From Chitinivorax sp. PXF-14 (GTDB lineage: Bacteria > Pseudomonadota > Gammaproteobacteria > Burkholderiales > SCOH01), in assembly GCF_040812015.1 (NCBI RefSeq), contig NZ_JBFNXJ010000009.1:1-64000 (forward strand): DNA of 64,000 nucleotides, written 5' to 3'. Below are positions 1-64,000 of this stretch, piece after piece; the stretch's first letter is position 1, and the number at the start of each line of letters is the position of its first letter. The notes under the pieces were generated by a model that saw only the letters and a program-made list of their open reading frames with translations, searched no databases and was not told where the DNA came from. Made by a program: the position numbers and the translations under genes.

Positions 1-54
1 ACACAGCCATATGACCATCGCTTGTGTCACTTCCAACGATAAAGGCTACTAGAA

Positions 55-357
55 ATGGCTGATCGTAAAAATTTTACAGAGTTTCTTGCTACTGATGCAC
101 ATCGCAAACGGCGACTACCAGTCGATCTACAGCGTTTGTGGCGACTGAATCGGGGTTTGTGTCCGCTGCATGGCCAACCTATGAGGCTGGCTTGGGAGCA
201 AATCCCCGGCTGGCTGGAGTCAGACGGCGTAGACCTCAAATGCACGCTTATACCGCTGGAATGCCCTATCAGGGGGTGTAATGCCAAGATAAGTGCTTGG
301 GACTGGAATGTGCTTGGTCACGAAGATAGACCGTTTTGTATTGAAAGGCTCGACTAA
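55..357 (+). CDS. Small Cys-rich hypothetical protein
   Basis: This is a 100-residue protein of unknown function. The start is supported by an AAAGG-type ribosome site about 10 bases before the ATG. The sequence has C36-x2-H39 (CPLH), C63, C70-x4-C75 (CPIRGC) and C95, a spacing that could bind one zinc ion, and there is no signal peptide or membrane segment. The N-terminal third is basic (HRKRR), which would also suit nucleic-acid binding, but that is a guess. The gene stands alone ahead of the aldehyde dehydrogenase and is less GC-rich than the rest of the window, so it may be acquired DNA. An overlapping antisense frame of 86 codons has low-complexity composition and was judged a shadow. 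Confidence 0.5.
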   Translation: MADRKNFTEFLATDAHRKRRLPVDLQRLWRLNRGLCPLHGQPMRLAWEQIPGWLESDGVDLKCTLIPLECPIRGCNAKISAWDWNVLGHEDRPFCIERLD

Positions 358-450
358 TCGAATAGTATTTAACGCTGTAGAGTACAAATTAGCGATGTTC
401 AGTCCAGCCTAGCGTTGGAATTGTCAGCTTGATGCGAGGAGGAACGGGCG

Positions 451-464
451 CCCTATGCATAGGG
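451..464. promoter_or_regulatory. Perfect 14-bp palindrome upstream of the aldehyde dehydrogenase
   Basis: CCCTATGCATAGGG is a perfect inverted repeat, flanked by further partly complementary G/C bases. It lies about 120 bases before the aldehyde dehydrogenase ATG and upstream of a weak promoter-like stretch (TTGACC at 500-505 followed by an A/T-rich segment near 520). It could be an operator for an unlinked regulator; no regulator gene is adjacent. The 224 bases between the two genes hold no other signal that I can see. Confidence 0.3.
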
Positions 465-581
465 GGCGTAGCCAGCGTCTTCAGCCCCTAAAAAACCGCT
501 TGACCATAAAGCTAACTTTAAAAATAGAGTTTCAAGGCCGCTCAACCAACGTGAGCTCTCAAGGAAGGCGAAAGCACCTCT

Positions 582-2018
582 ATGGCCAACGAAACCGCAG
601 TTTCAATCAATTCAGAGCAACTCATCGCCCGGCAGAGAGACGCATATCTGGCTGCCGGGATCCCCTCGCTTCACGAACGAAAGCAGCAGCTTGCCCGCTT
701 GCGTCGGGCGGTCATCTGGCACCGCCATGAACTGGAAGATTCCATCAGCACCGATTTTGGGCATCGCTCACGGCACGAGACCAGCATCATGGAATTGGTT
801 GGCGTGGTTCAGGCCATCGACTACCTGAGCAAGAATCTGCGCAAGTTCATGAAGCGGGAGCGGCGCCATGTCGCGCTCTTTCACCGTTTTGGTCGTGCTT
901 TCATCGAGTACCAGCCCAAGGGGGTCATTGGCGTGATGTCCCCCTGGAACTATCCCGTCTCGCTATCGTTGATTCCGATCGCCACGGCCATCGCGGCAGG
1001 CAACCGGGTGATGCTAAAGCCATCAGAACTGACGCCCCGCACGAGCGAGCTGCTGCAACGCATGCTCAGTGGCATCTTCTCTCTGGAGACAGTAGCGGTG
1101 GTGCTTGGTGGTGCCGATGTCGGCGCGGACTTCAGCCGCTTACCCTTCGATCACCTGCTGTTCACCGGTAGCACGCCGGTAGGACGCAAGATCATGCAGG
1201 CGGCCAGCGACAACCTGGTGCCGCTGACGTTGGAGTTAGGGGGAAAGAGCCCCGCCGTCATCGCCAGAGGACATGTCTCGCCACTGACCATGCAAAGCCT
1301 GGTGTACGGGAAGCTCTCTAACGCAGGCCAAACCTGTGTGGCGCCAGACTTCGCCATGGTCCATGCCGACGATCTGGATGCGTTTGTTTCTTCCTACTCC
1401 GCAATGGTTGATCGCTTCTACCCGGACGGAACAAGCGGAACGGACTACACGTCGATCGTCAGCGACAGGCACTTGAGTCGCCTGACGTCATTGCTGGATG
1501 ACGCCAAGGTGAAAGGCGCGCGCGTTGTGACGGTGGGAACGGAGCAGCAGCCCCCGCAAGGAAAGATTCGAGTCATGCGCCCCACGCTCGTAGTCGGCGC
1601 GAGCGATGACATGTTGGTGATGCAGGAGGAGATATTCGGGCCAGTCCTGCCCGTGGTGACCTACCGAGACATGGCAGATGTCATCAACTACATCAACGCC
1701 AGGCCGCGCCCCCTGGCGCTCTATTACTTCGGCGAGACCGGTGCCGAATGCAACGAACTGATGCGCCGAACCACATCCGGACACTTCGGCGTTAACCATA
1801 CCCTGACCCATGTGGCGCTTGATGATGCCCCCTTTGGTGGCGTGGGGGCCAGCGGTATGGGGGCCTATCACGGCATGGAGGGCTTCCGCAGCATGAGCCA
1901 CGCCAAGAGTGTCTACGTCCAATCTCGCTGGAGCTTGCCACGTTTGATGCGGGCGCCCTTCGGCCGCCTTGCCGACTTTGCCCTGGCCCTGACGTTGGGG
2001 CCCAGCCAGCGTCAATGA
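582..2018 (+). CDS. Aldehyde dehydrogenase (coniferyl-aldehyde dehydrogenase-like)
   Basis: This 478-residue NAD(P)-dependent aldehyde dehydrogenase has the short class 3-like architecture of coniferyl aldehyde and fatty aldehyde dehydrogenases. Visible motifs are PWNYP (121-125), KPSE (146-149), the FTGS cofactor loop near 194-197, ELGGKSP with general base Glu218, and the catalytic cysteine in GQTC (Cys252). The EEIFGPVLPV motif sits in the C-terminal half. The family oxidises aromatic or aliphatic aldehydes to acids in the cytoplasm; the substrate here cannot be read from sequence. A purine-rich AAGGAAGG site lies about 11 bases before the ATG. The gene is followed 116 bases later by an acetoacetate-decarboxylase-family gene, and the two may form a small catabolic unit. 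Confidence 0.88.
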   Translation: MANETAVSINSEQLIARQRDAYLAAGIPSLHERKQQLARLRRAVIWHRHELEDSISTDFGHRSRHETSIMELVGVVQAIDYLSKNLRKFMKRERRHVALFHRFGRAFIEYQPKGVIGVMSPWNYPVSLSLIPIATAIAAGNRVMLKPSELTPRTSELLQRMLSGIFSLETVAVVLGGADVGADFSRLPFDHLLFTGSTPVGRKIMQAASDNLVPLTLELGGKSPAVIARGHVSPLTMQSLVYGKLSNAGQTCVAPDFAMVHADDLDAFVSSYSAMVDRFYPDGTSGTDYTSIVSDRHLSRLTSLLDDAKVKGARVVTVGTEQQPPQGKIRVMRPTLVVGASDDMLVMQEEIFGPVLPVVTYRDMADVINYINARPRPLALYYFGETGAECNELMRRTTSGHFGVNHTLTHVALDDAPFGGVGASGMGAYHGMEGFRSMSHAKSVYVQSRWSLPRLMRAPFGRLADFALALTLGPSQRQ

Positions 2019-2134
2019 TGCTCCAATCACCGCAGACATCAAACCCGAGTTGAAGCCTAGCGTTTCAGCACTCACAGACATGCGATCCGCAATACCGATG
2101 AACCGCTCCGTATATGACTGGAAAGGAACCAGAG

Positions 2135-2941
2135 ATGAGCTTCGTGAAGACTGCAGCCGAAATTGAAAACAAGAAAAGGGAATCCGTTGATTTTTTTGGC
2201 GCGGAGATGCTGACAGTTGCCTGGGAAACCAAGCCTGAAATCATTCAACGACTTTTGCCCGCACCGCTCAAGCCGGCGGCGGATCCCGTTGCCTTTGCCT
2301 TCATCAGCTGGTACCCATCGACCAACTTTGGTGTTGCCTACCACGAGGCAGCTCTTTTCGTCCGTGCATCCTACAACGGAGAGGAGGGCAACTATTGCCT
2401 TGCGATGCCAGTCGACAACGATATCGCCATGGCGGGAGGACGTGAAGTATTCGGCTTCCCCAAAAAGATGGGGGCATTTCACTTCGCCAAGGAAGGAAGC
2501 CAAGTCCACGGCTGGGTTGAACGTAAAGGCCGTCGATTCGTCGAGCTGAGTGCAGACCTGGATGCACCGTTCAACGACATGAAAGGCATGCAGCGGTTCA
2601 TGCTGTCTAGCGCCACAGCCGATGGCAAAGTCCGCGGGCTTTCGTACAACATCAAGCACTTCATCACACCAGACAGCTCGGGTTTCGAGTTCAGCCCCAG
2701 GCTGGTCCGGCAGGAAACCATCCTCAATCCCTCGACCCTCGTGCTTGGCAAGGCCTCGTTAAACCTCGCGATGTCGCCAGATGACCCGTGGGCGGAAGTA
2801 GAGGTGGTGAAGGTCCTCGGCGCCATGTACAGCGTGGGCGACAACGCCATGCAGAAAGGCTCGGTGGTGGCCGAGATCGATGCTGACGCTTTCCGTCCGC
2901 ATGCATTCCTCAAGTGGGACTCGGACCTCATGCCCTGCTGA
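2135..2941 (+). CDS. Acetoacetate decarboxylase family protein
   Basis: This 268-residue protein is about the usual length for the family. The diagnostic GGREVFGFPKK segment (101-111) carries the adjacent lysine pair of acetoacetate decarboxylase, one of which forms the Schiff base with the keto substrate. ATG 2135 is preferred to the in-frame ATG at 2114 because AAAGGA lies 8-9 bases before it. Many family members are not true acetoacetate decarboxylases but act on other beta-keto acids or as aldolase-dehydratases, so the reaction stays open. The position behind an aldehyde dehydrogenase suggests breakdown of an aldehyde or keto compound. No signal peptide is seen, so it should be cytoplasmic. 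Confidence 0.8.
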   Translation: MSFVKTAAEIENKKRESVDFFGAEMLTVAWETKPEIIQRLLPAPLKPAADPVAFAFISWYPSTNFGVAYHEAALFVRASYNGEEGNYCLAMPVDNDIAMAGGREVFGFPKKMGAFHFAKEGSQVHGWVERKGRRFVELSADLDAPFNDMKGMQRFMLSSATADGKVRGLSYNIKHFITPDSSGFEFSPRLVRQETILNPSTLVLGKASLNLAMSPDDPWAEVEVVKVLGAMYSVGDNAMQKGSVVAEIDADAFRPHAFLKWDSDLMPC

Positions 2942-3174
2942 TTTGCAGGCATCTGCGGCGTGCTACTGAAGGCTGGCGCGGTGTTCAGCTAGTAGCGCGC
3001 CTGGAGTGCTGATGCCCGTTGCAGGTAGGTCGATGGTGGCTGGCAACCAAAATCTACGGAACGCTGCACAACCAAGCACGACGTTACCGCCCGTTAAAGG
3101 AACACCACCAGCCCGGATGCAACACAACAGCTTCAGGCAGTATCTCCCCGGGGATACCTGTAAAAGAAAAAAAA

Positions 3175-3196
3175 GGGGACGCAATCATGCGTCCCC
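3175..3196 (-). terminator. Rho-independent terminator of the Ig-like lipoprotein gene
   Basis: A perfect 9-bp stem (GGGGACGCA / TGCGTCCCC) closes a 4-base loop. On the + strand it is preceded by an almost pure A run (3162-3174), which reads as a U tract on the minus strand, so it should end the lipoprotein mRNA 68 bases past its stop. On the + strand it is followed only by TCTATTTTC, so it is weaker in that direction. The rest of the 322-base gap after the decarboxylase (2942-3263) shows no convincing gene. Confidence 0.85.
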
Positions 3197-3263
3197 TCTA
3201 TTTTCACACCCAGACAAGGGTGCAATTAACTAGCATTGGTTTTATTGCTGGACTCTTACTTAA

Positions 3264-5273
3264 TCAGTTCATTACAGCAACAGATGCAGTCGTGATGATC
3301 CCTTTCGGGGTCTTGACCGTCACCGTCGCCGAGCCGGCATTGGTCTGGTCTTTGCAGCTCCCAGTATTGGGATCAATGGTGCCATCACCCTTCAAGAAAA
3401 ATGCGTAGTTCGGGTCGGTAGGCTGCACAGTCGTTCCCAGGACGGTATACGAGGACACACCAACAACCGTGCCATCATCAGCTGCAAATGTGACTGTTGT
3501 TCCTGCTGGCATGGGGTTGCCATGAATGTCGCGAATAAATGCAGTGATAGTCTGAGTTCCACCACAATGCCCCAAGTCAATAGGCGTCGCGGGTGGTGTC
3601 AGCGTAATCACGGCAGTCGAACCGGACAACACAATCACTCGATTCCGGAACACATTCAAAGACTGCTGAGCACTACACAAAGTCGGCGTTGCTGCAGAAT
3701 TACACAGCTTGCCGTTATATGCACCATCAGGAGCATCGTAGACGCCATTGTTGTTGAAATCCACGAACGGCTCATTTGCATCTCGGACACCGTTTTCGTT
3801 GAAGTCAACAAATGCTTCAGGCATGTCTGCACTTGTACCATTGGCATCGATAAACTCAGACAACGAATTGATATAGCCATCGCCGTTGAGATCTACAAAT
3901 GCCTCTTCACCAATGGCATAGGCAAGCACCGAAACACGGCCATTTGTTGGCCGAAGCGCCTGGCTGGTAAAGGTGACGGAGCAGGCACCACCAGTGGTCG
4001 TACATTGAGGCTGAACCGACGAACCTTCTGCAATGAAATTGACCACCGTACCATCAGGAACCGGGTTACTGAAATGGTCGGACGCTCTTGCAGTAATACT
4101 CGTGGTTGAGCCATCGAAGTCCCAGCCTTCGATATTGGGAACCTCTGCAGCAAGAGAGAAGTGGGCCTGATCGGGTAAGCCAGTAGAAATCGACAATTTA
4201 TCCGACTGTGTAGACAGGGCAGTGGCCGCACCATTAGCGTCGAGAATTGTCGCAGTCACTCGCACTGGGGTCGCCACGGTACCCGAATTCACGTTTGTCG
4301 AGACAAGACCCGTTGTCGCATCGGAAGTGGCGCTATTGGATGTTAGGGCAACACCGCCCACACTGGTGCTTAGTGCAAATTTGACGCTTGCTTTGATAGG
4401 TTGCCCCGCTTGGTCAACCACTTTAAAGCGTACCAGCGATGTTTCGGATAGCCCCGCGCCGCCAGTACCTTTCAGCGCCAATACAGTAGGTGTTGCATCG
4501 ATAAACTGGATAGAACCAATGGACGGGCTCAACACAACCAACGAGCCGGTAACGCTTGTTGCACCGACAGTTGAAGCGGTTATCGTATCGGTAGCATTAC
4601 AACCGTTGTCCTTATACTGTGCCGTAGCCACGCCGTTTACCGTGGTAACCTTAGAAGTAACTGTCGCACGCGGTGCTGAGGCAGAAGCGCAGGTAGAAGA
4701 GAACGTTACATCCACAGGGGGCTGATACAACGCTCCGCCACTGAGTACCGATACGGATACGGACGTTGTGCCATAGGCGGACAAACTCTGCACACCAGTT
4801 GCCAAACTGCTCAAACTCAGGCCGGCGGTCGTCCCCCCAGCCGTTGCGCTGACCAGATAATTTACCGTCTGCTTGGTTCCGTTTCTGCTCTGTACCGTAA
4901 CAGTAGATGCCCCGGAGGTAGTGCCAGCATTCAACGTCATCCGTGCCACACCGCTGGAGTCAGTCAGCGTAGTCCCTGATGCCGGAGTAAATGTTCCATA
5001 ATTGGTATCCGTCGAGAAAGTCAAGACTTCGTTAGCAACAGGAGCCCCCCCTAACGTCAACGTCGCAGTAACGGTGGCAGGCACACCCGGCCCAACCGAA
5101 TTTGTACTGATTGCGACGGTAAGCGCTTCTGTGGCTGGTGTCGGCGTCCCTCCCGTCCCCGAGTTTGATCCGCCACCGCCCCCGCCACTACAACCGGCGA
5201 CGGCGAACGCTGCGAGGGCGGTCACGGCGAGCAAGCCGTGACGGATACCTCGAAACATATCGAAGGGTTTCAA
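3264..5273 (-). CDS. Large Ig-like (invasin/Big-type) surface lipoprotein
   Basis: This is a 669-residue predicted outer-membrane lipoprotein. A hydrophobic leader ends in the lipobox AVAGC (Cys28), followed by a flexible Gly/Ser/Pro linker. From about residue 45 the chain is Thr/Ser/Val-rich with repeated segments such as GVPATVTATLT, SSGVARMTLNAG and GTTVTFAADDG, typical of bacterial Ig-like domains. Around residues 460-515 there are Asp/Asn loops (DLNGDGYINS, DFNENGVRD, DFNNNGVYD) resembling dockerin/EF-hand calcium sites. The likely role is a surface adhesin or matrix-anchoring protein. The start is TTG, chosen because AAGGA lies 8 bases before it; ATG at 5256 would remove the first five residues. 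Its composition is clearly less GC-rich than the flanks, and a rho-independent terminator follows. Confidence 0.8.
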   Translation of the reverse strand: MKPFDMFRGIRHGLLAVTALAAFAVAGCSGGGGGGSNSGTGGTPTPATEALTVAISTNSVGPGVPATVTATLTLGGAPVANEVLTFSTDTNYGTFTPASGTTLTDSSGVARMTLNAGTTSGASTVTVQSRNGTKQTVNYLVSATAGGTTAGLSLSSLATGVQSLSAYGTTSVSVSVLSGGALYQPPVDVTFSSTCASASAPRATVTSKVTTVNGVATAQYKDNGCNATDTITASTVGATSVTGSLVVLSPSIGSIQFIDATPTVLALKGTGGAGLSETSLVRFKVVDQAGQPIKASVKFALSTSVGGVALTSNSATSDATTGLVSTNVNSGTVATPVRVTATILDANGAATALSTQSDKLSISTGLPDQAHFSLAAEVPNIEGWDFDGSTTSITARASDHFSNPVPDGTVVNFIAEGSSVQPQCTTTGGACSVTFTSQALRPTNGRVSVLAYAIGEEAFVDLNGDGYINSLSEFIDANGTSADMPEAFVDFNENGVRDANEPFVDFNNNGVYDAPDGAYNGKLCNSAATPTLCSAQQSLNVFRNRVIVLSGSTAVITLTPPATPIDLGHCGGTQTITAFIRDIHGNPMPAGTTVTFAADDGTVVGVSSYTVLGTTVQPTDPNYAFFLKGDGTIDPNTGSCKDQTNAGSATVTVKTPKGIITTASVAVMN

Positions 5274-5903
5274 TTGTTTGTTCCTTATAGATAGAGATGG
5301 GCTGCTTATGGCAACTGTCGATGAGGAGTTGTGTATATTGATTTGCTAATACATTTGGAATTAAAACCCAAGAACCCCGCAAGTGCAAGCCAATATGCCC
5401 TTGTAATGAGGCCTGGCGGGGGCCTAATCTGCGCGGGCCAGGCTATTTCTGCAGCGTAGAACAAGTATGGGATAAATGGAAACGAGACCGATAAAACGGC
5501 ATTCGCCGGCTATCGTAAACACCTAGCATTCACGGGGTGGCGCCTCAAAACACGAACTGCGGCACCTGTTGGCTGTAGCGTCGATTGCCGCCATCGTGGC
5601 GGCCTCGGCATGAGCACTCAATGCACGGTGCACAAAACCGCATTGAATTCATCGGCCACACGCCGCAGACCATGCGCGTTCCGGTGTGAGGGCACCGTCA
5701 CAATCATCGGGTCTAGCGAATTGTGGCCAGCTTGACACGCCCACAGGGTAATAACGCCAAGCTGCTGCCGTGCAGCAACATGGCTACGGGGAAATTGGGC
5801 CGGCGATGAAGCAGTGGAGTGGCGCCCTCCGCGATACGGGAATCGTCGCCGCAACCAGCGCGCCGGTGTCGAGAAACCAAACCACTTTCTGCAGAACTGT
5901 CCC
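5274..5903. other. 630-bp gap without a convincing gene
   Basis: The first about 130 bases are A/T-rich and should hold the promoter and leader of the lipoprotein gene, including its AAGGA site. A 7-bp inverted repeat (GCCTGGC at 5411-5417 with GCCAGGC at 5437-5443) could form a hairpin. The remainder has only short frames in both directions with unremarkable composition. A minus-strand stretch around 5620-5720 reads like part of a real protein but has no start or domain I recognise, so it may be a gene remnant. Confidence 0.4.
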
Positions 5904-6866
5904 TCATGCAGCGGCAAGTAGCGCAGGTTTGCGGTGTGCCGAGATGCACGCCGCGACGCTCAGGATCACGCAGGCAAAGGAGGTGGTTTCCAGCGGCCTG
6001 GGCAGGCGCTGCTCCCACGCGAAGCCGTAGAGCAGCGCGAAGAGCGTTTCGAACAGGATCATCTGGCCGATCAATGTAAGCGGCAGCAGGCGGCTCATGC
6101 GGTTCCACAGCGCGTTGCCGGCGATCGATGCCAGCAGGGCCACGCCAAGCGACACCTCTGCGAATTGCATCCAGGCGAGTTTGTCATGCTGCTCCACCCC
6201 GATCACCGCCGCGATGGGGATGAGGAGCAACGCCTGCGCGCCAGTCACAATGCCAATGAGCAGGCTCCAGTCGTGAGCCGAGATGTGATCGAGGCGGGCA
6301 AGCCACCGGCTGTTGCCGACTGCATAGCTCGTCCACGATGCAAGTGCACCAATGGCACAGAGCAGCCCAGCGATCTGCTGCCGCTGAAATCCACCGGCGC
6401 TCGGCGTCAACGCTTGCCAGCCGATGCATAGCGCACCCGCCGCACACAGCAGCAGCGATGGCGCGAGCCTGGGCAGCGGCACCGCACCCTGATCGCGGCT
6501 GCCGATGATCGTCACCGCGACCGGGAGGAAACCGATCACGAGCGATGTCATCGCGATGCCGCCGAGCTGGACTGCGCTTGATAGAAGTATGTAGTAAAGC
6601 GTGTTCCCCGCCAGCGCGAGCCATCCCAGGGCGATCCATTCGCGCCTGGTGACGCTGTGAGCCAGCGCCCGCCAGCGAGGCAGAATCAGGACCGCCGATA
6701 CGGCGCCGTAGGACAGATAGCGCCCGATCGTGAGCTGCAGCGGCGAGAAAGCCCTGGCCAGCTCCGGTGCCAGAAAAACCAGCCCCCACACAGCACCTGC
6801 GCCCATGCCGCAGAAAATGCCTCCCACGGTAGAAGTTGTGTCGTGCCGATGCCTCACGATGTCCAC
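5904..6866 (-). CDS. EamA/DMT-family transporter
   Basis: This 320-residue inner-membrane protein has about ten hydrophobic segments in two similar halves, as expected for the drug/metabolite transporter (EamA) family. Examples are GAGAVWGLVFLAPE near the N-terminus and IGQMILFETLFALLYGFAWE near the C-terminus, the latter typical of the end of the second EamA repeat. Members usually export amino acids or other metabolites. The start is GTG at 6866; the ribosome site is weak, so the start is uncertain by a few codons. It is divergently transcribed from an Lrp/AsnC-type regulator 97 bases away, an arrangement in which the regulator often controls the exporter in response to an amino acid. Confidence 0.85.
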   Translation of the reverse strand: MDIVRHRHDTTSTVGGIFCGMGAGAVWGLVFLAPELARAFSPLQLTIGRYLSYGAVSAVLILPRWRALAHSVTRREWIALGWLALAGNTLYYILLSSAVQLGGIAMTSLVIGFLPVAVTIIGSRDQGAVPLPRLAPSLLLCAAGALCIGWQALTPSAGGFQRQQIAGLLCAIGALASWTSYAVGNSRWLARLDHISAHDWSLLIGIVTGAQALLLIPIAAVIGVEQHDKLAWMQFAEVSLGVALLASIAGNALWNRMSRLLPLTLIGQMILFETLFALLYGFAWEQRLPRPLETTSFACVILSVAACISAHRKPALLAAA

Positions 6867-6894
6867 CTATCTTGTTCTAAATTTAGCCTGTTTT

Positions 6895-6907
6895 GAATAA
6901 TATATTC
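6895..6907. promoter_or_regulatory. Candidate Lrp/AsnC operator in the divergent promoter region
   Basis: GAATA-ATA-TATTC is an inverted repeat in the middle of an A/T-rich 97-base intergenic stretch between the EamA transporter and the Lrp-type regulator. Lrp/AsnC proteins bind A/T-rich dyads of this sort. A TTGACA hexamer at 6933-6938 points toward the regulator and would place transcription start at or almost at its ATG, which would imply a leaderless or very short leader mRNA; no Shine-Dalgarno sequence is visible there. Confidence 0.35.
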
Positions 6908-6963
6908 ACCAACCAAGTTATTTGGCTCTAAATTGACAAGTAGCCCGCAACAAATAATCGAAA

Positions 6964-7449
6964 ATGAAGCAAAAATCGAATCAACGCCTCGAGCTGGATA
7001 GTTTCGACCTCGCCATCCTCCGTGTGGTACAGGCGGACAACAAAACACCGCAGCGGAAGATTGCCGAGGAGGTGAACCTGTCCGCCGCCGCCGTGCAGCG
7101 GCGGATAGCGACCATGGAGGCGGCAGGCGTGATTGCCGGGAATGCCGCCGTCGTCGATCCCGACACGATCGGGCTGACGATCACCGCCATTGTCGAGGTG
7201 TATTTGCGTGATGAGCGCGCAGCAACGGTCGATGCGGCGAAGGCGCTGTTTCGGGCGGCGCCGGAAGTGCAGCAGTGCTACTACGTCACGGGCGGCACCA
7301 GCTTCATCCTGATCATCGTCGCGGCCGACATGCGGGTGTACGAAGGGCTGACGCGATCCCTCTTTGCAACGAATGACCTTGTCGCCAGCTACCGCACCCT
7401 GATCGCGCTCGACCGGGTCAAGGTCGGCACGTCGATCCCGATCGAGTGA
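6964..7449 (+). CDS. Lrp/AsnC family transcriptional regulator
   Basis: This 161-residue protein has the standard two-domain layout. An N-terminal winged HTH spans about residues 10-60 (LDSFDLAILRVVQ, then the recognition region NLSAAAVQRRIATMEAAGVI). A C-terminal RAM ligand-binding domain follows (GLTITAIVEVYL, CYYVTGGTSFILIIVAAD). Such proteins sense amino acids and control transport and metabolism genes. It diverges from the EamA transporter, its most likely target. There is no recognisable ribosome site before the ATG, which fits a leaderless transcript from the TTGACA-containing promoter just upstream, though a different start cannot be excluded. Confidence 0.9.
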   Translation: MKQKSNQRLELDSFDLAILRVVQADNKTPQRKIAEEVNLSAAAVQRRIATMEAAGVIAGNAAVVDPDTIGLTITAIVEVYLRDERAATVDAAKALFRAAPEVQQCYYVTGGTSFILIIVAADMRVYEGLTRSLFATNDLVASYRTLIALDRVKVGTSIPIE

Positions 7450-7918
7450 GGCGGAGCCGCGCCAGCCCCCAGCATGCCAATCCTGGCGCGCCGACACTCC
7501 GGCAATCAATGCGGCGCTGAATCTGGTACCTGCGCGATGGATGGCGCTTCCACCGGCAAACCAGCCGTTGCAGCGTAGCGCCGACCAAGGGCCGCAACCG
7601 ATCGGCAGCGGGCCTGCCGCAGCCCCTATCCCGAATCACTCATTTAGGCCGACAGGCTATCACCCAGCCCGCTTGCCTGGTTGGCGACCGGCCAAGCAGC
7701 CAGCGGGATCGCCGCGATAAGCACGCAGGCGAGCCGGAGAATCAGCATGGTCAAAGTTCAATCGTGGCGGCGCGGCCTGGCGGTGCACAAGCGCGTATGC
7801 TTCGTCGCGCTGTGGCTGGCGGGCGTCGCCGGCATAGCGGTCAGGCACTGAGGCCAGCCCGCAGCAGGGCGATGCGCCCGATGCCGAGATGCGCCATCAG
7901 TGACTGCTGACGGGCGCC
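7450..7918. other. 469-bp degenerate stretch before a truncated GGDEF gene
   Basis: There is no complete gene here. On the + strand, ATG 7747 opens a 34-codon frame whose second half is a strongly hydrophobic helix (VCFVALWLAGVAGIAV) after a basic start. This looks like the first membrane anchor of a sensor protein, cut off by a stop at about 7849. The GGDEF reading frame resumes after an in-frame TGA at 7901. I read this as the leftover N-terminus of the GGDEF gene after loss of its periplasmic sensor domain, but this is inference. Confidence 0.35.
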
Positions 7919-8989
7919 GTGCTGCTTCTCGTCGGCGGCGGCTTCGTCTACCTCACCTGCCAGCACAGGCGGCAGGTTGCGGCCAGCGCCCTGGCGACGC
8001 GGATCGCCAAGGAACAGGCGCTCGTGCTCAACAACGAGCGGGTCGGCATGGTCCGCGTCGAGGGGCGGCACATCCTGTGGGCCAATCGGGCGATCCACCG
8101 CATCCTGGGCTATGACGATGGCGCCGTGGCCGGTGCGTCGATGCGCCTGCTGTACCCTGACGACACCACCTTCGATCACATCGGTGCGCTCGGGTACGAG
8201 GCACTGAGACGCGATGGCCGCTTCCATACGCAGGTCAAGATGCGCACCCGCACCGGCAACGAGCTCTGGGTCGATCTCAGTGCCACGGCCCTGACCAACA
8301 CCGAGTTCCTCTGGATGGTCGTCGACCTCCACCAGCTCAAGCACAGCGGGGAGCGCGCCCAGCACCAGGCGCTGCACGATGGCCTGACGGGCCTGCCCAA
8401 TCGCCACCTGTTCGAGGAGCTGCTGCGGCAGGCCGTGGCACAGGCCAAGCGGGACGGGCAAGGCCTGACTGTCTGCTACCTGGACCTGGATGGCTTCAAG
8501 CCGGTCAACGACACGCTTGGCCATCATGCCGGCGACGAAGTCCTGCGCGCAGTGGGCGACAGGCTGCGCAGCAAATTGCGGAGCAACGACTCGGCCGCCC
8601 GGCTCGGCGGAGACGAATTCGCCTGGTTCCTCTCGGGCGTGGCCAACGAGAGCGAGGCCAGAGCGGTCGTCGAGCGCTGCATCGAGATAGCTTCCCGGCC
8701 CATCGAACTCACATGCGGTGCAACGGTGCGCGTCGGCGGCAGCATTGGCCTGGCGTCGAGCGATGACCATGGTTATTCGGCGGACAGACTGCTGCAGGCG
8801 GCCGACGAGGCAATGTACCAGCACAAGCACGCCGGACGGACACGCGACACATCGGTTGAAACCGACCGCCTTGGGGTGTCAGCGCATGCAACTCTTCGCA
8901 ATGGCGCCGACCGTGGCGACAGCCTGCTCGATCTCACTGGACCAGGCGCTGCTGTAGTTGAGCCGGATGTAGTTCGGGTAGCTATTTGA
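7919..8989 (+). pseudogene. PAS-GGDEF diguanylate cyclase, N-terminally truncated
   Basis: The 356-codon frame opens with a GTG inside a membrane helix (VLLLVGGGFVYLTC) directly downstream of an in-frame stop. It continues through a PAS domain (about 36-140, RVGMVRVEG... ANRAIHRILGY) into a full GGDEF domain (150-305). The active-site motif GGDEF is at 230-234 and an intact RxxD inhibitory site (R221, D224) lies five residues before it. The family makes cyclic di-GMP. The expected sensor region before the last helix is missing and no ribosome site precedes the GTG. The last about 55 residues after AGRTR are unrelated to GGDEF proteins and overlap the end of the neighbouring broken MocR gene. 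The catalytic domain could still be active if expressed, so the pseudogene label is provisional. Confidence 0.55.
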
Positions 8990-10283
8990 GATCGAGAACA
9001 TATAGCCCGGCCCAACGGTGATGCCGCGCGCCAGGGCCTTCTGGTAGAGCTTCATGCCGTCGACCTGTGGCGGCAGCTCCACCCACAGCACGTAGCTACC
9101 CTCGGGGCTGGACAGGCGCCGTCGGGAAAGACACGGCTGACCGTGTGGCGCATCAGCTTGGCCTGTGCTTGCGCAGACGCCGCAGGTGGTGCTCGTAGCC
9201 AGCGCGCGCCATGAACTCGGCGATGGCGAGTTGCGGGATGGAGGCGGTCGTCAGCGTGTTCAGAAATTTCAGCCTCTCGACCTTGTCGCGGTACCGGCCT
9301 GGCAGCGCCCAGCCAATGCGATAGACCGCGGTCAGCGTTTTTGAAAACGACGAGCAATGCAGCACCAGCCCCTTGCGGTCATAGGCCTTGAGCGTGCTCG
9401 GCGGCACGTCGCCGTAATAGAGCTCGTTATAGACCCCGTTCTCGATGATGGGGATGTCGAGCTCCGTTACCGTTGCCATCAGCGCCTGTTTGCGCTCGCC
9501 GGTCATGCGGTAGCCGAGCGGATTCTGGAAGTTGGGCATCACCGTGCAGGCGGCAATGGGCAGCTCGCGCGCGAACGAGGCCAACACATCCACGTCGATA
9601 CCACGGATCGGGTCGGTGGGCACCTCGACAACCGTCATGCCCATGCGCCCGATCGCGTGCAGCATGGCGTAGAAGGTAGGCGATTCCACCGCGATGATGT
9701 CGCCCGGCTTGGCCACTGCCTGCAGGCACAGGTTGATCGCCTCGGTGGCGCCAACCGTGACGATGACCTCGGATGGGTCGACGAGCAGGCCATGTTCCAG
9801 ATGCCGCCGCACGATCTGACGGATCAGCTTGGGGTGCCCCGGTGGCAGGCCGTTTCTGAGCTCATGGCGCGAGGCCTCCTTGCCGGCTTCGAAGGAATAG
9901 TGGTTGAACTTGTCGAAAGGGAAGCCGGCGGCATCGGGATAGGGTAAGCCTAGCGGTACCGCATCGTCCACCGCGATCGAGCGCAGCGTCGACAACACCA
10001 GGCGGCTGACATCGACCGAGGCCGAAATGGCGATTGGGCACGGGTGATCGAGCACATCGGGGGACTTGGTGTCACGCCGCAGGCTGACGAAGAAGCCCGA
10101 TTGCGGCCGGCTTTCGACCAGCCCCCGGCTTTCCAGCAGCAGATAAGCGCGAACAACCGTGGCGATACTGATATTCCGGCTGCGGCTGGTCTCGCGAATC
10201 GACTGCAGACGCTCGCCTTCGCGATACACCCCCTTGCGGATCTGCTGTTCGATGTCTCCGGCGAGCTTCTCGTAGAGCTTCAT
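8879..10283 (-). pseudogene. MocR/PdxR-type GntR regulator, frameshifted twice
   Basis: The protein starts at ATG 10283 (GGAG 7 bases before it) with a GntR winged helix (MKLYEKLAGDIEQQIRKGVY; QSIRETSRSRNISIATVVRA). It continues as a fold-type I aminotransferase-like domain with VTVGATEAINLCLQ, PNFQNPLGYRM and the PLP lysine in SSFSKTL. The frame leaves homology at about 9160 (HHLRRLRK). It resumes in another frame as AQAKLMRHTVSRVFPDG (about 9115-9160), then in a third frame from about 9100 (SPEGSYVLWVELPPQVDG) to the stop at 8879. At least two indels therefore separate three in-order pieces of one roughly 465-residue gene. Sequencing error is the alternative, but the pseudogene-rich surroundings favour real decay. 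Confidence 0.8.
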
Positions 10284-10363
10284 GCTCAGCTCCGTTGAAG
10301 TGGGGATGGTGTATGCATGCCGCCGCAACGTACAAATGGCGGCTTGCAGCGTCAGGGGCCTAG

Positions 10364-10693
10364 CTGTACCAGGACAGGGTCAGGGCCGGCAGCACCGGTG
10401 GCGGCTTCCTGCACGGCTGGTTTCCCAAACCCGGAAACAGCGAGCCGCTGGAGAAACTGTCTTATGTGAAGCCGCTCCAGCCCTGGCAATGGACGATCAG
10501 CACGGGCATCGACATCGACGACGTGGAGCGGGCCTTTTGGCATAACGCCATGCTGCTGGGCTGCATCGCCACCGGCTTGCTTGCGCTGATCGTGACGTTG
10601 GTGTGGGCAATCAGCCGCACCATTCTGCGCCAGCTCGGTGGCGAGCCGGGCTATGCGGGGGTGGCTAACCACAAGCATTGCGCTAGAAATTGA
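10364..10693 (+). pseudogene. Fragment of a Cache-domain methyl-accepting chemotaxis protein
   Basis: Reading from just after a stop at 10361, the frame gives the end of a single-Cache sensor domain (GGGFLHGWFPKPGN, KLSYVKPLQPWQW, STGIDIDDVERAFW). A membrane helix follows (AMLLGCIATGLLALIVTLVW) and then the receptor-type sequence SRTILRQLGGEP. Homology ends abruptly after about residue 95 with ten unrelated residues and a stop. Both the start of the sensor and the whole HAMP and signalling region are missing. This is a piece of a chemoreceptor gene left by deletion or rearrangement, and it begins only 80 bases from the start of the broken MocR gene. Confidence 0.7.
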
Positions 10694-11303
10694 AGTGACG
10701 CGCCCCCAGCAGCTTCTGCAGCTTCGCCAGCGGGCGGTAAATCATTGCCGGTGGCAGGCGCAGGCCGAACACGCGCAGATCGATCAATTCGGTGATGAAG
10801 CCATGAACCGGCCGGGTATCGACATACGCAAAATTGCAGCGCATGCCGAGATTGGCCAGCAATCCGCGTACCTTGAGTGGATAGCCTGCCGCCTGCAGCC
10901 GCCGGGCCACGGCGTCGACATCATCGACCAGATAGCCGAGATGCTGAATGGCATAGCAGCCGCCCTCCGCCAGGCTGTTGCGATACCAGTTGGTGTTGCG
11001 CCCCGGCTCCAGTAGCTCGATTTCGACTCCATCCCGGTAAGCCATGGCCAGCTTGCCGGCCATGGCATGCAGGATGCCCTCTTCCCGCCAGAATCGCGGT
11101 GTGCCGCCGGCCACGAAGAATCGTTCCATTCCCTGCCGCTCCAGCTCGGTCGCTGCCGCGTCGACATCCGGCACCAACACGCCCAGCTGATGCACCGGGG
11201 GCAGGCCGAATTGCCGGCCAAACCCGGCGGCCAGCGCCTGTACCCGCTGATGGAAGCCCGGAGCCCGCCACGGCAGGTCCGCGAAATTGCATTCACTCAT
11301 CAT
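10683..11303 (-). CDS. VOC-superfamily (glyoxalase/dioxygenase fold) protein
   Basis: This 206-residue protein has two betaalphabetabetabeta-like halves, as in vicinal oxygen chelate proteins. The first is around VHQLGVLVPDVDAAATELE (37-55) and the second around IQHLGYLVDDVDAVARRLQ (119-137). Candidate metal ligands are His38 and Glu95 (EIELLEPG) in the first half and His121 and Glu172 (ITELIDL) in the second. The substrate is unknown. The longer open frame upstream is a shadow of the neighbouring gene. The start is one of two adjacent ATGs (11303 or 11300) behind GAGGGG. It follows the propeller protein gene by 17 bases on the same strand, so the two are probably co-transcribed. Confidence 0.75.
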   Translation of the reverse strand: MMSECNFADLPWRAPGFHQRVQALAAGFGRQFGLPPVHQLGVLVPDVDAAATELERQGMERFFVAGGTPRFWREEGILHAMAGKLAMAYRDGVEIELLEPGRNTNWYRNSLAEGGCYAIQHLGYLVDDVDAVARRLQAAGYPLKVRGLLANLGMRCNFAYVDTRPVHGFITELIDLRVFGLRLPPAMIYRPLAKLQKLLGARHFNF

Positions 11304-11320
11304 CCGCCCCTCAGTCAACG

Positions 11321-13129
11321 TCAAAGGTGCTTGGCCATGCCGCTGGTTTGGCCCTGCGCTTGCGCGGCCGGCTCGCCATCGGGATAGAGGCAGATGAACG
11401 ACGCCAGCCCTCCCTCGATGCCGTAGGCCGGCAGGTTCGAGGAGCTGGAGCAGATCCCGCCGTCCCTGGCGAAGACCAGGTCGCGCAGCCAGGTCACGCG
11501 GGTTGGCATCGGATAGGTGACGAACGTCTTGCTGCGCGGGTCGAAGCGGAACACGCGATCGGACATATTGGACGTGACCCAGACGTCGCCGGTTTTCGGG
11601 TGAATGTTCAGCGCGTAGGGCACCTCGTATTCGTTGTGTGCCAGCAGCGGCAGCTTGTAACTCTCGAACTTGTGGCTGCGGGTGTCGAATTTCATCACAC
11701 CGCTGTCGTCGAATGCCGGTATCCACAGATTGCCCTGCGCGTCGAAACGCAAGCGGCGCGGGCCTTTGAGCGGGGTGTCGAATTCGGTGATGTCGAAGGT
11801 CTTTGGATCGATACGGCCAATCTTGTGTCCATACAGCTTGGCGTACCAGATCGAGCCATCCAGCGGGTTGACGTCGATACCGTAAGGGAAATTGAACGCC
11901 TCGCGGCCGACATTGGCCCATTTGTGATGGCTGATCGTCAGCTGGTAGTTTTGCTTCGGGAAATAGCTGAGCGCCTTCAGCGCGTAAGGGAAGGTGTAAT
12001 CCGTCACCGCTTGCCAGAAGCCACCGTGCGGCAAGACAATAACCTTGAACTGCTCGGTCTTCGGGTCGAAACGCGCCACCTCGTTGGTCGCGGTGATGGT
12101 GAACCAGACCATGCCCTGCTGATCGATACGCACCGTGTGGGGATAGAGGTGTTTGAAGCCCAGGTCATAACGCTTGAATTGTTTGGTGGCCGGGTCGAAC
12201 GACATCAGGCTCGACGACAGCGCGTTGGTGATCCAGAAGCGGCCATCCTTGCCCTGGGCCATGCTGTGCGGGCCGTGCTTGCCGGAGAACACGCCGATGG
12301 GCAGCTGAAAACCGGCGAACATGCCACCTTCGGGCAGATCGACATCGGGCAGCCTGTATTGATTGATCGCCCCGGTGTTGCGATCCAGATGCCAGATCAC
12401 ATCGTTGCCTTCATCCGAGCCGTACAACTGGTCGTCCCCGCCCACATCGGTGTCGTGGATGAAGCTGTGGGCGTCGCCCACCACCCATTCCTTGATTTTT
12501 GCCGATGCGATCACCGGGCTGACATCATGCTGTTCCACGGCCTTGACCGGCTTGCCCTGAAAACTCGCGCTCAGGGTCTTGGCGATGTCGTCGGCCTCCT
12601 GATTGGTGAGAATCGAGAAATAGCCTTCCATGCGGCGCACCGTGGCCCGCCAGGCATCCAGATCCTTGCTGCCGCGCGTCAGTTCGTTACCGACCTGGTG
12701 GCAGTAATTGCACTGGCTGATGAACGCGCTGCGGCTATCGTGACTGGCCCACTGCACGGTGGCCAGATGGGCCGAGGCCGGCAGGCTGGCGGACAATTCG
12801 GCCGCCACGCTGTGCCGGCTCATGGCGAAGGACTGCTGGCTGCGCCCATCGGCCACCAGCTCCAGTTCGCGGCTTTCATCCCGGAAATACGGCGCCCGCG
12901 CACGCAGCGTGAGCTTGCCGGCAAAATCCACGCGCAGCACGAAGTTGCCCGTGGCGTCGCTATACACGGTGTCACGGCGTTTCTGCTGCGGGTCGAAGGC
13001 GGTGACCATCGCGCCGGCCAGCGGCTTGCCGTCCACGGTCTTCACCTGCCCTTGCACCACCCCGCCCTGCGCCGTGGCTGACAGCAGCACCAGCGCCAGG
13101 CAAGGCCACCCGATTGTCTGTGTGTTCAT
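11321..13129 (-). CDS. Secreted haem-containing Vgb-like propeller protein
   Basis: This 602-residue protein has a signal peptide (hydrophobic core LALVLLSATA). It has three parts: a carboxypeptidase-regulatory-like beta-sandwich (about 24-105; VVQGQVKTVDGKPLAGAMVTAF), a cytochrome-c-like segment with one haem motif CNYCH (140-144), and a virginiamycin-B-lyase-like beta-propeller (about 215-595). The propeller repeats follow the pattern DGRFWITN, QGMVWFTI, DGSIWYAK, QGNLWIPA and TGDVWVTS. It should be periplasmic. The combination suggests a redox or substrate-processing enzyme rather than antibiotic lyase activity, and the function is not known to me. GAGGGACATC precedes the ATG. It lies in a minus-strand group with an SDR remnant and a VOC gene, divergent from an AraC regulator. 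Confidence 0.75.
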   Translation of the reverse strand: MNTQTIGWPCLALVLLSATAQGGVVQGQVKTVDGKPLAGAMVTAFDPQQKRRDTVYSDATGNFVLRVDFAGKLTLRARAPYFRDESRELELVADGRSQQSFAMSRHSVAAELSASLPASAHLATVQWASHDSRSAFISQCNYCHQVGNELTRGSKDLDAWRATVRRMEGYFSILTNQEADDIAKTLSASFQGKPVKAVEQHDVSPVIASAKIKEWVVGDAHSFIHDTDVGGDDQLYGSDEGNDVIWHLDRNTGAINQYRLPDVDLPEGGMFAGFQLPIGVFSGKHGPHSMAQGKDGRFWITNALSSSLMSFDPATKQFKRYDLGFKHLYPHTVRIDQQGMVWFTITATNEVARFDPKTEQFKVIVLPHGGFWQAVTDYTFPYALKALSYFPKQNYQLTISHHKWANVGREAFNFPYGIDVNPLDGSIWYAKLYGHKIGRIDPKTFDITEFDTPLKGPRRLRFDAQGNLWIPAFDDSGVMKFDTRSHKFESYKLPLLAHNEYEVPYALNIHPKTGDVWVTSNMSDRVFRFDPRSKTFVTYPMPTRVTWLRDLVFARDGGICSSSSNLPAYGIEGGLASFICLYPDGEPAAQAQGQTSGMAKHL

Positions 13130-13149
13130 GATGTCCCTCTCCCCTACCC

Positions 13150-13452
13150 TCAGATAAAACCGATGTTTTTTGACTGACGAATCGTCACGCGCCGCGGCAA
13201 CCCTGGCACCAGACGTTTGGCGTAATCACTCAGCCGCACGAACGGGCCGGCCATGAGCAGATCGCGGCCCTGCGTGGCACGGCAGCCGAACACGTCGATC
13301 TCGGCGCACAGCGCGGCCAGTCTGGCCGCATCGAGATCCACGGCAATGATGTGCGCGCCACACCGGGCAAACGCCAGCGCGGTTGCCCGGCCAATGCCGG
13401 TGGCCCCACCGGTGATCAGCGCCGGCTGGTTGCTGACGGCAACGCTGCTCAT
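13150..13452 (-). pseudogene. Short-chain dehydrogenase/reductase with large internal deletion
   Basis: The frame encodes only 100 residues against about 250 for the family. The first 52 residues are a clear SDR Rossmann start, with TGGATGIG (14-21), beta-strand 2 ending in AVDLDAARL and Asp39 in the position that favours NAD. The sequence then jumps at about DVFGCRAT into what looks like an SDR C-terminal tail ending in IRQSKNIGFI. The catalytic Ser-Tyr-x3-Lys region is absent. AAGGA lies 7 bases before ATG 13452, so the translation signals are intact. It looks like the remainder of a dehydrogenase that once belonged to the same operon as the propeller and VOC genes. Confidence 0.65.
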
Positions 13453-13581
13453 GGCTGCTTCCTTGTCGGTATGAGCATGCGGGACATCATCGCAAGCCTT
13501 GCCGCGCCAAAGTTGACAATGGGCGCCAATTAGTTGGCATAATCCGCCAATCTGCACGATTGAAGTATCGCTTGCCCCAAC

Positions 13582-14631
13582 ATGAAGCGCTTGCATGACA
13601 ATTCGTCAGAACCCGCCGGGCCGTGGGTCAGAAGTGGCGTGCTGGCATATGCGCCGCAACTGGTGCAGGCGCTCGGTGGCGATCCGCAACAGGTCTGTGC
13701 CGCAGCCGGGCTGAGTCAGGCCGTGATCGAAGCCGAAGAGATACCGGTACGCTTCAATCAGGTGGTGCAGTTTTTCGATCTGGCCGCCCGTTTCTGTGCC
13801 ACGCCGGATTTCGGCCTGCGGCTATCCGAGCGCCAGACGCTGGCCGTGCTCGGGCCGCTCTGGCCGCTGATACAGAATGCGCCGACGGTAAAACAGATGC
13901 TGCTCGACCTGAAGCAATATAGCTCGCTGCATTCGCGCGGGCTCGGTGGCGATCTGGTCGGCATGGGCGACGGGCTGCGGTTGTCCTACCACCTGGTCGA
14001 TGCCGGGCAGATCGACGACCGCCAAACCATCGAACTCGGCCTGGCGCTGCTGTGCAACGAACTGCGGCGCCACGCGCCCAAGGGCTGGCAACCGCTGGCA
14101 GTGCAACTGCGCTATCGCCCCCCTGCCAGCCAGGAACGTTACCGCCGCGCGTTCGGGCCGAATCTGGCATTCAATCAGGACGTCAACGCCATCACCATTG
14201 ACCTGGCGCTGCTGGACTACCCACTCAAAGCCGCGCGTGCGCCGCACCACCAGGTCGTGTCAGAACTGCTGCGCCAGCAGCAAAATCAGTTGCCCGACGA
14301 CATCGGACGCTCGGTCAGCACCGTGGTGCGCACACTGATTCCGCTTGGTAACTGTACCCTGGCGCAAGTCACGCAACGGCTGGCCCTGTCCGAGCGCACG
14401 CTGCAACGCCGCCTGCAGGCCGCCGGGCTCACTTTCGCCGGTATCCACGATCAGGTGCGGGCCGATCTGGCACTGAAATACCTGCTGCAATCCACGCTCA
14501 AATCAGCGGAAATTGCCGACATCCTCGGCTACGCCGACCTGACCGCGCTAAGCCGCTCGTTTCGCCGCTGGCACGGCGTATCGATGCGTGAAGCAAAAAA
14601 GCAGCCGCACCGGGAATCCATGACGATATAG
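13582..14631 (+). CDS. AraC family regulator with N-terminal ligand-binding domain
   Basis: This 349-residue regulator has an N-terminal effector domain (about 15-205; VLAYAPQLVQALGGDPQQVCAAAGL is typical of its start). A C-terminal double HTH spans about 255-340, with LAQVTQRLALSERTLQRRLQAAGLTF for the first helix-turn-helix and SAEIADILGYADLTALSRSFRRWHG for the second. This N-terminal type is common in regulators of lipid, aromatic and alcohol catabolism. It diverges from the SDR remnant, propeller and VOC genes, with the start codons 129 bases apart, and most likely controls them. Confidence 0.9.
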   Translation: MKRLHDNSSEPAGPWVRSGVLAYAPQLVQALGGDPQQVCAAAGLSQAVIEAEEIPVRFNQVVQFFDLAARFCATPDFGLRLSERQTLAVLGPLWPLIQNAPTVKQMLLDLKQYSSLHSRGLGGDLVGMGDGLRLSYHLVDAGQIDDRQTIELGLALLCNELRRHAPKGWQPLAVQLRYRPPASQERYRRAFGPNLAFNQDVNAITIDLALLDYPLKAARAPHHQVVSELLRQQQNQLPDDIGRSVSTVVRTLIPLGNCTLAQVTQRLALSERTLQRRLQAAGLTFAGIHDQVRADLALKYLLQSTLKSAEIADILGYADLTALSRSFRRWHGVSMREAKKQPHRESMTI

Positions 14632-14841
14632 GTGGGATGGGTGTGCAGTGGGAACATCGTCGCCGGTGGCAAGTCGCACCATGCCGCCGTTCAGCACCGG
14701 CAGCGCGGCTCTGCCGGCGCACGAGGCTTCAGCAGCGACCAGACGACAGGACTGACATGGGGGTACGCGGAACACAAGAAAGGATGCACACCAGGTTGGT
14801 GCCAAACGGCGACATTACACAAGGATTGCATCTGAAAGACC

Positions 14842-14917
14842 TGGCGCGCCCGGCGCGAGTCGAACGCGCGACCTTTGGCTTCGGAGGCCAACACTCTATC
14901 CACTGAGCTACGGGCGC
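14842..14917 (-). tRNA. tRNA-Arg (CCG)
   Basis: Read on the minus strand, a full cloverleaf is present. The 7-bp acceptor is GCGCCCG/CGGGCGC, the D arm is GCTC...GAGT, and the anticodon stem TTGGC/GCCAA has loop CTCCGAA, giving anticodon CCG for CGG codons. The T arm is GCGCG-TTCGACT-CGCGC, followed by discriminator G and an encoded CCA. It is 76 nt long and single, with no other tRNA nearby. Confidence 0.95.
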
Positions 14918-14957
14918 CAGAACGTGAGCCAGGACGGCCCACGCGAAAGAGGGCGTA

Positions 14958-14986
14958 AGAATAGCGTTTTTTTGCAGGGGAGTCTA
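14958..14986 (-). promoter_or_regulatory. Promoter for tRNA-Arg
   Basis: On the minus strand TAGACT (-35, 14981-14986), a 17-base spacer and TATTCT (-10, 14958-14963) are followed by a C-rich discriminator region. The tRNA 5' end lies 40 bases downstream of the -10. The GC-rich discriminator is typical of growth-rate-controlled stable-RNA promoters. Confidence 0.5.
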
Positions 14987-15016
14987 TGCCGGGGTGCTTG
15001 GGCGCGGAAATGCCGG

Positions 15017-15022
15017 TATAAT
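15017..15022 (+). promoter_or_regulatory. -10 element of the cytochrome c gene
   Basis: A perfect TATAAT lies 45 bases before the cytochrome ATG. The best -35 is poor (TGCTTG at 14995-15000, spacing 16), so the promoter may depend on an activator. It is arranged back to back with the tRNA-Arg promoter. Confidence 0.5.
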
Positions 15023-15066
15023 CCACCCATTTTTGTTCGCGGATTTTCGTTGAGGGACGGATAGAC

Positions 15067-15807
15067 ATGAGCAGCAATTCGCCGAAGAACTTGATTGGCA
15101 TCGTAGTGGCCGCATTTGCGGTCCCGGTCATTTCCATTTATCTGCTGGTCAAGCTGGTGAGCAGCGTCAGCACGGGCAGCCCGAATACCGCCGATCTGGC
15201 GATGTCGAACGAAGCCGTGACTGCGCGCATCCAGCCGGTTGGCATCTCCAAGGCCAGCATTCCGGTTGCGCCGGGCGCTCGCAGCGGCGAACAGGTATTT
15301 ACCGCCATCTGTACGACCTGTCACGCCACTGGCGCGGCTGGCGCACCCAAGGTTGGTGACAACGGCGCCTGGGCACCGCGCATCACCAAGGGCTTCCAGA
15401 CCCTGATCGAGCATGCGACCAAGGGCTTCAACGCAATGCCGGCCCGCGGTGGTTCGCCTGACCTGACCGATGACGAAGTCGCTCGCGCGATCGCCTACAT
15501 GGCCAACAAGTCGGGTGGCAGCTTCACCGAGCCCAAGGCAGCTGCGGGTGGCGCGGACAAGGTCGACCCGGCCAAGGGCAAGGAAATCTACGGCTCGGTT
15601 TGCGTGGCTTGCCACGGCACCGGCGCTGCCGGCGCACCGAAATTCGGCGACAAGGCTGCCTGGGCACCGCGTATCGGCAAGGGCCTCGATGCACTGGTTG
15701 CCAGCGCGACCAAGGGCCTCAACGCGATGCCGCCCAAGGGTGGCTATAGCGGCTCCGATGCGGAATTCCGCTCGGCAATCGAATACATGGTCAACTCGTC
15801 CAAGTAA
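15067..15807 (+). CDS. Membrane-anchored tandem di-haem cytochrome c5-type protein
   Basis: This 246-residue protein has an uncleaved-looking N-terminal anchor (about 9-33) followed by two homologous c5-like domains. The first has haem motif CTTCH (82-86) and probable axial Met124 (NAMPARGG). The second has CVACH (179-183) and Met221 (NAMPPKGG). Both share the block GAAGAPK-GD--AWAPRI-KG, so the gene arose by internal duplication. It should be a periplasmic electron carrier tethered to the inner membrane, feeding a terminal oxidase or reductase. A bidirectional rho-independent terminator follows 23 bases after the stop. Confidence 0.92.
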   Translation: MSSNSPKNLIGIVVAAFAVPVISIYLLVKLVSSVSTGSPNTADLAMSNEAVTARIQPVGISKASIPVAPGARSGEQVFTAICTTCHATGAAGAPKVGDNGAWAPRITKGFQTLIEHATKGFNAMPARGGSPDLTDDEVARAIAYMANKSGGSFTEPKAAAGGADKVDPAKGKEIYGSVCVACHGTGAAGAPKFGDKAAWAPRIGKGLDALVASATKGLNAMPPKGGYSGSDAEFRSAIEYMVNSSK

Positions 15808-15830
15808 GCGAGCATCAATCAAACAAAAAA

Positions 15831-15848
15831 GCGCGGACATCTCCGCGC
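15831..15848. terminator. Bidirectional rho-independent terminator
   Basis: A 7-bp stem (GCGCGGA / TCCGCGC) with a 4-base loop is flanked by AAAAAA on the left and TTTTTT on the right. It can therefore stop both the cytochrome transcript (+) and the convergent TorT-like gene transcript (-). Confidence 0.9.
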
Positions 15849-15871
15849 TTTTTTGTTGCCCGCTTGCCCCG

Positions 15872-17047
15872 TCACTTGGCGTCGCGCGGCCGATAGGACA
15901 GCACAGGCTTGTAGTCGTCGGGGGCCACGGACGAGTCAAAATCGTATCCGGCGTAGTTGTCCTGGCTGACCAGGCCAAGCTTGATCAGAATGCTGTGCGG
16001 CAGCTCCGTGTTGCGTTTTTCCAGGAAGTTGACCACCGTATTGATTGCGACACGGGCCTGGCTCACGCCCTTGGTGTCCGATGCCGCGTAGATGTCGCCG
16101 CTACGCACCAGCCCGGCTATCTCGCGCGTCAAATCATAGGCCACGATGCGGACCTTGCCGCTGAGGCCAGCGTCCTTCAGGGGGCGTACCACGGCCGGTG
16201 CGCAGCCGGTGCAGCCCAGGATGTAATCTAGCTTGTCGCCATGCTGCGTCAGCAGCTGGGTGGCCAGTTGCGTCTGCAGGGCACTGCCGCTGTCGCCGTA
16301 CTTGATGTCGAGAATGTTGATCTTGATCGGCGCACGCCTGGCCGTCTGGCGCGTCCCCTCGACCTCCCCCTTCACCCACCCGGCATCGGCAGGCCCCGGC
16401 AGCAGGGCGATATTGATGGATTTCAGGCCACGCTTTTGCGCATCGTTGATCACCCAGCGCGTGGTCTCGAAGCCCATGCTGGTCAGCGAGGTGGTGATCT
16501 TGACCGTCAGGTCATCGCTGGAGCTGTCGTTCGCCAGCTCGAAAACCGGAATGCCTTGCGCACGTGCCTTGGCGATCGATGGATTGTTGGCCGTCATGCT
16601 GATCGGCGACAACACGATGGCGTCGTATTTGGCCGCAATCGCCTCGTCCATCTTGCGCAGTTGCCCGGCCAGATCGTCATACCCCGTCGCAGGCAGGATG
16701 TCGGCCGCCACGCCCAGGCGCTGCGCCTCGGTCATCACACCGTAGCTGCAGCCGACCCAATAGGGGTCCTTCAAGTGCGGGAATAGGAAGGCAATGCGCC
16801 ACGGCCTGCTGGCCGGCTCGGCCATCGTGTAGTAACCCGGCACGACGCGGCCGCTTGCCAAGGCATCGTCTGCCGAGCCATTCGGCTTGAGCGGCGGAAA
16901 GATGGAATAGACAGGAATCGGCTTGAAAACGATCGGTGCCGAAGCGGTTTGCGCGACACCAGACAAGGATACCGTGCCCAGCGCCAGGCCCAGCGCCCAC
17001 CTTTCAATCAGTTGCCCCACCGCTTTACCCACCGAAATCCCCGCCAC
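15872..17047 (-). CDS. TorT-like periplasmic substrate-binding protein
   Basis: This 391-residue protein has an N-terminal export signal (GLALGTVSLSGVAQTASA) and a periplasmic-binding-protein type 1 fold. Key segments are IAFLFPHLKDPYWVGCSYGVMTEAQRLGV, KYDAIVLSPIS, IVAYDLT and GDIYAASDTKGVSQARVAI. The DPYW region and overall pattern resemble TorT, the TMAO sensor partner of the TorS histidine kinase. No torS, torR or TMAO reductase gene is in the window, so it may serve a different receptor or a ribose-type ABC system. It converges on the cytochrome gene and shares its terminator. The TorT label is family-level only. Confidence 0.7.
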   Translation of the reverse strand: MAGISVGKAVGQLIERWALGLALGTVSLSGVAQTASAPIVFKPIPVYSIFPPLKPNGSADDALASGRVVPGYYTMAEPASRPWRIAFLFPHLKDPYWVGCSYGVMTEAQRLGVAADILPATGYDDLAGQLRKMDEAIAAKYDAIVLSPISMTANNPSIAKARAQGIPVFELANDSSSDDLTVKITTSLTSMGFETTRWVINDAQKRGLKSINIALLPGPADAGWVKGEVEGTRQTARRAPIKINILDIKYGDSGSALQTQLATQLLTQHGDKLDYILGCTGCAPAVVRPLKDAGLSGKVRIVAYDLTREIAGLVRSGDIYAASDTKGVSQARVAINTVVNFLEKRNTELPHSILIKLGLVSQDNYAGYDFDSSVAPDDYKPVLSYRPRDAK

Positions 17048-17308
17048 CAGTCGGTTTCCGAGCTTTCAGTGTATGTCGCGATAGCCCCTTACTCAACCGA
17101 TAGGAGAAATTAATTACCTCTCACCAAGGCGGCGAATCAACTGCAGCCAGCCTTGAGTTAGCAGGTATTGGTGAACCGCCCACGGCAATGCCGCCCCAGC
17201 GCGCCAGTCAGAGGCGCTCGCAGGCCCGATACAGGATCGCCAGCCGTTGCCGGCTTTGACGAGGTGGTGCAGGCGCAGAGCCCGCGTGGATGGGCCATGG
17301 GCCTTGAT

Positions 17309-19318
17309 TCAGGCCTTCGACCCCTGCTTTTCCTTGAGCATGGCGAGCAGGCCGGCGGCGCGCGACTTCTTTTCATCGATGCTGAGCGCCCGCTTGTCGC
17401 CCTGCAGGCCGTGCCGACGGATATCGTCACGCGGCAGCTCGTCGAGGAAACGGCTCGGCTCGCACACCGTCCACTCCCCTGCCCGCTTGCGCTTGGTGGC
17501 GTAGCTGATGGTCAGGCTCCATTGCGCGCGGGTGATGCCGACATACATCAGGCGGCGCTCTTCCTCCACCATGCCGCCGTCGATCGACTCGCGGTGCGGC
17601 AGGATGCCCTCCTCGCAGCCGACCAGGAATACGTGCGGGTATTCGAGCCCCTTCGATGCATGCAGCGTCGACATCTTGACGGCGTCGACCTCGGCATCGT
17701 CACGGCCTTCGAGCATGGTGATCAGCGCGATGGTCTGGCTCAGCTCGATCAGCGTCTTGCCGTCTTCCTCGCCCTTCTTGGTGATCCAGCCGATAAAGTC
17801 GAGCACGGCCTTCCACTTGGTCTCGCCGGCCTTGCCCTCTTCCGAGTCGATGAGCCAGGTCTCGTAGTCGATCGCTTTCAGCATCTCCTGCAACAGCGGG
17901 CCAGCCGGCTCACGCTCGGCCCGGTACTGCACGTGGTTGATGAATTTGCAGAAGGTCTGCAGCGGGCCGAGCTGCTTGTCGGTCAGCTGCATCTCCAGCC
18001 CGGTCTCGAAAGCGGCCTCGAACAGGCTGATGTGGCGCTCGGCCGAATAGGTGCCGAGCTTTTCCAGCGTGCTGGCGCCGATGCCGCGCCGGGGCGTGGT
18101 GGCGGCACGGATGAAGGCAGGGTCGTCGTCCGGGTTGGCCAGCAGCCGCAGGTAGGCGATCACGTCCTTGATCTCGGGCTTGTCGAAAAACGACTGCCCG
18201 CCGCTCATCACGTAAGGGATCTTCTGGTTACGCAACGCCTGTTCCAATGCCCGCGCCTGGTGGTTGCCGCGGTAGAGGATGGCATAGTCGAGGTATTTCT
18301 TGCGGTTCTCGAACTTGTGCGCCATCAGCCGCATGACCACCGTCTCGGCCTCGTGCTCGTCGTCCTTCACGCCGACGATGTTGATCGGCTCGCCTTCGCC
18401 CAGCTCGCTCCACAGCTTCTTGTCGAACAGCTTGGGGTTGTTGCCGATCACCGCATTGGCGGCACGCAGGATGCGCGAGGTCGAGCGATAGTTTTGCTCC
18501 AGCTTGATGATGTGCAGCCTGGGGAAATCCTGCTGCAGCAAACGCAGGTTCTCCATATTGGCGCCGCGCCAGGCGTAGATCGACTGGTCGTCGTCGCCTA
18601 CCGCGGTGAACATGCCGCGCACGCCGGTCAGCAGCTTGACCAGGCGGTACTGGCAGGTGTTGGTGTCCTGGTATTCGTCGAGCAGTAGGTAGCGCAGCTT
18701 GCGCTGCCATTTTGCCAGCGCCTCCTCGTCCTTCTCGAACAACTCGACCGGCAGGCGGATCAGGTCGTCGAAATCCATGGCCTGGTAGGCGAACAGCGTG
18801 TCCTGGTATTCGCGATAGCAGCGCGCGGCGTGGAAATCGCCCTCGTGGTCGCCGTTGTTGAGCGCATCCTCGGGCGAGACGAAATCATTCTTCCAGCGCG
18901 AGATCACACCCTGTACGCGGCGGATTTCGGCCTTGTCGGTGGTCTTGAGGATGTCCGAGATGATCTTGTAGCCGTCGTTGGCATCGAGAATCGAGAACTG
19001 CGGCTTGTAGCCCAGCCGTTTCGACTCCTGCCGCATGATCTGCATGCCGAGGCTGTGGAAGGTGCACACCGTCAGGCCCTTGCCGGCACTGCCGTGCAGC
19101 AGCCCCTCGACGCGCTCCTGCATCTCGCGCGCCGCCTTGTTGGTGAAGGTGATGGCGGCGATGTTGCGCGCCGAGTAGCCGCACTCGTTGATCAGGTAGG
19201 CGATCTTGTGGGTGATCACGCGTGTCTTGCCCGACCCCGCCCCGGCGAGCACCAGCAGGGGCCCGTCCAGGTAGTGGATCGCTTCGCGCTGTGGCTGATT
19301 GAGGCTGGGTGGCGGCAT
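17309..19318 (-). CDS. rep: ATP-dependent DNA helicase Rep (UvrD/Rep family)
   Basis: This 669-residue superfamily 1A helicase has all expected motifs in order. They are the Q-motif LNQPQREAI, Walker A GAGSGKT (26-32), motif Ia TFTNKAAREM, Walker B DEYQDT, motif III DDDQSIYAWRGA, motif IV QNYRS, motif V TLHASKGLEYPHVFLVG and motif VI RRLMYVGITRA. Its length and the LNxPQxxAI start match Rep rather than the longer UvrD. Rep unwinds DNA 3' to 5' and helps replication forks pass bound proteins. It diverges from apaH across 109 bases that must hold both promoters. Confidence 0.93.
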   Translation of the reverse strand: MPPPSLNQPQREAIHYLDGPLLVLAGAGSGKTRVITHKIAYLINECGYSARNIAAITFTNKAAREMQERVEGLLHGSAGKGLTVCTFHSLGMQIMRQESKRLGYKPQFSILDANDGYKIISDILKTTDKAEIRRVQGVISRWKNDFVSPEDALNNGDHEGDFHAARCYREYQDTLFAYQAMDFDDLIRLPVELFEKDEEALAKWQRKLRYLLLDEYQDTNTCQYRLVKLLTGVRGMFTAVGDDDQSIYAWRGANMENLRLLQQDFPRLHIIKLEQNYRSTSRILRAANAVIGNNPKLFDKKLWSELGEGEPINIVGVKDDEHEAETVVMRLMAHKFENRKKYLDYAILYRGNHQARALEQALRNQKIPYVMSGGQSFFDKPEIKDVIAYLRLLANPDDDPAFIRAATTPRRGIGASTLEKLGTYSAERHISLFEAAFETGLEMQLTDKQLGPLQTFCKFINHVQYRAEREPAGPLLQEMLKAIDYETWLIDSEEGKAGETKWKAVLDFIGWITKKGEEDGKTLIELSQTIALITMLEGRDDAEVDAVKMSTLHASKGLEYPHVFLVGCEEGILPHRESIDGGMVEEERRLMYVGITRAQWSLTISYATKRKRAGEWTVCEPSRFLDELPRDDIRRHGLQGDKRALSIDEKKSRAAGLLAMLKEKQGSKA

Positions 19319-19427
19319 ACACGGGGAATCAACGGCTTAAAGCCGGATTTTACCATGGCGCCGGCCCTCGCCTGAGGGCCATGACAGCCCGCTATAATGT
19401 CGGCCGACCACTTATCGCACCAACGCC

Positions 19428-20255
19428 ATGCCAACTTACGCCATCGGTGACATCCAGGGCTGTTTCGAGCCCCTGCAAGCCCTGCTCGCACAGATCGAAT
19501 TCGACCCCGCGCGGGACCGCCTGTGGCTCGCCGGCGACCTGGTGAATCGCGGCCCCGGCTCGCTCGACGTGCTGCGCTGGGCTTACGGGCTACAGGATCA
19601 CATCGACGTCGTGCTCGGCAATCACGACCTGCACCTGCTCGCCGTCGCGGCCGGGCATGGCAAGCAGCACTCGGACGACACCCTTGGCGACATTCTGGCG
19701 GCCCCCGATTGCGACGACCTGCTGGGCTGGCTACGCCGGCAGAAGCTCGTGCATGCCGCCGAGGGCTACCTGATGGTGCATGCGGGCCTGTTGCCGCAAT
19801 GGTCGGCCGACGATGCCCTCCGCCTTGCGCGCGAGGTCGAGACTGTGCTGCAGGGCGACGCGCACCACGAGCTGTTTCGCCACATGTACGGCAACGAGCC
19901 GCGCCACTGGGACGAGGCGCTGACGGGATGGGAGCGGCTACGGCTGATCGTCAACGCCATGACGCGCATGCGCCTGGTGACGCGGGACGGCGACATCGAC
20001 CTGAAGTACAAGGGGGAATTACCCGACGCCCCGCCCCACCTGACCGCCTGGTTCGACGCACCGGGCAGGCGCAGTGCCGGCACCCCGGTCGTGTGCGGCC
20101 ATTGGTCGGCACTCGGGCTCAGGCTGCGCGACGACCTGCTGGCACTCGATACCGGCTGCCTGTGGGGTGGCGCGCTGACTGCCGTCAGGCTGGAGGATCG
20201 GCAGGTGTTCCAGCTGCCTTGCCGAGCAGCGGCAGATTTAACGCACTACCTATGA
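19428..20255 (+). CDS. apaH: Symmetrical bis(5'-nucleosyl)-tetraphosphatase
   Basis: This 275-residue metallophosphatase hydrolyses Ap4A to two ADP. The phosphoesterase signature is complete: GDIQGCF (7-13), GDLVNRGPGS (36-45), GNHDLHL (64-70), a histidine in MVHAG and GHWSALG near the C-terminus. Length and motif set match ApaH. The 3' end overlaps the convergent olsA gene by 71 bases, an unusually long convergent overlap, but both C-termini look normal for their families. Confidence 0.95.
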   Translation: MPTYAIGDIQGCFEPLQALLAQIEFDPARDRLWLAGDLVNRGPGSLDVLRWAYGLQDHIDVVLGNHDLHLLAVAAGHGKQHSDDTLGDILAAPDCDDLLGWLRRQKLVHAAEGYLMVHAGLLPQWSADDALRLAREVETVLQGDAHHELFRHMYGNEPRHWDEALTGWERLRLIVNAMTRMRLVTRDGDIDLKYKGELPDAPPHLTAWFDAPGRRSAGTPVVCGHWSALGLRLRDDLLALDTGCLWGGALTAVRLEDRQVFQLPCRAAADLTHYL

Positions 20256-21003
20256 GCGCTTCCGCCTCGCGGCACAGATGGCGGCGGTGCGCGCCTTCAG
20301 CGGTCAGCGTGCGCGAGAAGTGCAGCTCGGCCACGATTTCACGCACCGAGACAATGCGCCAGATCGACTCGATCAGCGACAGGTTGTCGGTATAGGCAGG
20401 CGCCAGCGTGACCTGGCCATCGGTACCGAGGTAGCGCAGCCCGACCGGCTGCACCATGCCCTGCGATTCGAGAATGGGTTGGAACAGCGAGGCATTGAAC
20501 GGGCGCAGGAAGGTGCCGTTGGCCGTCGTCCCCTCGGGGAACATGGCAATGCAATCGCCCTCCGCCAGTGCTGCCGACACGACACTGCCGACCCGTGCCG
20601 TGTCGCGTTTCCTGGCGCGCTCGATGAACAGGGTGCCGGTGTTCTCGCACAGCCAGCCGATGACAGGCCAGTTGCGGATCTCCGATTTCGCCACGAAGCG
20701 CGACACCGTCACCGAGTTGAGCACGAAGACATCGATCCACGAGATGTGGTTGGCGACGAGCAAGGTATTGCCTGGGTAGACGCCCGGCGTCTCACCCACC
20801 ACCTTGACCTTGAGGTTGAGAATGCTCGCCATCGTGGCCGACCAGCTCTGCACGAAGGCCACCCGGCCATCGCGGTCCAGCACGGGGAAACGGATTGCGA
20901 CCCTGGCCACGCCATAGAACAGGTGGACGGTCAGGCGAAACAGGCGCCAGAAGCGCAGCGGGTAAAACGTCTTACGCACTACAAGCCCTCGTGAATTGCG
21001 CAT
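20185..21003 (-). CDS. olsA: Lyso-ornithine lipid O-acyltransferase (PlsC family)
   Basis: This 272-residue 1-acyl-glycerol-3-phosphate acyltransferase-family protein has motif I NHISWID (the H-x4-D catalytic pair), motif III FPEGTT and an N-terminal membrane region. The ATG at 21003 is preferred over a longer upstream frame whose extra residues are Arg/Cys-rich and unlike coding sequence. It lies downstream of and on the same strand as an OlsB-like gene. That pairing defines the second step of ornithine-lipid synthesis, so it is called OlsA rather than general PlsC. The intergenic gap to olsB is 169 bases, so a separate promoter is possible. Its 3' end overlaps apaH. Confidence 0.75.
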   Translation of the reverse strand: MRNSRGLVVRKTFYPLRFWRLFRLTVHLFYGVARVAIRFPVLDRDGRVAFVQSWSATMASILNLKVKVVGETPGVYPGNTLLVANHISWIDVFVLNSVTVSRFVAKSEIRNWPVIGWLCENTGTLFIERARKRDTARVGSVVSAALAEGDCIAMFPEGTTANGTFLRPFNASLFQPILESQGMVQPVGLRYLGTDGQVTLAPAYTDNLSLIESIWRIVSVREIVAELHFSRTLTAEGAHRRHLCREAEALIGSALNLPLLGKAAGTPADPPA

Positions 21004-21172
21004 GACGATGCGCCGTTCTGAAAGGCGGACATTGTAACGATGGGATGGGGCACAAGGCGAGCCTGTTGCGCATGCCAACCGCATTTCATGAACGGCCCGG
21101 CATGCGCGACGGGCACGCCAACGGGTAACGGCCACAAGCCGCGCCCATCGGGCTCATGCAGGCCAGGCCGGC

Positions 21173-21925
21173 TCAGCGGCCGATGAAGTGGCGCAGGTAG
21201 CGCTGGTTCATCTGCGCCATCGGCAGCAGCATCAGCAGATCGGCGGTATTGAAGTCGGGATCCCAGGCCGGCTCGCCGCATACCAGCGCGCCAACGCGCA
21301 GGTAGCCCTTGATCAGCGGCGGCAACTGTACATCCTGGCTGGCATCGATGGCATCGAGCGGCAGCGGGCAACGCGGAAAAGCACGCCACTCCACGGGACT
21401 TATGTGCTTGTCGCGGACTTGCTTGAAGATGCCGACCGCATTGTGTCCGCCGTCGGCCATGCTGATGCTGGCACAACCGATCAGGTATTCGTAGCTGTTG
21501 CGCACCATGTATTCGGCGAGGCCCGCCCACAGCATGGTGATGGTGCCGCCGGAACGATAGTCGGGATGCACGCAGGAGCGGCCGATCTCGACCATGCGGT
21601 TGCGGATGTGGCCAAGCCGCACCAGATCGAATTCCGACTCGGAGTAGTAATTGCCGATCTTGCGTGCCTGCGATGGAGACAGGATGCGATAGGTGCCAAC
21701 GACCTCACCAGTGCTGTCGTCGCGCACCAGCAGATGCTCGCAGAAGGCGTCGTACATGTCGCGGTCAAGGCCGGTGGCAGCGTCGGGCAGGCGCGCGCCC
21801 ATCTCCTCGGCAAACACCTGGTAACGCAGACGCTGGGCCTCGGCGACTTCATCGGCATGGTTCGCCAACGATACCGACAGCTTGCCGCTGACGTGCGACT
21901 TGTCCTCTACCCTGGGTTGCAGCAT
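21173..21925 (-). CDS. olsB: L-ornithine N-alpha-acyltransferase (OlsB-like GNAT)
   Basis: This 250-residue protein belongs to the acyl-homoserine-lactone-synthase-like GNAT branch that includes OlsB. Characteristic blocks are EAQRLRYQVFAEEMGARL, GTYRILSP, EIGRSCVHPDYRSG and LIGCASISMADGG, plus a C-terminal KGYLRVGALVCGEPAWDPDFNTAD. OlsB transfers a 3-hydroxyacyl chain from ACP to ornithine to make lyso-ornithine lipid, a phosphorus-free membrane lipid. GGAG lies 8 bases before the ATG. The olsA-like gene follows on the same strand. The gene diverges from a secreted protease. Confidence 0.85.
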   Translation of the reverse strand: MLQPRVEDKSHVSGKLSVSLANHADEVAEAQRLRYQVFAEEMGARLPDAATGLDRDMYDAFCEHLLVRDDSTGEVVGTYRILSPSQARKIGNYYSESEFDLVRLGHIRNRMVEIGRSCVHPDYRSGGTITMLWAGLAEYMVRNSYEYLIGCASISMADGGHNAVGIFKQVRDKHISPVEWRAFPRCPLPLDAIDASQDVQLPPLIKGYLRVGALVCGEPAWDPDFNTADLLMLLPMAQMNQRYLRHFIGR

Positions 21926-22091
21926 TGCGATTTCTCCATCGAATCAATGCTGCACAGGCTAGGGCCTGCCCATGCAATTCGCGTTACCGGACGGTTAAGT
22001 TTTGGTGACACCCCGGGCGCCGCAGCAGCAGGTCCGATGCCGGAGCCGATCGGCTATACTGGCTGCAGTCGACATCCACACAAGGAAAGCC

Positions 22092-22865
22092 ATGTATCCC
22101 AAGACAGGCTTGTGTTTTCTGCTGCTCGGCGCCTGCCTGGCCGCCCCCCTGGCGGCCCATGCCGAGTCCCTGCCGGACACGGTGGACAAGGTGCGCCCGA
22201 GTATCGTCGGTGTCGGCACCCAGTCGCCGACACGCCAGCCGCCGGTCAGCTTCCTGGGTACCGGTTTCGCGGTGGCCTCGGGCAACCTGATCGTCACCAA
22301 TGCGCACGTCGTGCCGCCCGTGCTCGACCCGGAAGGCAAGGAAAAACTCGGCATCCTGGTACGCCAGAACGGCCAGGCAGTATTCCGCGAGGCGGAGCTG
22401 GTGGGCAGCGACAAGGCGCACGATCTGGCGCTGCTGCGTATTGCCGGTGTCCCGCTGCCACCACTGACGATCGGCGATTCGTCGAGGGTGCGCGAGGGCG
22501 AGGAAGTCGCCTTCACCGGCTTCCCGATCGGCATGGTGCTCGGCCTGTACCCGGCAACCCATACCGGCCGCGTGGCCGGCATCACCCCCATCGTGCTGCC
22601 GGCGTTGACCTCGCGCCAGCTCGATACCAAGGTGGTAAAACGCCTGCAGTCCGGCGCGTTCAGCATCTTCCAGCTTGATGCCACCGCCTATCCGGGCAAT
22701 AGCGGCAGCCCGGTCTATGAGCCCGAGACGGGCAAGGTCATCGGCATCATCAACATGGTGTTCGTCAAGGGCACCAAGGAAGCGGCACTAACGGCGCCAT
22801 CCGGCATCACCTACGCCATCCCCTCGAATTTCATCGACGAGTTGCTGCGCGCGAAGGCGCCGTAG
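22092..22865 (+). CDS. Secreted trypsin-like serine protease
   Basis: This 257-residue protein has a cleavable signal peptide (cleavage probably after AAHA, about residue 24) and an S1-fold protease domain. The triad is visible: His72 (TNAHVV), Asp111 (AHDLALL) and Ser204 (YPGNSGSPV). There is no PDZ domain, so it is a short HtrA-like or S1C-type enzyme in the periplasm. ATG 22092 is chosen because AGGAAA precedes it and the signal peptide starts there; longer upstream reading lacks a signal. Its last 35 bases overlap the convergent polymerase gene of the polysaccharide locus, and it may belong functionally to that locus. Confidence 0.85.
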   Translation: MYPKTGLCFLLLGACLAAPLAAHAESLPDTVDKVRPSIVGVGTQSPTRQPPVSFLGTGFAVASGNLIVTNAHVVPPVLDPEGKEKLGILVRQNGQAVFREAELVGSDKAHDLALLRIAGVPLPPLTIGDSSRVREGEEVAFTGFPIGMVLGLYPATHTGRVAGITPIVLPALTSRQLDTKVVKRLQSGAFSIFQLDATAYPGNSGSPVYEPETGKVIGIINMVFVKGTKEAALTAPSGITYAIPSNFIDELLRAKAP

Positions 22866-25188
22866 GCACGCTCTTCATCAGGCTAAGCCAGAGCACGAGG
22901 TAGAACAGCCAGGCGATGCGACCGAAGTCGAGCAGGCTGTCGAACAGGCCCACCGCCAGCAGGCCGATGAGGCCCGCCAGCATCGGCACGGCCAGCCGGT
23001 CGTCGCGGCGGTGGCGTGACAACAGCGATGCGACGGCCGCGGCCAGCACGCAGCAGAAGCTCAGTACACCGGCCAGTCCCTGCTCGTAGTAGACGTGCAG
23101 CCACATGTTCTTGGCGTGCCACGGCAGGTGGTGGCGGTCGCTGGTGTAGGTCCAGTGCGCGATGCCCTGACGGAAGTCGCCATTCTTGAGCAGCGAGCGC
23201 CCGCTGGCATCGGTGACGTCGATGTCGGTCAGGTCGATACTCGATGCCCGGTTGGTATTGCCCGTCGACAGGTTGATCTGGCTCGGGCGCAGCCATGAGC
23301 GCCCATCGACGATGCGCTCGCCCTTGAGCATGACGCGGATCGGCTGCCACGTCGTCCCCACGTTGCCCGCCCCGGCAAATAGGCAGTTGAACGGGTAGAG
23401 CAACCACTTGTCGCACAGGTAGATGTCGAATGCGCCATCTGGCATGGCGCTGCGTGCCAGCGCCGAGAAGTAGACCGTGCCCGAGCCGAGCGATACCCGC
23501 TGCGACAGCCGCACCACCTCGCCGAAGCCGCCGATGAAGCGCGGCGCGGCGAGCTTCACGTAGTTGCGGCCAGCCTCGTGCACCAGTTGCACGGCGCCGG
23601 GCAGCTCGGCGTGGCGGTTGTGCCAGTAGTAATCATCGACGAAATGCCCGACCCCCTTGCCCAGCAGCATGGCCGCGGGGCTATCCACCAGCGCCACGAC
23701 GTCGCTCCAGTGCTGGCCGCGGCCCTGCAGATCCTGCGAGACCTGGCCGAAGCGTTGCCCCATGTAGTAGTTGCCGAGCACCGGCACCACCACCGCACTC
23801 AAGGCGATGAAGACGACAGGCAAGGCCAGATCGCGCGGATGCTCAGCCCCCCAGCCGGCCAGACGGCCGACCAGCAGCGTCGCCCAGGCGTAGCCGCCCC
23901 AGGCCAGGGCCGCCGTCAGCGCGGCTTGCCCGCCCCAATGCCAGCCCACCATCGGCACGGTCAGGGGCAAGGCCAGCGTGGCCACCCAGGCCAGCGCCAA
24001 GCCGCGGGCCGAACCCGCACGCCAGTACCACAGCCAGCCGGCGGCGGCCGTCAGCGCGGCCAGCGCACAGGCAAGATAGGCGCCCTTGTCGAACAGCGCG
24101 AACAAGGCAAACACGGCAGGCACTCCCAGCATGGTCGGCGCCAGCAGCAAGGCCGGGCGGCCGCGCGACGGCCGGGGCGTGGCCACCAGCAATAGCGCGG
24201 CCACGATCGCCAGCAGGGCCGCGGCAAGCGTGCGGTAGCCGCCGCCATGAAACACCTGCAGCAGGCCGTAGATGCCGGGCAACAGCCACAGCAGCACGCC
24301 GATCGAGCGCCGCCCTGCCCCCGTGCCGCGCAGCAGCAAGGCCGCCATCACCAGCACGCTGAGCAGGCCGCCTAGGTAGACGCCGCGAGAAAAGGTGGTC
24401 AACGAGGCGTACAGCCCGAGCCCCAATACGCCAGCGCCCACCGCCAGCCAGGCATCGTGGCGCTGGCGCAGACCGACCCACAGCAAGAGCGGCAAGCCGA
24501 GCGCCAGATAGCCATCCAGCGCGGCGCCACCGGCAAACATCTCGTAGAACGGCCCCACCGCGCGATAATCGCTGGCGAAGTCGGTCAAGCCAGGGAACAG
24601 CCAGCGCTCCGCCACCACCATCGCGCTGGCCAGGCACAGGCCGATGGCCATGCCTGGCATGAAATAGTGCCACAGGGCCGTCTCCCGCTCAGCCCAGGCC
24701 CGCCGCACCAGTGGCAGCATGGCGATACCGAGCAAGGTGCCCTTCGCCCCGCGGACCACATTGCTGGCGCTCAGCGAGCCAGGCAGCCAGGTCGCAGATG
24801 GGTCCAGCTGCAGCACACCATGCACCAGCGCGCCGGCCCACGACAGCAACAGCCCCCCCACCAGCACCGTGGCAAGCGGGGACAACCGCCCCGCCACCGG
24901 CTGGCGCGGCGCCTGCCAGTAGGCGACGGCTAGCGCCGGCAGCACCAGCAAGTCGAACTCCTGCAACTCGAGCCAACCGCTCCACGGCGACCAGTCCATC
25001 AAGGGCAACATGGCCGGCAGCGTCAGCAGCCAGGCCAGCGGCCAGCGTGCCTGCACCACCAGCTGCAACAGCAACAGGGGCAGCAGCAGCGGCAAGTAGG
25101 GGCGCCCCCACAGTCCGGCCAGCAACAGCGCGAGCCATAGCAGGGACAGCATGCGAAAGCCGATCAGGCGCGGCAGGCTGGCAATCAT
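22831..25188 (-). CDS. O-antigen ligase/polymerase-family membrane protein with large extracytoplasmic insert
   Basis: This 785-residue polytopic protein is much longer than the usual 400-450 for Wzy/WaaL-type proteins. Residues 1 to about 530 and the last about 85 are hydrophobic helices typical of O-antigen ligase/polymerase proteins. Between them, about 550-700, lies a soluble segment with RGQHWSDVVALV, GSGTVYFSALARS and NGDFRQGIAHWTY, the last being typical of jelly-roll carbohydrate-binding domains. It probably polymerises or transfers glycan chains at the periplasmic face. ATG 25188 overlaps the stop of the beta-helix gene (ATGA) and has GGGAG before it; the frame upstream is non-coding. 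It is the last gene of the left block. Confidence 0.8.
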   Translation of the reverse strand: MIASLPRLIGFRMLSLLWLALLLAGLWGRPYLPLLLPLLLLQLVVQARWPLAWLLTLPAMLPLMDWSPWSGWLELQEFDLLVLPALAVAYWQAPRQPVAGRLSPLATVLVGGLLLSWAGALVHGVLQLDPSATWLPGSLSASNVVRGAKGTLLGIAMLPLVRRAWAERETALWHYFMPGMAIGLCLASAMVVAERWLFPGLTDFASDYRAVGPFYEMFAGGAALDGYLALGLPLLLWVGLRQRHDAWLAVGAGVLGLGLYASLTTFSRGVYLGGLLSVLVMAALLLRGTGAGRRSIGVLLWLLPGIYGLLQVFHGGGYRTLAAALLAIVAALLLVATPRPSRGRPALLLAPTMLGVPAVFALFALFDKGAYLACALAALTAAAGWLWYWRAGSARGLALAWVATLALPLTVPMVGWHWGGQAALTAALAWGGYAWATLLVGRLAGWGAEHPRDLALPVVFIALSAVVVPVLGNYYMGQRFGQVSQDLQGRGQHWSDVVALVDSPAAMLLGKGVGHFVDDYYWHNRHAELPGAVQLVHEAGRNYVKLAAPRFIGGFGEVVRLSQRVSLGSGTVYFSALARSAMPDGAFDIYLCDKWLLYPFNCLFAGAGNVGTTWQPIRVMLKGERIVDGRSWLRPSQINLSTGNTNRASSIDLTDIDVTDASGRSLLKNGDFRQGIAHWTYTSDRHHLPWHAKNMWLHVYYEQGLAGVLSFCCVLAAAVASLLSRHRRDDRLAVPMLAGLIGLLAVGLFDSLLDFGRIAWLFYLVLWLSLMKSVPTAPSRAATRR

Positions 25189-26507
25189 GGTGCATCTCCC
25201 GGCGTCAGGCGCCCGGCCAGGTAGGGGGCGAGCGGCTGCCCCGAGGCCGTGGCATAGGCGCCGACGTAGCGGCTGGCGAAGCGCCGCCCGTCGAAGTCCC
25301 GGACCGCATCGGTGTAGGCCGTCAGCCACGCCGGATCTGCGCTGTCGAGCCGTAGCCTGCCCGGTAGCGGGTAGAGGCGGCTCGCCCCTGCACTGGCGAA
25401 CGGCGCGCGCAGGTATTGCGGAGCGGCCTGCCATTCGGCCTCGACATTGCCCCAACGCTCGCCGCCGCTGTTGCCGCGTGCCGAGAACACCGCGTTGGCG
25501 TACACCCGCTGCGGCTCGCCGGCGCCGAACAGCGGGTTGCGGATCAGGATGCCGTCGCCCGTAGCCAGCACAGTGTTGCGAAAGATGTCGATACGGCGCG
25601 GAATGTCGTTGTGCGGCTGGATGTGCACGGCATCTCCATGGCTGTTGAAGAGCACGTTGTGATAGAAGGCGATATTACCCTCCCCCTGGAACAAGGCCTC
25701 GCTCGGGTTCTGATAGAACAGATTGCCGTAGATTTCGTACAGATCGTCCTGCCCCGCCCCCTGCAAGGGCCAGTGGCCGACCAGCACGCTGGGGCGCGCC
25801 GCAATGCCGCTGCTGCTGTTGTGCCCCTTGATGAACACATTGTGCCGGATCAGGGTGCGCGACGGCTGCACCGGCATGTCGGGTAGCGGCGGACGCGGCT
25901 GCTGATGCTTGATCTGCAGGTTGTAACCGATCGAATCCGCCACCACATTGCGCTCGATCAGGCCGACCACAAACGGCGCGCGCCCATCGGAATTGCCGAG
26001 ATACATGCCGGTGCCGGCGCCGACGATGCGATTGTCGCGGATCACCCAGTTCCAGGCCGGGCATTTGGTCGAGATGCCGACATAGCCCTGATCCACGCCA
26101 TGGCGGACGATCAGCAGGTGCTCGAGCGTGATGTGGTGCGCCCACTGCGCATTGCCCTCGGCACGCACGCCATCGGCCGGCTGGTCGCCGCCATCGAGGA
26201 CAAGGTTGCGTACCGTGACATAGGCCGAATCGACGATGCTGACCGTGTTGCGGTTAGCGCGGGCGAGGAACACGGCCCGCTTGTCCGGGTCGCCAGCAAT
26301 GATGATCGGCTGCTCGGCGGTACCGAGCAGCCGATGCACTGGCAGGCCGCCACGATAGACACCCGGTGCAAGCAGCAACTCGTCGCCCGGCTGCAATTCA
26401 GCCAGCCGGCTCAGGTAGTCATCCGGGCCCGCGTGCAGCGTCGCCGCGGCCAACACGCCAGGGCAGCAGGTGAAACACAGCAGCAGCCGGGCGGCGACAC
26501 GGCGCAT
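25185..26507 (-). CDS. Secreted right-handed beta-helix protein
   Basis: This 440-residue protein has an N-terminal export signal (ARLLLCFTCCPGVLAAA). The body is a run of beta-helix rungs (TVRNLVLDGGDQ, HITLEHLLIVRHG, NWVIRDNRIVG, YEIYGNLFYQN, IAFYHNVLFNSHGDAVH, IDIFRNTVLAT), the fold of polysaccharide lyases, epimerases and hydrolases. The early part (GDELLLAPGVYRG) is typical of the N-terminal cap in alginate-lyase and epimerase-like proteins. Within a polysaccharide locus it probably trims or epimerises the exported glycan in the periplasm; the exact activity cannot be assigned. Translationally coupled to the polymerase gene. Confidence 0.75.
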   Translation of the reverse strand: MRRVAARLLLCFTCCPGVLAAATLHAGPDDYLSRLAELQPGDELLLAPGVYRGGLPVHRLLGTAEQPIIIAGDPDKRAVFLARANRNTVSIVDSAYVTVRNLVLDGGDQPADGVRAEGNAQWAHHITLEHLLIVRHGVDQGYVGISTKCPAWNWVIRDNRIVGAGTGMYLGNSDGRAPFVVGLIERNVVADSIGYNLQIKHQQPRPPLPDMPVQPSRTLIRHNVFIKGHNSSSGIAARPSVLVGHWPLQGAGQDDLYEIYGNLFYQNPSEALFQGEGNIAFYHNVLFNSHGDAVHIQPHNDIPRRIDIFRNTVLATGDGILIRNPLFGAGEPQRVYANAVFSARGNSGGERWGNVEAEWQAAPQYLRAPFASAGASRLYPLPGRLRLDSADPAWLTAYTDAVRDFDGRRFASRYVGAYATASGQPLAPYLAGRLTPGDAP

Positions 26508-26516
26508 GGGACAAGG

Positions 26517-27275
26517 TCAGCGTTCTGGCGAAGCCGGCACGGCAGGCGGCGTCTGCGTCGACGGCGCGGGCGCCTGGGCCGCAGGTGCCGCTGATGTCGC
26601 AGGCGTTGCGCTGATGGCCGGCGTGGCCGGTGCGGGTGCCGGTGCGCCCTCCGGCGCCTCTTTCCAGGCACCGGCCTTCTTCAGCTTGTCACGCAGGCCG
26701 GGGAATGGGAAACCGCCCGCATAGGCCTTGTGGGCATAGTCCAGCGACTGCGCGTAGTCCTTCTTGGTGAAGAACAGCAGACCCAGGTTGTAGGCGATGT
26801 TCGGATCGTTCGGCAGGGCCTCGTCGGCCTCTTTCAAGAGCTTGATCGCCTCATCGGTCTTGTTCAGTTTGCCCAGATAGGTGGCGTAGATCATCTTGGC
26901 AGTCGGATCGTGCGGGAAGAACGTCACCGCGCGTTCGAGATAACACTGCATCGAATACTTCGCGCCATATGGCTTGGTGGTGTGGCCGCGATCGGCCAAA
27001 CGCATCATCGCAGCCAAGGCACGTGGATGGTTGGGATAGTTTTCGAGCGTATAGGCGATATCCCCACCAGGCATGGTGCCACTCGTGCCATGAATGCCGA
27101 GTTCGACATCCGAGGAGAAATGCGCGCGCTCGATGATGGCGAGCAACTGGGCATCTTCCCGCACCGAATAGTCACGGTTTTTCGGCCCCTTCACCATGGG
27201 GCAGTCTTCTTCCATGCCCCAGGCGAGCGGGGTCAACGCCAGCAGCAACAGCGCACACAGCAAACGGTCCTTCAT
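26517..27275 (-). CDS. Periplasmic TPR protein with Ala/Pro-rich tail
   Basis: This 252-residue protein has a signal peptide (LLCALLLLALTPLAWG), then TPR-like helix pairs at about 60-190 (PKAMIY-type helices, NIAYNLGLLFFTKKDYAQSLDYAHKAYAGG). A flexible Ala/Pro/Thr tail covers the last about 55 residues. TPR proteins in exopolysaccharide loci act as scaffolds between inner- and outer-membrane machinery. ATG 27275 has GGAGAGG in front and is preferred over 27293. It sits 9 bases before the beta-helix gene in the same operon and 67 bases after the glycosyltransferase gene. Confidence 0.7.
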   Translation of the reverse strand: MKDRLLCALLLLALTPLAWGMEEDCPMVKGPKNRDYSVREDAQLLAIIERAHFSSDVELGIHGTSGTMPGGDIAYTLENYPNHPRALAAMMRLADRGHTTKPYGAKYSMQCYLERAVTFFPHDPTAKMIYATYLGKLNKTDEAIKLLKEADEALPNDPNIAYNLGLLFFTKKDYAQSLDYAHKAYAGGFPFPGLRDKLKKAGAWKEAPEGAPAPAPATPAISATPATSAAPAAQAPAPSTQTPPAVPASPER

Positions 27276-27342
27276 CGCACCTCTCCAAATCAAGATATGG
27301 GCCTATCTAGCGTAGGCTTTGCGCTGAACGTGCGGATGCCGT

Positions 27343-28581
27343 TCAGCAAACCTGGTCCAGCAGCTCGGCGAACTGCCGGGTCCGCCCGCGGCGCGAGGAC
27401 GCGCGCACCGTCTCGTCGCTCGCCACCGGCGCACGGCCAAGCGGGATATCGTCGAGGAAGCGTGTCAGGCGCACGGCGATGTCACCCGCATCGTCGAGCC
27501 GCGCGATCGAATCGACGCCCGCCGCCTTCAGCGTCAGCGCCGTGTCGCCAGCGGGATCGGTCAGTGCCAGGATCGGCTTCTGCGCGCGGAAGTATTCATA
27601 CAGCTTGGCCGGTATCTGGCCGTTGCAGTTCGAGGCCTGCATCACCAGCAGGCCATCGACCGACAGCATTTCGGCCAGCGCATCGTTATAGGGGACAGCC
27701 GGCGCCAGCTCGACCAGATCGCCAATGCCGACATCGGCAATCTGCCTGGCGATAAAGGCGTCGTTGCCGGTGGCGCGCAGCCGAACCTTCAAGCGCGCGG
27801 CATCGATCCGGCCGGCCTGCTTCAAGCGCGCCAAGGCCGCGAACAGCTGGGTCGGATCGCGTTCGCTCGGGTAGACGATGCCGCTATGGAGCAGCACCTT
27901 CGGCCCCTGTGGCGGCGCTGCAAGCGGCGCCGGGCCTCGCAGGAAGGCCTCCTCGTCGTAACCGTTCTCGAGCAGCACCAGCTTGCCGTCGGTCAGCGCC
28001 GGATAGGTTTTCTGGTACTCGCGGATCGCCCCGGGCGAGGTAAACGTCGCGCGCGCGCAGCGTTTGAAGGTTTCCATCTCGATACGCTGGAAGGCACGCC
28101 AGGTAGCCGGGTCGGCCGGGTAGCCCTCCTGCGCCATCGGGTCGCGGAAATCGGCGATCCACGGCAGGCCGGAGAGCTTCTGCAAGGTCAGGCCGATCTT
28201 GTGTGCGGTGGCGATCGGGTAGGTCGACCAGATCGCATCGGGCTTATAGCGCCGGATCAGCTTGAGCCCGGCCGGCACCGCCCCCCACCACCAGCTTGCC
28301 CAGCGGTCGGGCAGTGCAAAGGCGCGCGGATAACGGCCCGCCAGTGCCAGATGGCGCGAGGTGTCGAGGGCAAAGGCGCGCTCGACGATGGTATTGGCGG
28401 GGATATCGGCCATCAGGTCGGCCGAAGTGTCCTGATAGGCGCGCGGATGGGCCGTCAACACGATCGGCTCCCAGCCGAATTCCGGCAGGTACTGAGAAAA
28501 GCGCAGCGCACGCTGGATGCCGCTCGACCCACGCAACGGCGGGTAGTGGTAAGCGATCAACAGCACCCGTTTTTTCTTCAT
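27343..28581 (-). CDS. GT4-like glycosyltransferase
   Basis: This 412-residue cytoplasmic glycosyltransferase has a GT-B fold. The N-terminal part has VLLIAYHYPPLRGSSGIQRALRFSQYLPEFGWEP-type features of GT4 enzymes, and the C-terminal domain contains VELAPAVPYNDALAEML and the acidic acceptor/donor region PAKLYEYFRAQKPIL, in which the Glu of KLYEY corresponds to the nucleotide-sugar-binding Glu. The sugar is unknown. Its ATG overlaps the stop of the exosortase-associated hydrolase 1 gene (ATGA), so it is translationally coupled within the left block. Confidence 0.85.
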   Translation of the reverse strand: MKKKRVLLIAYHYPPLRGSSGIQRALRFSQYLPEFGWEPIVLTAHPRAYQDTSADLMADIPANTIVERAFALDTSRHLALAGRYPRAFALPDRWASWWWGAVPAGLKLIRRYKPDAIWSTYPIATAHKIGLTLQKLSGLPWIADFRDPMAQEGYPADPATWRAFQRIEMETFKRCARATFTSPGAIREYQKTYPALTDGKLVLLENGYDEEAFLRGPAPLAAPPQGPKVLLHSGIVYPSERDPTQLFAALARLKQAGRIDAARLKVRLRATGNDAFIARQIADVGIGDLVELAPAVPYNDALAEMLSVDGLLVMQASNCNGQIPAKLYEYFRAQKPILALTDPAGDTALTLKAAGVDSIARLDDAGDIAVRLTRFLDDIPLGRAPVASDETVRASSRRGRTRQFAELLDQVC

Positions 28582-29432
28582 TCACGCACCCAACTCAGTG
28601 TCCAGTCGGCAACGCGGTCGCGCCATTCGCGCCGCGAAAAGGTATGGTTGGCTTCCGCCAGCTCGCGTTGCGTCACGCGCGGGGCGGCAAGCTGCGCCTG
28701 CCAGTCGGGCGAGGCCGCCACCGCCTCGCGGAACTCGGCGGCAGTGAGATCGTCGCCAGACAGCACCAGCAGCACCCGCCCGGCAAAGCGCCGCAAGCCC
28801 TCGCACATGCGATCCGGCAAGGACAGGCTTGCATCGAGCCCCAGCTCGGCCACTGGCGCCGCCGGCTGCCTGGCCTGCGCGAGCTTGTCGACCAGTGAGC
28901 GCCAGGCGTCCTTCAGATCGACCCCGCCGCACAGCAGCTTGCGCCAGAACTCGGCGCTAAGCAGACGTTGACGGTAGTAATGCTTGATATAGGCACGCGC
29001 GAGCCCCGCCTCGGTGCGCACCCAGGGGTTGAGCAGCACCAGCCCGGTCACGCGCTTGTCGCGCCAGGCATAGAACAGGGCCGCAGAGGCCGCATCGCAC
29101 AGACCCCAGATCACGACCTCGCGCACCGCTGGCGCCGCGTGCTGGAAGGCATCGATGGCGGCACGCAGATCGTCATCGATCTGCTCGAAATTGTGCAGCT
29201 CGCCACCGGCATCACCCATGCCACGGTAGTCGAAGCGCATCGCAGCGATGCCGTGCCGGGCCAGGTGCCGGGCCAACAGCACGAACTGGCGGTGGCTACC
29301 GGCGCGATACTGCGGCCCGCCCACCACGATCAGCACGCCTCGCTCGGCCATGCCGTTTGCGGGCAGACTGATGATGGCGGGTAGCGACTCGCCCTGGCAG
29401 TCGAATGTCAGCGCCGACTCAGACCAGGACAC
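28578..29432 (-). CDS. Exosortase A system-associated hydrolase 1
   Basis: This 284-residue alpha/beta-hydrolase belongs to the family found beside exosortase A polysaccharide genes (hydrolase 1). The oxyanion/strand segment VLIVVGGPQYRAGSHRQ near the N-terminus, RFDYRGMGDAGG, the nucleophile-elbow region VVIWGLCDAASAAL and the C-terminal histidine in EANHTFSR are visible. The elbow reads G-L-C-D-A, so the nucleophile position appears to be Cys rather than Ser. GTG 29432 is chosen because GGAGGA lies 5 bases before it; the start then overlaps the hydrolase 2 gene by 14 bases. It probably releases or transfers an acyl group tied to the ACP pathway, but no biochemical role is established to my knowledge. 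Confidence 0.8.
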   Translation of the reverse strand: MSWSESALTFDCQGESLPAIISLPANGMAERGVLIVVGGPQYRAGSHRQFVLLARHLARHGIAAMRFDYRGMGDAGGELHNFEQIDDDLRAAIDAFQHAAPAVREVVIWGLCDAASAALFYAWRDKRVTGLVLLNPWVRTEAGLARAYIKHYYRQRLLSAEFWRKLLCGGVDLKDAWRSLVDKLAQARQPAAPVAELGLDASLSLPDRMCEGLRRFAGRVLLVLSGDDLTAAEFREAVAASPDWQAQLAAPRVTQRELAEANHTFSRREWRDRVADWTLSWVRE

Positions 29433-30252
29433 GACGCTCCTCCTGCGCAGCAAGCGTGGCATCGAGCAAGGCCGGTACGTCGGTAATCTCCTGCGTGGAC
29501 CAGAATGGCTCGCCGATCACCGCCTGCAGGGCAATCTCGACACCTGCCGCGCAGCGCTCCGCAACGAGCTTGTCGATCACGCCAGGCAAGGGGCGGTCGG
29601 CGGATGTCTGCAATTCGAACCAATCGACCTGCTGGCCCGGCTGCAACAGCGTGGCCAACTTGCACGCCGCCATAGGCAGGGCCAGTGCAGGCGCCAGCTC
29701 ATAGCCGGCGACCTCGACGTTCGCACCAGCCTGCAGATTCTGCTGCAGCTGCTGGGTGGTGAGCCCTTCGCCACCCGCGAGCATCTGGTTCGCCACCCTC
29801 AGGCGCAGGAACTGGGTAAGGAATTGTTCGCCATGGAGTACCGGCGACCATAACAGCAAGCGTCGGCAATCGGCATCGCTGGCGGCATGGGCGGCCGCCA
29901 GCAGGGCACCGAGGCGGCAGCCCCACAGCATCGGCGCCTGGCCGTAACGGCTGCGCATCCAGGCCACGGCGTGGCCCACATCGTCGAGCCAGCCCGACCA
30001 GCTGGCATCGCTGAAATCCCCCGCGCTGTCGCCGCAACCGCAGAGATCGATCTGCAGCACCGCGATGCCGCGCTGCGCCATGCGACGCGCGGCCATAGCT
30101 GCCATACGGCGGGACTTGTTCATTTCTTCGGCGAACGGGTGCAGGTAGACCGCACACGCCCGCGTTTCGGTCAGGGACGGATAATGCAGGCAGAAACGCT
30201 GGCCCGCCGGCGTCTCCAGAAAGAAGGCATCCGGCCCTGCCACGTTGCTCAC
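29419..30252 (-). CDS. Exosortase A system-associated hydrolase 2
   Basis: This 277-residue alpha/beta-hydrolase belongs to the second family linked to exosortase A loci. Features include the strand AVYLHPFAEEMNKSRRM, DLCGCGDSAGDFSDAS, the nucleophile-elbow region MLWGCRLGALLAAAHA and a C-terminal part carrying VIGEPFWSTQE. The elbow reads G-C-R-L-G, again with Cys at the nucleophile position, matching hydrolase 1. The start is GTG at 30252, overlapping the acyl-carrier-protein stop (GTGA). The tight coupling to ACP suggests that its substrate is carrier-bound or derived from the carrier pathway. Confidence 0.8.
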   Translation of the reverse strand: MSNVAGPDAFFLETPAGQRFCLHYPSLTETRACAVYLHPFAEEMNKSRRMAAMAARRMAQRGIAVLQIDLCGCGDSAGDFSDASWSGWLDDVGHAVAWMRSRYGQAPMLWGCRLGALLAAAHAASDADCRRLLLWSPVLHGEQFLTQFLRLRVANQMLAGGEGLTTQQLQQNLQAGANVEVAGYELAPALALPMAACKLATLLQPGQQVDWFELQTSADRPLPGVIDKLVAERCAAGVEIALQAVIGEPFWSTQEITDVPALLDATLAAQEERRVLV

Positions 30253-30500
30253 GCGCCCGACTTGGCGTCGACGAAGGCCACCAGACTGCCAACACTGGCA
30301 AAGGTATCGGCGCTGATCTCGTCGTCGGAAATGGTAAAACCGAACTGTTCTTCGAGGGCTGTTATAAGATTGATCACGGCGATCGAGTCAAGCTCGGGGA
30401 TGCTCCCCAGCAGCGGGCTATCCTCGGTAAACTCATCCACGCGGTCGCCCAGCTGCAGCACGTCCTTGAGCAGACCCTTCACTTCCATCAATGTCGCCAT
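30249..30500 (-). CDS. Acyl carrier protein of the exosortase A locus
   Basis: This 83-residue acidic protein has the four-helix ACP pattern and the phosphopantetheine attachment serine in ELDSIAVI (Ser39). It differs from the fatty-acid-synthesis AcpP, whose DSL signature is here DSI, so it is a dedicated carrier. It is the first gene of the left block, followed with overlapping codons by hydrolase 2 and hydrolase 1. The AMP-forming ligase that would load it is in the divergent plus-strand block. AGGA lies close to the first ATG; the second in-frame ATG four codons later is an alternative start. Confidence 0.9.
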   Translation of the reverse strand: MATLMEVKGLLKDVLQLGDRVDEFTEDSPLLGSIPELDSIAVINLITALEEQFGFTISDDEISADTFASVGSLVAFVDAKSGA

Positions 30501-30716
30501 GTTCCTGTACTTTCAACCACATCCAATATGCAAACGGCCGCAAACCCGCCAGCCCCGGTGCGCCCGATTATCTGCGGCGGCGATAGCATTGGCAAGGCGA
30601 ACGGGGCCTCTGGGCCAACATCTTCAGCAGTCGACACGGAACCGTCAAAACATGCGGCAGGCTCCATGTTATTATGTTAAAGACATTTTCTTAAAACACG
30701 ATTTTATGCTTTTTCC
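30501..30716. promoter_or_regulatory. Divergent control region of the carrier-protein blocks
   Basis: These 216 bases separate the start codons of the ACP operon (minus) and the aminotransferase operon (plus). The half nearer the plus-strand gene is strongly A/T-rich (30665-30716; TTATTATGTTAAAGACATTTTC and a TTTTATGC stretch), in contrast with the GC-rich surroundings, which marks it as promoter DNA. I see no perfect -35/-10 pair and no Shine-Dalgarno site before ATG 30717. Confidence 0.45.
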
Positions 30717-31943
30717 ATGAGCACCGAAAACAGTTTTCCTCCGCCTGCCATACCGAAAGACCCGGTGCTGTCGTGGGCAGCCCTGTTTGGCGGCAACCGC
30801 AGCAAGCTACCCTCGGTGCTCTCGCTCGACCGTCTCGAATACCTGACCAGCGGCCGCATGGGCATTGCCAACGCCTTGTTCTCGCTGGGCCTCAAGCGTG
30901 GCAGCCGGGTGCTGGTGCCGGCCTACCATTGCAATGCGATGATCGAGCCGATCGTCTGGATCGGTGCCGTGCCGGTGTTCTACCGCATCCATCCCGACAC
31001 CAAGGTCGACCTAGAACATGTCGAGCAGCTGGTGGCCAAGCACCAGCCGGCCGCCATGCTGGTGACGCACTATTTCGGCTTTCCGCAGGATGGCCACAAG
31101 CTGGCCGAGTTCTGCGAGCACCACCGGCTGCCAATGATCGAGGACTGCGCCCACGCATTCTTCGGCGAAGTCGGCGGACAGGCCATCGGCAGCTTTGGGG
31201 AATACGCCATCGCCTCACCCTGGAAGTTCTTCCCCATCTACGACGGTGGCTGCATCGCCATGCGCAATCCCGCCGCCAAGCGACTGGAGTTGAAGCGCCC
31301 GGAGCTGTCGTTCCAGCTCAAGTCGACCATCAACACGCTCGAAAACGCGCTGCAGTATGGCCGGCTGTCTGGCGCCAACCTCATCGCCAAGCCGCTGCTG
31401 TGGCTCAAGGATACGCTCTGGAACCACACCAAGCGCATTGCCGGCCCTGGTGTATCGGCCCTGTCCGCCGCCCCTAGCTCGGCCGAGGGCGGTACCTCGT
31501 TCGAGCCGCAGTGGATGGACAAGCGCATGTCGCTGCCGTCGCGCTGGCTGATGCGTGCCAGCAGCTTCGACCGCATCATCTCCAAGCGACGCAGCAACTA
31601 CCAGAAGCTGCTCGACGCGTTTCGCGACACCGAAGGCTGCCACCCCCTCTATCCGGAACTGCCGCCGACGGTCGTCCCTTATGTCTTTCCGCTGGTCATG
31701 GACGAGCCCGAAAAGGTATTCGTGCAGCTCAAGCGCCAACGCGTTCCCATCATCCGCTTCGGCGAACACCTGTGGCCCGGCGTTGATGCCGCGCTGTGCC
31801 CGGTCAGCACGGACCTGTCGCGCCGCGTATTCCAGTTTCCCTGTCATCAAGAATTGTCGGGCAAGGAGCTAGACTGGATGATCGACACCATCAAGACGAC
31901 GCTGCACGCGGCGTCCGCAAGCAAGACTGGAGCAGCACGATGA
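30717..31943 (+). CDS. DegT/DnrJ/EryC1-type PLP aminotransferase
   Basis: This 408-residue fold-type I enzyme has an N-terminal SGRMGIANALFSLGLKRGSRVLVPAYHC region, the cofactor aspartate segment LPMIEDCAHAFFGEVGG and the PLP-lysine region SPWKFFPIYDGG. There the Lys-to-Gly-Gly spacing matches the classical K-x6-GG signature, with Asp in place of the usual Glu. Family members transaminate nucleotide-linked keto-sugars to amino-sugars; some are sugar dehydratases. It opens the plus-strand block and its stop overlaps the next ATG (ATGA). The role could be to make an amino-sugar for the polymer or an amine for the carrier pathway. Confidence 0.8.
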   Translation: MSTENSFPPPAIPKDPVLSWAALFGGNRSKLPSVLSLDRLEYLTSGRMGIANALFSLGLKRGSRVLVPAYHCNAMIEPIVWIGAVPVFYRIHPDTKVDLEHVEQLVAKHQPAAMLVTHYFGFPQDGHKLAEFCEHHRLPMIEDCAHAFFGEVGGQAIGSFGEYAIASPWKFFPIYDGGCIAMRNPAAKRLELKRPELSFQLKSTINTLENALQYGRLSGANLIAKPLLWLKDTLWNHTKRIAGPGVSALSAAPSSAEGGTSFEPQWMDKRMSLPSRWLMRASSFDRIISKRRSNYQKLLDAFRDTEGCHPLYPELPPTVVPYVFPLVMDEPEKVFVQLKRQRVPIIRFGEHLWPGVDAALCPVSTDLSRRVFQFPCHQELSGKELDWMIDTIKTTLHAASASKTGAAR

Positions 31944-32995
31944 AATGGCGACTGGAGCCAATCTCAGCCTTTGAACGCCATGCCGGCGATTGGGACAGGC
32001 TCAACAACGCACGCGGCGGATCGGTGCTGCAGGGCGGCGCGTTCATTACCCCGCTGCTGCGTGAATTCGCACAGGGCGACGAACGGCTGGCCATCGGCAG
32101 CGACGCAGGCGGCATCCAGGTAATGACCATCGTGCGGCAGGATAGGCGCGGTGCCTGGTCAACCTTTCAGCCGTCGCAGGCGCCGATCGGCCTGTGGGTG
32201 CAAGCCGCGGGCCTCGACATGGTCGAACTGGCGGCCTCGCTCGTGCCGGCTCTGCCCGGCGCCGCGCTGCTGCTCGGCATCCAGCAGATGGACCCGGACC
32301 TGCGCGAGCGGCCGGCCACCAACGGGCGCACCGCGACACAAGACTACATCCAGACGGCCCGTGTGACGCTCGACGGCAGCTTCGACGACTACTGGGCGAA
32401 GCGCGGCAAGAACCTGCGCCAGAACATGAAGAAGCAGGCCAACCGGCTGGAGCGTGAAGGCATGGCCACCCGGCTCGAACGCATCACCGACCCGGCCCAG
32501 GTACCCGCCGCGATTGCCGATTACGGCAGGCTGGAGAGCGCCGGCTGGAAATCGGACACCGGCACTGCGGTCCACCCGGACAATGCCCAGGGGCGCTTCT
32601 ATACTGCTTTGCTGGCCGATTTCATCACGGCCGGCCGAGGCGCGATCTACCGCTACTGGTATGGTGACACCGTGGTGGCGATGGATCTGTGCATCGAGGG
32701 GGCGGAAGAAATGATCATCCTCAAGACCACTTACGATGAGTCGATACGCGATACCTCGCCGGCCTTCCTGATGCGCCACGAATATTTCCCGCAACTGTTT
32801 GCAGAAGCCCGGCTGAAGCGGATCGAATTCTATGGCAAGCTGATGGAGTGGCACACGCGCTGGAGCGACGAAGTACGCACGCTGTACCACGTCAACGTCT
32901 ACCGCTGGGGCTTCTTGCCCAAGCTGCGTGACATGCTCAAGCGCAACCGCCCGGCGGCCGACACGCCGGCCGAGAACCTGGGCGACGCCTCCTGA
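31940..32995 (+). CDS. FemAB/GNAT-like acyl- or aminoacyltransferase
   Basis: This 351-residue protein of the Acetyltransf_6/FemAB-like type is recognisable by the central block FDDYWAKRGKNLRQNMKKQANRLEREG and by the later YRYWYGDTVVAMDLCIEG and ILKTTYDES strands. Such proteins transfer acyl or aminoacyl groups to amines on cell-wall precursors or polysaccharides. ATG 31940 overlaps the stop of the aminotransferase gene; the longer frame upstream is a shadow. It is a second FemAB-like enzyme in the locus beside the XrtA-associated one at 56.4-57.5 kb, which suggests two separate decoration steps. Confidence 0.75.
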   Translation: MKWRLEPISAFERHAGDWDRLNNARGGSVLQGGAFITPLLREFAQGDERLAIGSDAGGIQVMTIVRQDRRGAWSTFQPSQAPIGLWVQAAGLDMVELAASLVPALPGAALLLGIQQMDPDLRERPATNGRTATQDYIQTARVTLDGSFDDYWAKRGKNLRQNMKKQANRLEREGMATRLERITDPAQVPAAIADYGRLESAGWKSDTGTAVHPDNAQGRFYTALLADFITAGRGAIYRYWYGDTVVAMDLCIEGAEEMIILKTTYDESIRDTSPAFLMRHEYFPQLFAEARLKRIEFYGKLMEWHTRWSDEVRTLYHVNVYRWGFLPKLRDMLKRNRPAADTPAENLGDAS

Positions 32996-33015
32996 TTCCA
33001 CGACTGCGACTTCTC

Positions 33016-34602
33016 ATGCCCAAGCTCGTTCACGAACTGATCGACCACACCGCGCAACGCCATCCCGAACAGGAGGCCCTGCGCTACCAACAAACCAGCC
33101 TCGGCTATCGCGAACTCGCGGCCCTGCTCGGCCAGTTCTCGAGCGGCCTGACGGCGCTCGGGCTGGAAAAATCGGAGCGCGTGGCAATCTATCTGGAAAA
33201 GCGCTTCGAGACTGTCGTGTCGATGTTTGGTGCGGCCGCCGCCGGCGGCGTCTACGTGCCGGTCAACCCATTGCTGAAGGCCGAGCAGCTTGGCTACATC
33301 CTGCAGGACTGCAATGTGCGCGTACTGGTTACCTCGCACGAGCGGCTGCTCGCGCTGGCGGACAGCCTGCAGCATTGCCATGACCTGCGCACCATCGTCG
33401 TTGTCGGCTTGAAGCCCGGCGCACAGGCCGTACCCGGCGTCACGCTGATCGGCTGGGACGAGTTCATGGCCGAGCCAGCGCTTGCTCCACAACACCGGCT
33501 GATCGACGGCGACATGGCCGCCATCCTCTACACCTCGGGCAGCACCGGCAAACCCAAGGGCGTGGTGCTGTCCCATTGCAATATCGTGGCCGGCGCCGAG
33601 TCGGTGGCCGAGTACCTAGAGATCAATGCCGACGACCGCCTGCTGTCGGTGCTGCCGCTGAGCTTCGACTACGGCATGAACCAGCTGACGACGGCCTTCC
33701 TGACCGGCGCCACGGCGGTATTGATGAATTACCTGCTGCCGCGCGACATCGTGACGGCCTGCGCGCGCGAGCGCATCACCGGCCTGGCCTGCGTGCCGCC
33801 GCTGTGGGTGCAGCTCGCCCAGCTCGAGTGGCCGGGTGACGCGGCCCGCCACCTGCGCTACTTCACCAATTCCGGCGGCCATATGCCGAGCGCCACGCTG
33901 GCGGCGCTGCGCAAATCGCTGCCGAATAGCAAGCCCTATCTTATGTATGGTCTGACCGAGGCCTTCCGCTCCACCTATCTGCCGCCGGACGAGGTGGAGC
34001 GCCGCCCCGACTCGATGGGCAAGGCCATCCCCAATGCCGAGATCATGGTGTTGCGCGAGGATGGCAGCGCCTGCGCCGCCAACGAACCGGGCGAGCTGGT
34101 GCACCGCGGCGTACACGTATCACTCGGCTACTGGAACGATCCGGCCAAGACTGCCGAGCGCTTCAAGGCCATCCCTGCCGTGCAGCCGGGTCTGGTGATT
34201 CCCGAGCTGGCGGTATGGTCGGGCGACACCGTGCGCCGCGACGAGGAAGGCTTCTTCTACTTCATCAGCCGCCGCGACGAGATGATCAAGACCTCGGGCT
34301 ACCGTGTGAGCCCGACCGAGGTCGAAGAAGTCGTCTACGGCACCGATCTGGTCGGCGAATGCGCGGCCTTCGGCGTACCGCACCCGCAGTTGGGCCAAGC
34401 CATCGTCGTGGTCGCCAGTGCCAAGGGGAACGCCACGCTCGACACCGCCGCCGTGCTGGCCGCGTGCAAGCGCCAGCTGCCCGCCTTCATGCTGCCGCAC
34501 CACATCGAACCGCGTAGCGGCAGCCTGCCGCGCAACCCGAATGGCAAGATCGACCGCAAACTGCTGTCGGCCGAGCTGAACCACCTGTTTGAACAAGAAT
34601 GA
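33016..34602 (+). CDS. AMP-forming acyl-CoA/ACP ligase, exosortase A system-associated
   Basis: This 528-residue ANL-superfamily enzyme has the ATP-binding loop YTSGSTGKPKG (172-182), the adenine motif YGLTE (about 314-318), the core motif SGDTVRRDEEGFFYF with the ribose-binding Asp, and the catalytic lysine in PRNPNGKIDRK near the C-terminus. This family is restricted to exosortase A loci and is expected to adenylate an acid and load it onto the local acyl carrier protein. The gene is followed after 4 bases by the PLP decarboxylase. The cognate substrate is unknown. Confidence 0.9.
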   Translation: MPKLVHELIDHTAQRHPEQEALRYQQTSLGYRELAALLGQFSSGLTALGLEKSERVAIYLEKRFETVVSMFGAAAAGGVYVPVNPLLKAEQLGYILQDCNVRVLVTSHERLLALADSLQHCHDLRTIVVVGLKPGAQAVPGVTLIGWDEFMAEPALAPQHRLIDGDMAAILYTSGSTGKPKGVVLSHCNIVAGAESVAEYLEINADDRLLSVLPLSFDYGMNQLTTAFLTGATAVLMNYLLPRDIVTACARERITGLACVPPLWVQLAQLEWPGDAARHLRYFTNSGGHMPSATLAALRKSLPNSKPYLMYGLTEAFRSTYLPPDEVERRPDSMGKAIPNAEIMVLREDGSACAANEPGELVHRGVHVSLGYWNDPAKTAERFKAIPAVQPGLVIPELAVWSGDTVRRDEEGFFYFISRRDEMIKTSGYRVSPTEVEEVVYGTDLVGECAAFGVPHPQLGQAIVVVASAKGNATLDTAAVLAACKRQLPAFMLPHHIEPRSGSLPRNPNGKIDRKLLSAELNHLFEQE

Positions 34603-34606
34603 GCCG

Positions 34607-35836
34607 ATGAGTACCAAGCCCGTCCACGCCCCGACCGACCAGTTCCCGACTCACGCCAATTGTCTTCACCTCGGCGGCATCGCACTCACCCAATTGGCCG
34701 AGCGGGTCGGGCAGACGCCGTTCTACGCCTATGACCGGGCGCTGCTGAGCGCCCGCGTCACGTCGCTGCGTGCCGCGCTGCCGGCCGGCATCGAGCTGCA
34801 CTACGCCATGAAGGCCAACCCGATGTCTGCCGTCGTGCAGCACATGGCCGGGCTCGTCGATGGCCTCGATGTCGCCTCGGGGCGTGAACTGCGCGTCGCG
34901 CTCGACACCGGCATGAACCCGGCACGCATCAGCTTCGCCGGGCCCGGCAAGTCCGAAACCGAGCTGCGTCAGGCGATCGCATCCGGCATCACCCTCAACG
35001 TCGAGTCGGAACGCGAGCTCGAACGCGCCGCCACACAGGGCCAGCAGCTTGGCCTGCGGCCACGCGTCGCGGTGCGCGTGAACCCGGACTACGAGCTGAA
35101 ATCGTCGGGCATGAAGATGGGTGGCGGCCCCAAGCAGTTTGGTATCGACGCCGAACGCGTACCCGATGTATTGAGCCGGATCGGCCAGCTCGACCTGGAT
35201 TTCGAAGGCTTCCACATCTTCTGGGGTTCGCAGAATCTGAAGCCCGAGGCCATCATCGAGGCGCACGACCAGACCTTTGCGCTCGCCTACCGGCTGGCCG
35301 AGCATGCGCCGAGCGCGCTCAGGACACTGAACATCGGCGGCGGCTTCGGCATCCCCTATTTCCCCGGCGAAAGTCGGCTAGACCTGGCGCCGATCGCCGA
35401 CAATCTGGCGAGGCATTTGCCGCAGACCGCGTCCCGACTGCCCGGTGCGGCGGTGGTAATCGAGCTTGGCCGCTATCTGGTTGGCGAGGCTGGCGTTTAT
35501 GTCTGCCGCGTGATCGACAAGAAGGTCTCGCGCGGCCACACCTATCTGGTGACCGACGGCGGCCTGCACCATCACCTGTCGGCCTCGGGCAATTTCGGCC
35601 AAGTGATCCGCAAGAACTATCCGGTGGCTATCGGCAATCGCATGGACGGCGCTCGCGAAACGGTATCTGTCGTCGGGCCGCTGTGCACCCCGCTCGATCT
35701 GCTCGGCGACAAGATGGATCTGCCCGCGGCCCAAGTTGGCGATCTGGTCGTGGTGTTCCAGTCCGGCGCCTATGGCCTGACGGCGAGCCCGACCGGCTTT
35801 CTGAGCCACCCGGAGCCGACCGAGGTGCTGGTGTGA
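34607..35836 (+). CDS. PLP-dependent decarboxylase, exosortase A system-associated
   Basis: This 409-residue fold-type III decarboxylase is related to diaminopimelate and ornithine decarboxylases. The PLP lysine is in YAMKANP (Lys69). Further motifs are the Gly-rich phosphate loop NIGGGFGIPYFPGE, HIFWGSQN and the active-site cysteine region GPLCTPLDLL. The family is a marker of exosortase A loci. It presumably removes CO2 from an amino acid, free or bound to the ACP, to give an amine that ends up on the glycan. ATG 34607 is 4 bases after the ligase stop; six upstream codons in frame overlap the ligase and are unlikely to be used. Confidence 0.9.
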   Translation: MSTKPVHAPTDQFPTHANCLHLGGIALTQLAERVGQTPFYAYDRALLSARVTSLRAALPAGIELHYAMKANPMSAVVQHMAGLVDGLDVASGRELRVALDTGMNPARISFAGPGKSETELRQAIASGITLNVESERELERAATQGQQLGLRPRVAVRVNPDYELKSSGMKMGGGPKQFGIDAERVPDVLSRIGQLDLDFEGFHIFWGSQNLKPEAIIEAHDQTFALAYRLAEHAPSALRTLNIGGGFGIPYFPGESRLDLAPIADNLARHLPQTASRLPGAAVVIELGRYLVGEAGVYVCRVIDKKVSRGHTYLVTDGGLHHHLSASGNFGQVIRKNYPVAIGNRMDGARETVSVVGPLCTPLDLLGDKMDLPAAQVGDLVVVFQSGAYGLTASPTGFLSHPEPTEVLV

Positions 35837-35909
35837 CGCGCAAGCGGCGACGATCCGCCCGCGCGACGGCGCCCAACGAATTTTCCATACACAGGTTTAA
35901 AGACACGAT

Positions 35910-37751
35910 ATGAGTGGACTTTGCGGTTGGGTCGGCCATCATGCCGATCCGCAAACGGCACGCGACACGCTCGATCGCATGCTGTCCGAGCTCACGCGCT
36001 TCGACGGCGCACGGCCAGCCCTGGCGCTCGATGCCGGCGCCGCCGTCGGCGGCGCGCTGCTGAAGCATGCCCCCGTGATCCATCACGACGGCGGTGTCAT
36101 GGCCATCGTGGTCGGCCATCCGCGCATGACCTCGCCCACCTGGCATTCGCTGGAAATGCGCCACGGCATCGCGGCGGCCCTGGCGGAAGGCTATGCCAAG
36201 CTCGGCACCGAGATTCTCAAGCATGTGGCCGGCGGCTTTGCCTTGGCGCTGGTCGACACGATCCGCCAGCGCGCATTGCTCGCCACCGACCGCTTCGCCT
36301 CGCACAACCTCTGCTATGCGGAGCTCGACGATGGGCTGGTGTTTGCGAGTCACGCGCGCGCCCTGCGCCAGCACCCCGGCGTGACGGGTGAGCTCGACCC
36401 GCAGGCGATCTACCACTATCTGTATTTCCACATGATCCCCGGCCCGGACATGGTTTACCGCGACATGCGCCGCCTGCAGAACGGGGAATACCTCGAATGG
36501 CGCGACGGCAAGGTGCACATCGCGCGTTACTGGGAGCCGGTTTTCGTCGAGAGCCAGGCACGCGGCTTCGTCGAGCAGAAGGAAAGCTTCATCAGCCTGA
36601 TGCGCGAGAGCGTGCGCGAAGCAAGCCTGGAAGCGGAGACCGGTTGCTTCCTGTCCGGCGGCACCGACAGCTCGACCATTGCCGGCATGTTGACCGATGT
36701 CTCGGGCAAACCGGCACGCACTTACTCGATCGGCTTCGAGGCCGAGGGCTACGACGAAATGGCCTTTGCCCGGCTTGCATCGAGCCACTTCAAGACGCGG
36801 CACACCGAATACTATGTGACGCCGGACGACGTGGTCGATGCCATCCCCAAGATCGCGGCGATCAGCGACCAGCCGTTCGGCAACGCATCCGCCGTGCCGG
36901 GCTACTACTGCGCCCGCATGGCGCGCCAGGACGGTGTCGAGCGCATGCTCGGCGGCGATGGCGGCGACGAGCTGTTCGGCGGCAATGCCCGCTATGCCAA
37001 GCAACAGGTGTTCGCGATCTATGAGCGCGTGCCGGGCGGGCTGCGCAACGGCCTGATCGAGCCGCTCGCTTTCAATCTGCCGCAGGCCATCCCCGTCATC
37101 CGCAAGGCACGCAGCTATATCGAACAGGCCAAGACGCCGATGCCGGCACGGCTCGAGAGCTACAACCTGCTCGAGCGTTTCGGCGCGGACAAGGTGCTGA
37201 CGCGCGATTTCCTGTCGCGCATCGACCCGGCGCAGCCGCTGACGATGCTCAAGCACACCTGGAACCAGGCCCACGCCCGTGACATGGTCAATCAGATGCT
37301 CGCGCTCGACTTCAAGTACACGCTGGCCGACAACGATCTGGTCAAGGTCAACCTCGCCTGCGAGCTGGCCGGCGTCGATATCGCCTACCCCATGCTGCAT
37401 GACAAGCTGACCGCCTTCTCGCTATCGCTCGAGCCGGGTTGGAAGCTCAAGGGCCAGCAGCTGCGCTGGTTCTTCAAGGAGGCGCTACGCGGCTTCCTGC
37501 CGGACGACATCATCACCAAGGAGAAGCACGGTTTTGGCCTGCCCTTCGGTCCTTGGCTGCAGAAGCACGCCGGGCTGCAGCAATTGGTGCAGGACAGCCT
37601 GACCGATCTGAAGCCGCATGGCATCGTGGCGCCGGACTTCATCGACGAGGTCATGAGCAAGCTCAGGGAACACCCCGGCTACTATGGCACGATGGTGTGG
37701 ATATTGATGATGCTATCGCAGTGGTTGCGCGAGCAGCGCACCAGCCGCTGA
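35910..37751 (+). CDS. Asparagine synthase-like amidotransferase with altered glutaminase N-terminus
   Basis: This 613-residue AsnB-family protein has an intact ATP-pyrophosphatase half: the PP-loop CFLSGGTDSSTIAGML (about 247-262), GGDGGDELFGG (about 349-359) and KEKHGFGLPF near the C-terminus. The N-terminal glutaminase half is unusual: it starts MSGLCGWVGHH, with Cys at position 5 instead of the obligatory position 2 after Met. The usual HRGPD motif is missing. Glutamine hydrolysis by the normal Ntn mechanism is therefore doubtful unless four residues are removed. It may use ammonia or an amine as nucleophile, fitting the amine-producing decarboxylase just upstream. It is the last gene of the plus block. 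Confidence 0.82.
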   Translation: MSGLCGWVGHHADPQTARDTLDRMLSELTRFDGARPALALDAGAAVGGALLKHAPVIHHDGGVMAIVVGHPRMTSPTWHSLEMRHGIAAALAEGYAKLGTEILKHVAGGFALALVDTIRQRALLATDRFASHNLCYAELDDGLVFASHARALRQHPGVTGELDPQAIYHYLYFHMIPGPDMVYRDMRRLQNGEYLEWRDGKVHIARYWEPVFVESQARGFVEQKESFISLMRESVREASLEAETGCFLSGGTDSSTIAGMLTDVSGKPARTYSIGFEAEGYDEMAFARLASSHFKTRHTEYYVTPDDVVDAIPKIAAISDQPFGNASAVPGYYCARMARQDGVERMLGGDGGDELFGGNARYAKQQVFAIYERVPGGLRNGLIEPLAFNLPQAIPVIRKARSYIEQAKTPMPARLESYNLLERFGADKVLTRDFLSRIDPAQPLTMLKHTWNQAHARDMVNQMLALDFKYTLADNDLVKVNLACELAGVDIAYPMLHDKLTAFSLSLEPGWKLKGQQLRWFFKEALRGFLPDDIITKEKHGFGLPFGPWLQKHAGLQQLVQDSLTDLKPHGIVAPDFIDEVMSKLREHPGYYGTMVWILMMLSQWLREQRTSR

Positions 37752-37753
37752 GC

Positions 37754-37782
37754 CTGGCCTGACCGCGTGCTGGTCAGGCCAG
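37754..37782. terminator. Perfect 11-bp hairpin between convergent genes
   Basis: CTGGCCTGACC (37754-37764) pairs exactly with GGTCAGGCCAG (37772-37782) around a 7-base loop. It fills the 22-base gap between the convergent AsnB-like (+) and deacetylase (-) genes and includes the deacetylase stop codon. No U run follows on either side, so it may be a weak terminator, an mRNA-stabilising 3' hairpin or both. Confidence 0.6.
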
Positions 37783-38742
37783 CGCGTAGTTGTCGCGTCG
37801 ATAGTTCGACGCCAGCCTCAGGGAAAACTTCAACGGCTGCAAATCCCAGGGGGTGAAACGCGGCAGCTGGAACAGGTCCGCCCCTGGGCGGGCCGCACCC
37901 CAGGCCGTCGACACGGCGGCATCGAAGCCGAGTTCACGCACGATGGCCGCATGTTCGGCGGCATAGTCCTGATTCGGCCCGCCATTGGGATAGGCAAACA
38001 AGCGCGGCCGATAGCCGACGATCGCCTCGAGCTCGGCGCGGCCATCCGCGATCTCCGCCCGCGCGGAGGCCACATCAAGCCGGGACAGGATAGGATGGGT
38101 GCGCGTGTGCCCGCCGATGTCCACCCCCGTTGCCGCAGCCAGCTGCTTGAGTTGCGGCGTGGTCAGCATCATGTCAGTTGGCTGGGTGATCCGCAGTGCA
38201 TCGACCAACTGGTTTACGCGGTCCTCGCGTGCCTGCCATTCGAGATACTTGAGCTTGCCGAGCAGGTCGCGGATCGCGGCCTGACGCGACGCCAGATCGC
38301 CAACCTCATGGACGCCGAGGCCGCATGACTGCAGGTCCAGGTGGCCGGCCGGCACCGTGCGCATGGCGTGGATCACGCGGTCGTTCCACATGATGCCACC
38401 ATCGAGATAGGCCGTTGCGACGAACACGGTGGCCGGTAGGCGGTAGCGCTGCAGGATGGGCAGCGCTACCGTCAGGTTGTCGGCATAGCCATCGTCGAAG
38501 GTGATCGCCGCCGCCGCACGCGGCAAGGTACCCGACGCCAGGCACGATACGGCCTCTTGCAGCGGCAGCACGTTGAAGTGGCGGGCGAGCAGCCGCATCT
38601 GCCATTCGAAACGCTCGGCCGTTACCTCGCCCGGAAACAGCGGGTCTGCCGTGGGCAGCACGCGATGATAGATAAGGATGTTGAGGCCATGTTTGATGCC
38701 ATCGCCTCCCGCCAATCGGTTGATCAGGCCCAGCACGTGCAC
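37774..38742 (-). CDS. Polysaccharide deacetylase family protein
   Basis: This protein of about 322 residues has a NodB-type fold. Motif 1 is AITFDDGYADN (catalytic Asp and metal Asp), motif 2 is GGHTRTHP (metal His residues), and motif 3 is FAYPNGG with Arg-Pro preceding it. ILIYHRVLP near the N-terminus is typical for the family. It removes N-acetyl groups from the polymer or its intermediates. Start is GTG, either 38742 or, with a better-placed AAGG, 38736. It is a second deacetylase besides the XrtA-specific one at 57.5-58.3 kb and closes the right block, 40 bases after the O-ligase. Confidence 0.88.
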   Translation of the reverse strand: MHVLGLINRLAGGDGIKHGLNILIYHRVLPTADPLFPGEVTAERFEWQMRLLARHFNVLPLQEAVSCLASGTLPRAAAAITFDDGYADNLTVALPILQRYRLPATVFVATAYLDGGIMWNDRVIHAMRTVPAGHLDLQSCGLGVHEVGDLASRQAAIRDLLGKLKYLEWQAREDRVNQLVDALRITQPTDMMLTTPQLKQLAAATGVDIGGHTRTHPILSRLDVASARAEIADGRAELEAIVGYRPRLFAYPNGGPNQDYAAEHAAIVRELGFDAAVSTAWGAARPGADLFQLPRFTPWDLQPLKFSLRLASNYRRDNYALA

Positions 38743-38782
38743 ACCTTGTCCCGCAGTTGATTGTTCATTGCCGCGCCCCGCC

Positions 38783-40081
38783 TCACACCGGCCTTGCCCG
38801 CGCCGACCTCATCGGCCGCCGCGCTTCATGCCAGACGGGCTGCAGCGCGCGCTCGCGGGCCAGCCAGCGGTCCATGCAGGAGAGGATGACGAGGAGGTAG
38901 TAAGGCAGGTCGAAGTAAGCCAGGCTCAGGAAGGCACCGCCGACCGCGAAACCGGCCAGGCTCACCTGTGCCATACGGGCGAACATGGTGATCCATGCCA
39001 GATCGGCATCATCCTTGGTCGTCTTGATCAGGCGCGAGGCGAGCCGCCAGATCATGATCCCCAGCAAGATGAACAAGCCCAGCCCGACGAAGCCGTGCTC
39101 TCCCAGTATCTGGAAATAGATACTGTGCGCGGCATGGATATCGCTCGGGTCGGGCGCATAGCGGGCAAACGTTGCGCCGTCATAGATCTGGAAGCCGCCG
39201 CCAAAGAAGTTGTCGCAAGCCAGCCGGTAGGCCATGATCCACGCGTTGATGCGCCCCATGGCCGAACCGTCTTCCTGATAGTTGTTGATGGTATCCATGC
39301 GCGCGTGCCAGGCATCGGGCATAAAGATCAGCATGGCCGGCGCAGCCAGCGTGATCGCCAGCCCCACGATGAGTTTTCGACTGCTCTTGAGCCAGAGAAA
39401 GGTGGCCATCGCCACGATGGCCAGAAACGCGCCGCGCGACTGCGTGCCGAGTGCCGAGATGGCGCTTGCTCCCATCACGGCGAGCAGTCCCCATTTGATC
39501 CGCCTGTCGTGCACCTGCTCATGCAGGTAGTAAGCGAGTGGGATGACGACGATGAGCGCCAAGCCCATCTCGTTATTGCCTTCGATAAACGAGCCTGCCG
39601 GCCCCCATACCTTGAAATCGCCGCCGCTGGTCAGGGTAAAGATGCCGCCCTTGAGGCCAAGCAGACCGATGGACAGCGTCACCACCCAGATCAGCCATTC
39701 GATGTGCTTTTTCTCATGCACCAGCAGGATGGTCACGAACAGCATCAGCATGATCTTCATGACCTTGCTCCACATGTCCATGACCACATTGGGGTAGAAC
39801 GAGAACGGCAGGGTGATGCACATCCAGAGCAGGAAGAGCATCCAGACCGCCAGCGCCGCCGAAAACTTGGGCGCATGCACTTCCTTGTTACGGAGCACCG
39901 TCGCCAGCAACGTTGCCCCGCCCACCACCACGGCAACCGGAAAGTCGTAGGCGATGCCCCAGGTAAAGCGGTGCGGGTTCATCAGGCTGATCCATGCCCA
40001 CAACAACGCCCCCACCCAGGGGCGTTGGAACACCATGGGGATGGAACCAAGAATGAAGGCTAGCAGGGCATAATCGCGCAT
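38783..40081 (-). CDS. Putative O-glycosylation ligase, exosortase A system-associated
   Basis: This 432-residue polytopic membrane protein belongs to the Wzy/WaaL superfamily. About ten to twelve hydrophobic helices surround a periplasmic loop (about 240-310) containing DAWHARMDTINNYQEDGSAMGR and HAAHSIYFQILGEHGFVG, the signature of the exosortase A-type ligase. It is thought to attach glycan to sorted proteins or to polymerise repeat units. It is one of two polymerase/ligase-type proteins in the locus; the other is at 22.8-25.2 kb. Both kinds may be needed, one for polymer growth and one for transfer to protein. Confidence 0.88.
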   Translation of the reverse strand: MRDYALLAFILGSIPMVFQRPWVGALLWAWISLMNPHRFTWGIAYDFPVAVVVGGATLLATVLRNKEVHAPKFSAALAVWMLFLLWMCITLPFSFYPNVVMDMWSKVMKIMLMLFVTILLVHEKKHIEWLIWVVTLSIGLLGLKGGIFTLTSGGDFKVWGPAGSFIEGNNEMGLALIVVIPLAYYLHEQVHDRRIKWGLLAVMGASAISALGTQSRGAFLAIVAMATFLWLKSSRKLIVGLAITLAAPAMLIFMPDAWHARMDTINNYQEDGSAMGRINAWIMAYRLACDNFFGGGFQIYDGATFARYAPDPSDIHAAHSIYFQILGEHGFVGLGLFILLGIMIWRLASRLIKTTKDDADLAWITMFARMAQVSLAGFAVGGAFLSLAYFDLPYYLLVILSCMDRWLARERALQPVWHEARRPMRSARARPV

Positions 40082-40130
40082 GTTGATCGCTACTCAAGTA
40101 CTCATATAAACCGGACCGTTTGACCGATCC

Positions 40131-41447
40131 CTATCTCGGGGCGGAGACCAAGTCACCTCGCCGGCCCTTGCGCAAGCGCTCGAGCCAGGCCACGGCGCGT
40201 GGCTGCAAGCGCAGCTCCAGCCCCCACGCCAATGCCAGCACCGGCGGCAGGCACAGCAGCGCCGCCGATACCGGCCAATGCAGTTTTTCCGTCACGGCGC
40301 GGGCCCATGCCAGCGCCGGGTAGTGCACGAGGTACAGCGCATAAGACACCGCCCCCAGGGGCAGGAACAGCCGTATCAAGCCCCCCCTGGCCCGCTGCCG
40401 CCAGGCCAGGCCGTCCGACCACACCCATAGCAGCACGATGGCCGCCAGCAACAGCACACGCCAGCAGAACATCGCCATGTCATGCGATACCGCCTTCACC
40501 GATGCAATCCCCAGCACCGCGGCCAGCCCGAGCACCATGGCGAGCGACGCGAGCATGGCCTGCCGGCGGCTGATCTCACCCCAGCCGGCCACGGACAGGG
40601 CCAGCAGCGGAAACAGCGCGGCCACCCAGAGCGGCTCTTCCCAGCGCAGCCAGGCCGACTCCGCCACCGTCCAGCCGGCAGCTGCCGCCAGGAACACCTG
40701 CGCATACATCAGCCAACGGGGCCAGGCCAGGCGCATGCCGTGCCGCCTGACATCGGCCACCCACGCCCCAAGACACCAGACATAATACAGTTGTAATACG
40801 TTGAATACATGGTGACATTGCCACCCATCGAAGAAAATTGCCGCCACACTGGCGATAGCGCCGGCGAGCACCGCGCCGCCGATCGTGAAACGCCGCGCCA
40901 GCAGCCAGAAAAACGGATATATCAGGTAGTAGAACATCTCATAGGACAGCGACCAGAACGGCGGATCGCTCGGCAGCACCGTCGCGATGCGCCCGCAGGT
41001 GCCGGCACGATCAGTCAGGAACAGCAGCGAATAGATCACGTCGCGCCAGCCCCAGGCCTGCCATTTCTCGTCGTAGCCGGGCAGGGCCAGCCACTTGCCC
41101 AGCCACAGCACGGCCAGCAACCCGGCGACCACCACGAAGAAGATCGGCACCACCCGGCGCAGACGCAGGTAATAGTAGAGGCGGACGCCAGCCCAGGTAT
41201 CGAGCGGCCGGTCGAGGCTAGCGTAGTGGATGCTGAAGCCCGACAGCAGGAAAAAGAACAGCACTGCCTGGTGCGCATAGGCGCTGGCCATGTCGACGAG
41301 CAGTGGCCAGCCGCTCAATGAATACTTGTAGCCAAGTATCTGGAACACATGCGCGAGCACCACATAGCTGGCCGCCAGCCCACGTCCGGCATCGACCGCC
41401 GCGATATGGGCCGGTGCTGGGCGAACGCGGGGCCCGGCGTGGGTCAT
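40131..41447 (-). CDS. Acyltransferase 3 family membrane protein
   Basis: This 438-residue protein has about ten membrane segments and the acyltransferase 3 hallmarks DAGRGLAASYVVLAHVF (with the conserved His), FFFLLSGFSIHYASLD and the conserved Arg region YYYLRLRRVVPIFF, followed by FWSLSYEMFYYLIYPFFW. Such enzymes O-acetylate or otherwise acylate extracellular polysaccharides. The start ATG 41447 lies 2 bases after the AsnB-like stop; the longer frame upstream overlaps that gene and is not used. Belongs to the glycan-specific cassette. Confidence 0.88.
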   Translation of the reverse strand: MTHAGPRVRPAPAHIAAVDAGRGLAASYVVLAHVFQILGYKYSLSGWPLLVDMASAYAHQAVLFFFLLSGFSIHYASLDRPLDTWAGVRLYYYLRLRRVVPIFFVVVAGLLAVLWLGKWLALPGYDEKWQAWGWRDVIYSLLFLTDRAGTCGRIATVLPSDPPFWSLSYEMFYYLIYPFFWLLARRFTIGGAVLAGAIASVAAIFFDGWQCHHVFNVLQLYYVWCLGAWVADVRRHGMRLAWPRWLMYAQVFLAAAAGWTVAESAWLRWEEPLWVAALFPLLALSVAGWGEISRRQAMLASLAMVLGLAAVLGIASVKAVSHDMAMFCWRVLLLAAIVLLWVWSDGLAWRQRARGGLIRLFLPLGAVSYALYLVHYPALAWARAVTEKLHWPVSAALLCLPPVLALAWGLELRLQPRAVAWLERLRKGRRGDLVSAPR

Positions 41448-41449
41448 GC

Positions 41450-43183
41450 TCAACGGGGCTGGCAGTGTTGCCAGCAACGCACATAGGGGCGCACGAAGCT
41501 GACGACGTAAGCGGTATCGCGCACACCCCATTTCATGGCCCACAGCATCAGGCGCAGCTTGAGCCTGTCGATGACATGCGACGGAAACGGCGCACTGCGC
41601 AACAGTTCAAGCCCCTCCTCGACCACCTTGCGGCGGCGCTCGGCCACCACGTCGTCCGAGAACACATCACGCCACTGGTAGCGCAGCCCCTCGGGCATCG
41701 GCAATGGGCATGCTTCATGGCCGGGGTAGCTCTGCCACGGCACTTCGCGCGCGGCGGCGGGAAACTGGCCGAGCCACAGGTTGTAGAAGCGATGGCGCAG
41801 GAAGCCATCGATCGGCGAAGCCAGGATGCCCGCCATGAAATGCGCATCGAAGAACGGCAGGTGCAACTCGATGCGGCGCACGTCGATATTCTCGAAATGA
41901 TCGGCCAGATGGCGACGCTGATCATTGTTCATGAGGAACAGGTGCAGTGCCCGCCCTCGGTCGGCGCAATGCTGCGTATTGACCTCGTCGACGATGCCCT
42001 GCACCGGCAAATCGGCCAGCCTGGCCACCGCATCGCGCTTGAGAACGGATCGCGGCACGGCCAGATGCTGCTTGTCGAGAAAGGCCTGGGCTGCCTCGCG
42101 CAGTTTGCCCTGGCGCGCCATCTGCACCATCTCGGGCGTCAGGTAGACGTGCCCCACGCCCACACTGCCACCATCGCCGGACCAGATCAGGCGCGGGTGC
42201 TCGGGCTCGGCCTCGCCAGCCTGCAGCGAGTCGTGCCAGAGATCGAAGATCCGGCGCTGCTGCTCGCCGAATGCCTCGCTGCGCTGCGGCAGGGCCAGAT
42301 GCCGAGTCCCCAGACGCTTGGCGATCTCGGCGCCGAACAGCTCGTCTTGCGTGCCGACTGGCGCGAAATTGAGCGTATGGATATGCGCGCCGACATCGCT
42401 CAGCACCGCCACGATCGCACGTGAATCGAGCCCGCCGGAGAGGAAGGACAATGCCGTCCTGTCACCCCGCAAGCGGCGCGCAACGGCGTCCTTGAAACGC
42501 GCATACAGCGTGGCGGCCAGCTCGTCCTGCGGCAGATCCAGCGCCGGCAGCTCGTCCCAGCGCCAGTAGCGTATATGGTCGATACGGCCGTCATCGAAGC
42601 TGACCACCTCGCCGGCAGCAATCGTATGGACGCCCTCGAAAATGGTGCGGTCCGCCAGCGGGAAGGTGAAGCATGCCTTCTCGGTCACGCCACGCAGATC
42701 GATGCGGCGTTCCACCAGCGACAGCCGTTCAAGCACGCGGAACGCGGTGGAGAACACCACCCAGTCATCGTTGGCCCAATAGTAGACAGGACGCACGCCG
42801 AGCTTGTCCGCGACCAGGTGCAGGCGCCGGCTGGCGGGGTCGAAATGGGCTGCTGCGAAGGTGCCGCGGCATTCACGCAGCGACGACCAGTCGCCAGACT
42901 GCCAGTCCCGATGCAGGGCCTGCAGATCCGCATGGCGCCCGTCATGCCGTTCGAGATAGATCGGGTCACCCGCGAGCAGGCTGACGTCGCCCTGCTCGCC
43001 ATCGACGATGCCGGCATGGCCATAGGCGCCGATATCGACCTTGGCCAGCAGCCAGTCCGCGCCGACGCGCGTCATCACCTGCTCGCCCGGATGGCGCGAC
43101 AGCAGCTCGCTCAGCTCGCGCCGGGCCGGCTCAGGGATAGGTCGCCCAGGGCGACGCGACACGATGCCCGCAAAGATCGTCAT
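41450..43183 (-). CDS. Asparagine synthase-like protein without glutaminase cysteine
   Basis: This 577-residue AsnB-family protein starts MTIFAGIVSRRPG, so the position normally held by the catalytic Cys is not Cys and no cysteine lies near the N-terminus. The rest of the N-domain still resembles the Ntn fold (SLRECRGTFAAAHFDPASRRL, DKLGVRPVYY). The ATP-pyrophosphatase loop is intact (FLSGGLDSRAIVAVL), and IWSGDGGSVGVGH corresponds to the second nucleotide motif with Ser/Val replacing the usual Asp-Glu. It may catalyse ATP-dependent amide or ester formation with an amine from elsewhere, as in lactam-type AsnB homologues. ATG 43183 is chosen over 43222 because family similarity starts there. 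Confidence 0.75.
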   Translation of the reverse strand: MTIFAGIVSRRPGRPIPEPARRELSELLSRHPGEQVMTRVGADWLLAKVDIGAYGHAGIVDGEQGDVSLLAGDPIYLERHDGRHADLQALHRDWQSGDWSSLRECRGTFAAAHFDPASRRLHLVADKLGVRPVYYWANDDWVVFSTAFRVLERLSLVERRIDLRGVTEKACFTFPLADRTIFEGVHTIAAGEVVSFDDGRIDHIRYWRWDELPALDLPQDELAATLYARFKDAVARRLRGDRTALSFLSGGLDSRAIVAVLSDVGAHIHTLNFAPVGTQDELFGAEIAKRLGTRHLALPQRSEAFGEQQRRIFDLWHDSLQAGEAEPEHPRLIWSGDGGSVGVGHVYLTPEMVQMARQGKLREAAQAFLDKQHLAVPRSVLKRDAVARLADLPVQGIVDEVNTQHCADRGRALHLFLMNNDQRRHLADHFENIDVRRIELHLPFFDAHFMAGILASPIDGFLRHRFYNLWLGQFPAAAREVPWQSYPGHEACPLPMPEGLRYQWRDVFSDDVVAERRRKVVEEGLELLRSAPFPSHVIDRLKLRLMLWAMKWGVRDTAYVVSFVRPYVRCWQHCQPR

Positions 43184-43288
43184 GCCGACACCCCGTGGCA
43201 TGGACTTGTCCGCGCCAGACACAGCGGCGACACGCTTGCACGGCGCCAGTCGTTTCGATCCTTCATGTTCCTCCGCCTATCCATCGAT

Positions 43289-44725
43289 TTAACCACGCAC
43301 GACCCGCAATACATTCAAGAAACGCTCCCGACCGACTACCCAGAACGTGCCCGCATAGGCCGTCGCGCCAGTCGCCACCAACAGCACCAGCGACACCACC
43401 GCACCAACATCCAGCGGCAGCAGATAGCGTATCAGCGCCACCATGGCATACATGCCCAAGGAGATCGCCAGCGGCAGCTTCAAATTCGCGTAGAAATCCT
43501 GCAAGGGAACGCCGGCAGCCTCCAGCAAGCGCTTCATATTGCCGACGAACAACAAGGGCACCACCAGCAGCCAGGCGATGGAAACGCCGGGCAGGCCGAA
43601 CAGGCAGCCGACATAGAAAGCCGGCGGCATCAGCAGCATGCCCTGGAAGGTGTTGCGCACATCGATATCGGGACGACCAATGCCCTGCACCGCCGTAGAC
43701 ATGTAACTACCGAGCATGCGCAAGGGGATGATCAGTGGGATCAATTGCAAGGGCAGCGCAGCCTGGGACCATTTGGCACCGAGCACGACCGCGACGATTT
43801 CCTGCGCGACGCTGGACATGCCCCAGAACAGCGGAAAGGCAATGAAGGAAATCACCCCCACACCAGCCACGATGCTGCGGATGACGGTCTCCTTGTCGTC
43901 CTGGATGCGCGCGAAACCGGTCAAGGCAACCTGATTGATGATCGTCATCACCTTGTTCATTGGCATCGCCGACAGCTGGATCGCGACCGAGTAGAAGCCG
44001 AGCGCCTCCTTGCCGAGCACCTTGCCGACGATGAAGACATCGGCCTGCGACATGAAGAACCACATCACGCGGCTCAGTGTCACGTTGCCGCCGATGGCCA
44101 GCAGCTGCCGGCTCTCGGCGAAGGTGAAGCGCGGCCAGACACGCAGCGGTGCGGCGAGGTTCACCCACACGCCGCTCCAGATCGTGGATGCCAGCGTGCC
44201 GCCGACCAATGCCCAGACACCGTAGCCGAGCCAGGCCATGACGATGGTGGTGAGCCCCGAGACCAGCGCGCCCGACACCTCGATCATCGAGAACACCTTG
44301 AAGTGCATCTCGCGTTGCAGCATCGCCCGCGGGATCGAGGCCAGCGCGCCGAGCACGAACTGCAGCGACAGCACACGCAGCACCGCGGTCAGCCGTGGCT
44401 CGTTGAAAAACTGCGAGATCAGCGGCGCCGCCAGCATCAGCAAGAGGCACAACGATACGTTGAGCAGCAGCATCGCGCCGAACACTTCGGCCAGCCGCTC
44501 CTTGGGACAGTCGCGCGCCTGGATCACGGCGACGCCGAGTCCGAGGTCGGCGAACATGTACATGAACGAGACAAACACCGTCGCCATGGCCATCAGGCCA
44601 TAGTCGTCGGGCACCAGCAGCCGCAGCACGACGAAGGTCATGCCCCAGTTGAGTACCTGGCCCGACAGTTTGGCGATGGAAATCCAGCGCAACGATGAAA
44701 CGATGGAACTGCGTGTTGCCTGCAC
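43289..44725 (-). CDS. Polysaccharide flippase (Wzx/MOP superfamily)
   Basis: This 478-residue protein has about 12-14 membrane helices, with the N-terminal pattern ISIAKLSGQVLNWGMTFVVLRLLVPDDYGLMAMATVFV typical of oligosaccharide flippases and the central QADVFIVGKVLGKEALGFYSVAIQL segment. It should move lipid-linked repeat units across the inner membrane for the Wzy-type polymerase. GTG 44725 is chosen because AAGGG lies 7 bases upstream; the frame before it is a low-complexity shadow of the preceding gene. It follows the AAC(3)-like gene by 4 bases, and 105 bases separate it from the next gene. Confidence 0.9.
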   Translation of the reverse strand: MQATRSSIVSSLRWISIAKLSGQVLNWGMTFVVLRLLVPDDYGLMAMATVFVSFMYMFADLGLGVAVIQARDCPKERLAEVFGAMLLLNVSLCLLLMLAAPLISQFFNEPRLTAVLRVLSLQFVLGALASIPRAMLQREMHFKVFSMIEVSGALVSGLTTIVMAWLGYGVWALVGGTLASTIWSGVWVNLAAPLRVWPRFTFAESRQLLAIGGNVTLSRVMWFFMSQADVFIVGKVLGKEALGFYSVAIQLSAMPMNKVMTIINQVALTGFARIQDDKETVIRSIVAGVGVISFIAFPLFWGMSSVAQEIVAVVLGAKWSQAALPLQLIPLIIPLRMLGSYMSTAVQGIGRPDIDVRNTFQGMLLMPPAFYVGCLFGLPGVSIAWLLVVPLLFVGNMKRLLEAAGVPLQDFYANLKLPLAISLGMYAMVALIRYLLPLDVGAVVSLVLLVATGATAYAGTFWVVGRERFLNVLRVVRG

Positions 44726-44729
44726 TGGG

Positions 44730-45656
44730 CTACCCTTGGAATGCGGCCAGCTCTGCGGGCTCGGCGTAGATGGTGATGCCCCGCTCGGCCAGATACTCGA
44801 GGCGGATATAGAAATCCTGCGCCGGCACGTACCAGGAGCGCGCCTCGCCAACCTTGCCCGGATGCAGGATGCCGGCCTTGAGGAAGTCCTGGTAGAAGAA
44901 TTCGCGCAGGTCGGCTCGCGACTTGTTGTCGATACGACGCGGCACATAGGCCAGGTCGAGCGGCGTGACCGGCACCTCGATCAGTTGTCCCTGCCAGTCG
45001 CGACACTTGAGGCGATAGGTTTCCGTCATGCGCACCGGCAGCGGGAACTTGTCGAGCAGGCGATCTTCGAGCACGTGATAGAAGGTCACCGGCCCCATCG
45101 AGATGCCCAGCCCGAGCACCTTGGCATTGAGCTCGAGGCTGCGCGCCCACGGCGATCCCTCGCCGAAGATCGACGCGGCCTTGTGATGGTCACCCACGAT
45201 GTAGGCGGCCTTGGGGCCGAGTGCCGAAACGGAATGGGTCGGGTGAATGCTGCGCTCGACCCCCGGCATCCTGATGAAGGTATCGGGCAGGGCACCAAGG
45301 TTGGAACCATGCACGCGCGGGTCGAACACATAATCGCTCATCTGGCAGGTCGAGTAGATCGTGCCGCCCGGCAGATAGTAGGTCGGCACTACCAGCGTAC
45401 CGCCGGGCGATACCGCATCGTAGATCGCCTCGAGCACGGCACGCGGGCCGCCGTCGACATAGCCCAGGCTCTTCAGCGAAGAATGCAGCATGACCACGTC
45501 GCCGGGCACGATGCCCATCTCGCGCAGGCCGCGCGTGATCTCGGCCTTGGTGATGTGCGGCGCCTCGGCCTTGATCTGCGCATGGCGGCGGCGCGCGTTG
45601 ACGGCCGCGAGCACCGATTTGACGGCAGCCTTGAGGCTAGCAAGCGGATTAGCCAC
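44730..45656 (-). CDS. AAC(3)-family acetyltransferase of the glycan cassette
   Basis: This protein of about 308 residues has the aminoglycoside 3-N-acetyltransferase fold. Visible are MLHSSLKSLGYVDGGPRAVLEAIYDAVSPGGTLVVPTY at the acetyl-CoA end and the conserved SIHPTHSVSALGPKA and ISMGPVTFYHVLED with the catalytic-type His residues. In this setting, between a flippase and sugar genes, it most likely acylates an amino-sugar of the polymer rather than conferring antibiotic resistance. GTG 45656 is the probable start, overlapping the upstream gene by 8 bases; the ribosome site is poor, so the start could be up to eleven codons earlier. Confidence 0.78.
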   Translation of the reverse strand: MANPLASLKAAVKSVLAAVNARRRHAQIKAEAPHITKAEITRGLREMGIVPGDVVMLHSSLKSLGYVDGGPRAVLEAIYDAVSPGGTLVVPTYYLPGGTIYSTCQMSDYVFDPRVHGSNLGALPDTFIRMPGVERSIHPTHSVSALGPKAAYIVGDHHKAASIFGEGSPWARSLELNAKVLGLGISMGPVTFYHVLEDRLLDKFPLPVRMTETYRLKCRDWQGQLIEVPVTPLDLAYVPRRIDNKSRADLREFFYQDFLKAGILHPGKVGEARSWYVPAQDFYIRLEYLAERGITIYAEPAELAAFQG

Positions 45657-46833
45657 GGCGACGCACGTCCAGTTCGAGCAGGTTGGCATCGATCATGAAC
45701 TTGGGCGCCCAGTTCAAGTACTGGAAGGCGCCATAGGCCCCCTGCACCGGGAACGAGCCCTTGACCGCGCCACGCATGTCCGCCGGGCCGTCGATGCGGA
45801 TCGTGCGGCGCACGAAACGGTTGGCGAGCGCGGCGGCGTCGAAATACTTCCTGTCGCCGGTGATCTCATACAGCATCAGCCAGCTGTGCGCGATCTGCAC
45901 CTCGCCGGTGAGGCAGGACCAGTTCGCCGACGAGGACCAGTCGGGGTTCAGCGCGCCGGGCAGATAGCCGTCGTCGCGCAGCGCCGTCATCAGGCCATCG
46001 GCGGTCTTGATGGCGCGAGCCAGGATGTCGCTGTCGCCGCTGAAGCGGTGAGCCTCCATGAAACCACGCAAGGCGTAACCGAGCGTATGTGTCAGCGGGC
46101 GGTGCGGATTGCTCAAGCAGCAGTTGGCGAGCCAGCCGTTGGCTTGCTGCTGCGTCAGCGCCCAGCGGTTCTGCCTGAGCGCGGCCTCGGCATAGCCGCG
46201 ATCGGCATCGATGCGGGCGGCTTCGAACAGGCCCCAGGCCACGTGGGTTTCATAGGTCTTGTCGCCGGCCTCGGCAAACGGTGTCGCATGCTTGCGCCAG
46301 CAGCCGTCCGGATCGAGCGAGTCACGCAGCCAGTCGGCCGCTCGGCGCATCGGCTCGCGATAGACATCGCCGAACTCGACCACGCCCGCCGCGAGCCCGA
46401 GCAGGATCTGCCCGGTGTTGAAGGTCACTGGGACGCGCACATCGGCATTGATGCGCCCGCCCATGAAGCCGCCCTCGGGAAACTGGATCGCCACCAGCCA
46501 GTCGATCATGTGCCGCGCGCGCTGGCGCGCGTCGTCATCGCCGTAGCGGTTGGCGTAGTCGATCATGGTCGGGATGATGTAGCCGGTGGTCTCGGGGTAG
46601 GACACCGCCCATCCCTTGGTCAGGCTGAAGTCGCGCGCCACGCCGCCATCGTGCGAGGCCGATTGGTCCTGGGCACGCTTGAGCCAGCCGATGGCCGCAT
46701 GCACCACCGGCTCGATGCCGGGATCGGCCTGCGGCAGGCCGGCCTGGTCACGCGCCATTTCAGCCTTGGCCGCCTCGGGCAACTGCATTTGTTCGCGCCA
46801 TTCGCGCAGCTTTGTCTTCGCGGCCGTCAACAT
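45649..46833 (-). CDS. Alpha/alpha-toroid protein of unknown activity
   Basis: This 394-residue soluble protein has no signal peptide. It consists of helical hairpins with the loops YPETTGYIIPTMIDYA, FPEGGFMGGRI, FNTGQILLGLAAG, DKTYETHVAWGLFEAARI, THTLGYALRGFMEAH and GEVQIAHSWLMLYEITG. This is the periodic pattern of six-hairpin glycosidase or glucuronyl-epimerase-type toroids, with a gene context shared with polysaccharide enzymes. Conserved Tyr/Glu/His residues in those loops could form an active site at the toroid mouth. It sits between the PaaK-like and AAC(3)-like genes. Function is unassigned; epimerase or glycosidase on a lipid-linked intermediate is one possibility. Confidence 0.65.
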   Translation of the reverse strand: MLTAAKTKLREWREQMQLPEAAKAEMARDQAGLPQADPGIEPVVHAAIGWLKRAQDQSASHDGGVARDFSLTKGWAVSYPETTGYIIPTMIDYANRYGDDDARQRARHMIDWLVAIQFPEGGFMGGRINADVRVPVTFNTGQILLGLAAGVVEFGDVYREPMRRAADWLRDSLDPDGCWRKHATPFAEAGDKTYETHVAWGLFEAARIDADRGYAEAALRQNRWALTQQQANGWLANCCLSNPHRPLTHTLGYALRGFMEAHRFSGDSDILARAIKTADGLMTALRDDGYLPGALNPDWSSSANWSCLTGEVQIAHSWLMLYEITGDRKYFDAAALANRFVRRTIRIDGPADMRGAVKGSFPVQGAYGAFQYLNWAPKFMIDANLLELDVRRRG

Positions 46834-46855
46834 GGTCGCAACTCCTTAGATCGGG

Positions 46856-48238
46856 TTAATTCGTGGCGGCGGGCACGCCCGCCTGTATCTGGCTCACCTT
46901 GCTCACCACATAGCGATACTTGCCGGTGCGTTCCGGCTCGATGGCGGCAAGGTATTCGATATCCGTCTGCACGTTGGCGCCAAGGCGGGCAGCAAATGCC
47001 CCGCGGATGCGCGCTTCGCTGGCGGCCCCCTGGAAACGCTCGTCCGTCACCAGTTGCAGCCGGCAGTGGCTGAGCGATTCCTGGATGATCTTAAACGCGT
47101 TCACGCCGGGCATGTCGCGCAGCACCATGGCGAACGCAACATCGTGGACCATGGTGCCGTCCTGTGCAATCAGCACGTCGTTGGTGCGCCCGCGCACCTC
47201 CTTGAGCAGCGGCAGGCCGCGGCCACAGGCGCATTGCGCGTCGTCGAGCACGGCGACATCGCCATTCTTGTAGCGGATGAACGGAAAGCCGCCGCTGTAC
47301 AGATGCGTGACGACTACCTCGCCGGGCTCGCCCGCCGGCACGGGTTGGCCACGCTCGTCGACGATCTCGACGATGAGGTCCTCGGCCGTGATGTGCAGGC
47401 CGCCTTGCCGGCATTCATGCGCGATGAAGCCCGAATCGCGCCCGCCATAACCATTGGCCACCGGGCAGCCGAATACGCGCTTGAGCGTGTCGGCCTGATG
47501 CGGGTACAGCCGCTCGGCGGTGCAGAAGGCCACCTTGATGCCGAGATCGTCCATGCGCACGCGCCGTTTCTCGGCATGCTGGGCAATCAACGTCATCGAC
47601 GACGGGTAGCCGAACAGCATGGTCGGCCGGAACGCGCGGATCTCGTCGAGGTAGCGATCCATGTCGGCCGGCTTGAGCGAGGCCGAAGGCATCAGGCGGC
47701 TGCGCATCAGCCAGTCGCGTGCGCGCCGCACGCGGTCCTGCGCCGACAGCTCGATGGCGGAACTCCAGATCACCAGCTCGCGGTCGCCGATGTCGACATC
47801 CCACCAGCGCGTGGCGCGCCACTTGGCCGCTACATCGTGGCTGACGCGCGTGTTGCCGATATTGAAGCGCAGGGGGTCGCCGGTCGAGCCGGTGGTCGAG
47901 AACAGCTTGACGGGTTCGTCACTGTCGGCCTTCAGCCGCTCGAACTCGCGCCGGATCACGTCCTTGGTCAACAGCGGCAGGCGGGCCAGATCGGCAACCG
48001 AGGTCACGCTGGCCGGGTCGAAGTCCAGCGAGCGGAACAGCTCGCGGTAGTAAGGCACCTGCCGCGCCGCATCGCCGAGAAAACCGTGCAGGTGCGACAG
48101 CTGCAGCGCCCGCACCTGCTCGCGCGACAGCCACTGCGTGCGTTCGAGCTCGCGCCGCACGGCCACCGTATCGTGGTGCTTGAGCCGCTCATGCATGGGG
48201 AACAGCAGGTTCGCGCACAGTGCGGTATAGATCCCCAT
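46856..48238 (-). CDS. PaaK/CapK-type adenylate-forming enzyme
   Basis: This 460-residue protein belongs to the phenylacetate-CoA ligase branch of the ANL superfamily. The P-loop STTGSTGDPLRFN, LFGYPSSM, NGYGGRDSGFIAHEC (in place of the usual Y-G-x-TE motif), IRYKNGDVAVL and the tail with GKYRYVVSKV are visible. CapK-like members occur in many capsule loci and activate an acid for attachment to sugars. ATG 48238 shares one base with the stop of the glycosyltransferase gene. As the second adenylate-forming enzyme of the locus, it has no separate carrier protein beside it, so it may use CoA or the ACP at 30.2-30.5 kb. Confidence 0.82.
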   Translation of the reverse strand: MGIYTALCANLLFPMHERLKHHDTVAVRRELERTQWLSREQVRALQLSHLHGFLGDAARQVPYYRELFRSLDFDPASVTSVADLARLPLLTKDVIRREFERLKADSDEPVKLFSTTGSTGDPLRFNIGNTRVSHDVAAKWRATRWWDVDIGDRELVIWSSAIELSAQDRVRRARDWLMRSRLMPSASLKPADMDRYLDEIRAFRPTMLFGYPSSMTLIAQHAEKRRVRMDDLGIKVAFCTAERLYPHQADTLKRVFGCPVANGYGGRDSGFIAHECRQGGLHITAEDLIVEIVDERGQPVPAGEPGEVVVTHLYSGGFPFIRYKNGDVAVLDDAQCACGRGLPLLKEVRGRTNDVLIAQDGTMVHDVAFAMVLRDMPGVNAFKIIQESLSHCRLQLVTDERFQGAASEARIRGAFAARLGANVQTDIEYLAAIEPERTGKYRYVVSKVSQIQAGVPAATN

Positions 48239-49320
48239 CAGTGCCCCCTCTTGCCGGCTTGGCGGTAGGCCGCGAGCCACTGCTCGCGCACCACAGGCCA
48301 GGCATAGCGCTGCGCCTCGGCCAACCCGGCCGTGCGGAATGCGCGCGCCAGCTCGGGCTCCTGCATCAGGCGCAGGACGCTTTGCGCCATCGCGCGATAA
48401 TCACGGGCCTCGACCAGGAAGGCCGTCCGACCATGCTCGGCCACGAATGGCACGCCGCCGACGCGCGTCGATACCACCGGCACGCCGCTGGCAAAGGCCT
48501 CAAGGATGGAAATGGGCATATTGTCGATGGTGCTCGGGTTGAGCATGACATCGGCCGAGGCGTAGAGTGCCGTCATCTGGTCGTTGTCGATACGGCCGGT
48601 GAAGGTCACCGCATCGGCGATACCGAGGTCCGCCGCGAGCTGTTCGAGCTGCTCGCGCTCGGGCCCCGAGCCGGCAATCGTCAACCGCGCCTGCTTGAGC
48701 TGCTGGCGCACCAGGGCGAAGGCCTGCAGCGCGCTCGGGATGTCGTAGATCGGCTCGAGATTGCGCGTGACGATCAGGTGCGGCGGCTCACGTCCATCGC
48801 GTTGCGCGGGCTTGAAGCGGTCGAGATCGATAATGTTGGGGATGACCTGGCCATCGACGCCGAAACGCTGGAACACCTCGCGCAGGAAGCCCGATGGCAG
48901 CACCAGCGCATCGACCTGCCTCAGGTAGCGCAGCACCCAGCCGGGCGCGTTGGCAAAAAACGTCTCCGCCCCGCCGCCCCGGTAGTTGACGATGATCGGC
49001 GTGCCGCGCAGACGGGCGATCATGATCGCCGGCAGGGCGAACAGATACCAGGACCAGCCCGAATTCGCCATCACGTGCATGACATCGGCGCGCCCCGCGG
49101 CACGCCACAGCGCGAGCTTGTAGGGCAGCAGCCGGAACAACGCGCGGATGCCCTTCAGGTGGGCGACGAAGGCCGGCCGGTAAGGTGCATTGACCTGCAC
49201 CACCTCGACCCGGACGCCTTCCTCGCCGAGCAGGCGTGCGAGCTGACGACACTGGTTGGCCATGCCGCCGGAAGGCGGCGGCAAGGGGCCAACGAGGGCG
49301 ACGCTCAGTTGCTCGCTCAT
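48238..49320 (-). CDS. GT4 family glycosyltransferase
   Basis: This 360-residue GT-B glycosyltransferase starts with VALVGPLPPPSGGMANQCRQLARLL, typical of GT4 N-termini. Its C-terminal donor domain contains VTFTGRIDNDQMTALYASADVMLNPS and MPISILEAFASGVPVVSTRVGGVPFV, which holds the E-x7-E type nucleotide-sugar motif. ATG 49320 overlaps the stop of the upstream glycosyltransferase gene (ATGA). It adds one residue of the repeat unit; sugar unknown. Confidence 0.9.
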   Translation of the reverse strand: MSEQLSVALVGPLPPPSGGMANQCRQLARLLGEEGVRVEVVQVNAPYRPAFVAHLKGIRALFRLLPYKLALWRAAGRADVMHVMANSGWSWYLFALPAIMIARLRGTPIIVNYRGGGAETFFANAPGWVLRYLRQVDALVLPSGFLREVFQRFGVDGQVIPNIIDLDRFKPAQRDGREPPHLIVTRNLEPIYDIPSALQAFALVRQQLKQARLTIAGSGPEREQLEQLAADLGIADAVTFTGRIDNDQMTALYASADVMLNPSTIDNMPISILEAFASGVPVVSTRVGGVPFVAEHGRTAFLVEARDYRAMAQSVLRLMQEPELARAFRTAGLAEAQRYAWPVVREQWLAAYRQAGKRGH

Positions 49321-50531
49321 CGGGCCGCTCCGTTGATCAGGCGCGGATAGATGCCCTGATAGCGGCCGACGCTCTTGGCCCAGTTACGCTCGGTCTCGAC
49401 AAAACGCCGCGCGTCGGCCTTCATCTGCGGCCAGCACTGTGGCTGATTGACCAGGGCCAGCACCTGGCGCGCCAGGTCGGCCGCATCGGCAGCCTTGAAC
49501 AGCACGCCCGTGACGTCGGGCTGGATCAGCTCGCGGTGGCCGCCGACATCGCTCGCAGCGACGAGACGCCCCTGCGCCATCGCTTCGAGCGGCTTCAGCG
49601 GCGTCACGAGCTCGGTCAGCCGCATCGGCAGGCGCGGGTACACCAGCACGTCGACGAGATCGTAATAGCGCGGCACCTCGGCATTCGGCACGCGGCCGGT
49701 GAACACCACCTTGTCGGCGATCCCGAGTGCGGCGGCCTGCTCGCGCAGCGCGGCCTCCTGATGCCCGCCGCCGGTCAGCAACAGGCGGATGTCCGGTTTC
49801 TCGCGCAACATCATGGGCAGCGCATCGAGCAGGATGTTGAGCCCCTCGTAGCCATAGAAAGAGCCGATGAACCCCAGCACCGTCTTGCCTTCGAGGCCCA
49901 GGCTGGCCTGCAGCGCACGATCGGGCTCGGCGCCGACGGTGAATTTCTCGATATCGACGGCATTGGGAATGACGGTAATCTTGTCAGCCGGGACGCCACG
50001 CGCCACGATGTCGCCGCGCAGCCCTTCGCAGATCGTCGTCACCGCATCGACATGCTTCAGCGCGTAGGTTTCGAGCCCGCGCGTGGCGCGGTAACGCAGC
50101 CCCCACTCCTTGCTGGTGCCGTGGTCAACTGCGGCATCCTCCCAGAATGCGCGCACCTCATAGACCACCGGGATGCCGAGCTTGCGCCCGACACGCAGCG
50201 CCGGGATTGCGTTCAGCACCGGCGAATGCGCGTGCAGCACATCAGGCTTGATGCGCCTCGCTACTTCTTCGAGTCGGCGTGCCGTCGCGTCGATCAGGGC
50301 GATTTCGCCGAGCACCGGCTTGCCTGCCATCCAGCCCTGGGCCGGCGGCGTGCGGAAGAAATGCAGGCCATCGATATCCTCCTCGGCCACCGTGCAGTTT
50401 TCCTGCTTGGGGCTGGTCAGGTGGAAGGTTTCCCAGCCCAGCTTGCGCTGTTCGCGCAGGATGGCGGCCGTGCGGAAGGTGTAGCCCGAGTGCAGCGGGA
50501 TGGAATGGTCGAGAACATGCAGAATGCGCAT
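49317..50531 (-). CDS. PEP-CTERM/exosortase A system-associated glycosyltransferase
   Basis: This 404-residue GT4 enzyme starts MRILHVLDHSIPLHSGYTFRTAAIL, the signature of the third glycosyltransferase family typical for exosortase A loci. VVYEVRAFWEDAAVDHGTS and TTICEGLRGDIVARGVPADKITVIPNAVD follow in the middle, and ELVTPLKPLEAMAQGRLVAASDVGGHREL forms the donor-binding region. ATG 50531 shares bases with the stop of the amidotransferase (TGATG). The open frame upstream of that point is a shadow of the amidotransferase gene. Confidence 0.92.
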   Translation of the reverse strand: MRILHVLDHSIPLHSGYTFRTAAILREQRKLGWETFHLTSPKQENCTVAEEDIDGLHFFRTPPAQGWMAGKPVLGEIALIDATARRLEEVARRIKPDVLHAHSPVLNAIPALRVGRKLGIPVVYEVRAFWEDAAVDHGTSKEWGLRYRATRGLETYALKHVDAVTTICEGLRGDIVARGVPADKITVIPNAVDIEKFTVGAEPDRALQASLGLEGKTVLGFIGSFYGYEGLNILLDALPMMLREKPDIRLLLTGGGHQEAALREQAAALGIADKVVFTGRVPNAEVPRYYDLVDVLVYPRLPMRLTELVTPLKPLEAMAQGRLVAASDVGGHRELIQPDVTGVLFKAADAADLARQVLALVNQPQCWPQMKADARRFVETERNWAKSVGRYQGIYPRLINGAAR

Positions 50532-52456
50532 CAGGCTGCCTCGACCGCTCGCCGGGTCTCGCTGCCCAGGCAGTTGCGCAGAAAGGATTCGAACATCAGC
50601 AAGGTCCACAGCGGCGCGCTGTAATCGCGGATACCCTTCTCGTGATGGGTGATCAGCTCGAGCAGGTAGTCGCGGTTGAACCAGCCGGTCTGCGCCAGCG
50701 TTTCGCCGAGCAGCGCATCGCGCACCTTCTGCTTGAGCGGGCCACGGAACCAGCCGGCAAGCGGCACGGCGAAGCCCATCTTCTGGCGGTACAGGATGTC
50801 GTTGGGCAGGTACGGTTCGAGCGCCTTCTTCAGGATGTATTTGCCCTCGCCGCCCTTGAGCTTGAGCTCCGGCGGCAGGCCGGACAGCCATTCCATCCAC
50901 TGGTGGTCGAGCAGCGGCTCGCGCACTTCGAGCGAATTGGCCATGCTCGCGCGATCGACCTTGGTCAGGATGTCGCCGACCAGATAGGTCTTCATGTCGA
51001 GGTACTGCACCAGGCTCAGGGGATGATCGGTTGGCGCGCGGTCGGCATGGCGCATCATGGTGTTGATCGCGTGGTAGCCGCCGAGCTCGGCCATGAACTT
51101 GGGCGTGTAGAGCTTGGCGCGCATCGGCGTCTTGAAGATCGAGATGGCATGAAAATAGCCCTCGACCGAGTCGCGTGCCAGTGCCTCGAAGGTGGACTTG
51201 GCACGGAACACGCGCGGTGCCCAGTCGGCCTTCGGATACAGCGTGCCGAGCGTGCCGAACAGCGGGCGGCGCACCGACAGCGGCAGCGCCGAACGCAGCT
51301 TCTCTTCGCCAAGGTGGAAACGGTAGCGGCGATAGCCCGCGACGTTCTCGTCGCCGCCATCGCCGGACAGCGCCACGGTCACATGCTTGCGCGCGAGCTG
51401 GCAGACGCGGTAGGTCGGTAGCGCCGAGCTGTCGGCATAGGGCTCGTCGTACATGCCGGCGAGCTTATCGAGCAGGCTGAAGTCGTCGGGATCGACCTGC
51501 TCCACATAATGGTTGGTGTGATAGCGCTGAGCCACCTGCTGCGCGAACTCGGCCTCGTTGAATTTCGGGTCGCCGAAGCTGATCGAGCAGGTGTTGACCG
51601 GGCCTTCTGACAGCCCCGCCATCATCGCCACCACCGCGCTCGAATCGACCCCACCGGAAAGGAAGGCGCCGAGTGGCACTTCCGCCACCATGCGGATCTT
51701 CACCGACTCACGCAGGCGGCGCACCATTTCTTCCTGCGCCTCTTGTTCGCTGATCGCCCCGAGCGGCTTGAACGGGATGTCCCAATATTCGCGCGGCGAC
51801 GGCATCGTCGTGCAGCCACGCGGCACCGTCAGCGTATGGCCCGGCTCGAGCTTGAGCGCCCCCATGAACACGGTGCGCGGCTCGGGGATGTAGCCGTAGG
51901 CGAAATAGTCTTCGATCGACATCGGATCGAGCGTCTTGTCGAACACCGGGTGGGCCGAAATCGACTTGAGCTCGGACGAGAAGGCCAGCGTGCCGTCAGG
52001 CAGCCAGGCGTAATACAGCGGCTTGACGCCAAGCCGGTCGCGCGCGAGGAACAGGGTCTGGCGCTTGCGGTCCCAGATCGCGAAGGCGAACATGCCGCGC
52101 AGGCGCTCGACACAGGCTTCGCCCCAGGCTTCCCAGGCGTGGATGATGACCTCGGTGTCGCTGTGTGTCTTGAACTGGTAACCCAATGCCTGCAGCTCGG
52201 GCATCAGCTCCTGGAAATTGTAGATTTCTCCGTTGAACACGATGACGACTGAGCCGTCGCCATTGAACATCGGCTGCTGGCCGCTCGACAGGTCGATGAT
52301 CGACAGGCGGCGATGGCCGAAGCCGACCCCCGGCTCAAGATGCAGTCCACCCTCATCGGGGCCGCGGTGGTGTTGCAGGTCGTTGAGGTGCGACAACAGG
52401 CCACGATCGAACTCGCGTCTGCCCTTCAGATCGAATAGCCCTACGATGCCACACAT
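50531..52456 (-). CDS. XrtA/PEP-CTERM system amidotransferase (AsnB family)
   Basis: This 641-residue AsnB-type enzyme has an intact glutaminase half: MCGIVGLFD with catalytic Cys2, HHRGPDEGG, and the RLSIIDLSSGQQPM segment. The synthetase half is also intact: PP-loop FLSGGVDSSAVVAMM and ALSGDGGDENVAGYRRY. Unlike the other two AsnB homologues in the window it should use glutamine. It is the locus-typical amidotransferase, thought to amidate a carboxyl group of the glycan or its precursor. It lies 3 bases downstream of the second XrtA glycosyltransferase. Confidence 0.93.
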   Translation of the reverse strand: MCGIVGLFDLKGRREFDRGLLSHLNDLQHHRGPDEGGLHLEPGVGFGHRRLSIIDLSSGQQPMFNGDGSVVIVFNGEIYNFQELMPELQALGYQFKTHSDTEVIIHAWEAWGEACVERLRGMFAFAIWDRKRQTLFLARDRLGVKPLYYAWLPDGTLAFSSELKSISAHPVFDKTLDPMSIEDYFAYGYIPEPRTVFMGALKLEPGHTLTVPRGCTTMPSPREYWDIPFKPLGAISEQEAQEEMVRRLRESVKIRMVAEVPLGAFLSGGVDSSAVVAMMAGLSEGPVNTCSISFGDPKFNEAEFAQQVAQRYHTNHYVEQVDPDDFSLLDKLAGMYDEPYADSSALPTYRVCQLARKHVTVALSGDGGDENVAGYRRYRFHLGEEKLRSALPLSVRRPLFGTLGTLYPKADWAPRVFRAKSTFEALARDSVEGYFHAISIFKTPMRAKLYTPKFMAELGGYHAINTMMRHADRAPTDHPLSLVQYLDMKTYLVGDILTKVDRASMANSLEVREPLLDHQWMEWLSGLPPELKLKGGEGKYILKKALEPYLPNDILYRQKMGFAVPLAGWFRGPLKQKVRDALLGETLAQTGWFNRDYLLELITHHEKGIRDYSAPLWTLLMFESFLRNCLGSETRRAVEAA

Positions 52457-52459
52457 GGC

Positions 52460-53641
52460 CTAGCTCCGTTCCTTGTTCTTGAGCCCGCCCTCGAGGGCAA
52501 GCCGGTAAATCCGCGTATAACGCTCGACCATGCGGTCGAGGCTGAATTGCTGTTCCACCCGCTGGCGCCCTGCCTGGCCGTGCTCGGCGCGCAGCGCGGC
52601 ATCGTCGACATAACGCGCCAGCGCATCGGCCAGCGCCGCCGGGTCGGCCTTGGACACCAATAGCCCGGTGACGCCGGCTTCGATCAACTCGCCATTGCCG
52701 CCCACATCGGTCGCCACGACCGGCAGCCCCGACGCCATCGCCTCGAGAATGGTATTGGATATGCCTTCCGCCAACGATGGCAGCGCGAAGATATCGAAGG
52801 CGCGCATCAGCTCGGGCACATCGTTGCGCGAGCCGGCCATCCAGCACAGCTCCGCCACGCCAGCCTGGCGCAGGATGGCCTCGACATCGGCGCGCAAGGG
52901 ACCGTCGCCGACGATCGCCAGCCGGGCAACCGGCCGCAGCTCAGGGCGGCGCTCGATCAGCAGCGCAAACGCACGCGCCAGGTTGAGCTGATCCTTGACG
53001 GCCTGCAGGCGGCCGACGGTACCGATCACGATCAGCCCGGGCGCATCATTGAACGGGCTGCCCGCTACCGCCTGGCGCTGCGCCGCCGGCAAGAAACGGC
53101 TGTCGTCGACGCCATTGTAAATCTGGCTCAGCTGTTTCGCGGGCACCGCCACACGCTCAAGCAAGTAGCGTTCCAGATCTTTCGACAACGCGATCTGGTG
53201 TTGCACCAGCGGTCGCAAGGCACGCCGCATGCGCTGGTATTTGACGTTGCTGCCGTCGATATCGTCGGCATCACGCCCATGTTCGCTATGAATCCGCCGC
53301 TTGACCCCGGCCAGCATCGCCCAGAACTGCCCTTCCAGCGTCGCCAGATTGCGGGTGTGCAAAAGCGCAGGCTTCAGGCGCCGCAACAGGCGCCATAGCT
53401 GCACATAGGTGCCCAGTGCCTTGCCCGGCGGCTTGTGCAGCGCATACACCTGCACCTCGGGCCGCTTGATGCGGTTGCGAAACTCGCTGTAGTGCGTCAT
53501 GCAGATGATGGCATGGCGGCAGCCATCGTCAGGCATGCGATTGAGCAGATTGACGAGGCCGTTCTCCAGGCCGCCGACGTCGAGACTGTGAATCAGATGC
53601 ACTATCAATGGGCGCTCGGCCCGCAGCCGGTCAGCCGCCAT
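52460..53641 (-). CDS. XrtA/PEP-CTERM system glycosyltransferase (second family)
   Basis: This 393-residue GT4-type enzyme starts IVHLIHSLDVGGLENGLVNLLNRM, with HTRNLATLEGQFWAMLAGVKRRIHSEHGRD and NGVDDSRF in the N-domain and VPELMRAFDIFALPSLAEGISNTILEAMASGLPVVATDVGGNGEL in the donor domain. This set is typical of the glycosyltransferase next to exosortase A. Its start overlaps the xrtA 3' end by 11 bases, indicating translational coupling. Confidence 0.93.
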   Translation of the reverse strand: MAADRLRAERPLIVHLIHSLDVGGLENGLVNLLNRMPDDGCRHAIICMTHYSEFRNRIKRPEVQVYALHKPPGKALGTYVQLWRLLRRLKPALLHTRNLATLEGQFWAMLAGVKRRIHSEHGRDADDIDGSNVKYQRMRRALRPLVQHQIALSKDLERYLLERVAVPAKQLSQIYNGVDDSRFLPAAQRQAVAGSPFNDAPGLIVIGTVGRLQAVKDQLNLARAFALLIERRPELRPVARLAIVGDGPLRADVEAILRQAGVAELCWMAGSRNDVPELMRAFDIFALPSLAEGISNTILEAMASGLPVVATDVGGNGELIEAGVTGLLVSKADPAALADALARYVDDAALRAEHGQAGRQRVEQQFSLDRMVERYTRIYRLALEGGLKNKERS

Positions 53642-55163
53642 GCGCCAAGCTCCGGGTCACGAGCGGCTCCATCGCGCGGGCAAAGCGGTCAAGCGCCACC
53701 TCCTCTGCTGCGGGATCGTCATGCGTATTCAGGTAGTACATGACCACGGCCGAGCTGGCCGGCTTGCCAAGCAGGCGATCGCGCGCCTGCAGCCATTTGG
53801 CCAGATAGGGGCTGGTCGCCCACTCGCCTGCGATCCAGTAGCGTTGCCACACGCGGACGCGGCTCGGCCCGCCCTTGATGTCGATCTCGCTGACCGTGCC
53901 AAGCGCGATCTGGCGATCGGCCATGCGCGAGACCGCCCAGTGTTCATGCTCGCCGGCGACGATGCGGTTGCCGGTCGATACCATCTCCTTGCCCTTGACC
54001 GGGCTTGGGTAGTAGGCGATGAAGACGCCCGCACGCGCACCACCCTGCTGCAGGTCGCGCTGCAGCTTGAAACCGGCATTGTCGTAGCTCGGATGCCAGT
54101 CGTTGCTGGGTGCCGTCCTTTGCCAGCCGTCGGGATCGGGCAGTTGCAGCACGACCTCGACGTTCGGGTGTCCAAAGATATGGTTGGCATACGCCGGCCA
54201 GACACCGGCCACCACCAGCGCGCCAGCCAGCGCGGCAAGCAGGCGCGCACGCGATTGATGCTGCATGCCAGCGACAGCCGCCGGCGTCCCTTCCACGACC
54301 GGCTCGTCGGTATCTTCGCGCCAGAACGCACCGATCCAGAACAGCAGCAGCATGACCAGGCCGAAAAACAGCCAGCCATAGATCAGGTGGTCAACGCCGA
54401 CGGCCAGCTTCATGCCGCTCAGGTGGCCGATCATCACGATCATGTAGGCCCGCACGCCGTTGGCCGCGATCGGCACCAGCACCGACGCCAGCGTGAAGAT
54501 CAGTCGCCGTTTGAAGCTGCGATAGGTGAGATAGGCATACAGCGTGCCGAGCGTGAACGACGCGATCAGGTAGCGCAGCCCGCTGCAGGCCTCGACAACC
54601 GACCACTGGCCGGACGGGATGGTGAAGAACAGCCCCTCGCGGTAGATGGGGATGCCGGTCAGGCGCAGCGCCCAGACGGTGAAGTCGGCGGTAAAGCTCA
54701 TCAACCAGGGCAGGAAGACCTCGCCAAACGGCACGGCCAACACCAGGTAACCCAGCGGGAACAGGATGGCGGACGCCACCTGGCGCCCCAGCATGCTCCA
54801 CACCAGCAACGGCAGCGTCAGGGTGAACGCGTATTGCTGGACCACACCCGCGCCGGCGATGTTGCCCAGCAGCCAGGCGAAGCCGAGCCCCGCCACGCCG
54901 AGCAGCGGCAGGAATTCGGGCTGCGGGTGCAGCGTGGCCAACAGGTGCCTGCGGCGCCAGATCAGCCAGAGACTGATCGGCACGATCAACCAGCCGTGGG
55001 CAAAGGTCTCGGAGCGCTCCCAGATCGCGGCCATGCCCATCCAGGTCTCGCGATACCACCACAGGACGGCCGCCAGCACCCCCAAGAACATCAGCAAGGG
55101 CAAGCGCCAGGCGGCATCGGTCGCTTCACCGGCCGGGATGGATTGGGGCCATTCGCGCTTCAT
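53631..55163 (-). CDS. xrtA: Exosortase A fused to EpsI domain
   Basis: This 510-residue inner-membrane sorting enzyme is expected to cleave the PEP-CTERM signal of target proteins at the periplasmic face and link them to a glycan or lipid. Residues about 20-285 are the eight-helix exosortase domain with the catalytic trio Cys193 (VEACSGLRY), Arg238 (NGVRAY) and His259 (GVDHLIYGW). Residues about 310-505 form the soluble EpsI-type domain (LPDPDGWQRT, SRVRVWQRYWIAG, VMYYLNTHDDPA). Fusion of the two is normal for XrtA. ATG 55163 overlaps the stop of the upstream glycosyltransferase (ATGA). No PEP-CTERM substrate gene was found in this window. Confidence 0.95.
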   Translation of the reverse strand: MKREWPQSIPAGEATDAAWRLPLLMFLGVLAAVLWWYRETWMGMAAIWERSETFAHGWLIVPISLWLIWRRRHLLATLHPQPEFLPLLGVAGLGFAWLLGNIAGAGVVQQYAFTLTLPLLVWSMLGRQVASAILFPLGYLVLAVPFGEVFLPWLMSFTADFTVWALRLTGIPIYREGLFFTIPSGQWSVVEACSGLRYLIASFTLGTLYAYLTYRSFKRRLIFTLASVLVPIAANGVRAYMIVMIGHLSGMKLAVGVDHLIYGWLFFGLVMLLLFWIGAFWREDTDEPVVEGTPAAVAGMQHQSRARLLAALAGALVVAGVWPAYANHIFGHPNVEVVLQLPDPDGWQRTAPSNDWHPSYDNAGFKLQRDLQQGGARAGVFIAYYPSPVKGKEMVSTGNRIVAGEHEHWAVSRMADRQIALGTVSEIDIKGGPSRVRVWQRYWIAGEWATSPYLAKWLQARDRLLGKPASSAVVMYYLNTHDDPAAEEVALDRFARAMEPLVTRSLAHGG

Positions 55164-56410
55164 CCTGCCCTCCGCAAGGCCGAGACAGCCGATAGGGCCG
55201 CCTGTTGCCCGCCCAGTGGCGGCCGGCTCAGCAATTGTTCGAATTGTGCGAGATTGGCGTCCCAGTCGTAGTGGCTTGTCACCGCTGCGCGCGCAGCCTG
55301 GCCCAGCAGCGGCAGCTCGCCGGCGAGCACGCGCTGGGCCAGCATCACGTAATCGGTGGGCGCATGGGCAACCAGCAGGTCGCGCCCGGCTTCCGCCTCG
55401 ATGCCTTCGGCCGCCTGCGGCGACGCAATCACGGCCTTCGCCATCGCCATGGCTTCGAGCACCTTGTTCTGCACGCCGCGCGCAATGCGCAGCGGGGCCA
55501 CCGCGAGCGCCGCGTGGGCGAGATAGGGCCGGACATCGGGCACCGAGCCGGTGACCGTCACGCCAGGCAGGTTGGCGAGCTGTTTTACCGCATCGGTCGG
55601 ACGCGTGCCGACGATGTAGAACGCAGCCCGCGGCAGCTGGCTGCGCAGCAACGGCAGTACCTCGCGGGCAAACCAGGAGACTGCATCGACGTTGGGCCAG
55701 TAGTCCATCGCGCCGGTAAACACGACAGGCTGCACGTCGGCCGGATAGGGATTGTCGTAGCCGCGCTGTGGGTCGAAGTAAGCGCTATCCACACCGTTGT
55801 TGGCATGCCCGACCTTGGTGGCGCACGGCGGGGCCATTTCGCGGAAATGCTGGGCCTCGATGCCGGACACGAAGGTGGTGGCATCGAACTGCCCCGCGAT
55901 GGCTTGTTCGTACGCAAACAGCCTGGCCGCTTCGCGACGGTAGACCCAACTCAGCGGCCAACGCTTGGAGGCAGCATATTGCAGCCACTTGTCGGAGTCG
56001 ATGTCGACGAAATCAGCGACACGCGTGAGTTGCGCATGTTTTGACACGTATTGCGCCATCGGCGACGAATAGACCAGCACACGCTCGATCGGATGGCGCC
56101 GCAACACTCTGTCCACCCAATGCTGCATATTGCCGTTGCGGTAGTAAGGCAAGGTCAGCGCTTCGCCCGACAACAGCCCCAGCGCACTCTTCAGCGTGGC
56201 GCGGCGAGGGCTCAGCGGTTCGAAGTGAAACTCGCCGCAGTATTGCCGCACCTCGTCGACGTAACGCCAGTCTTCTGCACTATCGATGAATGCGCCGAGA
56301 TGCACGCGATAACGCTTGGCCAGGTGGCGCAGCAGGTGATACGAACGCACCTTGTCCCCCTTGTTCGGGGGATAAGGGAAACGATGGACGAGGAACAGAA
56401 GGTGCTGCAT
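55160..56410 (-). CDS. XrtA/PEP-CTERM system glycosyltransferase (first family)
   Basis: This 416-residue enzyme starts MQHLLFLVHRFPYPPNKGDKVR, the distinctive start of the glycosyltransferase that precedes xrtA in these loci. Further blocks are DFVDIDSDKWLQYA, VFTGAMDYWPNVDAV and the donor-site region GVQNKVLEAMAMAKAVIASPQAAEGIE. It is the third of four closely packed genes FemAB-GT-xrtA-GT. ATG 56410 is used; upstream in-frame residues overlap the intergenic and FemAB end and are not conserved-looking. Confidence 0.93.
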   Translation of the reverse strand: MQHLLFLVHRFPYPPNKGDKVRSYHLLRHLAKRYRVHLGAFIDSAEDWRYVDEVRQYCGEFHFEPLSPRRATLKSALGLLSGEALTLPYYRNGNMQHWVDRVLRRHPIERVLVYSSPMAQYVSKHAQLTRVADFVDIDSDKWLQYAASKRWPLSWVYRREAARLFAYEQAIAGQFDATTFVSGIEAQHFREMAPPCATKVGHANNGVDSAYFDPQRGYDNPYPADVQPVVFTGAMDYWPNVDAVSWFAREVLPLLRSQLPRAAFYIVGTRPTDAVKQLANLPGVTVTGSVPDVRPYLAHAALAVAPLRIARGVQNKVLEAMAMAKAVIASPQAAEGIEAEAGRDLLVAHAPTDYVMLAQRVLAGELPLLGQAARAAVTSHYDWDANLAQFEQLLSRPPLGGQQAALSAVSALRRAG

Positions 56411-56418
56411 GGCCGGAC

Positions 56419-57477
56419 CTAACCGAGATTCTTGACGATGTGAGGCCCGATCAGATTGGCGAGCCCGATGGGCATCCGTTGCCAAGCCTTGATGAAGCGC
56501 TGGTATTTGGGGTTGAGCGGATTATGGTCCGGCACAGCCTTGGCCGTCACCAGCAGATACTCGTAGGGCAAGGGTGTGGGCTCGAAGCCCCAGTTGTGCT
56601 TGAAATCATAGGCGCCGGTGCCCAGCTTGGAGCGGCCGAAATCGAATACCTTGAGGCCCCGCTCGCAGGCGCGCCGCATCAGGTCCCAGTACATGAAATC
56701 GTTGCCGGCCAGCTCGCGCGCGCAATCCATGCCACCGCCGTAGTAAGGCAGGACCTCGTCGCGAAAATAGAAGCTCAGCACGCTCGCCACCAGGGTATCG
56801 CCCTGCACGATAGTCAGTACCTCGGCATCCTGGCCGAACTCGTCGAGCAGCAGCTGGAAATAGCGCTTCGAGAACACCGGCGTACCCAGCCTGTGCACAC
56901 TGGTCGAATAGGCGGTGAAGAAACGCTCGACATCGCGATCGATCACCCCTTCCAGGCCGAACTTGATGGCCTTGCGCACCATCGCCCTTTGCTTGCGCGG
57001 GATGGCCAGCATATTGGCCTCGACATCCGGCTCGATCTGCTTGCGGAAGGTGACGTACAGCTCCTTGTGGAACCAGTTCGGGTGCAGGGCATGCTGCGAG
57101 CGGTATTCGAGATGCTCGACGCCGAGCTGCCTCGCCAGCTTTTGTGCGGCCTGATCCAGCGCTGCCTGAGCCTCTGCCGTGCTCGCGGCCGGGCCGCCAT
57201 AGACGCAGAACGGCAACGCAACGAGCGAATGGCCGAACAGCCGGCTCTTGATCTCGGCCAGCGGCAGGACGCCTTCGATCACGCCCTCGCGCTCGGCGAG
57301 CAGGAACACGCAACGATGGCCAAACGCCTTCTCGATGACGCGTTTCCAGCCGGCTCGATGGAAGAAAGTCGCGCTCGGGCAGGTCATCACGAATGCATCC
57401 CAGCTCACCAGGTCGGATGGCTGAAGCTCGCGCACCGAGACCGCTGCCGCGGAGGTCATGCGTAAAGAGTCGTTCAT
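56419..57477 (-). CDS. FemAB family protein, XrtA/PEP-CTERM system-associated
   Basis: This 352-residue GNAT-fold transferase has the repeated Fem-type half domains. VSWDAFVMTCPSATFFHRAGWKRVIEKAFGH is the family-typical start, and VVASVLSFYFRDEVLPYYGGGMDCARELAGNDFMYWDLMRRACERGLKVFDFGRSKLGTG-type segments (about 240-310) form the second half. The family is presumed to transfer an amino acid or other acyl group to the glycan precursor. ATG 57477 overlaps the stop of the deacetylase gene (ATGA). The open frame continuing upstream to 57921 is a shadow. Confidence 0.92.
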   Translation of the reverse strand: MNDSLRMTSAAAVSVRELQPSDLVSWDAFVMTCPSATFFHRAGWKRVIEKAFGHRCVFLLAEREGVIEGVLPLAEIKSRLFGHSLVALPFCVYGGPAASTAEAQAALDQAAQKLARQLGVEHLEYRSQHALHPNWFHKELYVTFRKQIEPDVEANMLAIPRKQRAMVRKAIKFGLEGVIDRDVERFFTAYSTSVHRLGTPVFSKRYFQLLLDEFGQDAEVLTIVQGDTLVASVLSFYFRDEVLPYYGGGMDCARELAGNDFMYWDLMRRACERGLKVFDFGRSKLGTGAYDFKHNWGFEPTPLPYEYLLVTAKAVPDHNPLNPKYQRFIKAWQRMPIGLANLIGPHIVKNLG

Positions 57478-58328
57478 GCCGCGTCCTTGAGGAAGATATT
57501 GTCCATGCGATCCCAGCGGAAATCCGCCAACAGCCGATGCAGGCGGGATTCCGTGCGATGCAGGTTCAGGTAATGGCGCACGCGTGTCTTGACCCCGACC
57601 CCCTGCTGCCGCGGTTGCCCCGGGTCGATCTCCCACGGGTGCAGGTAGAACACCGCCGGCTGGCCGTCGACACGATTCACGCGCTCGATCATGCTGCGCG
57701 AGATGGAATAGGGAAGCAGGCGGAAGAAGCCGCCGCCCGACGCCGGCAGGTTGCGGCTGAGCAGACGCACGGTGGTCGGCGGCACCTCCAGCAAGCCTCG
57801 CCCGGTCTCCGGATGGTAGGCAAAGCGCGGGGCGTCCGGCATGCCGTAGTGGTCGCGTGCCACGGGATAGATGCTGGAGCTGTACTGGTAGCCCTGGCTC
57901 TGCAGGCATTCGAGCGCCCACAGATTGTCGGCCCCGATCGAGAAACTTGGCGCACGGTACCCTTTGACCTCGCAGCCACCGATGTCCTCGAGCAGCTTCT
58001 TGGCCGACCCGATATCTTCGGTAAATTCGCTCAGCGATTGGTCCGACGCCCGGCGATGCGCATAGCCGTGGCTGGCCAGCTCATGCCCCTGTTCAACGAT
58101 ACGGCGCACCAGTTGCGGGTAACGCTCCGCCACCCAGCCCAGTGTGAAGAAGGTGGCGTGGGTCTCGTGCTCGGCCAGCATGCCGAGCAGCACATCAACA
58201 TTGCGCTCGACGCGGCAGGGCAGGCGGTCCCAGCTCTCTCGGGCAATATGGTGTTCGAACGCGGAAACCTGAAAGTAATCCTCCACGTCGATCGTCATCG
58301 CGTTTCGCAACTGAGACATGATCGGCAA
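57474..58328 (-). CDS. XrtA system polysaccharide deacetylase
   Basis: This protein of about 284 residues is the XrtA-specific NodB-type deacetylase. MTIDVEDYFQVSAFE carries motif 1 with the catalytic Asp (here VED), ELASHGYAHRR carries the metal His pair, VKGYRAPSFSIG is motif 3, and FYLHPWEIDPGQPR is near the C-terminus, all typical of this family. TTG 58328 and ATG 58319 are both possible starts and ATG 58319 is more likely; the first three codons then fall away. It lies directly behind the ATPase gene. Confidence 0.93.
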   Translation of the reverse strand: MPIMSQLRNAMTIDVEDYFQVSAFEHHIARESWDRLPCRVERNVDVLLGMLAEHETHATFFTLGWVAERYPQLVRRIVEQGHELASHGYAHRRASDQSLSEFTEDIGSAKKLLEDIGGCEVKGYRAPSFSIGADNLWALECLQSQGYQYSSSIYPVARDHYGMPDAPRFAYHPETGRGLLEVPPTTVRLLSRNLPASGGGFFRLLPYSISRSMIERVNRVDGQPAVFYLHPWEIDPGQPRQQGVGVKTRVRHYLNLHRTESRLHRLLADFRWDRMDNIFLKDAA

Positions 58329-59333
58329 TCAATGCTTTTCTTCGACAATGCGTTTGACTGACGCGAGATCCAGAATCTGACGCGACAGCTTGAGCACGTT
58401 ACCGACAGAGTCCTCGATCTTGTTCAAGCGTTGCTCGAACAGCTCAAGCGCTAACTGGGTGTTGGCCACGGTACGGCTGGCACCGCCAACCGGCTTGATG
58501 GCTTCCTCCGGGTCAACGAAGGCCATTTCCTGGCGCATTTCGTCGATGACCTGGTTCACCTGTATGCCACCAATCTGTTTCAATTCGTCGAGATAGCCCA
58601 TCAACAGCAGGCGATCGCACAGCGTGTTGATCATGCGCGGAATGCCCTTGCTGAACTGATGGATGGCCGCATAGGCATCGTCGGTGAACAGGCTGGCGCC
58701 TTGCCAGCCGGCCGTGCGCAGCCGGTACTCGATATAGGCGCGCGTCTCGGCCTCGTCCATTGCGCCCAAGTGATACGAGGCGATCACCCGCTGGCGCAAC
58801 TGCAGCAGGTCTTCCCCACGCAGCGTGTCGCGGAACTCGGGCTGCCCAAGCAGGAAGCTCTGCATCAGAGGCTTCTCACCGACCTGGAAGTTCGACAGCA
58901 TGCGCAGCTCCTCGACCGCCTTGGCCGTCAGGTTCTGCGCCTCGTCCACCACCAGCAGCACCCGCTTCTGGCGAGCCGAGCATTCGCGCAGGTAGTCCTC
59001 GATGCGGCGCAGCACCGTCACCTTATTGCCCTCGATATCCTTCAGCCCGAGTGCGGCCGCCACCATGCGCAGGATGTCGTCGGAATCGAGCTGGGTGCTG
59101 ACCAGATGGGCGGCAATGATCTTGTCGCCCGGCAGCTTGCGGAAGAGATTGCGGACCAGGGTGGTCTTGCCGGCGCCGATCTCACCCGTGACGATGATGA
59201 ACCCCTCGCCCTGGTGCAGCCCATACTCGAGGTAGGACATGGCACGATTGTGCCCCTTGCTGCCGTAGAAGAAGGATGGATCGGGACTAAGCTGAAATGG
59301 CTTGGCAGTGAGGTGGTAATAGGCTTCGTACAT
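58329..59333 (-). CDS. XrtA system-associated AAA ATPase (ExeA-like)
   Basis: This 334-residue AAA protein has a typical start MYEAYYHLTAKPFQLSPDPSFFYGS, Walker A TGEIGAGKTT (49-58), Walker B VLLVVDEAQNL and the sensor segment GQPEFRDTL. A C-terminal winged-helix part (PRMINTLCDRLLLMGYLDEL) and a helical tail follow. The family resembles the type II secretion ATPase ExeA and is found in nearly all XrtA loci, presumably driving assembly or regulation of the export machine. It is the gene after the outer-membrane protein, separated by 15 bases. Confidence 0.94.
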   Translation of the reverse strand: MYEAYYHLTAKPFQLSPDPSFFYGSKGHNRAMSYLEYGLHQGEGFIIVTGEIGAGKTTLVRNLFRKLPGDKIIAAHLVSTQLDSDDILRMVAAALGLKDIEGNKVTVLRRIEDYLRECSARQKRVLLVVDEAQNLTAKAVEELRMLSNFQVGEKPLMQSFLLGQPEFRDTLRGEDLLQLRQRVIASYHLGAMDEAETRAYIEYRLRTAGWQGASLFTDDAYAAIHQFSKGIPRMINTLCDRLLLMGYLDELKQIGGIQVNQVIDEMRQEMAFVDPEEAIKPVGGASRTVANTQLALELFEQRLNKIEDSVGNVLKLSRQILDLASVKRIVEEKH

Positions 59334-59348
59334 ATTCCGCTCCCACGC

Positions 59349-60872
59349 TCAGAACGTGGCGGTGACGGTCAGCAAGGCGGAATTCTCGACACGCTCTTGC
59401 TCATCCTGGCTGTTTTTCTGTTCGGCACGACGCAATTCCGCACTGCCGATCACGTGGCGACCCATGGTATAGCTGATGCCGGTCCGGTAATAGTTGGAGC
59501 GGGTGTCATTACCCGTATGGACAAAGCGGCTGGTCGTCGTACCCACGCCGGCGCCAACACTCCCCTTCGGCCCAAGGCGCAACGACCAATCCAGCGTGTA
59601 GCCATGCTGCCGGGTATGCTCCGCCACGCCCACGCTGGCATTCACATCGGCCAGGCTGATCTTGCCGCTGTCCGTATCACGCCAGAACACGCCGAGATTC
59701 GCGCTGGTACGCGCGCCGGAATAGGCCAGATCGGCACGGTAGCTGGTGTCGAGAAAACGCCGCGTGGACTGCACCGGCAACAGCGCAACGAAGTTCTCGG
59801 GCAGGTTGTTGGTGCGCAGGTAGTTGTCGACAAAGGCAGCACGCGCGGCATCGTCCGGGATGCTGTTCTTGTACAGTGAATCGAGCGTCGAGCGGGTGCT
59901 GGCCAAGAACGGCACCAACATGTCCGCCCGCGACGTCGTCATGTCCCGGTTATAGGACAGGCGCATGCTGGTCGAGCGATTACGTTGCTGCATGAAGAAG
60001 CTGCCGGTGTTACCAAAGAAACGGTGGCCAAAACTGGCGCCCAGCGCCGTTCTGCTGGAGGGCGTCCAGTTCAGGCCCGCCGACCAGTAAGACTGTTTCG
60101 GAGCATCCTGCACACCATCATCATGCAGCTTGTCGTACCCCCACACCCCATAGGGGGTCAGCTCGGGCGACATCAGCCAGCTCACCTGCAGCGAGCCCTT
60201 CTGGTCGCGCGTATCGGTGCCGCTGCCCTTGTAATCGGTGCTGTTCTCACTCAGGCTGCCGGTCAACAACACCTTGCTCAACAAGCGCCCGGAGGTCAGC
60301 GAGACATTGGTCGCGGTGCTGCGCCCGTCATTGCTGGCGGCACTGCCACTGCTGTTGGTGTTAGTCGTGGCCACACTGGCTTGCAGATCGATGTCGCCAG
60401 AGAAGCGATGATGCAGCGTCGGCGTCACGGTCCAGAACCGGCTGTCGCTCAGGTTGCGCCGGGTGAAGCCGACAAAATCCTGCGAGTCCTGCCTGATCTG
60501 CGAAATGCCCGCCGTAGCGGCCAGCGACAACCAGTTCTCGAAGAGGACGGAATTGCCGTTTGCCGTCAGCGAGTGGTTGCCACCACTGCTGTCGCGCTCG
60601 TCATGATGCTGCTCATACGAATAGGAGTAATCGGCATTCAGCTGCAGCCTGGGGCTGGCCCCATAAACCGAGAACCCGGGGCGGATCAGCGTATACCAGT
60701 CGCTGGTCTTGTCCTGCCCGTTGCCAACCAGTCGCGCATTGTCGGTATAACCGAGCGACACGGGAAGCCGAGCCCCGGTATTCCACTCCAGCGCATAGGA
60801 AAGGGAGGGGTAAGACAACGCCATGATCAGACAGAGTCGCGACGCCAGGACGAGGCGATTTCGCTTGGCCAT
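59349..60872 (-). CDS. PEP-CTERM system-associated outer membrane beta-barrel protein
   Basis: This 507-residue protein has a signal peptide (LVLASRLCLIMALSYPSLSYA). The body is built of alternating amphipathic strands ending in aromatic residues (LQLNADYSYSYEQH, YWSAGLNWTPSSRTALGASFGHRF, TSMRLSYNRDMT), and the C-terminal strand SALLTVTATF ends in Phe as in outer-membrane barrels. The family is characteristic of XrtA loci and is a candidate secretin-like pore or polymer-binding barrel. It lies between the autokinase and ATPase genes. Confidence 0.9.
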   Translation of the reverse strand: MAKRNRLVLASRLCLIMALSYPSLSYALEWNTGARLPVSLGYTDNARLVGNGQDKTSDWYTLIRPGFSVYGASPRLQLNADYSYSYEQHHDERDSSGGNHSLTANGNSVLFENWLSLAATAGISQIRQDSQDFVGFTRRNLSDSRFWTVTPTLHHRFSGDIDLQASVATTNTNSSGSAASNDGRSTATNVSLTSGRLLSKVLLTGSLSENSTDYKGSGTDTRDQKGSLQVSWLMSPELTPYGVWGYDKLHDDGVQDAPKQSYWSAGLNWTPSSRTALGASFGHRFFGNTGSFFMQQRNRSTSMRLSYNRDMTTSRADMLVPFLASTRSTLDSLYKNSIPDDAARAAFVDNYLRTNNLPENFVALLPVQSTRRFLDTSYRADLAYSGARTSANLGVFWRDTDSGKISLADVNASVGVAEHTRQHGYTLDWSLRLGPKGSVGAGVGTTTSRFVHTGNDTRSNYYRTGISYTMGRHVIGSAELRRAEQKNSQDEQERVENSALLTVTATF

Positions 60873-60883
60873 CGGCTAGCCTC

Positions 60884-61849
60884 TCAGGAGCGCCCCGAAC
60901 GGCCATAACCGTAGCCATAGCCGTAGCCATAACCGTAGCCGTAACCATCCAGCGGCGTGGAAGAACCCTTGTTCATCAACAGATTGACGATGTCGCAGCC
61001 CTCGAGCTGGCGCAGCGCCTCCTTGACGGCATCCTGGCTGGTCCTGCCGGACTCGACGACCATCACCACCTGGCCGACGTGCGCGGCCAGCTCACGCGCC
61101 TCCGACGTCACCAGCAAAGGCGGGGAGTCGAAAATGATGATGCGGTCCGGATAGCGGTTCGCCATCTCATCGAGCAGGTTGCTCATCGATTCGCTGGCCA
61201 GGAATTCAGTCGCGTGCTTGTGCCCGCGCCCGGCCGGCAATATCGACAGCTTGTCGATATTGGTGCGCAACAGTACGTCGGACATCTGCAGATTGGGGTC
61301 CAGCAGCAGGTCCATCAGGCCACGTTCCGCCTGCAGCCCGAGGTAGCCCAGCAACGATGGTCGTGCCACATCGGCATCGACCAGCATGACACGGCGGTCG
61401 CGTTCCATCGCAATGCTGATCGCCAGGTTGAGCGAGCAGAAGCTCTTCCCCTCACCCGGCAACGAGCTCGTCACCATGATCAGGTTGCGGTTGCGATCCG
61501 AACTCGTTGCCTCGACCGCATTGGTAATCAGCGGGCGCTTGACCAGGCGGAATTCTTCGGCCAGCTGATGCTTGTCGTCATCGGGCGTGATCATGCCGGC
61601 GGCGCGCAGGCGCTCCAGATCGATGGTGATCTGCCGCGAGACATGCCGCTCTGCGATCTCCTGCTCGCTCTCAGCCGACGGGGCCTCCGCGTGTACCGGA
61701 ACCTCTGCCGCACGCGCCTGTGCACGCTGCACCAGCGGCGCATGCGGGGGCTCATCCGCAGGGGAAGCCTGGGACCGCAGCGCAGCGGTATCAGCCGACA
61801 GCGCGTCGCCCTGATTGATGCGCGATGCTGCTTTTTCGATCAAGTTCAA
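60884..61849 (-). CDS. XrtA-associated tyrosine autokinase
   Basis: This 321-residue cytoplasmic BY-kinase has Walker A SSLPGEGKS (128-136), Walker A' VMLVDADVARPS (155-166), Walker B RIIIFDSPPLL and a Tyr-rich C-tail. The tail ends in seven Gly-Tyr pairs (DGYGYGYG...GRSGRS), which would be the autophosphorylation cluster. The kinase is separate from the chain-length determinant gene, which follows the Gram-positive style, and the two probably interact. It controls polymer length or export by phosphorylation cycles. Gaps to its neighbours are 42 and 11 bases. Confidence 0.94.
   Translation of the reverse strand: MNLIEKAASRINQGDALSADTAALRSQASPADEPPHAPLVQRAQARAAEVPVHAEAPSAESEQEIAERHVSRQITIDLERLRAAGMITPDDDKHQLAEEFRLVKRPLITNAVEATSSDRNRNLIMVTSSLPGEGKSFCSLNLAISIAMERDRRVMLVDADVARPSLLGYLGLQAERGLMDLLLDPNLQMSDVLLRTNIDKLSILPAGRGHKHATEFLASESMSNLLDEMANRYPDRIIIFDSPPLLVTSEARELAAHVGQVVMVVESGRTSQDAVKEALRQLEGCDIVNLLMNKGSSTPLDGYGYGYGYGYGYGYGRSGRS
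60902..60946. repeat. Gly-Tyr codon repeat at the autokinase 3' end
   Basis: Seven 6-base units alternate GCC/ACC with GTA/ATA on the + strand and code for (Gly-Tyr)7 on the minus strand. Third positions vary between units (TAC/TAT, GGC/GGT), so the repeat is selected for protein sequence rather than being a fresh slippage tract, though it could still change in copy number. Confidence 0.85.
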
Positions 61850-61891
61850 TTGACGTCTCCAGAATACAGTGGTGGTGTTGGCCAGGCCGCG

Positions 61892-63439
61892 TTACATGAA
61901 CGCGCTTCGCGGAACCAGCGACTGAAAGACCATCACCGCACCAAAAGCTAGCACCAGCGCGCCATAACAGCCGGCGTACACCCACACGCCACGACGGGCA
62001 CGACGTTTTTGTTCCTTTGTCCAGATCATCGAGATACTGCCGAGTATCGGCAAACCGGTCAGGTCGCGCAGTTCGCGACGACTGTTGAATGTCGGACGGA
62101 GCTGGCTGAGCAACAGCGCAACGGCTGCGCCGCCGAGGGCCGCCACACCGAGCACGGCAGTCATCAGCAACGGCCGGTTGGGGGCAGACGGCTGGTTGGG
62201 CAATCGCGGCGGGTCGATCACACGGAAATCGACCACATTGGTGCTGGCATCCATTTCACCCGACAGGTGGGCAGACTCACGCCGGGCCAGCAGGCTTTCA
62301 TAGTTCTGCTTGTTCACCTGGTAGTCACGGTTGAGCTGGGTAAAGTCGGCCTCGACCTGCGGAATGGCATTCGCCGCCGCCTTGAACTGGTTGTAACGGT
62401 TACTGTATTCGTTCACACGGGCGGACAAGCCGGCCACCTTGGCTTCGGCATCGGCCAGCGCCACCTTGAGCTGCTGGATCGCGCCATTCTGGCCGCCACC
62501 ATAATTGGTCGGCTTGCGCCCCTTGGCTTCCTGCTTCCGCTGTTCCTCGAGCTGCTCGATGATGCGTTTGGTGGCGATGATATCCGGGTGCTGCTCGGTG
62601 TAGTTCAGGCGCAGGCTGTCCAGATTCTTTTTCAGTGATTGAATGCGCGAATCGAGCTCGGGGTTCAGCCCTTGCGCGTCATCGGACTGCGGCGGCAGCA
62701 CCACCAGATCATCCCCGCTCAGCTGGCTCTTCAGTGCATCCCGCGCCTTTTGCGCCTCGGCCAATTCAAGCTTGGCCTGATTCAGCGCGGCACCGACGGC
62801 AGCCAGCTGGCTGTAGTAATCCTTCCCGTCCTCGGGCATCTGGCCGATATGCTGGCGCTTAAATTCCTTCAGCGAATTCTCGGCCTGCACCAGCTTCTGC
62901 TCGTAGGTCTTGATCTGCTCGTCAAGGAAGCGCCGTGCGGTATCCGCATCCTTGCGCTTGTCGCCAAGGCTGCCCTCGACAAAGATCGTCATCAGCGACT
63001 GCACCACGTTGCGTGCACTCTCCGGCTTCGTATCCTCGTAGGCGATCACGAACAGGTTCTCACGACCAACCGGGTTGATGCTGATGCGCGAGATCAGGCG
63101 GTCGATCAGTCGTTCTTTCTCTTCCGGTGTCTTGATCTTGAGATCGAGATCCGCCATGCGGATCACTTTCTCGATATTGGGGCGACTGATCAGCGTCTTG
63201 CTCATCACCGCAATCTGCTGGTCGATGTTGGGTTGAATTGCAATCCCGTTCATCAGAGGCTTCAGCATGCTCTGGGTGTCGACGTAGACCCGTGCCGAGG
63301 ACTCGAAACGATCCGGCATGGTATACACGAACATCCATCCGCCCAGTGCCAGCACCCAGGACGAAACGAGTGCATACCAGCGGTAATTCCATGCCGCGCG
63401 CAAAATTGACGACAGTTGCGCCAAGAGTTCGCTCATCAC
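61892..63439 (-). CDS. XrtA system chain-length determinant (Wzz-like) protein
   Basis: This 515-residue inner-membrane protein starts with a Wzz domain (AWNYRWYALVSSWVLALGGWMFVYTMPDRFESSARVYVDTQSMLKPL). A long coiled-coil periplasmic region spans about 160-390, and the C-terminal transmembrane segment (PLLMTAVLGVAALGGAAVALLLS) is preceded by PPRLPNQPSAPNRP, the Pro-rich motif of polysaccharide co-polymerases. It sets polymer length and cooperates with the separate tyrosine kinase encoded next. Confidence 0.94.
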   Translation of the reverse strand: MMSELLAQLSSILRAAWNYRWYALVSSWVLALGGWMFVYTMPDRFESSARVYVDTQSMLKPLMNGIAIQPNIDQQIAVMSKTLISRPNIEKVIRMADLDLKIKTPEEKERLIDRLISRISINPVGRENLFVIAYEDTKPESARNVVQSLMTIFVEGSLGDKRKDADTARRFLDEQIKTYEQKLVQAENSLKEFKRQHIGQMPEDGKDYYSQLAAVGAALNQAKLELAEAQKARDALKSQLSGDDLVVLPPQSDDAQGLNPELDSRIQSLKKNLDSLRLNYTEQHPDIIATKRIIEQLEEQRKQEAKGRKPTNYGGGQNGAIQQLKVALADAEAKVAGLSARVNEYSNRYNQFKAAANAIPQVEADFTQLNRDYQVNKQNYESLLARRESAHLSGEMDASTNVVDFRVIDPPRLPNQPSAPNRPLLMTAVLGVAALGGAAVALLLSQLRPTFNSRRELRDLTGLPILGSISMIWTKEQKRRARRGVWVYAGCYGALVLAFGAVMVFQSLVPRSAFM

Positions 63440-63556
63440 CTACTCCTCAACCCGCCAGGCAAACCCTGAACATGGGCACAAGCGTGCCATGGCTGCCGCC
63501 CGGCGAACGCATCAAATTTACCTGCCGCGACGTCACGACGCCAAGACACAAACCAA

Positions 63557-64000
63557 TCAGAAGAAGCTCTCGGGGATGATCAGAATGTCCCCTGGACGCA
63601 TTTCCACGTTGGCCGAAATATCGCCAGACTTCAGCAGGTCATCCAGGCGCACGCCAAACTGTTGCTTGCCGCCATGCACGCGAACGATGCTGGCACGGTT
63701 GCCGGCTGCAAAGTCCGTCGTGCCGCCGACTGCGATCATCACATCAAGAATGGTCATGTTCTGGCGGAACGGCAGCGCCTGCGGGCGCGTCGCCTGGCCT
63801 ACCACGCGAATCTGCTGCGAATAGGGGCCACTGAAGCCGCCGACCATGACGGTCACGATCGGCTCCTGGATATACTTGGCCAAGCGCTTTTCGATTTCAC
63901 GCGCGAGCTGGGTGGGCGTCTTGTTGATGGCCACGACATCCTCGACCAGCGGCGTGGTGATCTTGCCATCCGGGCGGACTGTAACGCTGGACGAGACCTC
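63557..64000 (-). CDS. Polysaccharide export protein (Wza-like), partial
   Basis: Only the C-terminal about 147 residues are present; the frame stays open to the window edge, so the N-terminus and lipoprotein signal lie beyond 64000. Visible are the end of the poly_export domain (SVTVRPDGKITTPLVEDVV, AREIEKRLAKYIQEPIVTVMV) and an SLBB domain (VRVVG-type segment IRVVGQATRPQALPFRQNMTILDVMIAVGG), ending with the typical MRPGDILIIPESFF. It forms the outer-membrane export channel and is the first gene of this block inside the window. Confidence 0.93.
   Translation of the reverse strand, partial: EVSSSVTVRPDGKITTPLVEDVVAINKTPTQLAREIEKRLAKYIQEPIVTVMVGGFSGPYSQQIRVVGQATRPQALPFRQNMTILDVMIAVGGTTDFAAGNRASIVRVHGGKQQFGVRLDDLLKSGDISANVEMRPGDILIIPESFF

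Follow-up and report, generated by a model that had tools for sequence, protein, structure and literature searches.

A membrane glycosyltransferase-like protein with a predicted beta-sandwich inserted in its catalytic periplasmic loop represents a conserved family and not an isolated oddity, which the initial annotation of this DNA had not foreseen. The window, i.e. the whole stretch of 64,000 nucleotides from Chitinivorax sp. PXF-14 analysed here, encodes this target as a 785-residue membrane protein with an ATG start (22831..25188, minus strand, as all features given below); a promoter and terminator scan gave nothing above chance. The same architecture was found in 80/80 relatives kept from one genome scan, and the inserted segment is present in all 28 members of alignment A1 and in all 81 rows of alignment A4 (alignment A3 has 67 rows). 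We propose, at roughly even chances, that the target has the WaaL/Wzy_C fold and acts as a C-type glycosyltransferase in the exosortase A exopolysaccharide pathway, carries a permuted CBM4/16-like jelly roll in its catalytic loop and extends the exopolysaccharide. The parts of this proposal that were computed are the predicted fold and the site of the insert, the strand permutation seen in relatives, the degree of conservation, and the association across genomes.

Evidence for the membrane fold comes from structure prediction. The AlphaFold2 (AF2) model of the target, built from 67 aligned rows, reached a pLDDT of 87.8 and a pTM of 0.89. Its best fold match was the O-antigen ligase WaaL 7tpg_B (Z 23.1, rmsd 4.5, 370/403 residues), with the next row at Z 11.8; in the Foldseek comparison, 7tpg was a weak match (E 0.044, prob 0.97, rank 7). 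The fold match supports the Wzy/WaaL-type assignment made earlier. 7tpg is the WaaL of Cupriavidus metallidurans (excerpt of PMC12800693); it shares the membrane fold of the target, whereas its 403 residues include neither an inserted sandwich nor an extra helix block.

As a sole query, the window protein gave no notable Pfam, NCBIfam or PDB-sequence match and nothing over any Pfam or NCBIfam cut-off. Pfam Wzy_C (PF04932) did not match it, nor did NCBIfam, including TIGR03097 (PEP_O_lig_1), at E up to 0.01. A first scan of genome contigs with the target protein found no relatives, and these were recovered by whole-genome and profile searches instead. Among the family members, 14/28 matched Wzy_C at E up to 0.1 (best 1.2e-9), and relative L015 scored 37.4 bits against a cut-off of 31.7. 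Membership of the target in the WaaL/Wzy_C superfamily, with its C-type glycosyltransferase fold, is supported by the model, and the protein probably links sugar chains at the outer face of the inner membrane.

The catalytic periplasmic loop is split by the insert into two halves, both conserved. The loop starts at R490 in a GR..HW motif (23719..23721), and its second half, SDRHHLPWHAKN...EQGLAG (H691, K693, N694, G704 and G707; 23059..23142), has the highest conservation among eight regions compared, with 3.11 bits per column. A further conserved arginine, R268, lies in a TFSRG motif (24385..24387). R268 occurs in 67/67 A3 rows and 27/28 A1 rows, R490 in 67/67 and 28/28. To compare these positions, both insertions were removed from the target and the excised sequence was aligned with three ordinary Wzy_C proteins encoded in this genome. 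In that alignment R490, G510, G512 and G704 face an identical residue in all three, and R268 and G707 in two of three. An hhalign comparison with the other Wzy_C enzyme of the locus agrees on R268, albeit weakly (probability 5%, 76 columns). In WaaL, two conserved arginines bind diphosphate (PMC10920833, in part). R268 and R490 fit this two-arginine pattern of WaaL/Wzy_C proteins at the sequence level, and their equivalence to WaaL's own arginines is putative. R490 and the glycine positions are common to the target and the Wzy_C proteins, and 7tpg is linked by way of the latter.

The ligase motif, which we take to be H[NSQ]x9Gxx[GTY] with the catalytic His of WaaL at its start, has His in 3/3 comparison Wzy_C proteins and K693 in the target, which reads K693-N694-x9-G704-xx-G707; thus, the target lacks the His motif of WaaL proper. 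Other family members have E, W, Q, L or H at position 693. H691, two residues earlier, is found in 67/67 A3 and 24/28 A1 rows; it was considered as the canonical ligase His and dropped, because the excised alignment puts the canonical position at K693. The distance from G510 to K693 is 184 residues in the target, against 26 from GGG to His in PEP_O_lig_1.

The initial annotation had ascribed the unusual length of the protein to its soluble region. This holds for an insert of about 150 residues, which is real, but a second insertion of about 160 residues had been overlooked. Compared with the 432-aa ordinary enzyme that the locus encodes from this superfamily, the target is about 350 residues longer, and this excess comprises both the soluble insert and additional membrane helices at residues about 292-455 (23824..24315), recognised as helices in the AF2 model and as gaps in A1 rows. 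Class A has this helix block and class B relatives are without it. Gaps occur in 14/28 A1 rows at R319 and in 15/28 at K368, and with 1.26 bits per column the block is the least conserved of the eight regions.

The soluble insert itself covers residues about 530-682 (23143..23601). In the whole-protein model the sandwich extends over residues 532-683, flanked by helices 516-523 and 695-727, and the isolated segment was again predicted by AF2 as a beta-sandwich (pLDDT 87.7, pTM 0.84) with ten strands, of which nine are long and one is short. The pattern NGDFRQGIAHW is present at residues 669-679 (23152..23184), inside this region of about 150 residues ahead of the last helices, just as described before. 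An ordinary Wzy periplasmic loop without a beta-sandwich had been named as the outcome that would speak against a jelly roll; a sandwich was predicted instead, which favours the earlier view. That the segment is such a loop, or arose by chance from a GC-rich reading frame, is hardly credible. The fact that the window protein alone scores over no Pfam or NCBIfam cut-off would fit this explanation, but the sandwich model is confident, the segment recurs in 80/80 kept relatives, and the three Wzy_C proteins encoded alongside it in the genome, where the domain is single-copy, are without it. Moreover, the insert is conserved like the core (1.99 bits per column, against 2.06 in the first membrane part), and the ordinary loop was rejected on the model and this conservation.

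At the residue level, N669, F672, W679 and both insert cysteines are invariant in the 28 rows of A1. The cysteines, C592 and C602 (23383..23415), are a probable periplasmic disulphide pair judging from their conservation: both occur in 28/28 A1 rows and each in 66/67 A3 rows, while relative L084 has neither. Additional insert residues conserved in A3 are R560, Q563, R564, R579 and K594; in the 28 rows of A1, Y stands at position 560 in 14 and R in 10.

Structural comparison of the segment model points to carbohydrate-binding modules (CBMs). The best VIA match was 4mgq (Z 12.3 over 131 residues), and CBM4-2 reached a Z of about 10; the best 14 rows were CBM entries except 3see, a putative sugar-binding protein, and 6zps, a GH51 enzyme. 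Foldseek returned 12 PDB chains at E up to 0.001, among which only 4mgq, 1gui and 2zey are plain CBM entries; the remaining chains include tailspikes, a phage baseplate and PaL. Sequence profiles of the family match 4mgq without recourse to structure (6.7e-6 for A1, 1.4e-5 for A5). The CBM of PbXyn10C in 4mgq is thus the best match by structure and by sequence, with the same strand order as the insert. Unlike the target, it is part of a glycoside hydrolase; the entry carries the label glycosyl hydrolase family 10. We assume that its source organism is Prevotella bryantii and that its CBM is an insertion within the hydrolase. Pfam CBM_4_9 was matched in 4/60 genomes of the relatives and over cut-off in one; these domains were too few for a profile and were set aside. 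The insert is accordingly modelled as a jelly-roll beta-sandwich whose closest structural matches are CBMs, with sugar binding only putative. What had been observed in the initial annotation is confirmed, and its interpretation as a glycan-binding module carried by a polymerase is partly supported.

The same data can be read without any sugar binding, the sandwich being a structural or protein-docking module: a lid of the active site, or a dock for a beta-helix protein encoded next to the target, a chain-length regulator or a VanZ domain. Sandwiches of such a fold need not bind sugars, and non-CBM proteins do appear among the Foldseek matches; likewise, R560, Q563, R564, R579 and K594 need not form a sugar site, position 560 being variable in A1. 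The beta-helix protein is recurrently fused or adjacent, and an N-terminal VanZ domain was found in 5/5 class B frames scanned. The best VIA rows argue in the other direction, as all are CBMs save two proteins that act on sugars or putatively bind them, but fold likeness shows no function and this argument is therefore weak. We consider a pure docking or structural role unlikely.

Further insight was gained from the order of the strands. CBM4, CBM16 and CBM_4_9 share with the insert the jelly-roll sandwich, the NGDF..W strand and the strands following it. In the CBM16 alignment this strand stands at the front, whereas in the target it closes the module and leads directly into the catalytic motif, so that the module looks circularly permuted relative to CBM4/16, a feature that the initial annotation did not anticipate; the alignment with 4mgq has the target-like order, with DDVQLLDPDGNNLIANGTFEENADGW at the C-terminus. 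For a permutation test, the NGDF..W strand was moved to the front and the domain was searched again against Pfam and CBM sequences. In 12 relatives, ten of them class B and all chosen after a CBM_4_9_1 match had been seen in 3/28 A1 members, CBM_4_9 (PF02018) was matched by 3/12 in natural order (best E 0.019) and by 4/12 in permuted order (best E 2.2e-5). Six CBM16 sequences went from E 0.024-0.19 to 0.0063-0.0072, and the alignment then spans the NGDF..W strand. CBM_4_9_1 barely shifted (9.3e-5 in 3/12 to 2.5e-5 in 4/12), and the match to 4d0q was not improved (0.011 to 0.016). Ten domains, the window's own and nine others, matched no Pfam CBM family in either order; the permutation claim consequently rests on the other relatives and on structure.

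The neighbourhood of the gene was then considered. Immediately upstream, with a 4-nt overlap at the start of the target gene, lies an ORF for a right-handed beta-helix protein (25185..26507, minus strand) with weak profile matches, both below cut-off (Pfam Beta_helix 0.0011, NCBIfam NosD 3e-5). A beta-helix protein shares a single reading frame with the target in 4/80 relatives and is directly adjacent and co-directional in 7 more, i.e. fused or adjacent in 11/80 loci. The rest of the probable operon (26517..30252, minus strand; ORFs, Pfam and NCBIfam) encodes a TPR protein, a GT4-like glycosyltransferase and the exosortase A system hydrolases 1 and 2, with TIGR03100 and TIGR03101 over cut-off. 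Farther away are PEP_O_lig_1, an ordinary Wzy_C-type enzyme without insert (38783..40081, minus strand; TIGR03097, 501 bits, cut-off 188; Wzy_C 3.4e-21), and, 28 kb from the target, exosortase A (XrtA, EpsI domain; 53631..55163, minus strand; TIGR03109, 352 bits, cut-off 208). These neighbours, including the beta-helix protein fused in four relatives, suggest a part in exopolysaccharide assembly. In only 34/80 loci did the examined flanks contain one of six exosortase A-locus genes.

Among genomes of the order, exosortase A scored over cut-off in 26/27 with the target and 33/223 without it, although kinship among the genomes inflates the Fisher value of this co-occurrence; for PEP_O_lig_1 the counts were 23/27 and 30/223. 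In the 59 exosortase A genomes, PEP_O_lig_1 is present in 51 and the target in 26. Since the locus already has PEP_O_lig_1, which shares the Wzy_C loop motifs and has a short GGG-to-His loop, the target may be accessory within the exosortase A system. Alternatively, the target may be a ligase: the other Wzy_C enzyme could serve as the polymerase, and the target would move the finished exopolysaccharide onto an acceptor recognised by the jelly roll, either a lipid or a protein, perhaps a PEP-CTERM protein. The nearest solved membrane fold is indeed a ligase, and the target is tied to exosortase A genomes, exosortase being thought to sort PEP-CTERM proteins (PMC1569441, in part). Against this stand K693 at the His position and the family name, putative O-glycosylation ligase, which belongs to the other protein, TIGR03097. 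We regard a ligase as rather improbable.

In the preferred reading as a chain-extending enzyme, the catalytic periplasmic loop would have been opened and the permuted jelly roll built in, so that its last strand would pass straight into the part of the active-site motif that lies in the loop's second half. The donor would be a flipped undecaprenyl-diphosphate-linked glycan used to elongate the exopolysaccharide, and the jelly roll may hold the chain or acceptor above the active site, so conferring processivity or a choice of acceptor. The beta-helix protein, whether encoded next door or fused, might then modify or handle the same chain. With lower probability, the enzyme could be a Wzy-type polymerase whose in-loop module mechanically couples chain holding to bond formation, acting as a processivity or chain-length clamp which in some relatives is extended by fused VanZ or beta-helix parts towards a single-chain polymer-assembly machine.

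Partial parallels exist. EmbB, an arabinosyltransferase of the GT-C type with two CBMs, the C-terminal one proposed to admit the acceptor (excerpt of PMC7341804), is likewise a multi-pass glycosyltransferase with periplasmic beta-sandwich modules; unlike the target, it has the GT-C fold (as AftD, ArnT and PglB), and its CBMs lie near the N-terminus and at the C-terminus, outside the catalytic loop. In the case of the MtGlu5 endoglucanase, a CBM is inserted in the catalytic domain, where it improves substrate handling, and its deletion lowers efficiency (PMC9063844, in part); this is a soluble hydrolase with a CBM29-like insert, in contrast to the target. VanZ-1 genes are linked with WaaL-like genes, and VanZ is fused with jelly rolls, in the excerpt of PMC12419801, which does not contain the target architecture. 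A literature search over titles and abstract starts of open-licence papers found no Wzy/WaaL enzyme with an inserted CBM, a weak absence, and the main text of PMC10920833 does not mention carbohydrate-binding or PEP-CTERM.

Acceptor choice and chain-length control by Wzy/WaaL-type enzymes are poorly understood, partly because of sequence diversity. The present family is large and alignable, and its soluble catalytic-loop module can be expressed separately, assayed with glycans and deleted. Records of the relatives include Zoogloea, Thauera, Dechloromonas and Accumulibacter. All four are wastewater-treatment genera, in which the exopolysaccharides of the exosortase A system have practical relevance. 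Zoogloea is a floc former (excerpt of PMC9850573); in that source O-antigen is absent and the sole polymerase mentioned is RNA polymerase, and neither its excerpt nor that of PMC1569441 names an O-antigen-type polymerase for these exopolysaccharides. At the level of the phylum the spread is small, with 5/398 genomes, the window's included, and one of them outside the order.

The AlphaFold2 model of the target, a 785-residue protein encoded from an ATG start at 22831-25188 (-), was built from 67 aligned rows and reached a pLDDT of 87.8 and a pTM of 0.89. Among 992 chains chosen by Foldseek, VIA-align placed the ligase WaaL (7tpg_B) first, with Z 23.1 over 370 of 403 residues (model residues 44-776), which supports the Wzy/WaaL-type assignment of the initial annotation; the runner-up was 4mgq (Z 11.8). 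Foldseek itself gave no match to the whole model at E <=0.001, 7tpg standing at 0.044. No Pfam or NCBIfam model scored above cut-off for the protein; judged from sequence, its identity is weak for the single protein and clear for the family. The unusual arrangement noticed initially is genuine, with more to it than was noted, and the enzyme is new in form, not in kind, its kind being already known.

Relatives were found in 13 of 100 near genomes and, at E <=1e-3, in 30 of the 250 genomes scanned from the order (the window's own genome counted in both); 27 of the 30 were left after removal of three with short weak hits (G125, G168 and G178). The window protein and 27 relatives were aligned; at E <=0.1, 14 of these 28 members match Wzy_C and three match CBM_4_9_1. 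A search of a GTDB genome collection returned 350 stretches, 289 of them encoding a relative (by tblastn; these may not all be distinct genes). The best 80 of the 289 were kept, all distinct loci; their record titles name mainly Rhodocyclaceae, Zoogloea, Thauera, Dechloromonas, Accumulibacter, Roseateles and other Burkholderiales, and also Competibacteraceae. Sampling across the phylum showed the family to be rare: with the window's genome counted, 5 of 398 genomes had it at E <=1e-10.

To locate the insertion, residues 295-455 and 532-684 were removed from the family and the remainder was aligned with the three ordinary Wzy_C proteins encoded in the target's own genome, one of them PEP_O_lig_1 (38783-40081, -). 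An identical residue stands opposite R490, G510, G512 and G704 in all three, and opposite R268 and G707 in two. By this alignment the sandwich parts GKGVGHF from WHAKN...EQGLAG: from GGG to His there are 26 residues in PEP_O_lig_1, compared with 184 from G510 to K693 in the target. Direct profile comparison with PEP_O_lig_1 gave a weak match of 76 columns near the SRG motif (probability 5%). All three Wzy_C proteins have His where the target has K693, a position which we take to be that of the ligase-motif His, and the target was therefore not classed as a WaaL ligase. H691 lies two residues ahead of K693, at a site that is also His in one of the three. In the 67-row alignment H691 is kept in every row and K693 in 66; in the 28-member alignment the counts are 24 and 18. 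The role of the motif His in WaaL-type ligases is described in PMC10920833.

The insert had been described as jelly-roll-like, and structure prediction with fold search agrees. Modelled alone (residues 518-692, 81 rows), it forms a sandwich of ten strands, nine of them long and the tenth short, with pLDDT 87.7 and pTM 0.84. Twelve PDB chains were matched by Foldseek at E <=0.001, 4mgq first; two further CBMs were 1gui (CBM4) and 2zey (CBM16), and the others included PaL, K2-2 tailspikes, a GH51 enzyme, a phage baseplate protein and a putative sugar-binding protein. VIA likewise ranked 4mgq best (Z 12.3, 131 residues, rmsd 3.0); CBM4-2 scored about 10, and meprin and tailspikes came lower. The predicted sandwich fold is by itself no proof of sugar binding.

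The order of the strands in the target is ...IDLTDIDVTDASGRSLLKNGDFRQGIAHW. In CBM16 the strand resembling NGDF..W is the first by sequence alignment, and in CBM_4_9 domains the last strand is typically IDVDDV-like. A permutation test was carried out on twelve relatives, picked when CBM matches among family members were already known: ten of class B and two of class A, labels coined here for proteins without and with an extra helix block, respectively. In natural order, CBM_4_9 was matched in 3/12 (best 0.019) and CBM_4_9_1 in 3/12 (9.3e-5); with the NGDF..W strand put first, both were matched in 4/12 (best 2.2e-5 and 2.5e-5, respectively). Neither order produced a CBM match for ten other domains, among them the window's. 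When PDB sequences were searched, the profile in natural order picked up 4mgq (1.4e-5) as well as six CBM16 sequences (0.024-0.19). With the permuted profile the same six improved to 0.0063-0.0072, their front strand now aligned, whereas 4mgq fell to 0.15; 4d0q became a little worse (0.011 to 0.016). These opposite responses indicate that 4mgq shares the circularly permuted order of the family's module, and that CBM16, unlike it, has the canonical one.

The sandwich averaged 1.99 bits of information per column, close to the first membrane part (2.06); the figure was 1.26 for the extra helix block, 2.89 for the NGDF..W stretch and 3.11 for the motif right after it. Cys592 and Cys602 are present in 28/28 members and each in 66/67 rows of the larger alignment, a conservation compatible with a disulphide; one relative, at locus L084 (9501-10028), has neither.

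The window protein belongs to class A. A supported branch of the tree (95/97) has 14 of the 16 class B rows on the same side, and the other two (L039 and L025) fall among class A. An N-terminal VanZ domain was found in 5/5 scanned class B frames (9e-25 to 2.2e-14), fused to a Wzy/WaaL-type enzyme with the same inserted module (L014, with three VanZ stretches, L015, L018, L021 and L023); the frame of L024 leaves no space for one. In four relatives (L090, L101, L106 and L107) a beta-helix follows in-frame, with Pfam Beta_helix under cut-off in the three of these frames that were scanned (3.4e-5 to 6.3e-4). Counting separate genes, a beta-helix ORF akin to the fused ones or the window's occurs in 18/80 loci; in 11/80 it is in the target frame (4) or a co-directional immediate neighbour (7). 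At 1e-3 there is no match between the beta-helix of the window and those fused to the relatives; an ORF of locus L049 matches both.

The target is the final gene of six tightly packed minus-strand genes, after hydrolase 2 and hydrolase 1 of the exosortase A system, a GT4-like glycosyltransferase, a TPR protein and a beta-helix protein; the successive ORF junctions are a 44-nt overlap, a 4-nt overlap, a 49-nt gap, a 9-nt gap and a 4-nt overlap. To its right lie exosortase A exopolysaccharide genes: acyl-CoA ligase, decarboxylase, amidotransferases, MOP-type flippase, PEP_O_lig_1, glycosyltransferases, XrtA, FemAB protein, deacetylase, ATPase, outer-membrane protein, tyrosine kinase and chain-length determinant. 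Exosortase A was above cut-off in 26/27 target genomes versus 33/223 without the target (Fisher 6e-18, which ignores kinship of genomes; the 27 span 14 families), and PEP_O_lig_1 in 23/27 versus 30/223. PEP_O_lig_1 is present in 51 of the 59 genomes with exosortase A and the target in 26, which makes the target the optional one of the two. Target and XrtA share a contig in 13/26 genomes, 12.8 to 52 kb apart, and are on separate contigs in 13/26. One of six exosortase A-locus genes was found in the flanks of only 34/80 fetched loci, which may reflect a usually greater distance from these genes.

Predicted fold, insertion site, conservation and linkage of the target are shown by computation; in the mechanism we propose, its donor would be a lipid-diphosphate-linked glycan, its product an exopolysaccharide, and the inserted module would grip the chain or the acceptor. 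There are precedents: EmbB is a GT-C transferase with CBMs, one of which is proposed to let the acceptor in (PMC7341804), and MtGlu5 has a CBM within its catalytic domain (PMC9063844). VanZ has been proposed in PMC12419801 to act on head groups of lipid-linked sugars, and VanZ-1 genes were found there to adjoin WaaL-like genes; the VanZ fusions fit this.

Further genes of the region were recorded. A convergent trypsin-like protease gene (22002-22865, +) shares 35 nt (22831-22865) with the 3' end of the target, and an OlsB/OlsA-like pair of ornithine-lipid enzymes (20185-21925, -) scores under each curated cut-off. A TorT-like periplasmic protein (15872-17047, -) reaches 224 bits in one model (cut-off 200) and is under the TIGR02955 cut-off. 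Within the exopolysaccharide locus are three asparagine-synthase-like amidotransferase genes (35910-37751, 41450-43222 and 50531-52456), the first with a relative in 25/80 target loci, and a protein (45649-46833, -) barely above both cut-offs for squalene-hopene cyclase C-terminal and GH127 (30.0 and 29.3 bits). An AAC(3)-like acyltransferase in the same locus (44730-45689, -; 125 bits, cut-off 270) is more likely a sugar or exopolysaccharide modifier than a resistance gene. In the scanned genome G000, contig C4 (212844-216700) carries a second exosortase-like gene, which scores below cut-off for XrtA; some 3 kb from it lies a Wzy_C protein.
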